64,000 nucleotides of DNA from Selaginella tamariscina. Lineage: Eukaryota; Streptophyta; Lycopodiopsida; Selaginellales; Selaginellaceae. The position numbers and the translations under genes were made by a program. Positions 1 to 64,000 of the stretch are shown in pieces (position 1 is the first letter of the stretch; the number at the start of each line of letters is the position of its first letter). Location of the stretch: positions 43,285 through 107,284 of the forward strand of contig PUQB01000740.1 in assembly GCA_003024785.1 (NCBI GenBank), read 5' to 3'. A model generated the notes under the pieces. The model was given only the letters and a program-made list of their open reading frames with translations. It did no database searches and was not told the DNA's origin.

Positions 1-204
1 GGGATCCCAAAAACCACGTTCTATTGTCAAAGGGATGAGTGGCTAGATGGAGCGTGCACCTTAGTATACGAGAACACTCGCCTAGTCAAAACCCACTCTC
101 ACATTATGAAGCCATACAGATACTCAAGGCTTTTGTACAAGCAAATGCAAACAGGATGCCTCACAAATGCCAAACCACAAATGCAGGGGTTAAGAAAAAT
201 TTCA
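1..204 (+). pseudogene. Transposase-like N-terminal half, 3' end only
   Basis: This is the tail of the same fragment seen whole at 15141-16245, cut by the window edge. Readable pieces are RDEWLDGA and, in another frame, IQILKAFVQANANRMPHK and GVKKNF. Homology to the gene stops abruptly after base 204, where F-box-module flanking sequence begins. In the intact arrangement at 57730 the gene would continue into the middle part. Confidence 0.6.
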
Positions 205-728
205 TACATTTATATATGCAAACTAATGTTAAATTAAATTTTACTTAATGTATATTTTCACACATTGCATTTAAGAATGCTTTATTTATATTCCATACCT
301 TAACTTTTAAGTTTAGGATTTTCTTATAGTTAACTATATATGTATATGAAATGCAGTATTCTCCCCGACCCTACCCATGTGGTTGTCAACTCTAACTGTT
401 GAGAATGCTATTATAAGAGTAACATTTAACCATTTTAATTATCTCTTGTTTATTTTTTAATAAAGTATAAAAAAATGTAGGAGCCTAATCAAGTTGAGAA
501 GTAATGATAAGGGAAGTAAGAATGGAATAAGTAGAAATGTAAAAACATGTTAACTTGTAAAACATGAGATTAAATTAAATTTAATCATTATGATGAAGTT
601 AATCAAGGAAGTTATTAAATTATATAGTAATTAAGTAAGGATATTAAACTAGACCATTGACACATATATTTAATTACAATTTACAATAATCATGTAACCA
701 AATTTCCATGCTCCACGAGCCAAGCCTC
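205..728. repeat. F-box module flanking segment (short form)
   Basis: This AT-rich, non-coding segment normally lies upstream of an F-box copy; its reverse complement is 59576-60051, just before the F-box at 60268. I see no credible reading frame. It contains the dinucleotide-rich stretch around 760-830 at its right edge and the conserved CCCCGACCCTACCCATG stretch near 363-381. Confidence 0.7.
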
Positions 729-1130
729 CAACAAGCAGGTTGCACAAATGCTGGCTGAGGTGCGTGTGCGTGTGCACGTTTTATATAGATAGACACATAC
801 ATATGTACATATTGATACATACTACATACACACAACAACAACAATTTATTAATAAGTTATTGCATTGCAATTGTTTTTTGAGAAGCTACAAGAAAGGATC
901 CAGCTTGTCGTGACTGTTGCCTAGGAGTGCTCAAACTCAGGCTCTCCAAGTCCGGTACAAGTGATGTAGCTGGTATCCGTCATCTTATGCAAAAATTGCC
1001 AACTGTAGAAACTATCCCCACAATGTTACTGGCATTACAAATCATGCATATTATGCGCCCTTGTTGCTTGCACCTAAGCCACTCATTCTTCGTAGGATCG
1101 TATGGATTAACATTTTTAAATTAAAACCAT
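729..1130 (+). pseudogene. TopA (type IA topoisomerase) fragment, short form
   Basis: It starts with the exon end NKQVAQMLAE, then an intron-like stretch with a GTGCGT donor, then a zinc-ribbon-like exon. Here the exon reads PACRDCCLG followed by LKLRLSKSG, with a one-base deletion ahead of it that shifts the frame. The tail runs to the palindrome at 1135-1156. It converges on the F-box copy at 1254-1768. Confidence 0.45.
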
Positions 1131-1134
1131 GGTT

Positions 1135-1156
1135 TTTACTATTCATGAATAGTAAA
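1135..1156. repeat. 22-bp perfect palindrome between convergent fragments
   Basis: The sequence TTTACTATTC/ATGAATAGTAAA is a perfect inverted repeat with no spacer. It sits between the end of the TopA-derived tail (+) and the end of the F-box copy (-). Most F-box modules carry a version of it, for example near 3814-3831, 6089-6108 and 24621-24640. In the modules at 11599 and 32358 one arm is deleted. Confidence 0.85.
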
Positions 1157-1253
1157 CCCTATTAATAATTTCTATAATGAATAAATTGAAAAAGTATTTA
1201 TAAAATTAAAAAAAATAGGATTAAATTTATGTATTTGATTTAATTTAAAATCA

Positions 1254-1768
1254 TTATATAAATTGGTTTAAAATTTGTTGATCTAAATCACCATGGTTTA
1301 TTTGGTGATTTAAGCCGTTTAATCCTTTGTATACTAAAACTGCATCCTCTCCAATCAACGAGATTAAGAATAATTCATTTGACCATGTAGTACTTAAGTG
1401 TAATTCGTTCCTCCATGGTAGATTTTCCATCCATTGACATGTCCATGTAACAATAACAAAATGGCTTAAATACCTAGATAATGCCATTCATTATAGTAGC
1501 CAATGGGTTTAAGTCCAATCTTTCCGCATATAGCAAAATCGAACTTCACACCATCTTCACCGAACTCAATAAACTGGTAGCATGTTTTCTCTTCATTGTA
1601 AACTACATCCCCGTGAGGAGGCGGCAAAGGAGGCAGTTGTTCGATGCTTCTCTTCCAATCTTTACACACTAAACACGCAACGCACCTAGATTTCCTGGAT
1701 AAGCGTGGTAGGATTTCTACCTCCACAATGTCTTGCGGCAAGCCAGGAAGAAGCTCGGCATATGCCAT
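1254..1768 (-). pseudogene. F-box protein fragment, lineage P (module 1)
   Basis: F-box proteins are SCF ubiquitin-ligase adaptors that bind SKP1. The first 100 codons (1768 to 1466) are open and carry the F-box at residues about 9-45: LPQDIVE, then ILPRLSRKSRC, then VCKDWK. The frame closes after HYLGI because of a frameshift typical of all lineage P copies. The rest (to 1254, ending LNQFI) is readable only in another frame. The start reads MAYAELLPG. An additional small deletion removes the GKLE stretch seen in other copies. At about 170 codons even the full version is far shorter than most plant F-box proteins, so this is a captured fragment. Confidence 0.72.
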
Positions 1769-1965
1769 GAGAAAATGAGATCAAATAATACCTAGGGCAT
1801 AGGACATTCCTTAAATACCCACGATTCCACGCGCGCATCCAAGAACCGACGGCCATTCATTCATTGATGATGCTAAACCCTAATCCAATTGACCTTATAC
1901 CCTTAATCAAACCCAATTTAACACCCACACACCCATATTTGTATGGTGTGTTGCAGAGGTACTCT

Positions 1966-2990
1966 TACATTTATATATGCAAACTAATGTTAAATTAAAT
2001 TTTACTTAATGTATATTTTCACACATTGCATTTAAAAATGCTTTATTTATATTCCATACCTTAACTTTTATAAGTTAAAAAAGAGACTCTTTCTTATATT
2101 GTTATATGTACCCTTGTTATTTATATACATCTTAAACCCTCATAGATGCTCTATTTTAGGATTTCCTTATAATTAATTATATATGTATATGGTTGTGAAC
2201 TCTAACTATTGAGAATGCTATTATAAGAATAAGATTTAACCATTTTAATTATCTTTTGTTTATTTTTTATTAGAGTATAAAAACATGTAGGAGCCTAATC
2301 AAGTTGAGAAGTAATGATAAGGGAAGTAAGAATGGAATAAGTAGAAATGTAAAAACATGTTAATTTGTAAAACATGAGATTAAATTAAATTTAGTCATTA
2401 CAATGAATGAACCTCATGTGGACAAGGCAAGGCTAAATACTAGATTTAATTACTAGAAAATTTAAATGAATACAATACTTATATATAAAATTTATTTATA
2501 AAGTTTCTTATTTAAATATAGTATTTTTTCTTAAATGTTATAATTTAAACATAAAATATAAGGTAAATATATTTTATTTTTAATTTTAAAATGATTGAAA
2601 TTATAAACAAGGATATTTATTTATAAATAAGAAGAGTATACAAGGCTAACTTTTTTTATGAGTTTTAAAGTTGAGTTAGCGGAAAGTTAATGAGTCAATT
2701 GTAAACAGTGATTGGTTGATTGGAAACCAACTCATATGATTAATGTATGGGTTTATAAATAAATCATGAAAAAAAATATGCAAGTATGTATCATGCGATT
2801 ATGTAGTATGTTACAATACACTAGCAAAGAAATAATTTATGTTACTTAGGATCAGCAAAACCAGCACATTTTAATATTTAATTAAGGAAGTTATTAAACT
2901 AGACAGTAATTAAGTAAGGAAGTTATTAAACTAGACCATTGACACATATTTAATTACAATTACAATAATCAATGTAACCAAAAATGACTA
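1966..2990. repeat. F-box module flanking segment (long form)
   Basis: This AT-rich segment is the reverse complement of 10322-11381, so together with the adjacent F-box copies it makes one arm of a large inverted repeat in each unit. It has no credible coding capacity. It joins the leader of module 1 to the TopA fragment of module 2. Confidence 0.75.
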
Positions 2991-3084
2991 TAGATCTGAA
3001 GAGTAAACGATCAGCTTCTGCTAAATTCACTAATTAGATATGCATGTTCATTTATATCCATATGTATATATGTGTCCATGCTAA

Positions 3085-3830
3085 CACAGTTATATTACAG
3101 TTTAGGCAATATATGCAGCTGGAGAAGAGATAGTTCCATAGGTATGGCCAAATGGTGACAACATTCCTTTCTCGATACTTTACAGATTTGTAGATTATGG
3201 ATTCACATCAAAAATGGAAGAGCATCTAGACTTTATCTCCTTTGGAAGTGTTGGAGAAAAGACGTGTTCAGGCAGTTTTGGCCAAATTTCCATGCTCCAC
3301 GGGCCAAGCCTCCAACAAGCAGGTTGCACAAATTCTAGCTAAGGTGCGCGCGTGTGTGCACATTTTATATAGATAGACACATACATATGTACATATTGAT
3401 ACATACTACATACACACACAACAACAGTTTATTAGTATTAAGTTATTGCATTGCAATTGTTTCTCGAGAAGCTGACAAGACTGTCACCTAGGAGAGCTCA
3501 AACTCAAGCTCTCCAAGTCCGATACGAGTGATGTAGCTGGTATCCGTCATCTCATGCAAAAAATTGCTAATGCGTTGAGCTGCAACGGAATTGGTATGTC
3601 TGGTTGTTTTTCTGTTTTAATTTGCTTTGTTATGTGCTTTACAGCCTAAAGTGCCTAAAACATCTACACCACTCAATAATTGTAGAAACTATCTCCACAA
3701 TGTTACTGGCATTGCAAATCATGCATATTATGCGCCCTTGTTGCTTGCACCTAATCCACTCATTCTTCGTAGGATTGTATGGATTAACATTTTTAAATTA
3801 AACCATGGTTCTTACTATTCATGAATAGTA
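3085..3830 (+). pseudogene. TopA (type IA topoisomerase) fragment, long form with extra intron
   Basis: Bacterial-type TopA relaxes negatively supercoiled DNA; plants use such enzymes in organelles. After an acceptor-like TTACAG, the sequence encodes a version of VDYGFTSKMEEHLD and, in a shifted frame, DVFRQFWPNFHA. Both match the end of the TopA core. An intron and a zinc-ribbon-like exon (HLGELKLKLSKSDT) follow. This copy lost about 20 bp before the ribbon, including DPACRD. Unlike all 15 other modules it keeps about 90-110 bp at roughly 3556-3670 that look like exon-intron-exon: a GTATGT donor, a T-rich tract and TTACAG. The last exon is open (3656-3824), ending in NIFKLNHGSYYS. Frameshifts rule out function. 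Confidence 0.55.
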
Positions 3831-3917
3831 AACCCTATTAATAATTTCTATAATCAATAAATTATAAAATTAAAGAATATAGGATTAAATTTATGTATTT
3901 GATTTAATTTAAAATTA

Positions 3918-4431
3918 TTATATAAATTGGTTTAAAATTTGTTGATCTAAACCACCATGGTTTATTTGGTGATTTAAACCGTTCAATCCTTCGTATACTA
4001 AAACTGCATCCTCTCCAATCAACGAGATTAAGGATAAGTCATTTGACCATGTAGTACTTAAGTGTAATTCGTTCCTCCATGATAGATTTTTCCATTTCAA
4101 TGTACATGTCCATGTAACAATAACAAAATGGCTTAAATACCCATACCATGCCATTACAGTAGCCTATCTGTTTAAGTCCAATCTTTCCACACATAACAAA
4201 ATCAAACTTCATACCATCTTCACCAAACTCAATAAACTGGTAACATGTTTTCTCTTCATTGTAAACTATAATCCCGTGAGGAGGCGGTAACAGAGGCAGT
4301 TGTTCGATGCTTCTCTTCCAATCTTTACACACTAAACACGCAACGCACCTGGATTTCCTGGATAAGCGTGGCAGGATTTCCACCTTCACAATGTCTTGCA
4401 GCAAGCAAGGAAAAAGCTGGGGATATGCCAT
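3918..4431 (-). pseudogene. F-box protein fragment, lineage Q (module 2), frameshifted
   Basis: It starts MAYPQLFPCLLQDIV. The F-box keeps ILPRLSRKSRC and VCKDWK, but a glycine-leucine-proline stretch near residue 9 is changed to CLL. It reads past the lineage P stop (GYCNGMVWVFKPF) and then hits a one-base insertion in a T run near 4097, which splits it into 3918-4154 and 4039-4431. The otherwise identical copies at 25238 and 45970 lack this insertion. Confidence 0.7.
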
Positions 4432-4540
4432 GAAAAAATGAGATTAAATAATACCTAGGGCATAGGACATTCCTTAAATACCCACGATTCCATGCACGCT
4501 TCTAGGATTCCACGCACTCATCCAAGAACCGATAATAGAT

Positions 4541-5248
4541 TTATGAATTCAATATGTTACATACACATAGATTGAGTACATATGGAACATACATGTGTTT
4601 AACATAATGTTTTCGATAACAAGTCTTTTTGTTGACTTTCTTACCTCCAATACATGCTTTCCATGTCCTAGGGTTCTTTTGCACAAGGTCTCCTCCTTGG
4701 GGGTACTCGTCAAATACGGGTTCATCTCTGTGGTGTGGGGACTCATTATAGCCGTCACTCTGACCTACGTCTAGAGGGCGTGAAAAGCTTCCTTGTGTCA
4801 TGTGTTAGCATACATATCAATAAAATCGGAAGTTTTATAACATTTCCAAGGCACTTTGGTGTTGTAACGAGCCTTGGAATGCTAGTCTTTAAATGATCCA
4901 TCTTGTCATGGATCAAGCACAGGTATTCGAATGGGCGTGAGACAGAAAGCATGAGGTGTGCATAGTACTGAGACCGGCAAGTTTGTTGTGCAATCATGTG
5001 GGCCTCCATCTTCTTTTGAATGGCAATGATCTCCACCAAGGTTTTTGCATAAGCCTCTGCAGGCTTCAATGATGTACAAGTGTCACACTTGGAAAAGCTA
5101 GAGTGTTTTGCAATCTCCACATTCTTAAAATAAGTATTCCATATATTGTTGAAGGTACGAGTGAAGATTGCTTGGAGCCCCATCAAACTGAGGCACTTGT
5201 TCACATGTTCACACAGCTTTAATTGAGTGTAGATTGAAGGCAAAACCT
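4541..5248 (-). pseudogene. Transposase-like middle part (DUF7869-type family), inverted copy 1
   Basis: Reading from 5243 on the minus strand: VLPSIYTQLKLCEHVNKC, then FNNIWNTYF, FSKCDTCTSLK, and HDKMDHLKTSIPRL followed by LTH. These are family landmarks as I remember them: a zinc-binding KCDTC and a candidate first catalytic aspartate in DKMDH. A one-base deletion near 4797 shifts the frame relative to the copies at 26051 and 46782. The end reads YNESPHHRDEP, FDEYPQGGDLVQKNPRTW, likely a C-terminal stretch joined after an internal deletion. It abuts the leader of module 2. Confidence 0.6.
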
Positions 5249-5465
5249 AGAGTACCGCTGCAACACACCATACAAATATGGGTGTGTGGGAGTTAAATTG
5301 GGTTTGATTAAGGGTATAGGGTCAATTGGATTAGGGTTTAGCATCATCAATGAATAAATGGCCGTCGGTTCTTGGATGCGCACGTGGAATCCTGGAAGCG
5401 TGCATGGAATCGTGGGTATTTAAGGAATGTCCTATGCCCTAGGTATTATTTGATCTCATTTTTTC

Positions 5466-5991
5466 ATGGCATATCCCGAGCTTCTTCCTGGCTTGCCGCA
5501 AGACATTGTGGAGGTAGAAATCCTGCCACGCTTATCCAGGAAATCTAGGTGCGTTGCGTGTTTAGTGTGTAAAGATTGGAAGAGAAGCATCGAACAACTG
5601 CCTCCTTTGCCGCCTCCTCACGGGGTTGTAGTTTACAATGAAGAGAAAACATGCTACCAATTTATTGAGTTCAGTGAAGATGGTGTGAAGTTCGATTTTG
5701 CTATATGCGGAAAGATTGGACTTAAACCCATAGGCTACTATAATGAATGGCATTATTTGGGTATTTAAGCCATTTTGTTATTGTTACATGGACATGTGCA
5801 GTGGTAAACTTGAATGGAAAAATCTACCATGGAGGAATGAATTACACCTAAGTAATACATGGTCAAATGAATTATCCTTAATCTCTTTGATTGGAGAAGA
5901 TGTAGTTTTAGTATACAAAGGATTAAACGGTTTAAATCACCAAATAAACCATGGTGGTTTAGATCAACAAATTTTAAACCAATTTATATAA
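5466..5991 (+). pseudogene. F-box protein fragment, lineage P (module 3)
   Basis: The first 100 codons (5466-5768) are open: MAYPELLPGLPQDIVE, F-box to about residue 45, then a proline-rich PPLPPPHG and a stretch ending YYNEWHYLGI. Compared with lineage Q, a few extra bases just before GGGTATTTAAG shift the frame. The remainder (5743-5991) is open in the next frame as far as LNQFI. The product would be a bare F-box with no substrate-binding region. Confidence 0.72.
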
Positions 5992-6096
5992 TGATTTTAA
6001 ATTAAATTAAATACATAAATTTAATCTTATATTCTTTAATTTTATAAATACTTTTTCAATTTATTTATTATAGAAATTATTAATAGGGTTTACTAT

Positions 6097-6550
6097 TCAT
6101 GAATAGTAAGAATCATGGTTTAATCTAAAAATGTTAATCCATACGATCCTACTAAGAATGAGTGGATTAGGTGCAAGCAACAACGGAGGGTGCATAATAT
6201 GCATGATTTGCAATGCCAGTAACATTGTGGAGATAGTTTCTACAATTGGCAATTTTTGCATGAGATGACGGGTACCGGCTACACCACTCATAGCGGACTT
6301 GGAAAGCTTAAGTTTGAGCTCTCCCAAGTGACAGTCACGACAAGCTGGATCCTTTCTTGTCAGCTTCTCGAAAAATAATTGCAATGCAATAACTTAATAT
6401 TAATAAATTGTTGTTGTGTGTGTATGTAGTATGTATCAATATGTACATATGTATGTGTCTATCTATAAAAATGCACACACACATGCACCTCAGCCAGCAT
6501 TTGTGCAACCTGCTTGTTGGAGGCTTGGCCCATGGAGCATGCAAATTTGG
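6097..6550 (-). pseudogene. TopA fragment, short form (module 3)
   Basis: On the minus strand it begins with HAPWAKPP (the exon end, frame-shifted) and an intron-like CA/GT-rich stretch. The zinc-ribbon exon follows: KDPACRDCHLGELKLKLSKS. The ribbon has one CxxC pair and the GxLxLKLSK tail typical of TopA C-terminal ribbons. An indel lets the frame run on into LAPNPLILSRIVWINIF, giving an open frame of 95 codons (6384 to 6097). Confidence 0.5.
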
Positions 6551-6985
6551 CCAAAACTGTTGTTAATGGTGTTGGTTCTAAAATAAATAGAACACTAACC
6601 ACCACTTGAGCATGTGACAAAGCATCTATCGAGCATGTTTACATATCATATGCTTCTTCTTCAAAATCGATTGCACCACCACATGATCACACATGGAAGA
6701 ACCATAAAGATAAGCATGAAATTTATGAATCTCAAACAATCATCAAACACTCCTTACTTGTAGTCAAATAATTGAGGTTCAGATTGCTAAGACTTAACTA
6801 ACATATAAAATGAATTAGAAGTAGGAATTTCTTACATGAGATCAACACTCATATTCAATATTTAAAGCATTAATACAAAAATAAAGGGATGAAAGAAATC
6901 AAGGTAATGAAGAAAATGGACAAAGTTAAGAGATGAATAAGAGATTAAAAAAATATTGACACTTAGAGACTAAGAGAAAGAAGAG
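6551..6985. other. AT-rich stretch without recognisable genes
   Basis: This is unique-looking sequence within the unit, conserved at 27369-27800, 48102-48530 and 61351-61795. I see no motif that identifies a gene. Its A-rich right end leads into the RT relic on the minus strand and may be the relic's degraded downstream part. Confidence 0.5.
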
Positions 6986-7448
6986 AACTATAGTAAAGCA
7001 TGAAATGGAGTTGTTTCATCAGACAAATGAGAAACAAATTATGCCAAGTATGTGGCCTTGCCCAAGAACTATTGAAGCTCGTGATGTGTCTTTGACACAA
7101 AAACTCTTCCATCACGAGAAATAAAACTCTTAAATACTTGACAGAAGTTTAGCCAAACTTAATAAAATCATCCATTTGTGGTATAGGGTAGCTATTTGGT
7201 ATTGTCACATAATTTGCAAGTCATAAATCTATTGTGAAATGCATGTCACAATTTACTTCCTTGATGATATGAGACTCAAAAGCCCAAGAACTACACAAAG
7301 GTTGCATCACACCTCGAGCTAACATATATTGAACAACTTGTGTCATAACCTTTCCCTCTCCCCTAAGTCAACGAAGCAAAGGGCTAATTGTATTTATGAA
7401 AGGGCCCCTGGTCATGATGACCCAGGGTTGCTTGAGTCTTTCTCATAT
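6985..7448 (-). pseudogene. Ty3/gypsy reverse-transcriptase relic
   Basis: Minus-strand translation gives LARGVMQPLCSSWAFESHI, FTIDL, a stop, LANYVTIPNSYPIPQMDD, then KYLRVVISRDG and, after more stops, FLGKATYLA. These match successive blocks of gypsy-type RT up to the start of the RNase H connection. The block with the catalytic YxDD is missing: QMDD and KYLR are only a few codons apart. A one-base deletion in a C run breaks this copy where the copies at 28269 and 49001 stay open. Confidence 0.6.
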
Positions 7449-7654
7449 ATCCCACATATCACACAATTTTTACACATGTTGTAATTCACTAGGTCAAAAC
7501 TATGACAACTTGCGACATCTCTTGCTTCTTTGATAGTGATCAATGATGAATCAAAGCCTTGATTGGTGCTACATCCTACGTATCAATTCAATGTTAGTGT
7601 TGACTTCAATTCTTCTAGCAACAACAAGTTGTTACAAATCAAAAAACTGATTGG

Positions 7655-7731
7655 GCATTTTAGGGGCATGCATGTCCAAGGTTGTGAAGAAAGACTTTTT
7701 GTACCAAGGATAGTGCGTGCCCCTAAAATGC
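7655..7731. repeat. 77-nt hairpin with 18-bp arms
   Basis: Left arm GCATTTTAGGGGCATGCA (7655-7672) and right arm TGCGTGCCCCTAAAATGC (7714-7731) pair at 17 of 18 positions, with the exception able to form G-U in RNA. The loop is 41 nt. It could be a small foldback transposon remnant or a transcribed stem-loop; nothing shows expression. Confidence 0.7.
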
Positions 7732-8340
7732 TGCGAGTTTAATTCTTTTAGTAAGAGGTTGGTGCATTGCCTAAGCAAGATTAACAAGGGAAATTGTATA
7801 AAATTGTACAATTATGTGTACAAAAGAATACAGATAGCTACGTTAATGCACAACATGCACTTGACATCATTTATTGATTGAATTTTGATATAAATATTTA
7901 AGTTATTCATTTTTAAGGAAACATTATAGATCCTCAAATTTTGAGTGTGAAAAGGCATGTGTATTAGCTTAAGTAAAGAATGACAATTGTGATACTCACA
8001 GAGAAACATGTGCACAAGGGTTGTTGTAGCCTAGGAAATTCTCTCTCACACGCACACGTGTGCAAAGATTAAATTACAATTGGTTAAGAGAACATATGTA
8101 GTTGATTCATGAACTTCAACTCGAGAAGCGTATTGAGCACATCTCTCAATCATCTCAAACTCTCCATGAAGTTTACAACAACTCAAGAGTGTACTCCACT
8201 CTATATCCTGGTTGATAGTGGTTGACCATTGTCAAACATCTAGCTGGCGTGAGCGAGGAGAAGCAGAGGACATACAACGGGTGCAGACTAACAACTCAAA
8301 TCCATATTTGTATCTCTCACAAGGGGTTTTTCATTTGTAT
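7732..8340. other. Unassigned region with short open frames
   Basis: A 67-codon minus-strand frame (7812-8015) is identical in all four copies, but this only reflects recent duplication. A plus-strand stretch near 8098-8215 reads LIHELQLEKRIEHISQSSQ and continues after two stops as VKHLAGVSEEKQRTYNG. This looks like decayed coding sequence, but I cannot name the family. Confidence 0.4.
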
Positions 8341-8650
8341 TACTTTATTTCTTCAGATTTCCTCTTTCCTTGTTAGGAGCAACACTAAATTGGGTGTTAT
8401 CATATAAAAAAAGCATGACACAGCTGTGCTGTTTACAATCAAGTATTATAAACAAATTTAAAGTACTTATAAAGACTCACTCACTTACAATCAAAATTTA
8501 GGGTTTACATAAACAAATTTATATTCTCTTTATAAATACATACTACTTTTATGAATCCATTAGGATTGCACTAGAATTTGTTAGGGATTTATCTTATTTA
8601 CACATCCCATTTACTTCGAATTATCGATTAGCCGAGATTTCATATAATTC
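8340..8650. other. Leader-like segment shared with the element at 14030-14340
   Basis: A pyrimidine-rich stretch is followed by GGAGCAACACTAAATTGGGT, AAGTATTATAAACAAATTTA and TTAGGGATTTATCTTATTTA. All have close counterparts in the same order at 14030-14340. The two transposase-like copies in each unit therefore share a 5' region and are diverged members of one family. Confidence 0.6.
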
Positions 8651-8850
8651 TCGATGGGGAATTAATCCCGCCAATGCTTCCCGCCTCTTAAAATGGTAGG
8701 CATGACTAATTTTGTCCACAACTTTCTGAATCAGGGAGAGGTGGCATGATTAATTCTGCCAATGCTTCCCCACCCACAACTTCTGAGGGTGACGAGATTA
8801 ATCTGCCCACCATTTTAAGAAGTGGGGAAGCATTGACGGGATTAATCTAA
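8651..8850. repeat. Small GGATTAATCC palindrome array
   Basis: About five decayed copies of the palindromic core lie in 200 bp, for example GGGGAATTAATCCCGCC and GACGGGATTAATCT. They are separated by GCTTCCCCGCC-like and GTGGGGAAGC-like arms that can pair with each other. The array joins the decayed transposase-like sequence at 8850 with no N-terminal half between them. Confidence 0.7.
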
Positions 8851-10321
8851 ACTCAATTGAAGTTGTGTGAACATGTGAACAAGTGCCTCAGTTTGATGGG
8901 GGCTCCAAACAATCTACACCAATACCTTGAACAACATATAGATTACTCAGTTTAAGATGTGGAGATTACAAAACACTCTTTTTTCAAGTGTGACACTTGT
9001 ACATCATTAAAGATTGTAAATGCTTTTGTGCAAAACCCTTGGTGGAGATCATTGCCATTCAAAAGAAGATGGAGGCCCACATGATTGCACAATAAACTTG
9101 CCGATCTAATTACTATGCACACTGCATGCTTTGTATGTCACACCCATTAAATACCTGTGCTTAATCCACGATAAGATTGATCATTGAAAGACCAACATTT
9201 TAAAGCTAGTTGCAACACCAAAGTGCCTTGGAAATGTCATGAAAATTTCGATTTCATTAACAAGTGTGTTAACACATGGACATGATTGTGAATCATATGG
9301 ACACTTTTCATTTCCATAATGGTTTAACGACTCCAATTTCACTATTGGGTTGTTAAATATGTGTTTTAGAAACCTTAAAGCCCATTCACAAACAAGTCTT
9401 ATGGGTGATTTCAAAGTGAAAAACAACACCTCCAACCTTTACACAATGCTCTCATGAACACATTTGCACTTGAGGCTACTTGGGAATATGGGAGGCACTG
9501 TCAGTAGCCTGCACAAAAAAATGATGGCCCGATTGAGAGTTCCAGTTTATTGTAGGGATCTAACTCAGACAGTACAAGTGTTATCAACATCAAACTAGCT
9601 TCCTCGTGATTTGCTTTTACAAATTGACAATTGTGCATGCAAGAACAAAAATAAGTAAATCATTTTAGTTAAGGGTTTCTCAAGCTCATACTTACTTTTA
9701 TTTTCTATATACGTATTAGCATACTTGTCAATGTTTGTTGCCAAAGCTGTGTTTAAAACAATCACACTTAGTTTTCTTATGGTTGGTGACATTCATGAAG
9801 ATATTAATGCATTCTTTAGCAAGGTCTCCAACTCTACAAAATGGAAAGTGCACTTACCTTACCACATATGATGGATCTTTTTGAAAATTGCATCTTCAAA
9901 AAAATTATGCTCTACTCATAATTGAGGTGCCAAACTTCAAAAAGTTTCTTAAAGAGTATATCAAAGAGAGAAGCGATTCTTTAACTGGTCACTTTGTACA
10001 ACAACAATTCTTCTTCTCCACAGGAGATGTTATACCTAATATGTAATACAAGTTACAGCCATCCATCAGAACAAGAGTGGTTACTCAAAGAGGACTTAAT
10101 GCTCTTCAAAAGTGGAAAGCCACTTCTCCCAAAGGGATAACTAACGGGATAACTAGACCTTATTTCACAAAGTGCCCAACTCAAGAAAAAAAGTTTATTA
10201 TTGATGACCTCAAAAAGTATGTGACATGGGTTCAAAAATTGATGCTAAAAAATTGTGATGAGGTGACTGGTTACTCAGAACTATATAAGCATATGATTAA
10301 CAATTGTAAGATTGCTATTTG
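8851..10321 (+). pseudogene. Transposase-like middle and C-terminal half (DUF7869-type), decayed
   Basis: Pieces in order, across frames: KCDTCTSLK; a version of the DKMD region changed at 9170-9190; LTHGHDCESYGHFS; FNDSNFTIGLLN; LPRDLLLQIDN and CACKNKNK (9599-9655); then, after an intron-like gap with a GT donor but no good acceptor, YVLAYLSMFVAK and FLMVGDIHEDINAFFSKVS (9710-9847). The C-terminus ends YKHMINNCKIAI (10077-10322). The family normally has VGHTHEDID, so a histidine and the last aspartate of this motif are lost. Many stops are present. A short duplication near 10137-10160 (GGGATAACTA repeated) is unique to this copy. Confidence 0.6.
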
Positions 10322-11381
10322 AGAGAGTCATTTTCAATTACAAGATTATTGTAAATTGTAATTAAATATATTGTCAATGGTCTAGTATAATAACTTCCTT
10401 ACTTAATTACTGTCTAGTTTAATAACTTCCGTAATTAAATATTAAAATGTGCTGGTTTTGCTGATCCTAAGTAACAGACATTATTTCTTTGCTAGTGTAT
10501 TGTAACATACTACATAATCGCATGGTACATACTTGCATATTTTTTCATGATTTATTTATAAACCCATACATTAGTGAATCATATGAGTTGTTTCCAATCA
10601 ACCAATCACTATTTACAATTGACTCATTAACTTTCTGCTAACTCAACTTTAAAACTCATAAAAAAGTTAGCCTTGTACACTCTTCTTATTTATAAATAAA
10701 TATCCTTGTTTATAATTTCAATCATTTTAAAATTAAAAATAAAATATATTTACCTTATATTTTATGTTTAAATTATAACATTTAAGGAAAAATACTATAT
10801 TTAAATAAGAAACTTTATAAATAAATTCTATATATAAGTATTGTATTCATTTAAATTTTCTAATAATTAAATCTAGTATTTAGCCTTGCCTTGTCCACAT
10901 GAGGTTATTCATTGTAATGACTAAATTTAATTTAATCTCATATTTTATAAATTAACATGTTTTTGCATTTCTACTTATTCCATTCTTACTTCCCTTATCA
11001 TTACTTCTCAACTTGATTAGGCTCCTACATTTTTTTATACTCTAATAAAAAATAAACAAGAGATAATTAAAATGGTTAAATGTTACTCTTATAATAGCAT
11101 TCTCAACAGTTAGAGTTGACAACCACATGGGTAGGGTCGGGGAGAATACTGCATTTCATATACATATATAGTTAACTATAAGAAAATCCTAAAATAGAGC
11201 ATCTATGAGGTTTAAGATGTATATAAATAACAAGGGTACATATAACAGTATAAGAAAGAGTCTCCTTTTTAACTTATAAAAGTTAAGGTATGGAATATAA
11301 ATAAAGCATTCTTAAATGCAATGTGTGAAAATATACATTAAGTAAAATACAATTTAACATTAGTTTGCATATATAAATGTA
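10322..11381. repeat. Long flanking segment (inverted counterpart of 1966-2990)
   Basis: This is the reverse complement of the long flanking segment in block J. It follows the last codon of the transposase-like gene and leads into the F-box leader of module 4. No coding sequence is recognisable. Confidence 0.75.
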
Positions 11382-11549
11382 AGAGTACCTCTGCAACACA
11401 CCATACAAATATGAGTGTGTGGGTGTCAAATTGGGTTTGATTAAGGGTACATGGTCAATTGGATTAGGGTTTAGCATCATCAATGAATGAATGGCCGTCG
11501 GTTCTTGGATGCACGCGTGGAATCTTGGAAGCGTGCATGGAATCGTGGG

Positions 11550-11558
11550 TATTTAAGG
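11550..11558 (+). promoter_or_regulatory. TATA-like element of F-box module 4
   Basis: TATTTAAGG lies 41 bp before the F-box ATG and is preserved in every module. If used, the 5' leader would be only about 15-20 nt. This is a weak call based on sequence alone. Confidence 0.3.
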
Positions 11559-11598
11559 AATGTCCTATGCCCTAGGTATTATTTAATCTCATTTTTTC

Positions 11599-12120
11599 AT
11601 GGCATATCCCCAGCTTCTTCCTGGCTTGCCGCAAGACATTGTGGAGGTGGAAATCCTGCCACGCTTATCCAGGAAATCCAGGTGCGTTGCGTGTTTAGTG
11701 TGTAAAGATTGGAAGAGAAGCATAGAACAACTGCCTCCTTTGCCACCTCCTCATGGGGTTATAGTTTACAATGAAGAGAAAACATGTTACCAATTTATCG
11801 AGTTTGGTGAAGATGGTATGAAGTTTGATTTTGTTATGTGTGGAAAGATTGGACTTAAACAAATAGGCTACTGTAATGGCATGGTATGGGTATTTAAGCC
11901 ATTTTGTTATTGTTACATGGACATGTACAGTGGTAAACTTGAATGGAAAAATCTATCATGGAGGAACGAATTACACTTAAGTACTACATGGTCAAATGAC
12001 TTATCCTTAATCTCGTTGATTGGAGAGGATGCAGTTTTAGTATACGAAGGATTGAACGGTTTAAATCACCAAATAAATTATGGTGGTTTAGATCAACAAA
12101 TTTTAAACCAATTTATATAA
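11599..12120 (+). CDS. F-box protein, lineage Q, intact 173-codon frame (module 4)
   Basis: This is the best-preserved coding frame in the window together with its copy at 32358. It starts MAYPQLLPGLPQDIVE. F-box residues about 9-45 include L10-P11, D13, I19-L20, L23 and V34-C35-K36-W38, the positions that normally pack against SKP1. A proline-rich linker (PPLPPPHG) follows, then about 115 residues rich in aromatics (GMVWVFKPFCYCYMDMY), ending LNQFI. No kelch, LRR or WD repeat is visible. It is much shorter than usual plant F-box proteins, so either the 3' end of the original gene was not captured or it encodes a mini-protein. The ATG is the first in the leader. Expression is not shown. Confidence 0.6.
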   Translation: MAYPQLLPGLPQDIVEVEILPRLSRKSRCVACLVCKDWKRSIEQLPPLPPPHGVIVYNEEKTCYQFIEFGEDGMKFDFVMCGKIGLKQIGYCNGMVWVFKPFCYCYMDMYSGKLEWKNLSWRNELHLSTTWSNDLSLISLIGEDAVLVYEGLNGLNHQINYGGLDQQILNQFI

Positions 12121-12221
12121 TGATTTTAAATTAAATTAAATACATAAATTTAATCTTATATTTTTTAATTTTATAAATACTTTTTCAATTTATTCATTAA
12201 GAAATTATTAATAGTGTTTAC

Positions 12222-12615
12222 TATTCATGAATGTTAATCCATACACGATCCTATGAAGAATGAGTGGCTTAGGTGCAAGCAACAAGGGCGCATAATATGC
12301 ATGATTTGCAATGCCAGTAACATTGTAGGGATAGTTTCTACAGTTGGCAATTTTTACATGAGATGACGGATATCGGCTACATCACTCGAACTTGGAGAGC
12401 TTGAGTTTGAACTCTCCCAAGTGACAGTCACGACAAGTTGGATTCTTTCTTGTCAGCTTCTCGAAAAACAATTGCAATGCAATAACTTATTAATAAATTG
12501 TTGTTGTTGTGTGTATGTAGTATGTATCAATATGTACATATGTATGTGTCTATCTATATAAAATGTGCACACGCACACACCTCAACCACATTTGTGCAAC
12601 CTGCTTGTTGGATAT
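12222..12615 (-). pseudogene. TopA fragment, short form (module 4)
   Basis: This is the short convergent fragment, with the ribbon region frameshifted and the palindrome reduced to one arm (near 12216-12230). It ends abruptly at 12615, where GCTTGTTGG runs into the palindrome-array region. In other modules the sequence continues GAGGCTTGG, so 12615 is a junction. Confidence 0.45.
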
Positions 12616-12629
12616 TAATTCCACCACCC

Positions 12630-12990
12630 TTCTCCGTCTCAGACAAAAGTGGCCAGGATTGATTTGGCCCACCAGATTAGGAGACAAAGAAGGATGGCGG
12701 GATTAATCCCACCACCCCTTCCATGCATGTTGGGCGAGATTAATCCCGCCCACGACACTCTCATATGCATAATGATGGTGGGCGGGATTAATCATGCCCC
12801 ACACTCATTGAGACATGAAGGGTGCCCCTTCCATGACCAGTGAAGGGGATTAATTCTCCCACCACCTCCACGCCTCCTCAAACAGTCGAGCCCACCAGGC
12901 ATAGAAGAGTCGGTGGGATTAATTCGCCACCCTTTATGTCTCAATGAGTGTGGGGCGGGATTAATCCCACCTACCAGGCATGGAAATATG
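12630..12990. repeat. GGATTAATCC palindrome array 1
   Basis: Seven or so copies of a GGCGGGATTAATCCCGCC-type palindrome lie in about 350 bp. Their flanks (CACCCTTC..., GAAGGGTG..., CTCATTGAGACAT, ATGTCTCAATGAG) form further inverted repeats. Short frames rich in INPA or DQ-type residues here are translations of the repeat and not genes. Confidence 0.8.
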
Positions 12991-13031
12991 ACATAATAAT
13001 ATTAAAAAACATTTGAAAACAATCATAACAC

Positions 13032-13062
<31 letters not shown>

Positions 13063-14340
13063 ATATAAAATCTTTATACTAATATAAACTAAATCCATAA
13101 TTTCTAATATAATATAAATTTACTCTAAACACTAAACATGTGTAAGTCCCAGTGTATAGTGTGTGTAACTATAAATGTTTGATTTGGGATTTAAACTTTA
13201 AATCATAAATACAAAGCTAGATGCTTTATTTATATCGTGATCCACTCATCGGCTTGTGCATGTGTGTGCATATGTATCTTTGTAAGTGCTACTAATGTGT
13301 GTGCACGTGTATATGTAAATTTTTTATTGTGTTTATATATGTGTGCAACAGAAACGAATTAAAGTGAAAATGATATTAATATACACACTATGAACATAAT
13401 ATTATATCATTTTATCTAATATATAGTCATATATAGTTTTAATAATATATATTAATTTAATATTAATAATAAGGTTTAACAGTAAATATTCAAAATAATA
13501 AGAAATTAATTGAGAAAATCCCATTAATATATACAAATGTAGAATAATTACTGAAATAATTAACTAATTTAATGTTTAATATTGGAATATTCTTGGAATA
13601 ATAAGAAAATAAAAGAATATCCCATTAATATAAAGAAATGTAGATTAATTACTCGAATAATTAAGAAAATAATATTAATAAACACACTATGAATATATTA
13701 TAAATGATACATAATAATATATCAATTTATTTATTGTATAGTATATATATAATATATACTTAATAATATATACTAGAATATTAAGAATGTAGAATAATTC
13801 TTAAAATTTCATAATATTAAACAACTTGAATCACTTGAATCATATTAAATGTAATTTATAAAAATAATTGGAATTAAAGAGTATATATGTTAGAGTGTCG
13901 GTTATTTGTGTTAACTCATCTTAAATTTTATTTTATTTTATTTTCAAAAATTTAAAATTATGACATAAGTATTATTAGTCTAACATGTAAATTTAAAAAT
14001 GCATTTAATTCCTATTCAAATTCAGATCTGGTTTTTTCTTCAGCAAGGATTTCTTCATTTCTGTAATTTTCTCTCTTTAAATCTTCTTTTTTCTTAATAA
14101 TGACCTAAGGAGCGACATTAAATTAGGTGCTATTGTTTATAAAAAAGCACAACGCCTTCAATGCTGTTTACAAGTAAGTATTATAAACAAATTTAGAAAT
14201 ACTTATAAAAATTCACTTCTTACATTCTCTCTTAAAATTAAAATTTAAAGGTTTAGGAATCCATTAGCATTACATTATATTTCATTAGGGATTTATCTCG
14301 TTTACACATCCTTTTCACTTAAAATTCTCAGTTAGCCGAG
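12991..14340. other. AT-rich spacer with microsatellite and leader
   Basis: Very AT-rich, with no coding signal. It holds a (TA)n run at 13038-13062, a GT-rich patch near 13255-13310, and a pyrimidine-rich tract near 14030-14100. An inverted repeat of the ACCTAA...TTAGGT type follows (14104-14129; the complete form is CACCTAA...TTAGGTG at 18906). It separates the two palindrome arrays and probably is the 5' non-coding part of the element. Confidence 0.6.
13038..13062. repeat. (TA)n microsatellite, about 25 bp
   Basis: This is a plain TA run. The equivalent sites are 33764-33790 and 54459-54514, so length varies between units. Confidence 0.9.
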
Positions 14341-14995
14341 GCAACGAGATTAATCCGGCCATTTTTTTTTTGCCTCTTTAAAACTCTTTAAAACATGAAA
14401 GCCGTGGCATGATTAATCCGGCCAATGCCCCGCCTCTTAGAAAGGGCAGCGGGATTAATTTTGCAAACAACTCTTGAAATAATGAAGAGTTAATAAAATT
14501 TATTATAAAGAATTATTGGCGGGATCAATCCTGCCCATCATTCTAAGAGGCAGAGAAGGGGTGGCGGGATTAATCTCGCCACCACTTCCCTGTTTTAGAT
14601 ATTTGTGGGCAAGATTTATCCTGCCGACCAGTTTAGGAGGCAGGGAAGCATTGACGAGATTAATCCTGCCACTCCCTTGAGATCTCTCTGAAATCATAAC
14701 TTCGAGAGGATTATTCCCGCCACCTATTCCCCATCGGTAAGAGTTGTGATGGGATTAATCCCGCCAACTCTCTCCAACAAGGAGTAGCCAGCGGTGGGAT
14801 TAATCCCGCCAACTTTCTTCAACGAGGAAGAGTCAGTAGTGGGATTAATCCCGCCGCTTTCTTTGACGAGGAAGAGTTGGCGACATGATTGAACCCGCCA
14901 ACTCTCTCCAACGAGGAAGTAGTGGGCGGGATTAATCATGCCCACCATTTTATTAGGCAGGGAAGGGGTGGCGGATTAATCTTGCCACCAATTCT
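14341..14995. repeat. GGATTAATCC palindrome array 2
   Basis: About a dozen palindromic cores lie in 650 bp, spaced roughly 40-60 bp. Spacers such as AACTCTCTCCAACGAGGAAG can also fold. The cores are GC-rich islands in AT-rich DNA just upstream of the transposase-like gene. That position fits subterminal transposase-binding repeats, but binding is only inferred. Confidence 0.8.
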
Positions 14996-15140
14996 ATTAA
15001 TCAAGCATGATAATCTATAGTTATACATAATTATATATTATTGCACACACATATATATTAAGCACCCTCGATTTAGATTTTTTGGAAATATTACATAAAT
15101 AAATATCATAAATAACACAATTATTTATGTGTAGGATAAT

Positions 15141-16245
15141 ATGTTTAATACTGGAGATAAAGTATGTCTTCTTCGGAACAACGAGATAGTTGGCACTTGA
15201 ATTGTGGAAGTTCGAGATGATAATGCGTTGTGTACAATATTGCCTAAGGATCTTATGTGTATGTATGGGTGAACACCATTTGCAAGCATGTTAAGGTTCC
15301 TAAAATGGAATTTGAAGAGGGTTCTCCTGTATTGTAGAATGTAGATGAATTAAAAGCTGATACAGAATATGTAGAGTCACAAATAAATAGTAGTACGAGT
15401 TCACCAAATGATGGCTTGCCTGCTGTAATGGACGAGATGATTCTTTTTCTTCATGAGATTGAGATTGGGAGAGGCATCATCACAGTTATAAATCCAATAG
15501 AAGCCGTATCAAAGAGAAACTAGGGGCCTACTTCGTGGGTGTAGTTGTGACAGAGGTTTCACCTAATGGCACATTGCATCTTGGATCCCTCGTGAGGTGC
15601 GAACATATGAATTAAGACGGCGAGATGGTTGAACATATTCAGGGTTGGATTTCAATAATAATAACTCGAAAGAACAACCCATATTTGAAGAGGTTTCTTG
15701 CATTGGTCCTATAGTAAAAAAAAGGCGATTCATGGGTTGCAGATCTGCCCTTACAAGTTTTAGCAAGACGGTCAAGATCGATCTTACATCTTCGACAAGT
15801 GTTACTAGCATTTCCACGATTGACTGCTGCAAGAAAAAGTATTGTCAAATGGCAAACCGGAATGAAATTACCCAATGTAGACATGTCTTTTGTATGCTCA
15901 CCCAAAAGAAAAGGCATGAGTTTGTATATGCTGCACTAACTGGGTGTATTAATAAAATGGCCTTGGACACAGGTTATCAGAGTACATCCATGGTATTTAA
16001 TAAGGTGGCCATTTACTTCAAAGCTTGGTACACTATATATGGGATCCCAAAAACCACGTTCTACTGTCAAAGGGATGAGTGGCTAGATGGAGCGTGCACC
16101 TCAGTATACGAGAACACTCGCCTAGTCAAAACCCACTCTCACATTATGGAAGCCATACAGATACTTAAGGCTTTTGTACAAGCAAATGCAAACAGGATGC
16201 CTCACAAATGCCAAACCACAAATGCAGGGGTTAAGAAAAATTTCA
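15141..16245 (+). pseudogene. Transposase-like N-terminal half (DUF7869-type family)
   Basis: Frames in order: MFNTGDKVCLLRNNE with later stops; GLPAVMDEMILFLHEIEIG; FVGVVVTEVSPNGTLHL; then from 15645 an open frame of about 200 codons: FNNNNSKEQPIFEEV, QCRHVFCMLTQKKRHEFVYA, GIPKTTFYCQRDEW, IQILKAFVQANANRMPHK, GVKKNF. An in-frame TAG at 15334-15336 replaces a TGG that survives at 56918. A run of eight A's near 15716 sets which frame continues. The gene is cut at 16245 by the inversion joint; 57731 shows its natural continuation. Confidence 0.6.
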
Positions 16246-16771
16246 TACATTTATATATGCAAACTAATGTTAAATTAAATTTTACTTAATGTATATTTTC
16301 ACACATTGCATTTAAGAATGCTTTATTTATATTCCATACCTTAACTTTTATAAGTTTAGGATTTTCTTATAGTTAACTATATATGTATATGAAATGCAGT
16401 ATTCTCCCCGACCCTACCCATGTGGTTGTCAACTCTAACTGTTGAGAATGCTATTATAAGAGTAACATTTAACCATTTTAATTATCTCTTGTTTATTTTT
16501 TAATAAATTATAAAAAAATGTAGGAGCCTAATCAAGTTGAGAAGTAATGATAAGGGAAGTAAGAATGGAATAAGTAGAAATGTAAAAACATGTTAACTTG
16601 TAAAACATGAGATTAAATTAAATTTAATCATTATGATGAAGTTAATCAAGGAAGTTATTAAATTATATAGTAATTAAGTAAGGATATTAAACTAGACCAT
16701 TGACACATATATTTAATTACAATTTACAATAATCATGTAACCAAATTTCCATGCTCCACGAGCCAAGCCTC
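16246..16771. repeat. Short flanking segment
   Basis: Direct copy of 205-728, here fused after GVKKNF of the transposase-like half. Non-coding. Confidence 0.7.
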
Positions 16772-17170
16772 CAACAAGCAGGTTGCACAAATGCTGGCTG
16801 AGGTGCGTGTGCGTGTGCACGTTTTATATAGATAGACACATACATATGTACATATTGATACATACTACATACACACAACAACAACAATTTATTAATAAGT
16901 TATTGCATTGCAATTGTTTTTTGAGAAGCTACAAGAAAGGATCCAGCTTGTCGTGACTGTTGCCTAGGAGTGCTCAAACTCAGGCTCTCCAAGTCCGGTA
17001 CAAGTGATGTAGCTGGTATCCGTCATCTTATGCAAAAATTGCCAACTGTAGAAACTATCCCCACAATGTTACTGGCATTACAAATCATGCATATTATGCG
17101 CCCTTGTTGCTTGCACCTAAGCCACTCATTCTTCGTAGGATCGTATGGATTAACATTTTTAAATTAAAAC
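16772..17170 (+). pseudogene. TopA fragment, short form (module 5)
   Basis: Same state as 729-1130: the ribbon reads PACRDCCLG with the upstream one-base deletion. It converges on the F-box at 17297-17811. Confidence 0.45.
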
Positions 17171-17296
17171 CATGGTTTTTACTATTCATGAATAGTAAAC
17201 CCTATTAATAATTTCTATAATGAATAAATTGAAAAAGTATTTATAAAATTAAAAAAAATAGGATTAAATTTATGTATTTGATTTAATTTAAAATCA

Positions 17297-17811
17297 TTAT
17301 ATAAATTGGTTTAAAATTTGTTGATCTAAATCACCATGGTTTATTTGGTGATTTAAGCCGTTTAATCCTTTGTATACTAAAACTGCATCCTCCCAATCAA
17401 CGAGATTAAGAATAATTCATTTGACCATGTAGTACTTAAGTGTAATTCGTTCCTCCATGGTAGATTTTCCATCCATTGCACATGTCCATGTAACAATAAC
17501 AAAATGGCTTAAATACCTAGATAATGCCATTCATTATAGTAGCCAATGGGTTTAAGTCCAATCTTTCCGCATATAGCAAAATCGAACTTCACACCATCTT
17601 CACCGAACTCAATAAACTGGTAGCATGTTTTCTCTTCATTGTAAACTACATCCCCGTGAGGAGGCGGCAAAGGAGGCAGTTGTTCGATGCTTCTCTTCCA
17701 ATCTTTACACACTAAACACGCAACGCACCTAGATTTCCTGGATAAGCGTGGTAGGATTTCTACCTCCACAATGTCTTGCGGCAAGCCAGGAAGAAGCTCG
17801 GCATATGCCAT
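17297..17811 (-). pseudogene. F-box protein fragment, lineage P (module 5)
   Basis: 100 open codons from MAYAELLPG (17811 to 17509), then the lineage frameshift. A further one-base loss (CCTCCCAATC, where other copies have CCTCTCCAATC, near 17389) breaks the 3' frame in this copy only. Confidence 0.7.
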
Positions 17812-18008
17812 GAGAAAATGAGATCAAATAATACCTAGGGCATAGGACATTCCTTAAATACCCACGATTCCACGCGCGCATCCAAGAACCGACAGCCATT
17901 CATTCATTGATGATGCTAAACCCTAATCCAATTGACCTTATACCCTTAATCAAACCCAATTTAACACCCACACACCCATATTTGTATGGTGTGTTGCAGA
18001 GGTACTCT

Positions 18009-18253
18009 TACATTTATATATGCAAACTAATGTTAAATTAAATTTTACTTAATGTATATTTTCACACATTGCATTTAAAAATGCTTTATTTATATTCCAT
18101 ACCTTAACTTTTATAAGTTAAAAAAGAGACTCTTTCTTATATTGTTATATGTACCCTTGTTATTTATATACATCTTAAACCTCATAGATGCTCTATTTTA
18201 GGATTTCCTTATAATTAATTATATATGTATATGAAATGTAGTATTCTCCCCGA
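18009..18253. repeat. Truncated flanking segment
   Basis: Begins like the other flanking segments (TACATTTATATATGC) and stops after GTATTCTCCCCGA, where the filler joint follows. Confidence 0.7.
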
Positions 18254-18284
18254 TGTATAAGAAAATGTATAAATAAATGTATAA
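18254..18284. other. Filler DNA at internal duplication joint
   Basis: A roughly 30-bp stretch (TGTATAAGAAAATGTATAAA and similar) matches neither neighbour cleanly. It links the truncated flank to sequence equivalent to 13503 onward. Short templated-looking filler is typical of end-joining repair. Confidence 0.65.
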
Positions 18285-19135
18285 GAAATTAATTGAGAAA
18301 ATCCCATTAATATATACAAATGTAGAATAATTACTAAAATAATTAACTAATTTAATTATGATAATCATGTTTAATATTGGAATATTCTTGGAATAATAAG
18401 AAAATAATAAAGAATATCCCATTAATATAAAGAAATGTAGATTAATTACTCGAATAATTAAGAAAATAATATTAATAAACACACTATGAATATATTATAA
18501 ATGATACATAATAATATATCAATTTATTTATTGTATAAGTATATATATTTATATATATACTTAATAATATGTACTAGAATATTAAGAATGTAGAATAATT
18601 ACTAAAATTTCATAATATTAAACAGCTTGAATCACTTGAATCATATTAAATGTAATTTATAAAAATAATTGGAATTAAAGAGTATATATGTTAGAGTGTC
18701 GGTTATTTATGTTAACTCATCTTAAATTTTATTTTATTTTATTTTCAAAAATTTAAAATTATGACATAAGTATTATTAGTCTAACATATAAATTTAAAAA
18801 TGCATTTAATTCCTATTCAAATTCAGATCTGGTTTTTTCTTCAGCAAGGATTTCTTCATTTCTGTAATTTTCTCTCTTTAGATCTTCTTTTTTCTTAATA
18901 GTGATCACCTAAGGAACGACATTAAATTAGGTGCTATTGTTTATAAAAAAGCACAGCGCCTTCAATGCTGTTTACAAGTAAGTATTATAAACAAATTTAG
19001 AAATACTTATAAAAATTCACTCTCTTACATTCTCTCTTAAAATTAAAATTTAAAGGTTTAGGAATCCATTAGCATTACATTATATTTCATTAGGGATTTA
19101 TCTCGTTTACACATCCTTTTCACTTAAAATTCTTG
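18285..19135. other. AT-rich spacer, second copy
   Basis: Equivalent to 13503-14340. An 87-codon minus-strand frame (18219-18482) is low-complexity (Ile, Asn, Tyr-rich) and not credible. The leader hairpin is complete here: CACCTAA (18906) pairs with TTAGGTG across a 14-nt loop. Confidence 0.55.
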
Positions 19136-19855
19136 GTTAGCCGAGGCAACGGGATTAATCCGGCCATTTTTTTTTTGCCTCTTTAAAACTCTTTAAAACA
19201 TGACAGCCGTGGCATGATTAATCCGGCCAATGCTTCCATGCCTCTTAGAAAGAGCAGCGGGATTAATTTTGCAAACAACTCTCTGAAATGATGAAGAATT
19301 AATAGAATTTATTATAAAGAATTATTGGCGGGATCAATCCTGCCCATCATTCTAAGAGGCAGAGAAGGGGTGGCGGGATTAATCTCGCCACCACTTCCCT
19401 GTTTTAGATATTTGTGGGCAAGATTTATCCTGTCGACCAGTTTAAAAGGCAGGGAAGCATTGACGAGATTAATCCTGCCACTCCCTTGAGATCTCTCTGA
19501 AATCATAACTTCGGAGAGGATTATTCCCGCCACCTATTCCCCATCGGTAAGAGTTGTGAGTGGGATTAATCGCGCCGACTCTTCCTCATCAGAGAGAGTT
19601 GGCGATGGGATTAATCCCGCCAACTCTCTCCAACAAGGAGTAACCAGCGGTGGGATTAATCCCGCCAACTTTCTTCAACGAGGAAGAGTCAGTAGTGGGA
19701 TTAATCCCGCCGCTTCTCTTTGACGAGGAAGAGTTGGCGACATGATTGAACCCGCCAACTCTCTCCAACGAGGAAGTAGTGGGCGGGATTAATCATGCCC
19801 ACCATTTTATTAGGCAGGGAAGGGGTGGCGGATTAATCTTGCCACCAATTCTATT
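19136..19855. repeat. GGATTAATCC palindrome array 2, second copy
   Basis: Longer than the copy at 14341 by one core unit (GTGGGATTAATCGCGCC and the adjacent GACTCTTCCTCATC spacer, near 19558-19605), so the array gains and loses whole units. Confidence 0.8.
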
Positions 19856-19993
19856 AATCAAGCATGATAATCTATAGTTATACATAATTATATATTATTG
19901 CACACACATATATTAAGCACCCTCGATTTAGATTTTTGGAAATATTACATAAATAAATATCATAAATAACACAATTATTTATGTGTAGGATAA

Positions 19994-21097
19994 TATTTTA
20001 ATACTGGAAATAAAGTATGTCTTCTTCGGAACAACGAGATAGTTGGCACTTGAATTGTGGAAGTTCGAGATGATAATGCGTTATGTTACAATATTGCCTA
20101 AGGATCTTATGTGTATGTATGGGTGAACACCATTTGCAAGCATGTTAAGGTTCCTAAAATGGAATTTGAAGAGGGTTCTCCTGTATTGTAGAATGTAGAT
20201 GAATTAAAAGCTGATACATAATATGTAGAGTCACAAATAAATAGTAGTACGAGTTCACCAAATGATGGCTTGCCTGCTGTAATGGATGAGATGATTCTTT
20301 TTCTTTATGAGATTGAGATTGGGAGAGGCATCATCATAGTTATAAATCCATAGAAGCCGTATCAAAAGAGAAACTAGGGGCCTACTTCGTGGGTGTAGTT
20401 GTGACAGAGGTTTCACCTAATGGCACATTGCATCTTGGATCCCTCGTGAGGTGCGAACATATGAATTAAGACGGCGAGATGGTTGAACATATTCAGGGTT
20501 GGATTTCAATAATAATAACTCGAAAGAACAACCCATATTTGAAGAGGTTTCTTGCATTGGTCCTATAGTAAAAAAAAAGGCGATTCATGGGTTGCAGATC
20601 TGCCCTTACAAGTTTTAGCAAGACGGTCAAGATCGATCTTACATCTTCGACAAGTGTTACTAGCATTTCCACGATTGACTGCTGCAAGAAAAAGTATTGT
20701 CAAATGGCAAACCGGAATGAAATTACCCAATGTAGACATGTCTTTTGTATGCTCACCCAAAAGAAAAGGCATGAGTTTGTATATGCTGCACTAACTGGGT
20801 GTATTAATAGAATGGCCTTGGACACATGTTATCAGAGTACATCCATGGTATTTAATAAGGTGGCCATTTACTTCAAAGCTTGGTACACTATATATGGGAT
20901 CCCAAAAACCACGTTCTATTGTCAAAGGGATGAGTGGCTAGATGGAGCGTGCACCTTAGTATACAGAACACTCGCCTAGTCAAAACCACTCTCACATTAT
21001 GAAACCATACAGATACTCAAGGCTTTTGTACAAGCAAATGCAAACAGGATGCCTCACAAATGCCAAACCACAAATGCAGGGGTTAAGAAAAATTTCA
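19994..21097 (+). pseudogene. Transposase-like N-terminal half, second copy in unit
   Basis: As at 15141, but more decayed. The initial ATG is lost (TAATATTTTAAT), a second stop appears (ACATAATAT near 20214), the A-run near 20572 has nine A's, and CAGAACACTC has lost a base near 20965. The open stretch is only 20587-20979. Confidence 0.58.
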
Positions 21098-21622
21098 TAC
21101 ATTTATATATGCAAACTAATGTTAAATTAAATTTACTTAATGTATATTTTCACACATTGCATTTAAGAATGCTTTATTTATATTCCATACCTTAACTTTT
21201 GTAAGTTTAGGATTTTCTTATAGTTAACTATATATGTATATGAAATGCAGTATTCTCCCCGACCCTACCCATGTGGTTGTCAACTCTAACTGTTGAGAAT
21301 GCTATTATAAGAGTAACATTTAACCATTTTAATTATCTCTTGTTTATTTTTTAATAAAGTATAAAAAAATGTAGGAGCCTAATCAAGTTGAGAAGTAATG
21401 ATAAGGGAAGTAAGAATGGAATAAGTAGAAATGTAAAAACATGTTAACTTGTAAAACATGAGATTAAATTAAATTTAATCATTATGATGAAGTTAATCAA
21501 GGAAGTTATTAAATTATATAGTAATTAAGTAAGGATATTAAACTAGACCATTGACACATATATTTAATTACAATTTACAATAATCATGTAACCAAATTTC
21601 CATGCTCCACGAGCCAAGCCTC
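21098..21622. repeat. Short flanking segment
   Basis: Direct copy of 205-728 following the inversion joint at 21097/21098. Confidence 0.7.
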
Positions 21623-22021
21623 CAACAAGCAGGTTGCACAAATGCTGGCTGAGGTGCGTGTGCGTGTGCACGTTTTATATAGATAGACACATACATATGT
21701 ACATATTGATACATACTACATACACACAACAACAACAATTTATTAATAAGTTATTGCATTGCAATTGTTTTTTGAGAAGCTACAAGAAAGGATCCAGCTT
21801 GTCGTGACTGTTGCCTAGGAGTGCTCAAACTCAGGCTCTCCAAGTCCGGTACAAGTGATGTAGCTGGTATCCGTCATCTTATGCAAAAATTGCCAACTGT
21901 AGAAACTATCCCCACAATGTTACTGGCATTACAAATCATGCATATTATGCGCCCTTGTTGCTTGCACCTAAGCCACTCATTCTTCGTAGGATCGTATGGA
22001 TTAACATTTTTAAATTAAAAC
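21623..22021 (+). pseudogene. TopA fragment, short form (module 6)
   Basis: Equivalent by position to 729-1130 and nearly identical to it, including the CCLG ribbon and the preceding one-base deletion. Confidence 0.45.
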
Positions 22022-22147
22022 CATGGTTTTTACTATTCATGAATAGTAAACCCTATTAATAATTTCTATAATGAATAAATTGAAAAAGTATTTATAAAAT
22101 TAAAAAAAATAGGATTAAATTTATGTATTTGATTTAATTTAAAATCA

Positions 22148-22663
22148 TTATATAAATTGGTTTAAAATTTGTTGATCTAAATCACCATGGTTTATTTGGT
22201 GATTTAAGCCGTTTAATCCTTTGTATACTAAAACTGCATCCTCTCCAATCAACGAGATTAAGAATAATTCATTTGACCATGTAGTACTTAAGTGTAATTC
22301 GTTCCTCCATGGTAGATTTTCCATCCATTGAACATGTCCATGTAACAATAACAAAATGGCTTAAATACCTAGATAATGCCATTCATTATAGTAGCCAATG
22401 GGTTTAAGTCCAATCTTTCCGCATATAGCAAAATCGAACTTCACACCATCTTCACCGAACTCAATAAACTGGTAGCATGTTTTCTCTTCATTGTAAACTA
22501 CATCCCCGTGAGGAGGCGGCAAAGGAGGCAGTTGTTCGATGCTTCTCTTCCAATCTTTACACACTAAACACGCAACGCACCTAGATTTCCTGGATAAGCG
22601 TGGTAGGATTTCTACCTCCACAATGTCTTGCGGCAAGCCAGGAAGAAGCTCGGCATATGCCAT
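22148..22663 (-). pseudogene. F-box protein fragment, lineage P (module 6)
   Basis: MAYAELLPG start, 100 open codons (22663 to 22361). The second part (22354 to 22148) is open in another frame. It is the unit-B equivalent of module 1. Confidence 0.7.
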
Positions 22664-22860
22664 GAGAAAATGAGATCAAATAATACCTAGGGCATAGGAC
22701 ATTCCTTAAATACCCACGATTCCACGCGCGCATCCAAGAACCGACGGCCATTCATTCATTGATGATGCTAAACCCTAATCCAATTGACCTTATACCCTTA
22801 ATCAAACCCAATTTAACACCCACACACCCATATTTGTATGGTGTGTTGCAGAGGTACTCT

Positions 22861-23870
22861 TACATTTATATATGCAAACTAATGTTAAATTAAATTTTAC
22901 TTAATGTATATTTTCACACATTGCATTTAAAAATGCTTTATTTATATTCCATACCTTAACTTTTATAAGTTAAAAAAGAGACTCTTTCTTATATTGTTAT
23001 ATGTACCCTTGTTATTTATATACATCTTAAACCCTCATAGATGCTCTATTTTAGGATTTCCTTATAATAATTAATATATATGTATATGGTTGTGAACTCT
23101 AACTATTGAGAATGCTATTATAAGAATAAGATTTAACCATTTTAATTATCTTTTGTTTATTTTTTATTAGAGTATAAAACATGTAGGACCTAATCAAGTT
23201 GAGAAGTAATGATAAGGGAAGTAAGAATGGAATAAGTAGAAATGTAAAAACATGTTAATTTGTAAAACATGAGATTAAATTAAATTTAGTCATTACAATG
23301 AATGAACCTCATGTGGACAAGGCAAGGCTAAATACTAGATTTAATTACTAGAAAATTTAAATGAATACAATACTTATATAAAAATTTATTTATAAAGTTT
23401 CTTATTTAAATATAGTATTTTTTCTTAAATGTTATAATTTAAACATAAAATATAAGGTAAATATATTTTATTTTTAATTTTAAAATGATTGAAATTATAA
23501 ACAAGGATATTTATTTATAAATAAGAAGAGTATACAAGGCTAACTTTTTTTATGAGTTTTAAAGTTGAGTTAGCGGAAAGTTAATGAGTCAATTGTAAAC
23601 AGTGATTGGTTGATTGGAAACCAACTCATATGATTCATTATGGGTTTATAAATAAATCATGAAAAAAAATATGCAAGTATGTATCATGCGATTATGTAGT
23701 ATGTTACAATACACTAGCAAAGAAATAATTTATGTTACTTAGGATCAGCAAAACCAGCACATTTTAATATTTAATTAAGGAAGTTATTAAACTAGACAGT
23801 AATTAAGTAAGGAAGTTATTAAACTAGACCATTGACACATATATTTAATTACAATTTACAATAATCATGT
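22861..23870. repeat. Long flanking segment
   Basis: Unit-B equivalent of 1966-2990; reverse complement of 31081-32140. It carries a small local inversion or shuffle near 23065 (ATAATTAATATATAT). Non-coding. Confidence 0.75.
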
Positions 23871-23989
23871 AACCAAAAATGACTATAGATCTGAAGAGTA
23901 GAACGATCAGCTTCTGCTAAATTCACTAATTAGGATATGCATGTCCATTTATATCCATATGTATATGTGTCCATGCTAACACAGTTATA

Positions 23990-24635
23990 TTACAGTTTAG
24001 GCAATATATGCAGCTGGAGAAGAGAATAGTTCCATAGGTATGGGCCAAATGGTGACAACATTCCTTTCTCGATACTTTACAGAGTTTGTAGATTATGGAT
24101 TCACATCAAAAATGGAAGAGCATCTAGACTTTATCTCCTTTGGAAGTGTTGGAGAAAAGACGTGTTCAGGCAGTTTTGGCCAAATTTCCATGCTCCACGG
24201 GCCAAGCCTCCAACAAGCAGGTTGCACAAATTCTAGCTAAGGTGCGCGCGTGTGTGCACATTTTATATAGATAGACACATACATATGTACATATTGATAC
24301 ATACTACATACACACACAACAACAGTTTATTAGTATTAAGTTATTGCATTGCAATTGTTTCTCGAGAAGCTGACAAGAAAGGATCCAGCTTGTCGTGACT
24401 GTCACCTAGGAGAGCTCAAACTCAAGCTCTCCAAGTCCGATACGAGTGATGTAGCTGGTATCCGTCATCTCATGCAAAAATTGCTAATTGTAGAAACTAT
24501 CTCCACAATGTTACTGGCATTGCAAATCATGCATATTATGCGCCCTTGTTGCTTGCACCTAATCCACTCATTCTTCGTAGGATTGTATGGATTAACATTT
24601 TTAAATTAAACCATGGTTCTTACTATTCATGAATA
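23990..24635 (+). pseudogene. TopA (type IA topoisomerase) fragment, long form (module 7)
   Basis: The clearest TopA copy. After TTACAG (23995) comes a frame with MGQMVTTFLSRYFTEF, VDYGFTSKMEEHLDFIS and GSVGE (24040-24165). A one-base frame change then gives KDVFRQFWPNFHA. SNKQVAQ lies before an intron (GTGCGCG donor to CTCGAG). The next exon reads EKLTRKDPACRDCHLGE, LKLKLSKSD. This corresponds to the end of the TopA core domain plus a C-terminal zinc ribbon; the catalytic tyrosine and TOPRIM regions are absent. The extra exon-intron seen at 3556-3670 is missing here. Confidence 0.62.
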
Positions 24636-24725
24636 GTAAACCCTATTAATAATTTCTATAATCAATAAATTATAAAATTAAAGAATATAGGATTAAATTT
24701 ATGTATTTGATTTAATTTAAAATTA

Positions 24726-25238
24726 TTATATAAATTGGTTTAAAATTTGTTGATCTAAACCACCATGGTTTATTTGGTGATTTAAACCGTTCAATCCTTC
24801 GTATACTAAAACTGCATCCTCTCCAATCAACGAGATTAAGGATAAGTCATTTGACCATGTAGTACTTAAGTGTAATTCGTTCCTCCATGATAGATTTTTC
24901 CATTCAATGTACATGTCCATGTAACAATAACAAAATGGCTTAAATACCCATACCATGCCATTACAGTAGCCTATCTGTTTAAGTCCAATCTTTCCACACA
25001 TAACAAAATCAAACTTCATACCATCTTCACCAAACTCAATAAACTGGTAACATGTTTTCTCTTCATTGTAAACTATAATCCCGTGAGGAGGCGGTAACAG
25101 AGGCAGTTGTTCGATGCTTCTCTTCCAATCTTTACACACTAAACACGCAACGCACCTGGATTTCCTGGATAAGCGTGGCAGGATTTCCACCTTCACAATG
25201 TCTTGCAGCAAGCAAGGAAAAAGCTGGGGATATGCCAT
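24726..25238 (-). CDS. F-box protein, lineage Q, intact 170-codon frame (module 7)
   Basis: Open from MAYPQLFPCLLQDIV to LNQFI without interruption. The F-box has ILPRLSRKSRC and VCKDWK, but GLPQ is replaced by CLLQ, which may weaken the first helix. It is three residues shorter than the frame at 11599 (MYIEWKNL against MYSGKLEWKNL). Copy 45458-45970 is identical. It lies immediately downstream of the transposase middle part on the same strand, 110 bp away. Whether it is expressed is unknown. Confidence 0.55.
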   Translation of the reverse strand: MAYPQLFPCLLQDIVKVEILPRLSRKSRCVACLVCKDWKRSIEQLPLLPPPHGIIVYNEEKTCYQFIEFGEDGMKFDFVMCGKIGLKQIGYCNGMVWVFKPFCYCYMDMYIEWKNLSWRNELHLSTTWSNDLSLISLIGEDAVLVYEGLNGLNHQINHGGLDQQILNQFI

Positions 25239-25339
25239 GAAAAAATGAGATTAAATAATACCTAGGGCATAGGACATTCCTTAAATACCCACGATTCCAT
25301 GCACGCTTCTAGGATTCCACGCACTCATCCAAGAACCGA

Positions 25340-26056
25340 TAATAGATTTATGAATTCAATATGTTACATACACATAGATTGAGTACATATGGAACATACA
25401 TGTGTTTAACATAATGTTTTCGATAACAAGTCTTTTTGTTGACTTTCTTACCTCCAATACATGCTTTCCATGTCCTAGGGTTCTTTTGCACAAGGTCTCC
25501 TCCTTGGGGGTACTCGTCAAATACGGGTTCATCTCTGTGGTGTGGGGACTCATTATAGCCGTCACTCTGACCTACGTCTAGAGGGCGTGAAAAGCTTCCT
25601 TGTGTCCATGTGTTAGCATACATATCAATAAAATCGGAAGTTTTATAACATTTCCAAGGCACTTTGGTGTTGTAACGAGCCTTGGAATGCTAGTCTTTAA
25701 ATGATCCATCTTGTCATGGATCAAGCACAGGTATTCGAATGGGCGTGAGACAGAAAGCATGAGGTGTGCATAGTACTGAGACCGGCAAGTTTGTTGTGCA
25801 ATCATGTGGGCCTCCATCTTCTTTTGAATGGCAATGATCTCCACCAAGGTTTTTGCATAAGCCTCTGCAGGCTTCAATGATGTACAAGTGTCACACTTGG
25901 AAAAGCTAGAGTGTTTTGCAATCTCCACATTCTTAAAATAAGTATTCCATATATTGTTGAAGGTACGAGTGAAGATTGCTTGGAGCCCCATCAAACTGAG
26001 GCACTTGTTCACATGTTCACACAGCTTTAATTGAGTGTAGATTGAAGGCAAAACCT
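25340..26056 (-). pseudogene. Transposase-like middle part, inverted copy 2
   Basis: Open from 26051 to 25578 (157 codons): KLCEHVNKCLSLMGLQAIF, NIWNTYFKN, FSKCDTCTSLKPAEAYAK, HDKMDHLKTSIPRL, LTHGHKEAFHAL. It then shifts frame into DGYNESPHHRDEPVFDEYPQ (25662 to 25348). The normal continuation after LTHGH (seen decayed at 9260-9850) is deleted, so the second and third acidic motifs are absent. Confidence 0.62.
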
Positions 26057-26273
26057 AGAGTACCGCTGCAACACACCATACAAATATGGGTGTGTGGGAG
26101 TTAAATTGGGTTTGATTAAGGGTATAGGGTCAATTGGATTAGGGTTTAGCATCATCAATGAATAAATGGCCGTCGGTTCTTGGATGCGCACGTGGAATCC
26201 TGGAAGCGTGCATGGAATCGTGGGTATTTAAGGAATGTCCTATGCCCTAGGTATTATTTGATCTCATTTTTTC

Positions 26274-26798
26274 ATGGCATATCCCGAGCTTCTTCCTGGC
26301 TTGCCGCAAGACATTGTGGAGGTAGAAATCCTGCCACGCTTATCCAGGAAATCTAGGTGCGTTGCGTGTTTAGTGTGTAAAGATTGGAAGAGAAGCATCG
26401 AACAACTGCCTCCTTTGCCGCCTCCTCACGGGTTGTAGTTTACAATGAAGAGAAAACATGCTACCAATTTATTGAGTTCAGTGAAGATGGTGTGAAGTTC
26501 GATTTTGCTATATGCGGAAAGATTGGACTTAAACCCATAGGCTACTATAATGAATGGCATTATTTGGGTATTTAAGCCATTTTGTTATTGTTACATGGAC
26601 ATGTGCAGTGGTAAACTTGAATGGAAAAATCTACCATGGAGGAATGAATTACACCTAAGTAATACATGGTCAAATGAATTATCCTTAATCTCTTTGATTG
26701 GAGAAGATGTAGTTTTAGTATACAAAGGATTAAACGGTTTAAATCACCAAATAAACCATGGTGGTTTAGATCAACAAATTTTAAACCAATTTATATAA
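26274..26798 (+). pseudogene. F-box protein fragment, lineage P (module 8)
   Basis: Starts MAYPELLPG. A G is missing from the GGGG run after CCTCCTCAC (near 26431), so the frame breaks after about 52 codons and reopens at 26450. The equivalent copies at 5466 and 47005 have four G's. Confidence 0.68.
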
Positions 26799-26903
26799 TG
26801 ATTTTAAATTAAATTAAATACATAAATTTAATCTTATATTCTTTAATTTTATAAATACTTTTTCAATTTATTTATTATAGAAATTATTAATAGGGTTTAC
26901 TAT

Positions 26904-27368
26904 TCATGAATAGTAAGAATCATGGTTTAATCTAAAAATGTTAATCCATACGATCCTACTAAGAATGAGTGGATTAGGTGCAAGCAACAACGGAGGGTGC
27001 ATAATATGCATGATTTGCAATGCCAGTAACATTGTGGAGATAGTTTCTACAATTGGCAATTTTTGCATGAGATGACGGGTACCGGCTACACCACTCATAG
27101 CGGACTTGGAAAGCTTAAGTTTGAGCTCTCCCAAGTGACAGTCACGACAAGCTGGATCCTTTCTTGTCAGCTTCTCGAAAAATAATTGCAATGCAATAAC
27201 TTAATATTAATAAATTGTTGTTGTGTGTGTATGTAGTATGTATCAATATGTACATATGTATGTGTCTATCTATATAAAATGTGCACACACACATGCACCT
27301 CAGCCAGCATTTGTGCAACCTGCTTGTTGGAGGCTTGGCCCATGGAGCATGCAAATTTGGCCAAAACT
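26904..27368 (-). pseudogene. TopA fragment, short form (module 8)
   Basis: Same protein as 6097-6384 (27191 to 26904), with the full ribbon KDPACRDCHLGELKLKLSKS. Confidence 0.5.
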
Positions 27369-27799
27369 GTTGTTAATGGTGTTGGTTCTAAAATAAATAG
27401 AACACTAACCACCACTTGAGCATGTGACAAAGCATCTATCGAGCATGTTTACATATCATATGCTTCTTCTTCAAAATCGATTGCACCACCACATGATCAC
27501 ACATGGAAGAACCATAAAGATAAGCATGAAATTTATGGAATGCTCAAACAATCATCAAACACTCCTTACTTGTAGTCAAATAATTGAGGTTCAGATTGCT
27601 AAGACTTAACTAACATATAAAATGAATTAGAAGTAGGAATTTCTTACATGAGATCAACACTCATATCAATATTTAAAGCATTAATACAAAAATAAAGGGA
27701 TGAAAGAAATCAAGGTAATGAAGAAAATGGACAAAGTTAAGAGATGAATAAGAGATTAAAAAAATATTGACACTTAGAGACTAAGAGAAAGAAGAGAAC

Positions 27800-28269
27800 T
27801 ATAGTAAAGCATGAAATGGAGTTGTTTCATCAGACAAATGAGAAACAAATTATGCCAAGTATGTGGCTTTGCCCAAGAACTATTGAAGCTCGTGATGTGT
27901 CTTTGACACAAAAACTCTTCCATCACGAGAAATAACAACTCTTAAATACTTGACAGAAGTTTAGCCAAACTTAATAAAATCATCCATTTGTGGTATAGGG
28001 TAGCTATTTGGTATTGTCACATAATTTGCAAGTCATAAATCTATTGTGAAATGCATGTCACAATTTACTTCCTTGATGATATGAGACTCAAAAGCCCAAG
28101 AACTACACAAAGGTTGCATCACACCTCGAGCTAACATATATTGAACAACTTGTGTCATAACCTTTCCCTCTCCCCCTAAGTCAACGAAGCAAAGGGCTAA
28201 TTGATATTTATGAAAGGGCCCCTGGTCATGATGACCCAGGGTTGCTTGAGTCTTTCTCATATATCCCAC
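27800..28269 (-). pseudogene. Ty3/gypsy reverse-transcriptase relic, copy 2
   Basis: Open for 78 codons from 28269: QVVQYMLARGVMQPLCSSWA, VNCDMHFTIDL, then a stop. VTIPNSYPIPQMDD and VKYLRVVISRDG follow. The YxDD block is absent as in the other copies. Confidence 0.6.
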
Positions 28270-28468
28270 ATATCACACAATTTTTACACATGTTGTAATT
28301 CACTAGGTCAAAACTATGACAACTTGCGACATCTCTTGCTTCTTTGATAGTGATCAATGATGAATCAAAGCCTTGATTGGTGCTACATCCTACGTATCAA
28401 TTCAATGTTAGTGTTGACTTCAATTCTTCTAGCAACAACAAGTTGTTACAAATCAAAAAACTGATTGG

Positions 28469-28545
28469 GCATTTTAGGGGCATGCATGTCCAAGGTTGTG
28501 AAGAAAGACTTTTTGTACCAAGGATAGTGCGTGCCCCTAAAATGC
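28469..28545. repeat. 77-nt hairpin, copy 2
   Basis: Same arms and loop as 7655-7731. Confidence 0.7.
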
Positions 28546-29155
28546 TGCGAGTTTAATTCTTTTAGTAAGAGGTTGGTGCATTGCCTAAGCAAGATTAACA
28601 AGGGAAATTGTATAAAATTGTACAATTATGTGTACAAAAGAATACAGATAGCTACGTTAATGCACAACATGCACTTGACATCATTTATTGATTGAATTTT
28701 GATATAAATATTTAAGTTATTCATTTTTAAGGAAACATTATAGATCCTCAAATTTTGAGTGTGAAAAGGCATGTGTATTAGCTTAAGTAAAGAATGACAA
28801 TTGTGATACTCACAGAGAAACATGTGCACAAGGGTTGTTGTAGCCTAGGAAATTCTCTCTCACACACACGTGTGCAAAGATTAAATTACAATTGGTTAAG
28901 AGAACATATGTAGTTGATTCATGAACTTCAACTCGAGAAGCGTATTGAGCACATCTCTCAATCATCTCAAACTCTCCATGAAGTTACAACAACTCAAGAG
29001 TGTACTCCACTCTATATCCTGGTTGACAGTGGTTGACCATTGTCAAACATCTAGCTGGCGTGAGCGAGGAGAAGCAGAGGACATACAACGGGTGCAGACT
29101 AACAACTCAAATCCATATTTGTATCTCTCACAAGGGGTTTTTCATTTGTATTACT
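28546..29155. other. Unassigned region, copy 2
   Basis: Equivalent to 7732-8340. A base missing near 28984 (GAAGTTACAAC) breaks the ELQLEKRIEHISQ frame. Confidence 0.4.
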
Positions 29156-29460
29156 TTATTTCTTCAGATTTCCTCTTTCCTTGTTAGGAGCAACACTAAA
29201 TTGGGTGTTATCATATAAAAAAAGCATGACACAGCTGTGCTGTTTACAATCAAGTATTATAAACAAATTTAAAGTACTTATAAAGACTCACTCACTTACA
29301 ATCAAAATTTAGGGTTTACATAAACAAATTTATATTCTCTTTATAAATACATACTACTTTTATGAATCCATTAGGATTGCACTAGAATTTGTTAGGGATT
29401 TATCTTATTTACACATCCCATTTACTTCGAATTATCGATTAGCCGAGATTTCATATAATT

Positions 29461-29655
29461 CTCGATGGGGAATTAATCCCGCCAATGCTTCCCCGCCTCT
29501 TAAAATGGTAGGCATGACTAATTTTGTCCACAACTTTCTGAATCAGGGAGAGGTGGCATGATTAATTCTGCCAATGCTTCCCCACCCACAACTTTGAGGG
29601 TGACGAGATTAATTGCCCACCATTTTAAGAAGTGGGGAAGCATTGACGGGATTAA
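29461..29655. repeat. Small GGATTAATCC palindrome array, copy 2
   Basis: Equivalent to 8651-8850, with a few bases lost in the core near 29605. Confidence 0.7.
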
Positions 29656-31080
29656 TCTAAACTCAATTGAAGTTGTGTGAACATGTGAATAACTGCCTCA
29701 GTTTGATGGGGGCTCCAAACAATCTACACCAATACCTTGAACAACATATAGATTACTCAGTTTAAAGATGTGGAGATTGCAAAACACTCTAGTTTTTTCA
29801 AGTGTGACACTTGTACATCATTAAAGATTGTAAATGCTTTTGTGCAAAACCCTTGGTGGAGATCATTGCCATTCAAAAGAAGATGGAGGCCCACATGATT
29901 GCACAAAACTTGCCGATCTAATTACTATGCACACTGCATGCTTTGTATGTCACCCATTAATACCTGTGCTTAATCCACGATAAGATTGATCATTGAAAGA
30001 CCAACATTTCAAAGCTAGTTGCAACACCAAAGTGCCTTGGAAATGTCATGAAAATTTCGATTTCATTAACAAGTGTGTTAACACATGGACATGATTGTGA
30101 ATCATATGGACACTTTTCATTTCCATAATGGTTTAACGACTCCAATTTCACTATTAGGTTGTTAAATATGTGTTTTAGAAACCTTAAAGCCCATTCACAA
30201 ACAAGTCTTATGGGTGATTTCAAAGTGAATAAATAACACCTCCAACCTTTACACAATGCTCTCATGAACACATTTGCACTTGAGGCTACTTGGGAATATG
30301 GAGGCACTGTCAGTAGCCTGCACAAAAAAATGATGGCCGATTGAGAGTTCCAGTTTAGTGTAGGGATCTAACTCAAGTGTTATCAACATCAAACTAGCTT
30401 CCTCGTGATTTGCTTTTACAAATTGACAATTGTGCATGCAAGAACAAAAATAAGTAAATCATTTTAGTTAAGGGTTTCTCAAGCTCATACTTACTTTTAT
30501 TTTCTATATACGTATTAGCATACTTGTCAATGTTTGTTGCCAAAGCTGTGTTTAAAACAATCACACTTAGTTTTCTTATGGTTGGTGACATTCATGAAGA
30601 TATTAATGCATTCTTTAGCAAGGTCTCCAACTCTACAAATATGGAAGTGCTTTTTGAAAATTGCATCTTCAAAAAAATTATGCTCTACTCATAATTGAGG
30701 TGCCAAACTTCAAAAAGTTTCTTAAAGAGTATATCAAAGAGAGAAGCGATTCTTTAACTGGTCACTTTGTACAACAACAATTCTTCTTCTCCACAGGAGA
30801 TGTTATACCTAATATGTAATACAAGTTACAGCCATCCATCAGAACAAGAGTGGTTACTCAAAGAGGACTTAATGCTCTTCAAAAGTGGAAAGCCACTTCT
30901 CCCAAAGGGACAATTAGACCTTATTTCACAAGTGCCCAACTCAAGAAAAAGTTTATTATTGATGACCTCAAAAAGTATGTGACATGGGTTCAAAAATTGA
31001 TGTTAAAAAATTGTGATGAGGTGACTGGTTACTCAGAACTATATAAGCATATGATTAACAATTGTAAGATTGCTATTTGA
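29656..31080 (+). pseudogene. Transposase-like middle and C-terminal half, copy 2
   Basis: As at 8851-10321. About 30 bp with the LPHMMD stretch are deleted near 30650. The late part reads MLYLICNTSYSHPSEQEWL and KEDLMLFKSGKPLLPKGQ (30767-30982). This matches the end of the family better than the unit A copy, because the insertion at 10137 is absent. Confidence 0.6.
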
Positions 31081-32140
31081 GAGAGTCATTTTCAATTACA
31101 AGATTATTGTAAATTGTAATTAAATATATGTGTCAATGGTCTAGTATAATAACTTCCTTACTTAATTACTGTCTAGTTTAATAACTTCCGTAATTAAATA
31201 TTAAAATGTGCTGGTTTTGCTGATCCTAAGTAACAGACATTATTTCTTTGCTAGTGTATTGTAACATACTACATAATCGCATGGTACATACTTGCATTTT
31301 TTTTCATGATTTATTTATAAACCCATACATTAGTGAATCATATGAGTTGTTTCCAATCAACCAATCACTATTTACAATTGACTCATTAACTTTCTGCTAA
31401 CTCAACTTTAAAACTCATAAAAAAGTTAGCCTTGTACACTCTTCTTATTTATAAATAAATATCTTGTTTATAATTTCAATCATTTTAAAATTAAAAATAA
31501 AATATATTTACCTTATATTTTATGTTTAAATTATAACATTTAAGGAAAAATACTATATTTAAATAAGAAACTTTATAAATAAATTCTATATATCAGTATT
31601 GTATTCATTTAAATTTTCTAATAATTAAATCTAGTATTTAGCCTTGCCTTGTCCACATGAGGTTTATTCATTGTAATGACTAAATTTAATTTAATCTCAT
31701 ATTTTATAAATTAACATGTTTTTGCATTTCTACTTATTCCATTCTTACTTCCCTTATCATTACTTCTCAACTTGATTAGGCTCCTACATTTTTTTATACT
31801 CTAATAAAAAATAAACAAGAGATAATTAAAATGGTTAAATGTTACTCTTATAATAGCATTCTCAACAGTTAGAGTTGACAACCACATGGGTAGGGTCGGG
31901 GAGAATACTGCATTTCATATACATATATAGTTAACTATAAGAAAATCCTAAAATAGAGCATCTATGAGGTTTAAGATGTATATAAATAACAAGGGTACAT
32001 ATAACAGTATAAGAAAGAGTCTCCTTTTTAACTTATAAAAGTTAAGGTATGGAATATAAATAAAGCATTCTTAAATGCAATGTGTGAAAATATACATTAA
32101 GTAAAATACAATTTAACATTAGTTTGCATATATAAATGTA
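31081..32140. repeat. Long flanking segment, copy in K2
   Basis: Equivalent to 10322-11381. Non-coding. Confidence 0.75.
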
Positions 32141-32308
32141 AGAGTACCTCTGCAACACACCATACAAATATGAGTGTGTGGGTGTCAAATTGGGTTTGAT
32201 TAAGGGTACATGGTCAATTGGATTAGGGTTTAGCATCATCAATGAATGAATGGCCGTCGGTTCTTGGATGCACGTGTGGAATCCTGGAAGCATGCATGGA
32301 ATCGTGGG

Positions 32309-32317
32309 TATTTAAGG
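32309..32317 (+). promoter_or_regulatory. TATA-like element of F-box module 9
   Basis: TATTTAAGG 41 bp before the ATG at 32358, as in module 4. Confidence 0.3.
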
Positions 32318-32357
32318 AATGTCCTATGCCCTAGGTATTATTTAATCTCATTTTTTC

Positions 32358-32879
32358 ATGGCATATCCCCAGCTTCTTCCTGGCTTGCCACAAGACATTG
32401 TGGAGGTGGAAATCCTGCCACGCTTATCCAGGAAATCTAGGTGCGTTGCGTGTTTAGTGTGTAAAGATTGGAAGAGAAGCATAGAACAACTGCCTCCTTT
32501 GCCACCTCCTCATGGGGTTATAGTTTACAATGAAGAGAAAACATGTTACCAATTTATCGAGTTTGGTGAAGATGGTATGAAGTTTGATTTTGTTATGTGT
32601 GGAAAGATTGGACTTAAACAAATAGGCTACTGTAATGGCATGGTATGGGTATTTAAGCCATTTTGTTATTGTTACATGGACATGTACAGTGGTAAACTTG
32701 AATGGAAAAATCTATCATGGAGGAACGAATTACACTTAAGTACTACATGGTCAAATGACTTATCCTTAATCTCGTTGATTGGAGAGGATGCAGTTTTAGT
32801 ATACGAAGGATTGAACGGTTTAAATCACCAAATAAATTATGGTGGTTTAGATCAACAAATTTTAAACCAATTTATATAA
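32358..32879 (+). CDS. F-box protein, lineage Q, intact 173-codon frame (module 9)
   Basis: Protein identical to that of 11599-12120. The DNA differs by silent changes such as CCGCAA to CCACAA and TCC to TCT. F-box residues, proline-rich linker and LNQFI end are all kept. Confidence 0.6.
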   Translation: MAYPQLLPGLPQDIVEVEILPRLSRKSRCVACLVCKDWKRSIEQLPPLPPPHGVIVYNEEKTCYQFIEFGEDGMKFDFVMCGKIGLKQIGYCNGMVWVFKPFCYCYMDMYSGKLEWKNLSWRNELHLSTTWSNDLSLISLIGEDAVLVYEGLNGLNHQINYGGLDQQILNQFI

Positions 32880-32954
32880 TGATTTTAAATTAAATTAAAT
32901 ACATAAATTTAATCTTATATTTTTTAATTTTATAAATACTTTTTCAATTTAATT

Positions 32955-33340
32955 TAAAAATGTTAATCCATACACGATCCTATGAAGAATGAATGGCTTA
33001 GGTGCAAGCAACAAGGGCGCATAATATGCATGATTTGCAATGCCAGTAACATTGTAGGGATAGTTTTACAGTTGGCAATTTTTACATGAGATGACGGATA
33101 TCGGCTACATCACTCGACTTGGAGAGCTTGAGTTTGAGCTCTCCCAAGTGACAGTCACGACAAGTTGGATCTTTCTTGTCAGCTTCTCGAAAAACAATTG
33201 CAATGCAATAACTTATTAATAAATTGTTGTTGTTGTGTGTATGTAGTATGTATCAATATGTACATATGTATGTGTCTATCTATATAAAATGTGCACACGC
33301 ACACACACCTCAACCAACATTTGTGCAACCTGCTTGTTGG
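32955..33340 (-). pseudogene. TopA fragment, short form (module 9)
   Basis: As in module 4, but the palindrome and nearby bases between the F-box end and this fragment are deleted (near 32945-32955). Confidence 0.42.
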
Positions 33341-33359
33341 ATATTAATTCCACCACCCT

Positions 33360-33715
33360 TCTCCGTCTCAGACAAAAGTGGCCAGGATTGATTTGGCCCA
33401 CCAGATTAGGAGACAAAGAAGGATGGCGGGATTAATCCCACCACCCCTTCCATGCATGTTGGGCGAGATTAATCCCGCCCACGACACTCTCATATGCATA
33501 ATGATGGTGGGCGGGATTAATCATGCCCCACACTCATTGAGACATGAAGGGTGCCCCTTCCATGACCAGTGAAGGGGATTAATTCTCCCACCACCTCCAC
33601 GCCTCCTCAAACAGTCGAGCCCACCAGGCATAGAAGAGTCGGTGGGATTAATCTCGCCACCCTTTATGTCTCAATGAGTGTGGGGCGGGATTAATCCCAC
33701 CTACCAGGCATGGAA
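33360..33715. repeat. GGATTAATCC palindrome array 1, copy 2
   Basis: Equivalent to 12630-12990, nearly identical. Confidence 0.8.
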
Positions 33716-33763
33716 ATATGACATAATAATATTAAAAAACATTTGAAAACAATCATAACACAT

Positions 33764-33795
<32 letters not shown>

Positions 33796-35060
33796 TAAAA
33801 TCTTTATACTAATATAAACTAAATCCATAATTTTAATTTAATATAAATTTACTCTAAACACTAAACATATGTAAGTCCCAGTGTATAGTGTGTGTAACTA
33901 TAAATGTTTGATTTGGGATTTAAACTTTAAATCATAAATACAAAGCTAGATGCTTTATTTATATCGTGATCCACTCATCGGCTTGTGCATGTGTGTGCAT
34001 ATGTATCTTTGTAAGTGCTACTAATGTGTGTGCACGTGTATATGTAAATTTTTTATTGTGTTTATATATGTGTGCAACAGAAACGAATTAAAGTGAAAAT
34101 GATATTAATATACACACTATGAACATAATATTATATCATTTTATCTAATATATAGTCATATATAGTTTTAATAATATATATTAATTTAATATTATAATAA
34201 GGTTTAACAGTAGAATATTCAAAATAATAAGAAATTAATTGAGAAAATCCCATTAATATATACAAATGTAGAATAATTACTAAATAATTAACTAATTTAA
34301 TGTTTAATATTGGAATATTCTTGGAATAATAAGAAAATAATAAAGAATATCCCATTAATATAAAGAAATGTAGATTAATTACTCGAATAATTAAGAAAAT
34401 AATATTAATAAACACACTATGAATATATTATAAATGATACATAATAATATATCAATTTATTTATTGTATAGGTATATATATTTATATATATACTTAATAA
34501 TATATACTAGAATATTAAGAATGTAGAATAATTCTTAAAATTTCATAATATTAAACAACTTGAATCACTTGAATCATATTAAATGTAATTTATAAAAATA
34601 ATTGGAATTAAAGAGTATATATGTTAGAGTGTCGGTTATTTGTGTTAACTCATCTTAAATTTTATTTTATTTTATTTTCAAAAATTTAAAATTATGACAT
34701 AAGTATTATTAGTCTAACATGTAAATTTAAAAATGCATTTAATTCCTATTCAAATTCAGATCTGGTTTTTTCTTCAGCAAGGATTTCTTCATTTCTGTAA
34801 TTTTCTCTCTTTAATCTTCTTTTTTCTTAATAGTGATCACTAAGGAGCGACATTAAATTAGGTGCTATTGTTTATAAAAAGCACAACGCCTTCAATGCTG
34901 TTTACAAGTAAGTATTATAAACAAATTTAGAAATACTTATAAAATTCACTTCTTTACATTCTCTCTTAAAATTAAAATTTAGGTTTAGGAATCCATTAGC
35001 ATTACATTATATTTCATTAGGGATTTATCTCGTTTACACATCCTTTTCACTTAAAATTCT
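33716..35060. other. AT-rich spacer, copy in K2
   Basis: Equivalent to 12991-14340. No gene. The 94-codon minus-strand frame at 34131-34415 is low-complexity. Confidence 0.6.
33764..33790. repeat. (AT)n microsatellite, about 27 bp
   Basis: Counterpart of 13038-13062. Confidence 0.9.
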
Positions 35061-35735
35061 CGTTAGCCGAGGCAACGGATTAATCCGGCCATTTTTTTTT
35101 GCCTCTTTAAAACTCTTTAAAACATGAAAGCCGTGGCATGATTAATCCGGCCAATGCTTCCCCGCCTCTTAGAAAGGGCAGCGGGATTAATTTTGCAAAC
35201 AACTCTTGAAATAATGAAGAGTTAATAAAATTTATTATAAAGAATTATTGGCGGGATCAATCCTGCCCATCATTCTAAGAGGCAGAGAAGGGGTGGCGGG
35301 ATTAATCTCGCCACCACTTCCCTGTTTTAGATATTTGTGGGCAAGATTTATCCTGCCGACCAGTTTAGGAGGCAGGGAAGCATTGACGAGATTAATCCTG
35401 CCACTCCCTTGAGATCTCTCTGAAATCATAACTTCGAAAGGATTATTCCCGCCACCTATTCCCCATCGGTAAGAGTTGTGAGTGGGATTAATCCCGCCAA
35501 CTCTCTCCAACAAGGAGTAGCCAGCGGTGGGATTAATCCCGCCAACTTTCTTCAACGAGGAAGAGTCAGTAGTGGGATTAATCCCGCCGCTTTCTTTGAC
35601 GAGGAAGAGTTGGCGACATGATTGAACCCGCCAACTCTCTCCAACGAGGAAGTAGTGGGCGGGATTAATCATGCCCACCATTTTATTAGGCAGGGAAGGG
35701 GTGGCGAGATTAATCTTGCCACCAATTCTATTAAT
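35061..35735. repeat. GGATTAATCC palindrome array 2, copy in K2
   Basis: Equivalent to 14341-14995. One indel difference makes a 175-codon minus-strand frame (35235-35762) out of the repeats, with recurring GGINP/GRINLA units. It is a translation of palindromes and should not be taken as a gene. Confidence 0.8.
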
Positions 35736-35874
35736 CAAGCATGATAATCTATAGTTATACATAATTATATATTATTGCACACACATATATATTAAGCACC
35801 CTCGATTTAGATTTTTTGGAAATATTACATAAATAAATATCATAAATAACACAATTATTTATGTGTAGGATAAT

Positions 35875-36976
35875 ATGTTTAATACTGGAGATAAAGTATG
35901 TCTTCTTCGGAACAACGAGATAGTTGGCACTTGAATTGTGGAAGTTCGAGATGATAATGCGTGTGTCACAATATTGCCTAAGGATCTTATGTGTATGTAT
36001 GGGTGAACACCATTTGCAAGCATGTTAAGGTTCCTAAAATGGAATTTGAAGAGGGTTCTCCTGTATTGTAGAATGTAGATGAATTAAAAGCTGATACAGA
36101 ATATGTAGAGTCACAAATAAATAGTAGTACGAGTTCACCAAATGATGGCTTGCCTGCTGTAATGGACGAGATGATTCTTTTTCTTCATGAGATTGAGATT
36201 GGGAGAGGCATCATCACAGTTATAAATCCAATAGAAGCCGTATCAAAAGAGAAACTAGGGGCCTACTTCGTGGGTGTAGTTGTGACAGAGGTTTCACCTA
36301 ATGGCACATTGCATCTTGGATCCCTCGTGAGGTGCGAACATATGAATTAAGACGGCGAGATGGTTGAACATATTCAGGGTTGGATTTCAATAATAATAAC
36401 TCGAAAGAACAACCCATATTTGAAGAGGTTTCTTGCATTGGTCCTATAGTAAAAAAAGGCGATTCATGGGTTGCAGATCTGCCCTTACAAGTTTTAGCAA
36501 GACGGTCAAGATCGATCTTACATCTTCGACAAGTGTTACTAGCATTTCCACGATTGACTGCTGCAAGAAAAAGTATTGTCAAATGGCAAACCGGAATGAA
36601 ATTACCCAATGTAGACATGTCTTTTGTATGCTCACCCAAAAGAAAAGGCATGAGTTTGTATATGCTGCACTAACTGGGTGTATTAATAGAATGGCCTTGG
36701 ACACAGGTTATCAGAGTACATCCATGGTATTTAATAAGGTGGCCATTTACTTCAAAGCTTGGTACATATATGGGATCCCAAAAACCACGTTCTACTGTCA
36801 AAGGGATGAGTGGCTAGATGGAGCGTGCACCTCAGTATACGAGAACACTCGCCTAGTCAAAACCCACTCTCACATTATGGAAGCCATACAGATACTTAAG
36901 GCTTTTGTACAAGCAAATGCAAACAGGATGCCTCACAAATGCCAAACCACAAATGCAGGGGTTAAGAAAAATTTCA
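35875..36976 (+). pseudogene. Transposase-like N-terminal half, copy in K2
   Basis: Pieces as at 15141. The A-run near 36451 has seven A's, so one frame runs from FNNNNSKEQPIFEE across it (36380-36673) while another holds MANRNEITQCRHVFCML onward (36433-37020). GTACACTATA is shortened to GTACATATA, dropping one codon. Confidence 0.6.
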
Positions 36977-37502
36977 TACATTTATATATGCAAACTAATG
37001 TTAAATTAAATTTTACTTAATGTATATTTTCACACATTGCATTTAAGAATGCTTTATTTATATTCCATACCTTAACTTTTATAAGTTTAGGATTTTCTTA
37101 TAGTTAACTATATATGTATATGAAATGCAGTATTCTCCCCGACCCTACCCATGTGGTTGTCAACTCTAACTGTTGAGAATGCTATTATAAGAGTAACATT
37201 TAACCATTTTAATTATCTCTTGTTTATTTTTTAATAAATTATAAAAAAATGTAGGAGCCTAATCAAGTTGAGAAGTAATGATAAGGGAAGTAAGAATGGA
37301 ATAAGTAGAAATGTAAAAACATGTTAACTTGTAAAACATGAGATTAAATTAAATTTAATCATTATGATGAAGTTAATCAAGGAAGTTATTAAATTATATA
37401 GTAATTAAGTAAGGATATTAAACTAGACCATTGACACATATATTTAATTACAATTTACAATAATCATGTAACCAAATTTCCATGCTCCACGAGCCAAGCC
37501 TC
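36977..37502. repeat. Short flanking segment
   Basis: Direct copy of 16246-16771. Confidence 0.7.
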
Positions 37503-37901
37503 CAACAAGCAGGTTGCACAAATGCTGGCTGAGGTGCGTGTGCGTGTGCACGTTTTATATAGATAGACACATACATATGTACATATTGATACATACTACA
37601 TACACACAACAACAACAATTTATTAATAAGTTATTGCATTGCAATTGTTTTTTGAGAAGCTACAAGAAAGGATCCAGCTTGTCGTGACTGTTGCCTAGGA
37701 GTGCTCAAACTCAGGCTCTCCAAGTCCGGTACAAGTGATGTAGCTGGTATCCGTCATCTTATGCAAAAATTGCCAACTGTAGAAACTATCCCCACAATGT
37801 TACTGGCATTACAAATCATGCATATTATGCGCCCTTGTTGCTTGCACCTAAGCCACTCATTCTTCGTAGGATCGTATGGATTAACATTTTTAAATTAAAA
37901 C
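37503..37901 (+). pseudogene. TopA fragment, short form (module 10)
   Basis: Equivalent to 16772-17170. Confidence 0.45.
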
Positions 37902-38026
37902 CATGGTTTTTACTATTCATGAATAGTAAACCCTATTAATAATTTCTATAATGAATAAATTGAAAAAGTATTTATAAAATTAAAAAAATAGGATTAAATT
38001 TATGTATTTGATTTAATTTAAAATCA

Positions 38027-38541
38027 TTATATAAATTGGTTTAAAATTTGTTGATCTAAATCACCATGGTTTATTTGGTGATTTAAGCCGTTTAATCCTT
38101 TGTATACTAAAACTGCATCCTCTCAATCAACGAGATTAAGAATAATTCATTTGACCATGTAGTACTTAAGTGTAATTCGTTCCTCCATGGTAGATTTTCC
38201 ATCCATTGCACATGTCCATGTAACAATAACAAAATGGCTTAAATACCTAGATAATGCCATTCATTATAGTAGCCAATGGGTTTAAGTCCAATCTTTCCGC
38301 ATATAGCAAAATCGAACTTCACACCATCTTCACCGAACTCAATAAACTGGTAGCATGTTTTCTCTTCATTGTAAACTACATCCCCGTGAGGAGGCGGCAA
38401 AGGAGGCAGTTGTTCGATGCTTCTCTTCCAATCTTTACACACTAAACACGCAACGCACCTAGATTTCCTGGATAAGCGTGGTAGGATTTCTACCTCCACA
38501 ATGTCTTGCGGCAAGCCAGGAAGAAGCTCGGCATATGCCAT
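38027..38541 (-). pseudogene. F-box protein fragment, lineage P (module 10)
   Basis: MAYAELLPG start, 100 open codons (38541 to 38239). As in module 5, the 3' part has a base missing in the CCTCTCCAATC stretch, here at a different position in the run. Confidence 0.7.
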
Positions 38542-38738
38542 GAGAAAATGAGATCAAATAATACCTAGGGCATAGGACATTCCTTAAATACCCACGATTC
38601 CACGCGCGCATCCAAGAACCGACAGCCATTCATTCATTGATGATGCTAAACCCTAATCCAATTGACCTTATACCCTTAATCAAACCCAATTTAACACCCA
38701 CACACCCATATTTGTATGGTGTGTTGCAGAGGTACTCT

Positions 38739-38983
38739 TACATTTATATATGCAAACTAATGTTAAATTAAATTTTACTTAATGTATATTTTCACACATT
38801 GCATTTAAAAATGCTTTATTTATATTCCATACCTTAACTTTTATAAGTTAAAAAAGAGACTCTTTCTTATATTGTTATATGTACCCTTGTTATTTATATA
38901 CATCTTAAACCTCATAGATGCTCTATTTTAGGATTTCCTTATAATTAATTATATATGTATATGAAATGTAGTATTCTCCCCGA
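38739..38983. repeat. Truncated flanking segment
   Basis: Equivalent to 18009-18253. Confidence 0.7.
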
Positions 38984-39014
38984 TGTATAAGAAAATGTAT
39001 AATAAATGTATAAG
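38984..39014. other. Filler DNA at internal duplication joint, copy 2
   Basis: Same filler as 18254-18284 with one A shifted, so the joint predates the unit amplification. Confidence 0.65.
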
Positions 39015-39865
39015 AAAATTAATTGAGAAAATCCCATTAATATATACAAATGTAGAATAATTACTAAAATAATTAACTAATTTAATTATGATAATCATGT
39101 TTAATATTGGAATATTCTTGGAATAATAAGAAAATAATAAAGAATATCCCATTAATATAAAGAAATGTAGATTAATTACTCGAATAATTAAGAAAATAAT
39201 ATTAATAAACACACTATGAATATATTATAAATGATACATAATAATATATCAATTTATTTATTGTATAAGTATATATATTTATATATATACTTAATAATAT
39301 GTACTAGAATATTAAGAATGTAGAATAATTACTAAAATTTCATAATATTAAACAGCTTGAATCACTTGAATCATATTAAATGTAATTTATAAAAATAATT
39401 GGAATTAAAGAGTATATATGTTAGAGTGTCGGTTATTTATGTTAACTCATCTTAAATTTTATTTTATTTTATTTTCAAAAATTTAAAATTATGACATAAG
39501 TATTATTAGTCTAACATATAAATTTAAAAATGCATTTAATTCCTATTCAAATTCAGATCTGGTTTTTTCTTCAGCAAGGATTTCTTCATTTCTGTAATTT
39601 TCTCTCTTTAGATCTTCTTTTTTCTTAATAGTGATCACCTAAGGAACGACATTAAATTAGGTGCTATTGTTTATAAAAAAGCACAGCGCCTTCAATGCTG
39701 TTTACAAGTAAGTATTATAAACAAATTTAGAAATACTTATAAAAATTCACTCTCTTACATTCTCTCTTAAAATTAAAATTTAGGTTTAGGAATCCATTAG
39801 CATTACATTATATTTCATTAGGGATTTATCTCGTTTACACATCCTTTTCACTTAAAATTCTCGGT
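39015..39865. other. AT-rich spacer, second copy in unit B
   Basis: Equivalent to 18285-19135; non-coding. Confidence 0.55.
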
Positions 39866-40585
39866 TAGCCGAGGCAACGGGATTAATCCGGCCATTTTTT
39901 TTTGCCTCTTTAAAACTCTTTAAAACATGACAGCCGTGGCATGATTAATCCGGCCAATGCTTCCATGCCTCTTAGAAAGAGCAGCGGGATTAATTTTGCA
40001 AACAACTCTCTGAAATGATGAAGAATTAATAGAAATTTATTATAAAGAATTATTGGCGGGATCAATCCTGCCCATCATTCTAAGAGGCAGAGAAGGGGTG
40101 GCGGGATTAATCTCGCCACCACTTCCCTGTTTTAGATATTTGTGGGCAAGATTTATCCTGTCGACCAGTTTAAAAGGCAGGGAAGCATTGACGAGATTAA
40201 TCCTGCCACTCCCTTGAGATCTCTCTGAAATCATAACTTCGGAGAGGATTATTCCCGCCACCTATTCCCCATCGGTAAGAGTTGTGAGTGGGATTAATCG
40301 CGCCGACTCTTCCTCATCAGAGAGAGTTGGCGATGGGATTAATCCCGCCAACTCTCTCCAACAAGGAGTAGCCAGCGGTGGGATTAATCCCGCCAACTTT
40401 CTTCAACGAGGAAGAGTCAGTAGTGGGATTAATCCCGCCGCTTCTCTTTGACGAGGAAGAGTTGGCGACATGATTGAACCCGCCAACTCTCTCCAACGAG
40501 GAAGTAGTGGGCGGGATTAATCATGCCCACCATTTTATTAGGCAGGGAAGGGGTGGCGGGATTAATCTTGCCACCAATTCTATTA
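39866..40585. repeat. GGATTAATCC palindrome array 2, second copy in unit B
   Basis: Equivalent to 19136-19855, including the extra core unit. Confidence 0.8.
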
Positions 40586-40726
40586 ATCAAGCATGATAAT
40601 CTATAGTTATACATAATTATATATTATTGCACACACATATATATTAAGCACCCTCGATTTAGATTTTTTGGAAATATTACATAAATAAATATCATAAATA
40701 ACACAATTATTTATGTGTAGGATAAT

Positions 40727-41830
40727 ATGTTTAATACTGGAATAAAGTATGTCTTCTTCGGAACAACGAGATAGTTGGCACTTGAATTGTGGAAGTTCGA
40801 GATGATAATGCGTTATGTTACAATATTGCCTAAGGATCTTATGTGTATGTATGGGTGAACACCATTTGCAAGCATGTTAAGGTTCCTAAAATGGAATTTG
40901 AAGAGGGTTCTCCTGTATTGTAGAATGTAGATGAATTAAAAGCTGATACATAATATGTAGAGTCACAAATAAATAGTAGTACGAGTTCACCAAATGATGG
41001 CTTGCCTGCTGTAATGGATGAGATGATTCTTTTTCTTTATGAGATTGAGATTGGGAGAGGCATCATCATAGTTATAAATCCAATAGAAGCCGTATCAAAA
41101 GAGAAACTAGGGGCCTACTTCGTGGGTGTAGTTGTGACAGAGGTTTCACCTAATGGCACATTGCATCTTGGATCCCTCGTGAGGTGCGAACATATGAATT
41201 AAGACGGCGAGATGGTTGAACATATTCAGGGTTGGATTTCAATAATAATAACTCGAAAGAACAACCCATATTTGAAGAGGTTTCTTGCATTGGTCCTATA
41301 GTAAAAAAAAGGCGATTCATGGGTTGCAGATCTGCCCTTACAAGTTTTAGCAAGACGGTCAAGATCGATCTTACATCTTCGACAAGTGTTACTAGCATTT
41401 CCACGATTGACTGCTGCAAGAAAAGTATTGTCAAATGGCAAACCGGAATGAAATTACCCAATGTAGACATGTCTTTTGTATGCTCACCCAAAAGAAAAGG
41501 CATGAGTTTGTATATGCTGCACTAACTGGGTGTATTAATAGAATGGCCTTGGACACATGTTATCAGAGTACATCCATGGTATTTAATAAGGTGGCCATTT
41601 ACTTCAAAGCTTGGTACACTATATATGGGATCCCAAAAACCACGTTCTATGTCAAAGGGATGAGTGGCTAGATGGAGCGTGCACCTTAGTATACGAGAAC
41701 ACTCGCCTAGTCAAAACCCACTCTCACATTATGAAAGCCATACAGATACTCAAGGCTTTTGTACAAGCAAATGCAAACAGGATGCCTCACAAATGCCAAA
41801 CCACAAATGCAGGGGTTAAGAAAAATTTCA
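40727..41830 (+). pseudogene. Transposase-like N-terminal half, second copy in unit B
   Basis: Equivalent to 19994-21097, but the initial ATG is present. An A is missing from GCAAGAAAAAGT (near 41420) and a T from TTCTATTGTC (near 41650), so the frame changes twice (41232-41525, 41435-41671, 41611-41874). Confidence 0.58.
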
Positions 41831-42356
41831 TACATTTATATATGCAAACTAATGTTAAATTAAATTTTACTTAATGTATATTTTCACACATTGCATTTAA
41901 GAATGCTTTATTTATATTCCATACCTTAACTTTTGTAAGTTTAGGATTTTCTTATAGTTAACTATATATGTATATGAAATGCAGTATTCTCCCCGACCCT
42001 ACCCATGTGGTTGTCAACTCTAACTGTTGAGAATGCTATTATAAGAGTAACATTTAACCATTTTAATTATCTCTTGTTTATTTTTTAATAAAGTATAAAA
42101 AAATGTAGGAGCCTAATCAAGTTGAGAAGTAATGATAAGGGAAGTAAGAATGGAATAAGTAGAAATGTAAAAACATGTTAACTTGTAAAACATGAGATTA
42201 AATTAAATTTAATCATTATGATGAAGTTAATCAAGGAAGTTATTAAATTATATAGTAATTAAGTAAGGATATTAAACTAGACCATTGACACATATATTTA
42301 ATTACAATTTACAATAATCATGTAACCAAATTTCCATGCTCCACGAGCCAAGCCTC
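41831..42356. repeat. Short flanking segment
   Basis: Direct copy of 205-728. Confidence 0.7.
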
Positions 42357-42755
42357 CAACAAGCAGGTTGCACAAATGCTGGCTGAGGTGCGTGTGCGTG
42401 TGCACGTTTTATATAGATAGACACATACATATGTACATATTGATACATACTACATACACACAACAACAACAATTTATTAATAAGTTATTGCATTGCAATT
42501 GTTTTTTGAGAAGCTACAAGAAAGGATCCAGCTTGTCGTGACTGTTGCCTAGGAGTGCTCAAACTCAGGCTCTCCAAGTCCGGTACAAGTGATGTAGCTG
42601 GTATCCGTCATCTTATGCAAAAATTGCCAACTGTAGAAACTATCCCCACAATGTTACTGGCATTACAAATCATGCATATTATGCGCCCTTGTTGCTTGCA
42701 CCTAAGCCACTCATTCTTCGTAGGATCGTATGGATTAACATTTTTAAATTAAAAC
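42357..42755 (+). pseudogene. TopA fragment, short form (module 11)
   Basis: Equivalent to 729-1130. Confidence 0.45.
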
Positions 42756-42881
42756 CATGGTTTTTACTATTCATGAATAGTAAACCCTATTAATAATTTC
42801 TATAATGAATAAATTGAAAAAGTATTTATAAAATTAAAAAAAATAGGATTAAATTTATGTATTTGATTTAATTTAAAATCA

Positions 42882-43396
42882 TTATATAAATTGGTTTAAA
42901 ATTTGTTGATCTAAATCACCATGGTTTATTTGGTGATTTAAGCCGTTTAATCCTTTGTATACTAAAACTGCATCCTCTCCAATCAACGAGATTAAGAATA
43001 ATTCATTTGACCATGTAGTACTTAAGTGTAATTCGTTCCTCCATGGTAGATTTTCCATCCATTGACATGTCCATGTAACAATAACAAAATGGCTTAAATA
43101 CCTAGATAATGCCATTCATTATAGTAGCCAATGGGTTTAAGTCCAATCTTTCCGCATATAGCAAAATCGAACTTCACACCATCTTCACCGAACTCAATAA
43201 ACTGGTAGCATGTTTTCTCTTCATTGTAAACTACATCCCCGTGAGGAGGCGGCAAAGGAGGCAGTTGTTCGATGCTTCTCTTCCAATCTTTACACACTAA
43301 ACACGCAACGCACCTAGATTTCCTGGATAAGCGTGGTAGGATTTCTACCTCCACAATGTCTTGCGGCAAGCCAGGAAGAAGCTCGGCATATGCCAT
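42882..43396 (-). pseudogene. F-box protein fragment, lineage P (module 11)
   Basis: Essentially identical to module 1, including the small deletion giving VTWTCQWMENL in the second part. Confidence 0.7.
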
Positions 43397-43593
43397 GAGA
43401 AAATGAGATCAAATAATACCTAGGGCATAGGACATTCCTTAAATACCCACGATTCCACGCGCGCATCCAAGAACCGACGGCCATTCATTCATTGATGATG
43501 CTAAACCCTAATCCAATTGACCTTATACCCTTAATCAAACCCAATTTAACACCCACACACCCATATTTGTATGGTGTGTTGCAGAGGTACTCT

Positions 43594-44605
43594 TACATTT
43601 ATATATGCAAACTAATGTTAAATTAAATTTTACTTAATGTATATTTTCACACATTGCATTTAAAAATGCTTTATTTATATTCCATACCTTAACTTTTATA
43701 AGTTAAAAAAGAGACTCTTTCTTATATTGTTATATGTACCCTTGTTATTTATATACATCTTAAACCCTCATAGATGCTCTATTTTAGGATTTCCTTATAA
43801 TTAATTATATATGTATATGGTTGTGAACTCTAACTATTGAGAATGCTATTATAAGAATAAGATTTAACCATTTTAATTATCTTTTGTTTATTTTTTATTA
43901 GAGTATAAAACATGTAGGAGCCTAATCAAGTTGAGAAGTAATGATAAGGGAAGTAAGAATGGAATAAGTAGAAATGTAAAAACATGTTAATTTGTAAAAC
44001 ATGAGATTAAATTAAATTTAGTCATTACAATGAATGAACCTCATGTGGACAAGGCAAGGCTAAATACTAGATTTAATTACTAGAAAATTTAAATGAATAC
44101 AATACTTATATATAAAATTTATTTATAAAGTTTCTTATTTAAATATAGTATTTTTTCTTAAATGTTATAATTTAAACATAAAATATAAGGTAAATATATT
44201 TTATTTTTAATTTTAAAATGATTGAAATTATAAACAAGGATATTTATTTATAAATAAGAAGAGTATACAAGGCTAACTTTTTTTATGAGTTTTAAAGTTG
44301 AGTTAGCGGAAAGTTAATGAGTCAATTGTAAACAGTGATTGGTTGATTGGAAACCAACTCATATGATTCATTATGTTTATAAATAAATCATGAAAAAAAA
44401 TATGCAAGTATGTATCATGCGATTATGTAGTATGTTACAATACACTAGCAAAGAAATAATTTATGTTACTTAGGATCAGCAAAACCAGCACATTTTAATA
44501 TTTAATTAAGGAAGTTATTAAACTAGACAGTAATTAAGTAAGGAAGTTATTAAACTAGACCATTGACACATATATTTAATTACAATTTACAATAATCATG
44601 TAACC
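43594..44605. repeat. Long flanking segment
   Basis: Equivalent to 1966-2990 and 22861-23870. Confidence 0.75.
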
Positions 44606-44719
44606 AAAAATGACTATAGATCTGAAGAGTAGAACGATCAGCTTCTGCTAAATTCACTAATTAGGATATGCATGTCCATTTATATCCATATGTATATATG
44701 TGTCCATGCTAACACAGTT

Positions 44720-45355
44720 ATATTACAGTTTAGGCAATATATGCAGCTGGAGAAGAGAATAGTTCCATAGGTATGGGCCAAATGGTGACAACATTCCTTT
44801 CTCGATACTTTACAGAGTTTGTAGATTATGGATTCACATCAAAAATGGAAGAGCATCTAGACTTTATCTCCTTTGGAAGTGTTGGAGAAAAGACGTGTTC
44901 AGGCAGTTTTGGCCAAATTTCCATGCTCCACGGGCCAAGCCTCCAACAAGCAGGTTGCACAAATTCTAGCTAAGGTGCGCGCGTGTGTGCACATTTTATA
45001 TAGATAGACACATACATATGTACATATTGATACATACTACATACACACACAACAACAGTTTATTAGTATTAAGTTATTGCATTGCAATTGTTTCTCGAGA
45101 AGCTGACAAGAAAGGATCCAGCTTGTCGTGACTGTCACCTAGGAGAGCTCAAACTCAAGCTCTCCAAGTCCGATACGAGTGATGTAGCTGGTATCCGTCA
45201 TCTCATGCAAAAATTGCTAATTGTAGAAACTATCTCCACAATGTTACTGGCATTGCAAATCATGCATATTATGCGCCTTGTTGCTTGCACCTAATCCACT
45301 CATTCTTCGTAGGATTGTATGGATTAACATTTTTAAATTAAACCATGGTTCTTAC
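44720..45355 (+). pseudogene. TopA fragment, long form (module 12)
   Basis: As at 23990-24635 (frames 44773-44973 and 45082-45294). A C is missing from the CGCCC run near 45275, which ends the ribbon frame early. Confidence 0.6.
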
Positions 45356-45457
45356 TATTCATGAATAGTAAACCCTATTAATAATTTCTATAATCAATAA
45401 ATTATAAAATTAAAGAATATAGGATTAAATTTATGTATTTGATTTAATTTAAAATTA

Positions 45458-45970
45458 TTATATAAATTGGTTTAAAATTTGTTGATCTAAACCACCATGG
45501 TTTATTTGGTGATTTAAACCGTTCAATCCTTCGTATACTAAAACTGCATCCTCTCCAATCAACGAGATTAAGGATAAGTCATTTGACCATGTAGTACTTA
45601 AGTGTAATTCGTTCCTCCATGATAGATTTTTCCATTCAATGTACATGTCCATGTAACAATAACAAAATGGCTTAAATACCCATACCATGCCATTACAGTA
45701 GCCTATCTGTTTAAGTCCAATCTTTCCACACATAACAAAATCAAACTTCATACCATCTTCACCAAACTCAATAAACTGGTAACATGTTTTCTCTTCATTG
45801 TAAACTATAATCCCGTGAGGAGGCGGTAACAGAGGCAGTTGTTCGATGCTTCTCTTCCAATCTTTACACACTAAACACGCAACGCACCTGGATTTCCTGG
45901 ATAAGCGTGGCAGGATTTCCACCTTCACAATGTCTTGCAGCAAGCAAGGAAAAAGCTGGGGATATGCCAT
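45458..45970 (-). CDS. F-box protein, lineage Q, intact 170-codon frame (module 12)
   Basis: Same 170-residue protein as 24726-25238, uninterrupted, again 110 bp downstream of the transposase middle part on the same strand. Confidence 0.55.
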   Translation of the reverse strand: MAYPQLFPCLLQDIVKVEILPRLSRKSRCVACLVCKDWKRSIEQLPLLPPPHGIIVYNEEKTCYQFIEFGEDGMKFDFVMCGKIGLKQIGYCNGMVWVFKPFCYCYMDMYIEWKNLSWRNELHLSTTWSNDLSLISLIGEDAVLVYEGLNGLNHQINHGGLDQQILNQFI

Positions 45971-46071
45971 GAAAAAATGAGATTAAATAATACCTAGGGC
46001 ATAGGACATTCCTTAAATACCCACGATTCCATGCACGCTTCTAGGATTCCACGCACTCATCCAAGAACCGA

Positions 46072-46787
46072 TAATAGATTTATGAATTCAATATGTTACA
46101 TACACATAGATTGAGTACATATGGAACATACATGTGTTTAACATAATGTTTTCGATAACAAGTCTTTTTGTTGACTTTCTTACCTCCAATACATGCTTTC
46201 CATGTCCTAGGGTTCTTTTGCACAAGGTCTCCTCCTTGGGGGTACTCGTCAAATACGGGTTCATCTCTGTGGTGTGGGGACTCATTATAGCCGTCACTCT
46301 GACCTACGTCTAGAGGGCGTGAAAAGCTTCCTTGTGTCCATGTGTTAGCATACATATCAATAAAATCGGAAGTTTTATAACATTTCCAAGGCACTTTGGT
46401 GTTGTAACGAGCCTTGGAATGCTAGTCTTTAAATGATCCATCTTGTCATGATCAAGCACAGGTATTCGAATGGGCGTGAGACAGAAAGCATGAGGTGTGC
46501 ATAGTACTGAGACCGGCAAGTTTGTTGTGCAATCATGTGGGCCTCCATCTTCTTTTGAATGGCAATGATCTCCACCAAGGTTTTTGCATAAGCCTCTGCA
46601 GGCTTCAATGATGTACAAGTGTCACACTTGGAAAAGCTAGAGTGTTTTGCAATCTCCACATTCTTAAAATAAGTATTCCATATATTGTTGAAGGTACGAG
46701 TGAAGATTGCTTGGAGCCCCATCAAACTGAGGCACTTGTTCACATGTTCACACAGCTTTAATTGAGTGTAGATTGAAGGCAAAACCT
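46072..46787 (-). pseudogene. Transposase-like middle part, inverted copy 3
   Basis: As at 25340-26056, but one G is missing from CATGGATC (near 46450). The frame therefore shifts just before DKMDH: one frame ends LCLIMTRWII, the other continues HDKMDHLKTSIPRL. Confidence 0.6.
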
Positions 46788-47004
46788 AGAGTACCGCTGC
46801 AACACACCATACAAATATGGGTGTGTGGGAGTTAAATTGGGTTTGATTAAGGGTATAGGGTCAATTGGATTAGGGTTTAGCATCATCAATGAATAAATGG
46901 CCGTCGGTTCTTGGATGCGCACGTGGAATCCTGGAAGCGTGCATGGAATCGTGGGTATTTAAGGAATGTCCTATGCCCTAGGTATTATTTGATCTCATTT
47001 TTTC

Positions 47005-47530
47005 ATGGCATATCCCGAGCTTCTTCCTGGCTTGCCGCAAGACATTGTGGAGGTAGAAATCCTGCCACGCTTATCCAGGAAATCTAGGTGCGTTGCGTGT
47101 TTAGTGTGTAAAGATTGGAAGAGAAGCATCGAACAACTGCCTCCTTTGCCGCCTCCTCACGGGGTTGTAGTTTACAATGAAGAGAAAACATGCTACCAAT
47201 TTATTGAGTTCAGTGAAGATGGTGTGAAGTTCGATTTTGCTATATGCGGAAAGATTGGACTTAAACCCATAGGCTACTATAATGAATGGCATTATTTGGG
47301 TATTTAAGCCATTTTGTTATTGTTACATGGACATGTGCAGTGGTAAACTTGAATGGAAAAATCTACCATGGAGGAATGAATTACACCTAAGTAATACATG
47401 GTCAAATGAATTATCCTTAATCTCTTTGATTGGAGAAGATGTAGTTTTAGTATACAAAGGATTAAACGGTTTAAATCACCAAATAAACCATGGTGGTTTA
47501 GATCAACAAATTTTAAACCAATTTATATAA
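47005..47530 (+). pseudogene. F-box protein fragment, lineage P (module 13)
   Basis: Same as module 3: 100 open codons (47005-47307), then the lineage frameshift. Confidence 0.72.
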
Positions 47531-47639
47531 TGATTTTAAATTAAATTAAATACATAAATTTAATCTTATATTCTTTAATTTTATAAATACTTTTTCAATT
47601 TATTTATTATAGAAATTATTAATAGGGTTTACTATTCAT

Positions 47640-48101
47640 GAATAGTAAGAATCATGGTTTAATCTAAAAATGTTAATCCATACGATCCTACTAAGAATGA
47701 GTGGATTAGGTGCAAGCAACAACGGAGGGTGCATAATATGCATGATTTGCAATGCCAGTAACATTGTGGAGATAGTTTCTACAATTGGCAATTTTTGCAT
47801 GAGATGACGGTACCGGCTACACCACTCATAGCGGACTTGGAAAGCTTAAGTTTGAGCTCTCCCAAGTGACAGTCACGACAAGCTGGATCCTTTCTTGTCA
47901 GCTTCTCGAAAAATAATTGCAATGCAATAACTTAATATTAATAAATTGTTGTTGTGTGTGTATGTAGTATGTATCAATATGTACATATGTATGTGTCTAT
48001 CTATATAAAATGTGCACACACACATGCACCTCAGCCAGCATTTGTGCAACCTGCTTGTTGGAGGCTTGGCCCATGGAGCATGCAAATTTGGCCAAAACTG
48101 T
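47640..48101 (-). pseudogene. TopA fragment, short form (module 13)
   Basis: As at 6097-6550, with one G missing from GACGGGTACC (near 47809) that breaks the 95-codon frame. Confidence 0.48.
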
Positions 48102-48529
48102 TGTTAATGGTGTTGGTTCTAAAATAAATAGAACACTAACCACCACTTGAGCATGTGACAAAGCATCTATCGAGCATGTTTACATATCATATGCTTCTTC
48201 TTCAAAATCGATTGCACCACCACATGATCACACATGGAAGAACCATAAAGATAAGCATGAAATTTATGAAATCTCAAACAATCATCAAACACTCCTTACT
48301 TGTAGTCAAATAATTGAGGTTCAGATTGCTAAGACTTTAACTAACATATAAAATGAATTAGAAGTAGGAATTTCTTACATGAGATCAACACTCATATTTA
48401 ATATTTAAAGCATTAATACAAAAATAAAGGGATGAAAGAAATCAAGGTAATGAAGAAAATGGACAAAGTTAAGAGATGAATAAGAGATTAAAAAAATATT
48501 GACACTTAGAGACTAAGAGAAAGAAGAGA

Positions 48530-49001
48530 ACTATAGTAAAGCATGAAATGGAGTTGTTTCATCAGACAAATGAGAAACAAATTATGCCAAGTATGTGGCT
48601 TTGCCCAAGAACTATTGAAGCTCGTGATGTGTCTTTGACACAAAAACTCTTCCATCACGAGAAATAACAACTCTTAAATACTTGACAGAAGTTTAGCCAA
48701 ACTTAATAAAATCATCCATTTGTGGTATAGGGTAGCTATTTGGTATTGTCACATAATTTGCAAGTCATAAATCTATTGTGAAATGCATGTCACAATTTAC
48801 TTCCTTGATGATATGAGACTCAAAAGCCCAAGAACTACACAAAGGTTGCATCACACCTCGAGCTAACATATATTGAACAACTTGTGTCATAACCTTTCCC
48901 TCTCCCCCTAAGTCAACGAAGCAAAGGGCTAATTGATATTTATGAAAGGGCCCCTGGTCATGATGACCCAGGGTTGCTTGAGTCTTTCTCATATATCCCA
49001 C
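48530..49001 (-). pseudogene. Ty3/gypsy reverse-transcriptase relic, copy 3
   Basis: Same as 27800-28269; 78 open codons from 49001. Confidence 0.6.
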
Positions 49002-49198
49002 ATATCACACAATTTTTACACATGTTGTAATTCACTAGGTCAAAACTATGACAACTTGCGACATCTCTTGCTTCTTTGATAGTGATCAATGATGAATCAA
49101 AGCCTTGATTGGTGCTACATCCTACGTATCAATTCAATGTTAGTGTTGACTTCAATTCTTCTAGCAACAACAAGTTTACAAATCAAAAAACTGATTGG

Positions 49199-49275
49199 GC
49201 ATTTTAGGGGCATGCATGTCCAAGGTTGTGAAGAAAGACTTTTTGTACCAAGGATAGTGCGTGCCCCTAAAATGC
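49199..49275. repeat. 77-nt hairpin, copy 3
   Basis: Same arms as 7655-7731. Confidence 0.7.
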
Positions 49276-49885
49276 TGCGAGTTTAATTCTTTTAGTAAGA
49301 GGTTGGTGCATTGCCTAAGCAAGATTAACAAGGGAAATTGTATAAAATTGTACAATTATGTGTACAAAAGAATACAGATAGCTACGTTAATGCACAACAT
49401 GCACTTGACATCATTTATTGATTGAATTTTGATATAAATATTTAAGTTATTCATTTTTAAGGAAACATTATAGATCCTCAAATTTTGAGTGTGAAAAGGC
49501 ATGTGTATTAGCTTAAGTAAAGAATGACAATTGTGATACTCACAGAGAAACATGTGCACAAGGGTTGTTGTAGCCTAGGAAATTCTCTCTCACACGCACA
49601 CGTGTGCAAAGATTAAATTACAATTGGTTAAGAGAACATATGTAGTTGATTCATGAACTTCAACTCGAGAAGCGTATTGAGCACATCTCTCAATCATCTC
49701 AAACTCTCCATGAAGTTTACAACAACTCAAGAGTGTACTCCACTCTATATCCTGTTGACAGTGGTTGACCATTGTCAAACATCTAGCTGGCGTGAGCGAG
49801 GAGAAGCAGAGGACATACAACGGGTGCAGACTAACAACTCAAATCCATATTTGTATCTCTCACAAGGGGTTTTTCATTTGTATTA
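49276..49885. other. Unassigned region, copy 3
   Basis: Equivalent to 7732-8340, with ELQLEKRIEHISQSSQ readable and followed by STLYP; a G missing near 49755 changes what follows. Confidence 0.4.
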
Positions 49886-50189
49886 CTTTATTTCTTCAGA
49901 TTTCCTCTTTCCTTGTTAGGAGCAACACTAAATTGGGTGTTATCATATAAAAAAAGCATGACACAGCTGTGCTGTTTACAATCAAGTATTATAAACAAAT
50001 TTAAAGTACTTATAAAGACTCACTCACTTACAATCAAAATTTAGGGTTTACATAAACAAATTTATATTCTCTTTATAAATACATACTACTTTTATGAATC
50101 CATTAGGATTGCACTAGAATTTGTTAGGGATTTATCTTATTTACACATCCCATTTACTTCGAATTATCGATTAGCCGAGATTTCATATA

Positions 50190-50392
50190 ATTCTCGATGG
50201 GGAATTAATCCCGCCAATGCTTCCCGCCTCTTAAAATGGTAGCATGACTAATTTTGTCCACAACTTTCTGAATCAGGGAGAGGTGGCATGATTAATTCTG
50301 CCAATGCTTCCCCACCCACAACTCTTTGAGGGTGACGAGATTAATCTGCCCACCATTTTAAGAAGTGGGGAAGCATTGACGGGATTAATCTA
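50190..50392. repeat. Small GGATTAATCC palindrome array, copy 3
   Basis: Equivalent to 8651-8850. Confidence 0.7.
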
Positions 50393-51815
50393 AACTCAAT
50401 TGAAGTTGTGTGAACATGTGAATAACTGCCTCAGTTTGATGGGGGCTCCAAACAATCTACACCAATACCTTGAACAACATATAGATTACTCAGTTTAAAG
50501 ATGTGGAGATTGCAAAACACTCTAGTTTTTTCAAGTGTGACACTTGTACATCATTAAAGATTGTAAATGCTTTTGTGCAAAACCCTTGGTGGAGATCATT
50601 GCCATTCAAAAGAAGATGGAGGCCCACATGATTGCACAAAACTTGCCGATCTAATTACTATGCACACTGCATGCTTTGTATGTCACGCCCATTAAATACC
50701 TGTGCTTAATCCACGATAAGATTGATCATTGAAAGACCAACATTTCAAAGCTAGTTGCAACACCAAAGTGCCTTGGAAATGTCATGAAAATTTCGATTTC
50801 ATTAACAAGTGTGTTAACACATGGACATGATTGTGAATCATATGGACACTTTTCATTTCCATAATGGTTTAACGACTCCAATTTCACTATTAGGTTGTTA
50901 AATATGTGTTTTAGAAACCTTAAAGCCCATTCACAAACAAGTCTTATGGGTGATTTCAAAGTGAATAAAAAAACACCTCCAACCTTTACACAATGCTCTC
51001 ATGAACACATTTGCACTTGAGGCTACTTGGGAATATGGAAGGCACTGTCAGTAGCCTGCACAAAAAAATGATGGCCGATTGAGAGTTCCAGTTTAGTGTA
51101 GGGATCTAACTCAAGTGTTATCAACATCAAACTAGCTTCCTCGTGATTTGCTTTTACAAATTAACAATTGTGCATGCAAGAACAAAAATAAGTAAATCAT
51201 TTTAGTTAAGGGTTTCTCAAGCTCATACTTACTTTTATTTTCTATATACGTATTAGCATACTTGTCAATGTTTGTTGCCAAAGCTGTGTTTAAAACAATC
51301 ACACTTAGTTTTCTTATGGTTGGTGACATTCATGAAGATATTAATGCATTCTTTAGCAAGGTCTCCAACTCTACAAAATGGAAAGTGCACTTTTTTGAAA
51401 ATTGCATCTTCAAAAAAATTATGCTCTACTCATAATTGAGGTGCCAAACTTCAAAAAGTTTCTTAAAGAGTATATCAAAGAGAGAAGCGATTCTTTAACT
51501 GGTCACTTTGTACAACAACAATTCTTCTTCTCCACAGGAGATGTTATACCTAATATGTAATACAAGTTACAGCCATCCATCAGAACAAGAGTGGTTACTC
51601 AAAGAGGACTTAATGCTCTTCAAAAGTGGAAAGCCACTTCTCCCAAAGGGACAATTAGACCTTATTTCACAAGTGCCCAACTCAAGAAAAAGTTTATTAT
51701 TGATGACCTCAAAAAGTATGTGACATGGGTTCAAAAATTGATGTTAAAAAATTGTGATGGTGACTGGTTACTCAGAACTATATAAGCATATGATTAACAA
51801 TTGTAAGATTGCTAT
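50393..51815 (+). pseudogene. Transposase-like middle and C-terminal half, copy 3
   Basis: As at 29656-31080. Near 51758 two bases are missing (GATGGTGACTGG, where others have GATGAGGTGACTGG), so the C-terminal frame ends LLRTI in place of YKHMINNCKIAI. Confidence 0.6.
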
Positions 51816-52880
51816 TTGAGAGAGTCATTTTCAATTACAAGATTATTGTAAATTGTAATTAAATATATGTGTCAATGGTCTAGTATAATAACTTCCTTAC
51901 TTAATTACTGTCTAGTTTAATAACTTCCGTAATTAAATATTAAAATGTGCTGGTTTTGCTGATCCTAAGTAACAGACATTATTTCTTTGCTAGTGTATTG
52001 TAACATACTACATAATCGCATGGTACATACTTGCATATTTTTTTCATGATTTATTTATAAACCCATACATTAGTGAATCATATGAGTTGTTTCCAATCAA
52101 CCAATCACTATTTACAATTGACTCATTAACTTTCTGCTAACTCAACTTTAAAACTCATAAAAAAGTTAGCCTTGTACACTCTTCTTATTTATAAATAAAT
52201 ATCCTTGTTTATAATTTCAATCATTTTAAAATTAAAAATAAAATATATTTACCTTATATTTTATGTTTAAATTATAACATTTAAGGAAAAATACTATATT
52301 TAAATAAGAAACTTTATAAATAAATTCTATATATCAGTATTGTATTCATTTAAATTTTCTAATAATTAAATCTAGTATTTAGCCTTGCCTTGTCCACATG
52401 AGGTTTATTCATTGTAATGACTAAATTTAATTTAATCTCATATTTTATAAATTAACATGTTTTTGCATTTCTACTTATTCCATTCTTACTTCCCTTATCA
52501 TTACTTCTCAACTTGATTAGGCTCCTACATTTTTTTATACTCTAATAAAAAATAAACAAGAGATAATTAAAATGGTTAAATGTTACTCTTATAATAGCAT
52601 TCTCAACAGTTAGAGTTGACAACCACATGGGTAGGGTCGGGGAGAATACTGCATTTCTATACATATATAGTTAACTATAAGAAAATCCTAAAATAGAGCA
52701 TCTATGAGGTTTAAGATGTATATAAATAACAAGGGTACATATAACAGTATAAGAAAGAGTCTCCTTTTTAACTTATAAAAGTTAAGGTATGGAATATAAA
52801 TAAAGCATTCTTAAATGCAATGTGTGAAAATATACATTAAGTAAAATACAATTTAACATTAGTTTGCATATATAAATGTA
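51816..52880. repeat. Long flanking segment, copy in K3
   Basis: Equivalent to 10322-11381. Confidence 0.75.
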
Positions 52881-53096
52881 AGAGTACCTCTGCAACACAC
52901 CATACAAATATGAGTGTGTGGGTGTCAAATTGGGTTTGATTAAGGGTACATGGTCAATTGGATTAGGGTTTAGCATCATCAATGAATGAATGGCCGTCGG
53001 TTCTTGGATGCACGTGTGGAATCTGGAAGCATGCATGGAATCGTGGGTATTTAAGGAATGTCCTATGCCCTAGGTATTATTTAATCTCATTTTTTC

Positions 53097-53612
53097 ATGG
53101 CATATCCCCAGCTTCTTCCTGGCTTGCCACAAGACATTGTGGAGGTGGAAATCCTGCCACGCTTATCCAGGAAATCAGGTGCGTTGCGTGTTTAGTGTGT
53201 AAAGATTGGAAGAGAAGCATAGAACAACTGCCTCCTTTGCCACCTCCTCATGGGGTTATAGTTTACAATGAAGAGAAAACATGTTACCAATTTATCGAGT
53301 TTGGTGAAGATGGTATGAAGTTTGATTTTGTTATGTGTGGAAAGATTGACTTAAACAAATAGGCTACTGTAATGGCATGGTATGGGTATTTAAGCCATTT
53401 TGTTATTGTTACATGGACATGTACAGTGGTAAACTTGAATGGAAAAATCTATCATGGAGGAACGAATTACACTTAAGTACTACATGGTCAAATGACTTAT
53501 CCTTAATCTCGTTGATTGGAGAGGATGCAGTTTTAGTATACGAAGGATTGAACGGTTTAAATCACCAAATTATGGTGGTTTAGATCAACAAATTTTAAAC
53601 CAATTTATATAA
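53097..53612 (+). pseudogene. F-box protein fragment, lineage Q (module 14), broken
   Basis: Counterpart of the intact frames at 11599 and 32358, with three small losses: a base in AAATCCAGG (near 53177), a G in GATTGGACTT (near 53347), and four bases in CAAATAAATTATGG (near 53570). All lie in short repeats, so read error is possible. Confidence 0.65.
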
Positions 53613-53689
53613 TGATTTTAAATTAAATTAAATACATAAATTTAATCTTATATTTTTTAATTTTATAAATACTTTTTCAATTTAATTTA

Positions 53690-54076
53690 AAAATGTTAAT
53701 CCATACACGATCCTATGAAGAATGAATGGCTTAGGTGCAAGCAACAAGGGCGCATAATATGCATGATTTGCAATGCCAGTAACATTGTAGGGATAGTTTT
53801 TACAGTTGGCAATTTTTACATGAGATGACGGATATCGGCTACATCACTCGACTTGGAGAGCTTGAGTTTGAGCTCTCCCAAGTGACAGTCACGACAAGTT
53901 GGATTCTTTCTTGTCAATTTCTCGAAAAACAATTGCAATGCAATAACTTATTAATAAATTGTTGTTGTTGTGTGTATGTAGTATGTATCAATATGTACAT
54001 ATGTATGTGTCTATCTATATAAAACGTGCACATGCACACGCACCTCAACCAGCATTTGTGCAACCTGCTTGTTGGA
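53690..54076 (-). pseudogene. TopA fragment, short form (module 14)
   Basis: As in module 9; the palindrome arm is deleted and it ends at the array junction. Confidence 0.42.
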
Positions 54077-54099
54077 TATTAATTCCACCACCCTTCTCC

Positions 54100-54415
54100 A
54101 TCTCAGACAAAAGTGGCCAGGATTGATTTGGCCCACCAGATTAGGAGACAAAGAAGGTGGCGGGATTAATCCCGCCACCCCTTCCATGCATGTTGGGCGA
54201 GATTAATCCCGCCCACGACACTCTCATATGGATAATGATGGTGGGCGGGATTAATCATGCGCCACACTCATTGAGACATGAAGGGTGGCGGGATTAATCC
54301 CGGCACCCCTTCTATGACCGGTGAAGGAGATTAATTCTCCCACCATCACACAGTCGAGCCCACCAGGCATAGAAGAGTCGGTGGGATTAATCCCACCCAC
54401 CAGGCATGGAAATAT
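54100..54415. repeat. GGATTAATCC palindrome array 1, copy 3
   Basis: Contains the best palindrome in the window: GGTGGCGGGATT/AATCCCGCCACC at 54156-54179, 24 bp with no mismatch. About 50 bp present in the other copies (CCTTTATGTCTC...) are missing near 54385. Confidence 0.82.
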
Positions 54416-54457
54416 GACATAATGATATTAAAAAACATTTGAAAACAATCATAACAC

Positions 54458-54517
<60 letters not shown>

Positions 54518-55815
54518 TATAAAATCTTTATACTAATATAAACTAAATCCATGCATATTTTTCTAATTATTTAATATAAATTTACTCTAAACACTAAACA
54601 TATGTAAGTCTCAATGTAGAGTGTGTGTAACTATAAATGTTTGATTTGGGATTTAAACTCTAAATCATAAATACAAAGTAGATGCTTTATTTATATCGTG
54701 ATCCACTCATCGGCTTGTGCATGTGTGTGCATATGTATCTCTGTAAGTGCTTCTAATGCGTGTGCACGTGTATATGTAAATTTTTTATTGTGTTTATATA
54801 TGTGTGCAAAAGAAATGAATTAAAGTAAAAATGATATTAATATACACACTATGAACATAATATTATATCATTTTATTTAATATATAGTCATATATAGTTT
54901 TAATAATATATATTAATTTAATATTGATAATAAGGTTTAACAATGGAATATTCTTAAAATAATAAGAAATTAATTGAGAAAATCCCATTAATATATACAA
55001 ATGTAGAATAATTACTAAAATAATTAACTAATTTAATTATGATAATCATGTTTAATATTGGAATATTTTAGAATAATAAGAAAATAATAAAGAATATCTC
55101 ATTAATATAAAGAAATGTAGATTAATTACTCGAATAATTAAGAAAATAATATTAATAAACACACTATGAATATATTATAAATGATACATAATAATATATC
55201 AATTTATTTATTGTATAAGTATATATATTTATATATATACTTAATAATATGTACTAGAATATTAAGAATGTAGAATAATTCTTAAAATTTCATAATATTA
55301 AACAGCTTGAATCACTTGAATCATATTAAATGCAATTTATAAAAATAATTGGAATTAAAGAGTATATATCTTAGAGTGTCGATTATTTATGTTAACTCAT
55401 CTTAAATTTTATTTTATTTTATTTTTAAAAATTTAAAATTATGACATAAATATTATTAGTCTAACATGTAAATTTAAAAATGCATTTAATTCCCATTCAA
55501 ATTCAGATCTGGTTTTTTCTTCAGCAAGAGTTTGTTTATTTTTATAATTTTCTCTCTTCAGATCTTCTTTTTTCTTGATAGTGATCACCTAAGGAGCGAC
55601 ATTAAATTAGGTGTTATTGTTTATAAGAAAGCACAACGCCTTCAATGCTGTTTACAAGTAAGTATTATAAATAAATTTAGAAATACTTATAAAGATTCAC
55701 TCTCTTACATTCTCTCTTAAAATTAAAATTTAGGGGTTTAGGAATCCATTAGCATTACATTATATTTCATTAGGGATTTATCTCGTTTACGCATCCTTTT
55801 CACTTAAAATTCTCG
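54416..55815. other. AT-rich spacer, copy in K3
   Basis: Equivalent to 12991-14340 but more diverged; includes the long AT run and the complete leader hairpin CACCTAA...TTAGGTG near 55585-55612. No gene. Confidence 0.6.
54459..54514. repeat. (AT)n microsatellite, about 56 bp
   Basis: Twice the length of the equivalent runs at 13038 and 33764. Confidence 0.92.
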
Positions 55816-56580
55816 GTTAGCCGGGGCGATGGAATTAATCCGGCCATTTCTTTTTGCCTCTTTAAAACTCTTTAAAACATGAAAGCCGTGGCATGATTAA
55901 TCCGGCCAATGCTTCCCCGCCTCTTAAAAAGGGCAGTGAGATTAATTTTACAGAGAACTCTCTAAAATGATGAAGAGTTAATAGAATTTATTATAAAGAA
56001 TTATTGACGGGATCAATCCTGCCCATCATTCTAAGAGGCAGAGAAGGGGTGGCGGGATTAATCTCGCCACCACTTCCTTGTTTTAGAGATTTGTGGCAGG
56101 ATTTATCTCGCCGACTAGTTTAGGAGGCAGGGAAGCATTGACGGGATTAATCTTGCCACTCCCTCGAGATCTCTCTGAAATCATAGCTCGGAGAAAGGAT
56201 TATTCCCGCCACCTACCCATCAGTAAGAGTTGTGAGTGGGATTAATCCCGCCGACTCTTCCTCATCGGAGAGATTCGGCGATGGGATTAATCCCACCAGC
56301 TCTCTCCAATATGGAGTAACCAGCAGTAGGATTAATCCCGCCAACTCTCTCCAACGAGGAAGAGTTAGCAGCGAGATTAATCCCGCTGCTTCTCTTCGAT
56401 GAGGAAGAGCTGGTGACATGATTGAACCCGCCGACTCTCTCCAACGAGGAAGAGTCAGCGGCGGGATTAATCCCACTGACTCTTTCTCGTCGGAGGGAGT
56501 AGTGGGCGGGATTAATCTTGTCCACCATTCTATTAGGCAGGGAAGTGGTGGCGGGATTAATCCCGCCACTAATTGTATTA
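55816..56580. repeat. GGATTAATCC palindrome array 2, copy in K3
   Basis: Has one or two more core units than 14341-14995 and cleaner palindromes, for example a 22-bp perfect one at 56548-56569. The 118- and 107-codon minus-strand frames here (56213-56585) are repeat translations (GLIPPL..., GGINPA...). Confidence 0.8.
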
Positions 56581-56722
56581 ATCAAGCATGATAATCTATA
56601 GTTATATATAATTATATATTATTGCACACACATATATATTAAGCACCCTCGATTCAGATTTTTTTGGAAATATTACATAAATAAATATCATAAATAACAC
56701 AATTATTTATGTGCAGGACAAT

Positions 56723-57730
56723 ATGTTTAATACTGGAGATAAAGTATGTCTTCTTCGGAACAACGAGACAGTTGGCACTTGAATTGTGGAAGTTTGAGAT
56801 GATAATGCGTCATGTCACAATATTGCCTAAGGATCTTATGTGTATGTATGGGTGAACACCATTTGCAAGCATGTTGAGGTTCCTAGAATGGAATTTGAAG
56901 AGGGTTCTCCTGTATTGTGGAATGTGGATGAAGTCAAAGTTGATACAGAATATACAGAGTCACAAATAAATAATAGTACGAGTTCACCAAATGATGGCTT
57001 GCCTGCTGTGATGGATGAGATGATTCTTTTTCTTCATGAGATCGAGATTGGGAGAGGCTATAAATCCAATGGAAGCCGTATCAGAAGAGAAACTAGGGCC
57101 TATTTTGTGGGTGTAGTTGTGACAGAGGTTTCACCTAATGGCACATTGCATCTTAGATCCCTCGTGAGGTGGCAAACATATGAATTAAGACGGCGAGATG
57201 ATTAAAGATATTCAGGGTTGGATTTCAATAATAACAACCCGAAAGAACAACCCATATTTGAAGAGGTTCCTTGCATTGATCATATAGTAAGAAAAAGGCA
57301 ATTCATGGGTTGCAGATCTGCCCTTGCAAGTTTTAGCAAGAAGGTCAAGATGGATCCTACATCTTTGGCAAGTGTTACTAGCATTTCCACGATTGATTGC
57401 TACAAGAAGAAGTGTTGTCAAATGGCAAACCGGAATGAAATTACCCAATGTAGACATGTCTTTCGTATGCTCACCCAAAAGCAAAGGCATGAGTTTGTAT
57501 ATGCTGCACTAACTGAATAGAATGGCCTTGGACACAGGTTATCAGAGTACATCCATGGTATTTAATAAGGTGACCATTTACTTCAAAGCTTGGTACATTA
57601 TATATGGGATCCCAAAAACCACGTTCTACTGTCAGCCTTACAGATACTCAAGGCTTTTTGTAGAAGCAAATGCAGGCAGGATGCCTCACAAATGACAAAC
57701 CACAAATGCAAGGGTCAAGAAAAATTTCAA
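56723..57730 (+). pseudogene. Transposase-like N-terminal half, least decayed copy
   Basis: Starts after an acceptor-like TTATTTATGTGCAG. Frame 56840-57205 is open: ICKHVEVPRMEFEEGSPVLW, NVDEVKVDTEYTESQ, GLPAVMDEMILFLHEIEIG, FVGVVVTEVSPNGTLHL. It keeps TGG at 56918 where other copies have TAG. Next is FNNNNPKEQPIFEEV and QCRHVFRMLTQKQRHEFVYA (57218-57520). About 93 bp around RDEWLDGA are deleted near 57633. It runs without a joint into the middle part at 57731. Confidence 0.62.
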
Positions 57731-58400
57731 GGTTTTGCCTTCAATCTACACTCAATTGAAGCTGTGTGAACATGTGAACAAGTGCCTCAGTTTGATGGGG
57801 CTCCAAGCAATCTGCACTGGTATCTTCAACAATATTGGAGATTATAAAACACTCTAGCTTTTCCAAGTGTGACACTTGTACATTATTGAAGCCTGCAGAG
57901 GCTTGTGCAAAAACCTTGGCGGAGATCACTGCCATTTAAAAAAAGATGGAGGCCCACATGATTGCACAACAAACTTGCCAGTCTTAGTACTATGCACACC
58001 TCATGCTTTCTGTCTCACGCCCATTAGAATACCTGTGCTTGATCCATGGCAAGATGGATCATTTAAAGACCAGCATTCCAAGGCTCATTGCAACACCAAA
58101 GAGCCTTGAAAATGTTATGAAACTTTCAATTTTATTGACAGGTATGCTAACACATGGACACAAGGAAGGTTTTCACACCCTCTAGACGTAGGTGAGAGTG
58201 ACAGCTATAATGAGTCCCCACACCATAGAAATGAACCCGTATTTGACGAGTACCCCAAGGGAGGAGACCTTGTGCAAAGGAACCCTAGGACATGGAAAGC
58301 ATGTGTTGGAGGTAAGAAACTCAACAAAAAGACTTGTTATCGAAAACATTATGTTAAACGCATGTATGTTCCATATTATGTGTATGTAACATATTGAATT
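57731..58400 (+). pseudogene. Transposase-like middle part, in original orientation
   Basis: Continues GVKKNF with KVLPSIYTQLKLCEHVNKC and SLMGLQAI. It then loses about 20 bp covering NIWNTYFKN, reads CDTCTLL-like sequence, then YLCLIHGKMDHLKTSIPRL (Gly replaces Asp in the first DKMDH aspartate, HGKMDH) and LTGMLTHGHKEGFHTL. The tail frame has NESPHHRNEPVFDEYPKGGD and NPRTWKAC. So even this copy has lost a candidate catalytic residue. Confidence 0.6.
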
Positions 58401-58514
58401 CATAAATCTATTGTCAGTTCTTGGATGAGTGCGTGGAATCCTAGAAGCGTGCATGGAATTATGGGTATTTAAGGAATGTCCTATGCCCTAGGTATTATTT
58501 AATCTCATTTTTTC

Positions 58515-59027
58515 ATGGCATATCCCCAGCTTTTTCCTGGCTTGCCGCAAGACATTGTGGAGGTGGAAATCCTGCCACGCTTATCCAGGAAATCCAGGTG
58601 TGTTGCGTGTTTAGTGTGTAAAGATTGGAAGAGAAGCATCGAACAACTGCCTCTGTTACCGCCTCCTCACGGGATTATAGTTTACAATGAAGAGAAAACA
58701 TGTTACCAATTTATTGAGTTTGGTGAAGATGGTATGAAGTTTGATTTTGTTATGTGTGGAAAGATTGGACTTAAATAGATAGGCTACTGTAATGGCATGG
58801 TATGGGTATTTAAGCCATTTTGTTATTGTTACATGGACATCTACATTGAATGGAAAAATCTATCATGGAGGAACGAATTACACTTAAGTACTACATGGTC
58901 AAATGACTTATCCTTAATCTCGTTAATTGGAGAGGATGCAGTTTTAGTATACGAAGGATTGAACGGTTTAAATCACCAAATAAACCATGGTGGTTTAGAT
59001 CAACAAATTTTAAACCAATTTATATAA
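58515..59027 (+). pseudogene. F-box protein fragment, lineage Q (module 15), nonsense mutation
   Basis: MAYPQLFPGLPQDIVE with the normal GLPQ (unlike CLLQ in modules 2, 7 and 12). A CAG-to-TAG change ends the frame after GKIGLK (58778). The rest is open in the same frame from 58797. It is preceded directly by the transposase tail, as in modules 2, 7 and 12. Confidence 0.7.
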
Positions 59028-59147
59028 TGATTTTAAATTAAATTAAATACATAAATTTAATCTTATATTCTTTAATTTTATAAATACTTTTTCAATTTAT
59101 TCATTATAGAAATTATTAATAGGGTTTACTATTCATGAATAGTAAGA

Positions 59148-59575
59148 ACCATGGTTTAATTTAAAAATGTTAATCCATACGATCCTATGAAGAATGAGTG
59201 GCTTAGGTGCAAGCAACAAGGGCGCATAATATGCATGATTTGCAATGCCAGTAACATTGTGGGGATAGTTTCTACAGTTGGCAATTTTTGCATGAGATGA
59301 CGGATACCAGCTACATCACTTGTACCGGACTTGGAGAGCCTGAGTTTGAGCACTCCTAGGCAACAGTCACGACAAGCTGGATCCTTTCTTGTAGCTTCTC
59401 AAAAAACAATTGCAATGCAATAACTTATTAATAAATTGTTGTTGTTGTGTGTATGTAGTATGTATCAATATGTACATATGTATGTGTCTATCTATATAAA
59501 ACGTGCACACGCACACGCACCTCAGCCAGCATTTGTGCAACCTGCTTGTTGGAGGCTTGGCTCGTGGAGCATGGA
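59148..59575 (-). pseudogene. TopA fragment, short form (module 15)
   Basis: Ribbon of the CCLG type shared with modules 1, 5, 6, 10 and 11, showing that those inverted modules descend from this one on the TopA side. Confidence 0.47.
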
Positions 59576-60051
59576 AATTTGGTTACATGATTATTGTAAA
59601 TTGTAATTAAATATATGTGTCAATGGTCTAGTTTAATATCCTTACTTAATTACTATATAATTTAATAACTTCCTTAATTAACTTCATCATAATGATTAAA
59701 TTTAATTTAATCTCATGTTTTACAAGTTAACATGTTTTTACATTTCTACTTATTCCATTCTTACTTCCCTTATCATTACTTCTCAACTTGATTAGGCTCC
59801 TACATTTTTTTATACTTTATTAAAAAATAAACAAGAGATAATTAAAATGGTTAAATGTTACTCTTATAATAACATTCTCAACAGTTAGAGTTGACAACCA
59901 CATGGGTAGGGTCGGGGAGAATACTGCATTTCATATACATATATAGTTAACTATAAGAAAATCCTAAACTTATAAAAGTTAAGGTATGGAATATAAATAA
60001 AGCATTTTTAAATGCAATACAATTTAACATTAGTTTGCATATATAAATGTA
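59576..60051. repeat. Short flanking segment, reversed
   Basis: Reverse complement of 205-728; it leads into the leader of module 16. About 100 bp present upstream of module 4 are missing. Confidence 0.7.
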
Positions 60052-60267
60052 AGAGTACCTCTGCAACACACCATACAAATATGGGTGTGTGGGTGTCAAA
60101 TTGGGTTTAATTAAGGTATATGGTCAATTGGATTAGGGTTTAGCATCATCAATGAATGAATGGCCGTCGGTTCTTGGATGCCCACGTGGAATCCTGGAAG
60201 TGTGCATGGAATCGTGGGTATTTAAGGAATGTCCTATGCCCTAGGTATTATTTGATCTCATTTTTTC

Positions 60268-60790
60268 ATGGCATATCCGAGCTTCTTCCTGGCTTGCCGC
60301 AAGACATTGTGGAGGTGGAAATCCTGCCACGCTTATCCAGGAAATCTAGGTGCGTTGCTGTTTAGTGTGTAAAGATTGGAAGAGAAGCATCGAACAACTG
60401 CCTCCTTTGCCGCCTCCTCACGGGGTTGTAGTTTACAATAAAGAGAAAACATGCTACCAGTTTATTGAGTTCGGTGAAGATGGTGTGAAGTTCGATTTTG
60501 CTATATGCGGAAAGATTGGACTTAAACCCATAGGCTACTATAATGAATGGCATTATTTGGGTATTTAAGCCATTTTGTTATTGTTACATGGACATGTGCA
60601 GTGGTAAACTTGAATGGAAAAATCTACCATGGAGGAATGAATTACACCTAAGTAATACATGGTCAAATGAATTATCCTTAATCTCTTTGATTGGAGAGAT
60701 GTAGTTTTAGTATACAAAGGATTAAACGGTTTAAATCACCAAATAAACCATGGTGGTTTAGATCAACAAATTTTAAACCAATTTATATAA
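60268..60790 (+). pseudogene. F-box protein fragment, lineage P (module 16)
   Basis: As module 3, with one C missing right after the start (CATATCCGAGC) and one base missing in GTTGCGTGTTT (near 60358), so the F-box is split over frames. A base is also lost near 60698. Confidence 0.68.
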
Positions 60791-60895
60791 TGATTTTAAA
60801 TTAAATTAAATACATAAATTTAATCTTATATTCTTTAATTTTATAAATACTTTTTCAATTTATTTATTATAGAAATTATTAATAGGGTTTACTAT

Positions 60896-61350
60896 TCATG
60901 AATAGTAAGAACCATGGTTTAATCTAAAAATGTTAATCCATACGATCCTACTAAGAATGAGTGGATTAGGTGCAAGCAACAACGGAGGGTGCATAATATG
61001 CATGATTTGCAATGCCAGTAACATTGTGGAGATAGTTTCTACAATTGGCAATTTTTGCATGAGATGACGGGTACCGGCTACACCACTCATAGCGGACTTG
61101 GAGAGCTTAAGTTTGAGCTCTCCCAAGTGACAGTCACGACAAGCTGGATCCTTTCTTGTCAGCTTCTCGAAAAACAATTGCAATGCAATAACTTAATATT
61201 AATAAATTGTTGTTGTGTGTGTATGTAGTATGTATCAATATGTACATATGTATGTGTCTATCTATATAAAATGCACACACACATGCACCTCAGCCAGCAT
61301 TTGTGCAACCTGCTTGTTGGAGGCTTGGCCCGTGGAGCATGCAAATTTGG
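60896..61350 (-). pseudogene. TopA fragment, short form (module 16)
   Basis: Open for 95 codons (61183 to 60896) with the ribbon KDPACRDCHLGELKLKLSKS. Confidence 0.5.
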
Positions 61351-61794
61351 CCAAAACTGTTGTTAATGGTGTTGGTTCTAAAATAAATAGAACACTAACC
61401 ACCACTTGAGCATGTGACAAAGCATCTATCGAGCATGTTTACATATCATATGCTTCTTCTTCAAAATCGATTGCACCACCACATGATCACACATGGAAGA
61501 ACCATGAAGATAAGCATGAAATTTATGGAATGCTCAAACAATCATCAAACACTCCTTACTTGTAGTCAAATAATTGAGGTTCAGATTGCTAAGACTTCAA
61601 CTAACATATAAAATGAATTAGAAGTAGGAATTTCTTACATGAGATCAACACTCATATTAATATTTAAAGCATTAATACAAAAATAAAGGGATGAAAGAAA
61701 TCAAGGTAATGAAGAAAATGGACAAAGTTAAGAGATGAATAAGAGATTAAAAAAATATTGACACTTAGAGACTAAGAGAAAGAAGAGAACTATA

Positions 61795-62250
61795 GTAAAG
61801 CATGAAATGGATTTGTTTCATCAGACAAATGAGAAAAAATTATGCCAAGTATGTGGCCTTGCCCAAGAACTATTGAAGCTCGTGATGTGTCTTTGACACA
61901 AAAACTCTTCCATCACGAGAAATAACAACTCTTAAATACTTGACAGAAGTTTAGCCAAACTTAATAAAATCATCCATTTGTGGTATAGGGTACTATTTGG
62001 TATTGTCACATAATTTGCAAGTCATAAATCTATTGTGAAATGCATGTCACAATTTACTTCCTTGATGATATGAGACTCAAAAGCCCAAGAACTACACAAA
62101 GGTTGCATCACACCTCGAGCTAACATATATTGAACAACTTGTGTCATAACCTTTCCCTCTCCCCCTAAGTCAACGAAGCAAAGGGCTAATTGGTATTTAT
62201 GAAAGGGCCCTGGTCATGATGACCCAGGGTTGCTTGAGTCTTTCTCATAT
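61795..62250 (-). pseudogene. Ty3/gypsy reverse-transcriptase relic, copy 4
   Basis: As copy 2 but with one C missing from GGGCCCCTGG (near 62211), which breaks the first frame. Confidence 0.58.
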
Positions 62251-62456
62251 ATCCCACATATCACACAATCTTTACACATGTTGTAATTCACTAGGTCAAA
62301 ACTATGACAACTTGCGACATCTCTTGCTTCTTTGATAGTGATCAATGATGAATCAAAGCCTTGATTGGTGCTACATCCTACGTATCAATTCAATGTTAGT
62401 GTTGACTTCAATTCTTCTAGCAACAACAAGTTGCTACAAATCAAAAAACCGATTGG

Positions 62457-62533
62457 GCATTTTAGGGGCATGCATGTCCAAGGTTGTGAAGAAAGACTTT
62501 TTGTATCAAGGATAGTGCATGTCCCTAAAATGC
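62457..62533. repeat. 77-nt hairpin, copy 4
   Basis: The right arm is TGCATGTCCCTAAAATGC: one change restores pairing at the position mismatched in other copies and another creates a new mismatch, leaving 17 of 18 paired. Confidence 0.68.
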
Positions 62534-63145
62534 TGCGAGTTTAATTCTTTTAGTAAGAGGTTGGTGCATTGCCTAAGCAAGATTAACAAGGGAAATTGTA
62601 TAAAATTGTACAATTATGTGTACAAAAGAATACAGATAGCTACGTTAATGCACAACATGCACTTGACATCATTTATTGATTGAATTTTGATATAAATATT
62701 TAAGTTATTCATTTTTAAGGAAACATTATAGATCCTCAAATTTTGAGTGTGAAAAGGCATGTGTATTAGCTTAAGTAAAGAATGACAATTGTGATACTCA
62801 CAGAGAAACATGTGCACAAGGGTTGTTGTAGCCTAGGAAATTCTCTCTCACACGCACACGTGTGCAAAGATTAAATTACAATTGGTTAAGAGAACATATG
62901 TAGTTGATTCATGAACTTCAACTCGAGAAGCGTATTGAGCACATCTCTCAATCATCTCAAACTCTCCATGAAGTTTACAACAACTCAAGAGTGTACTCCA
63001 CTCTATATCCTGTTGACAGTGGTTGACCATTGTCAAACATCTAGCTGGCGTGAGCGAGGAGAAGCAGAGGACATACAACGGGTGCAGACTAACAACTCAA
63101 ATCCATATTTGTATCTCTCACAAGGGGTTTTTCATTTGTATTACT
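62534..63145. other. Unassigned region, copy 4
   Basis: Equivalent to 7732-8340 and 49276-49885. Confidence 0.4.
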
Positions 63146-63439
63146 TTATTTCTTCAGATTTCCTCTTTCCTTGTTAGGAGCAACACTAAATTGGGTGTTA
63201 TCATATAAAAAAAGCATGACACAGCTGTGCTTTACAATCAAGTATTATAAACAAATTTAAAGTACTTATAAAGACTCACTCTCTTACAATCAAAATTTAG
63301 GGTTTACATAAACAAATTTATATCTCTTTATAAATACATACTACTTTTATGAATCCATTAGGATTGCACTAGAATTTGTTAGGGATTTATCTTATTTACA
63401 CATCCCATTTACTTCGAATTATTGATTAGCCGAGATTTC

Positions 63440-63640
63440 ATATAATTCTCGATGGGGAATTAATCCCGCCAATGCTTCCCCGCCTCTAAAATGGTAGGCA
63501 TGACTAATTTTGTCCACAACTTTCTGAATCAGGGAGAGGTGGCATGATTAATTCTGCCAATGCTTCCCCACCCACAACTCTCTAGGGTGACGAGATTAAT
63601 CTTGCCCACCATTTTAAAAGTGGGGAAGCATTGACGGGAT
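63440..63640. repeat. Small GGATTAATCC palindrome array, copy 4
   Basis: Equivalent to 8651-8850, with minor indels. Confidence 0.7.
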
Positions 63641-64000
63641 TAATCTAAACTCAATTGAAGTTGTGTGAACATGTGAATAACTGCCTCAGTTTGATGGGGG
63701 CTCCAAACAATCTACACCAATACCTTGAACAACATATAGATTACTCAGTTTAAAGATGTGGAGATTGCAAAACACTCTAGTTTTTTCAAGTGTGACACTT
63801 GTACATCATTAAAGATTGTAAATGCTTTTGTGCAAAACCCTTGGTGGAGATCATTGCCATTCAAAAAAGATGGAGGCCCACATGATTGCACAACAAACTT
63901 GCCGATCTAATTACTATGCACACTGCATGCTTTGTATGTCACGCCCATTAGAATACCTGTGCTTAATCCACGATAAGATTGATCATTGAAAGACCAACAT
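63641..64000 (+). pseudogene. Transposase-like middle part, copy 4, cut by window end
   Basis: Start of the decayed half seen at 8851; readable to the region around the family DKMD motif (63970-64000), here decayed as in the other K-block copies. Confidence 0.55.

Follow-up and report, generated by a model that had tools for sequence, protein, structure and literature searches.

The DNA analysed here (hereafter the window, 64,000 nucleotides of Selaginella tamariscina) corresponds to C1105:43285-107284 in a genome of 300.7 Mb divided among 1391 contigs; the last base of C1105, a contig of 107,284 bp, is window base 64000. At this locus, remnants of F-box genes are arrayed in tandem, and the units of the array, as delimited by self-comparison (Table 1), are up to 99.96% alike. 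The modules of the array were named as follows: F and T2 are the two halves of a split frame, G stands for the F-box copies, which are called Gy, Gx, Gd and Gp according to position, with G58 for the copy in the block 57730-60051, U, U' and U'' are the regions preceding G, the D module is the right part of the unit, and N54 is the spacer preceding F. In derived units D and E the modules are arranged as D...U'-Gp-N54-F/rcU-rcGx-F/rcU-rcGx-rcU''-rcGy-rcT2/D, where the slash marks a joint.

Table 1 Features of the array in window coordinates (LR, likelihood ratio as given in the text)
Feature	Coordinates	Strand	Details
Inverted segment, derived unit C (without the 4.8-kb duplication)	205..5248	-	5044 bp
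Array unit D	5249..26056	+	20.8 kb, by self-comparison
Older, internally deleted copy of the element (F-upstream, minisatellite, T2), collinear order	8320..9282	+	
4.8-kb duplication, first copy (F + rcU + rcGx + start of rcU'')	13498..18233	+	second copy 18281-23088
Inverted segment, derived unit D (rcU-rcGx-rcU''-rcGy-rcT2)	21098..26056	-	4959 bp
Array unit E	26057-46787		20.7 kb, by self-comparison
4.8-kb duplication, same pair in next unit	34227-38963 and 39010-43819		
Inverted segment, derived unit E	41831..46787	-	4957 bp
Old-state unit	46788-60051		13.3 kb, by self-comparison
Left arm of old-state unit, N54 + F (first half of putative DUF7869-type element)	53788..57729	+	4.79% from derived template
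T2, second half of element, follows F without a break; opens the inverted segment	57730..58412	+	38/682 mismatches against derived T2
Block between breakpoints, old orientation	57730..60051		2322 bp; without 2576 bp found in the inverted version
G58, mosaic remnant of an F-box gene (Gy-like as far as 59146, Gx-like from 59181)	58413..59582	+	PF00646 20.5 bits; LR 50.2
U, precedes next F-box copy; end = right breakpoint	59583..60051	+	
Gd60 + D, right flank	60052..64000	+	1.09% from derived template (43/3941 mismatches)

The F-box was recognised in G58 (58503-58775) exactly at the Pfam cut-off of 20.5 bits, and three other F-box copies that were tested scored just under it (19.2-20.3 bits). Neither Rfam, at its gathering threshold, nor a tRNA scan found anything in the window, and no match to 57500-58420 was found in a plasmid collection. 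One unit on C1105 is damaged. At C1105:28094-34507 (L011, L012), a stretch of about 6.4 kb that is almost devoid of array-module matches interrupts one unit that lacks the greater part of F and the beginning of D; the sole module matches of this stretch are two short ones to F, at 71-77%.

The split element and its polarity

The frame formed by F and T2 had been called transposase-like from the sequence alone, a label that we could not retain: the pieces in the window fall below every Pfam cut-off, whereas less decayed dispersed relatives match DUF7869 (PF25273). One of these, L017, has a 640-codon frame whose pieces match the family in two frames (E 2.3e-12 and 6.1e-27), and another, L020, matches it with E 2.9e-12. 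The element thus appears to be of the DUF7869 type, identified only through these relatives, and it differs from the proteins of the dispersed elements in that the copy at the locus is decayed. Viral contigs searched with the T2 protein gave no match.

Joined in the window, F and T2 give 363 stop-free codons, whereas none of 2000 simulated shuffles exceeded 258. Third-position changes were not in excess in a codon-position test for past selection on F and T2, suggesting that the copies drifted as dead sequence. The evidence that the frame is continuous comes from the open run and from the relatives. When the joint region 57600-57900 was searched in the genome, 39 of the best 40 of 728 candidates were other places where the match, at 83-89% identity, runs across the joint, and the remaining one was a 34-base fragment; the ranking favours full-length matches and the 39 represent no fraction. 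At all eight loci fetched from among the 39, the match was a single alignment of 291-295 bases, and three more continuous copies, on C63, C134 and C574, were found beyond those 39. In addition, the window itself contains the older copy of the element in collinear order (Table 1), with identities of 67% and 81%, whose first piece scored 114 bits against a maximum of 37.4 in 60 shuffles. Because the dispersed relatives, the open 363-codon run and this older copy agree, the unbroken F-T2 frame represents the ancestral state.

A 45-bp minisatellite around GGGATTAATCCCGCC precedes the coding part of the element at 14750-14919, 19518-19785, 35481-35652, 40246-40504 and 56283-56483. On C574, an element remnant (L047, C574:331240-331620) lies between N54 and an F-box copy, with a short inverted repeat seen by eye. 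This place was considered as an empty site of the element and rejected, as it keeps the last ~36 bases of T2; we read it as a probable internally deleted copy.

Two reciprocal joints of a balanced inversion

In the old-state unit the frame passes from F into T2 without a break at 57729/57730. The sequence-only reading had seen this continuity correctly and had put it one base too far, at 57730/57731. Among the 182 breakpoint pairs tested, 57730-60051 was the best, with 0/24 mismatches at the left joint and 1/24 at the right joint, and the runner-up pairs had three mismatches in total. The window contains five left joints F/rcU (204/205, 16245/46, 21097/98, 36976/77 and 41830/31) and three right joints rcT2/D (5248/49, 26056/57 and 46787/88). 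Flipping 57730-60051 on paper predicts each of the eight with 2/60 bases off (30 on each side) and with zero bases gained and zero lost, so the earlier proposal that the inversion gives both junctions to the base was borne out by the alignment of the joints, with the start set at 57730. When 60 bases are taken to either side, the right joints are 5/120 off the prediction and the left joints 21-23/120; the latter value goes with a 26-base indel near 60019, and 26 gapped bases form part of a local difference at the end of U. Ignoring gaps, U of the block (59583-60051) and the inverted U at 21098-21600 share 98.7% of their bases.

The same joints recur elsewhere in the genome. The full 161 bases of the F/rcU joint were matched at 98-100% at at least nine places (best 40 of 299 candidates) and those of the rcT2/D joint, also at 98-100%, at at least eight (best 40 of 582 candidates), on contigs C1105, C369, C134 and C63; agreement on this scale argues against chance. 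The central 60 bases are exact at 9/9 loci for the left joint and at 7/8 for the right joint, the exception being L042, and one event therefore suffices. As expected of a cut-and-rejoin inversion, the joints are reciprocal and one segment predicts all of them (5/5 left and 3/3 right), and T2 of the split copy lies on the minus strand in the inverted units A, C, D and E of C1105. Forward T2-like pieces in unit D (80-81%) are part of the older remnant. A balanced inversion with exactly these breakpoints is thus confirmed to the base.

Within about 600 bases of the breakpoints, a search for inverted repeats listed eight matches of only 9-14 bases (E ≥0.62); among these, no inverted repeat connects the two breakpoints, as recombination between such repeats would require. 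The joints have neither microhomology nor lost or gained bases, as in blunt end joining (NHEJ). Because they show no homology, loss or gain, two double-strand breaks followed by blunt rejoining would be the simplest account, and we infer this pathway of repair. One break falls inside the putative DUF7869-type element and the other at the recurring U/G boundary, and the joints are clean; for these reasons an aberrant reaction of the element's own enzyme, and not chance breakage, may be considered as the cause, but we regard it as very unlikely.

A mosaic block, probably shortened, and its unflipped relatives

The sequence-only reading had taken the 2.3-kb block of the window to be the segment that was inverted. 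The sizes do not agree with this: the inverted stretches in the window measure 4957-5044 bp against 2322 bp for the block, the additional content being U''-Gx, and alignment of the block to the uninverted derived template leaves a single gap of 2576 bases, which the aligner placed after 59070. Moreover, the F-box copy of the block is a mosaic. Gy and Gx differ at 76 fixed, diagnostic sites. Of these, G58 carries the Gy base at 45/51 up to 59146 and the Gx base at 23/25 from 59181; the likelihood ratio of this change point (50.2) was reached in 0/10000 permutations, whose maximum was 22.1. Other parent pairs, which were not permuted, gave 71.4 for Gp/Gx (with the switch at 59294-59307), 28.8 for Gd/Gx, 20.6 for Gy/Gp and 12.0 for Gy/Gd, and both Gp/Gx and Gd/Gx turn Gx-like on the right. 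Gy is the natural choice for the left parent, being the copy next to T2 and the one with which G58 clusters in the tree (support 0.971); the left parent could also be Gp-like, which fits too. A mosaic copy with a switch, together with one missing period, is what unequal homologous exchange leaves, and the 2.3-kb block is probably a shortened recombinant rather than the segment that was flipped. For the direction of the exchange, loss in the window block as opposed to gain elsewhere, the evidence comes from C63.

Along the old-state unit, divergence from the derived template is uneven. The unit is array-like left of 53788 (11/6981 mismatches in 46788-53787), and the values then become 4.79% in 53788-57729 (180/3760), 5.57% in T2, 2.18% in the left part of G (16/734), 1.03% in the right part of G plus U (9/871) and 1.1% in D. 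These unequal values indicate that exchange or conversion moved pieces between units. T2 plus the left part of G differ from the right part of G plus U (Fisher P 3.5e-5), and the drop falls near the switch of G58, at ~59.15 kb. In its final 96 bases (57634-57729), directly before the left breakpoint, F shows 100% identity to an element copy on C369 (L002, C369:500435-503725), whereas the derived F copies depart from it; a short tract of conversion next to the joint is the likely cause. Loss has also shortened an inverted block on C134 (L029, joint 27520-27680), where an internal deletion lies between Gx and Gy, so that shortening of this kind is not unique to the window block.

The window copy had also been regarded as the only one in which F continues into T2, and here relatives on other contigs changed the picture. 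Near-full-length matches to the T2/G joint were found at at least 16 places (best 40 of 472 candidates), namely eight in inverted units, the window block and seven others. At three of the seven non-inverted matches F/T2 is continuous, at C63:22.8, C134:22.4 and C574:337.6 kb, with the T2/G match ~0.5 kb further on. At C574:316.2, C63:4.3 and C134:7.9 kb neither half was found within 301 bases at the estimated F/T2 place, where the spacing may differ, and for the seventh match the estimated place lies beyond the contig end. Since it is also read on C63, C134 and C574, the continuity does not depend on C1105 alone. The U/Gd-D order is likewise unbroken on C574.

The size of the original segment can be judged on C63. 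T2 starts at 22835, T2/G lies at 22314-21978, pieces of U'' lie at ~19.5-19.9 kb, and U ends at 17901, where Gd and D follow; the copy running down from 19400 is nearest to Gx (94.1%), with Gd at 93.4%. These positions fit an unflipped block T2-Gy-U''-Gx-U of ~4.94 kb, whose part at 19.4-21.98 kb is known as search matches only. The C63 unit appears to be an older relative and not the direct ancestor, judging from the identity of its U (87%) and Gd (94.6%) to the window modules. C63 also carries an inverted unit, so both states are present on a contig besides C1105. In the assembly, the coexistence of the old and flipped states is thereby confirmed, in agreement with the earlier view that a pre-inversion state with the ancestral unbroken frame is preserved beside the derived one.

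Order of events and alternative readings

The array had earlier been said to reveal the sequence of the events, and the sharing of joints supports this. The flip occurs with a single F in the unit at C1105:3493-19516 and in the unit ending at window 5248, and single F/rcU matches on C369, C134 and C63 point to single-F flipped units there as well. The 4.8-kb duplication is present in two units, and the joint is found in both of its copies. The inversion by itself does not explain every other unit, as had been proposed, because these two units also need the 4.8-kb tandem duplication and one C1105 unit is damaged. Read from the shared joints, the order is the flip, then the 4.8-kb duplication and then the 20.7-kb amplification; if the single-F units had lost a second F, the precedence of the flip over the duplication would be unchanged. 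The 2.6-kb loss in the window block would belong to the uninverted lineage, and the joints alone give no timing for it relative to the flip. We rejected percent identity as a clock for these events, since exchange has mixed the units.

We propose that the array started as an F-box remnant locus with a dispersed DUF7869-type copy, in the order F-T2-Gy-U''-Gx-U-Gd. Two breaks would have occurred, one inside the element and the other exactly at the U/Gd boundary, and the segment T2-Gy-U''-Gx-U of ~4.9 kb, a make-up that we infer, would have been rejoined in reverse without loss, gain or microhomology. The inverted unit would then have been copied; one lineage would have duplicated F+rcU+rcGx (4.8 kb), and that 20.7-kb unit would have been amplified. 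The block at 57.7-60.05 kb would descend from the uninverted state and have lost 2.58 kb by unequal exchange between Gy and Gx, rather than by conversion plus deletion, while keeping both ancestral breakpoints. Against this account stand the divergence between modules, which no single split accounts for, the likely conversion beside the left breakpoint, the fit of a Gp-like left parent, and the C63 unit, an older relative read in part. Taken as a whole, this account of a ~4.9-kb flip, later duplications and a window block shortened by exchange seems to us probable.

Small inversions repaired by non-homologous end joining are a known kind of event. Like those, the inversion described here has two joints at which no bases were lost or gained and which lack inverted repeats, and it differs in that the old and new orders stand in one tandem family, where the event can be placed among duplications. 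The Co-2 cluster of common bean is outlined in PMC6102362 as an array shaped by NHEJ and homologous recombination; segmental duplications and unequal homologous recombination within the cluster, as outlined there, are the likeness, whereas that cluster consists of NBS-LRR genes and the present one of F-box remnants and an apparently DUF7869-type element, with one inversion of which both states are kept. A literature search, mostly at the level of listings, found no description of this array. This is an ordinary kind of event in array evolution, in an unusually legible setting, and not a new mechanism. Several structural states lie on few contigs (old, old with the 2.6-kb loss, flipped, and flipped plus duplicated), and the event order and the role of the F-box copies as exchange points are readable from joints, not clocks. 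The array is a good test case in that the old and new arrangements of one inversion and the later duplications are found in one tandem family.

Other explanations of the window block were weighed against this proposal. The 2.3-kb block might, as it stands, be the ancestral segment, the derived units having gained 2.6 kb at or after the inversion. Both joints fit such a course equally well, as the outer ends are common to both versions, and a mosaic would likewise result if unequal crossing-over with a diverged partner had added a G-U period; however, the positions on C63 agree with ~4.94 kb of uninverted sequence in which the modules keep the same order, and a single parent switch in G58 with a change of divergence nearby is what is expected of a fusion of two copies, so we hold this explanation to be unlikely while leaving it a small chance. 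A re-inversion of a derived unit is compatible with the orientation by itself and is hardly credible: it would take another event that hit exactly the two bases of the first, many dispersed element copies are unbroken at the joint (39 among the matches listed), the old-state unit lacks the 4.8-kb duplication, and F and T2 are ~5% off the derived template, with no near-identity to any one derived unit.

A false join close to the end of C1105 has to be considered, given that the assembler stopped nearby, at window 64000, and that array units are up to 99.96% alike. Nevertheless, both sides of 57730 differ from the derived copies in the window (F 4.8%, T2 5.6%), and F/T2 continuity with the T2/G match 0.5 kb on is repeated on C63, C134 and C574, which makes an assembly artefact highly improbable. 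Finally, the inverted orientation may act as a barrier that blocks exchange with the neighbours and keeps the old state divergent, which would be compatible with the ~4.9-kb flip and the shortened block proposed above. The island of divergence around the block in a nearly uniform array is what such a barrier would produce, but the divergence is off-centre, being high in the non-inverted F and dropping inside the block near 59.15 kb, and we give the barrier little weight. In line with exchange between direct F-box copies, which accounts for the mosaic block, the identity step at ~53.8-54.0 kb lies close to the end of the F-box copy Gp (52881 to ~54.1 kb). An (AT)27 run is present at 54461-54514, near the step at 53.8-54.5 kb.
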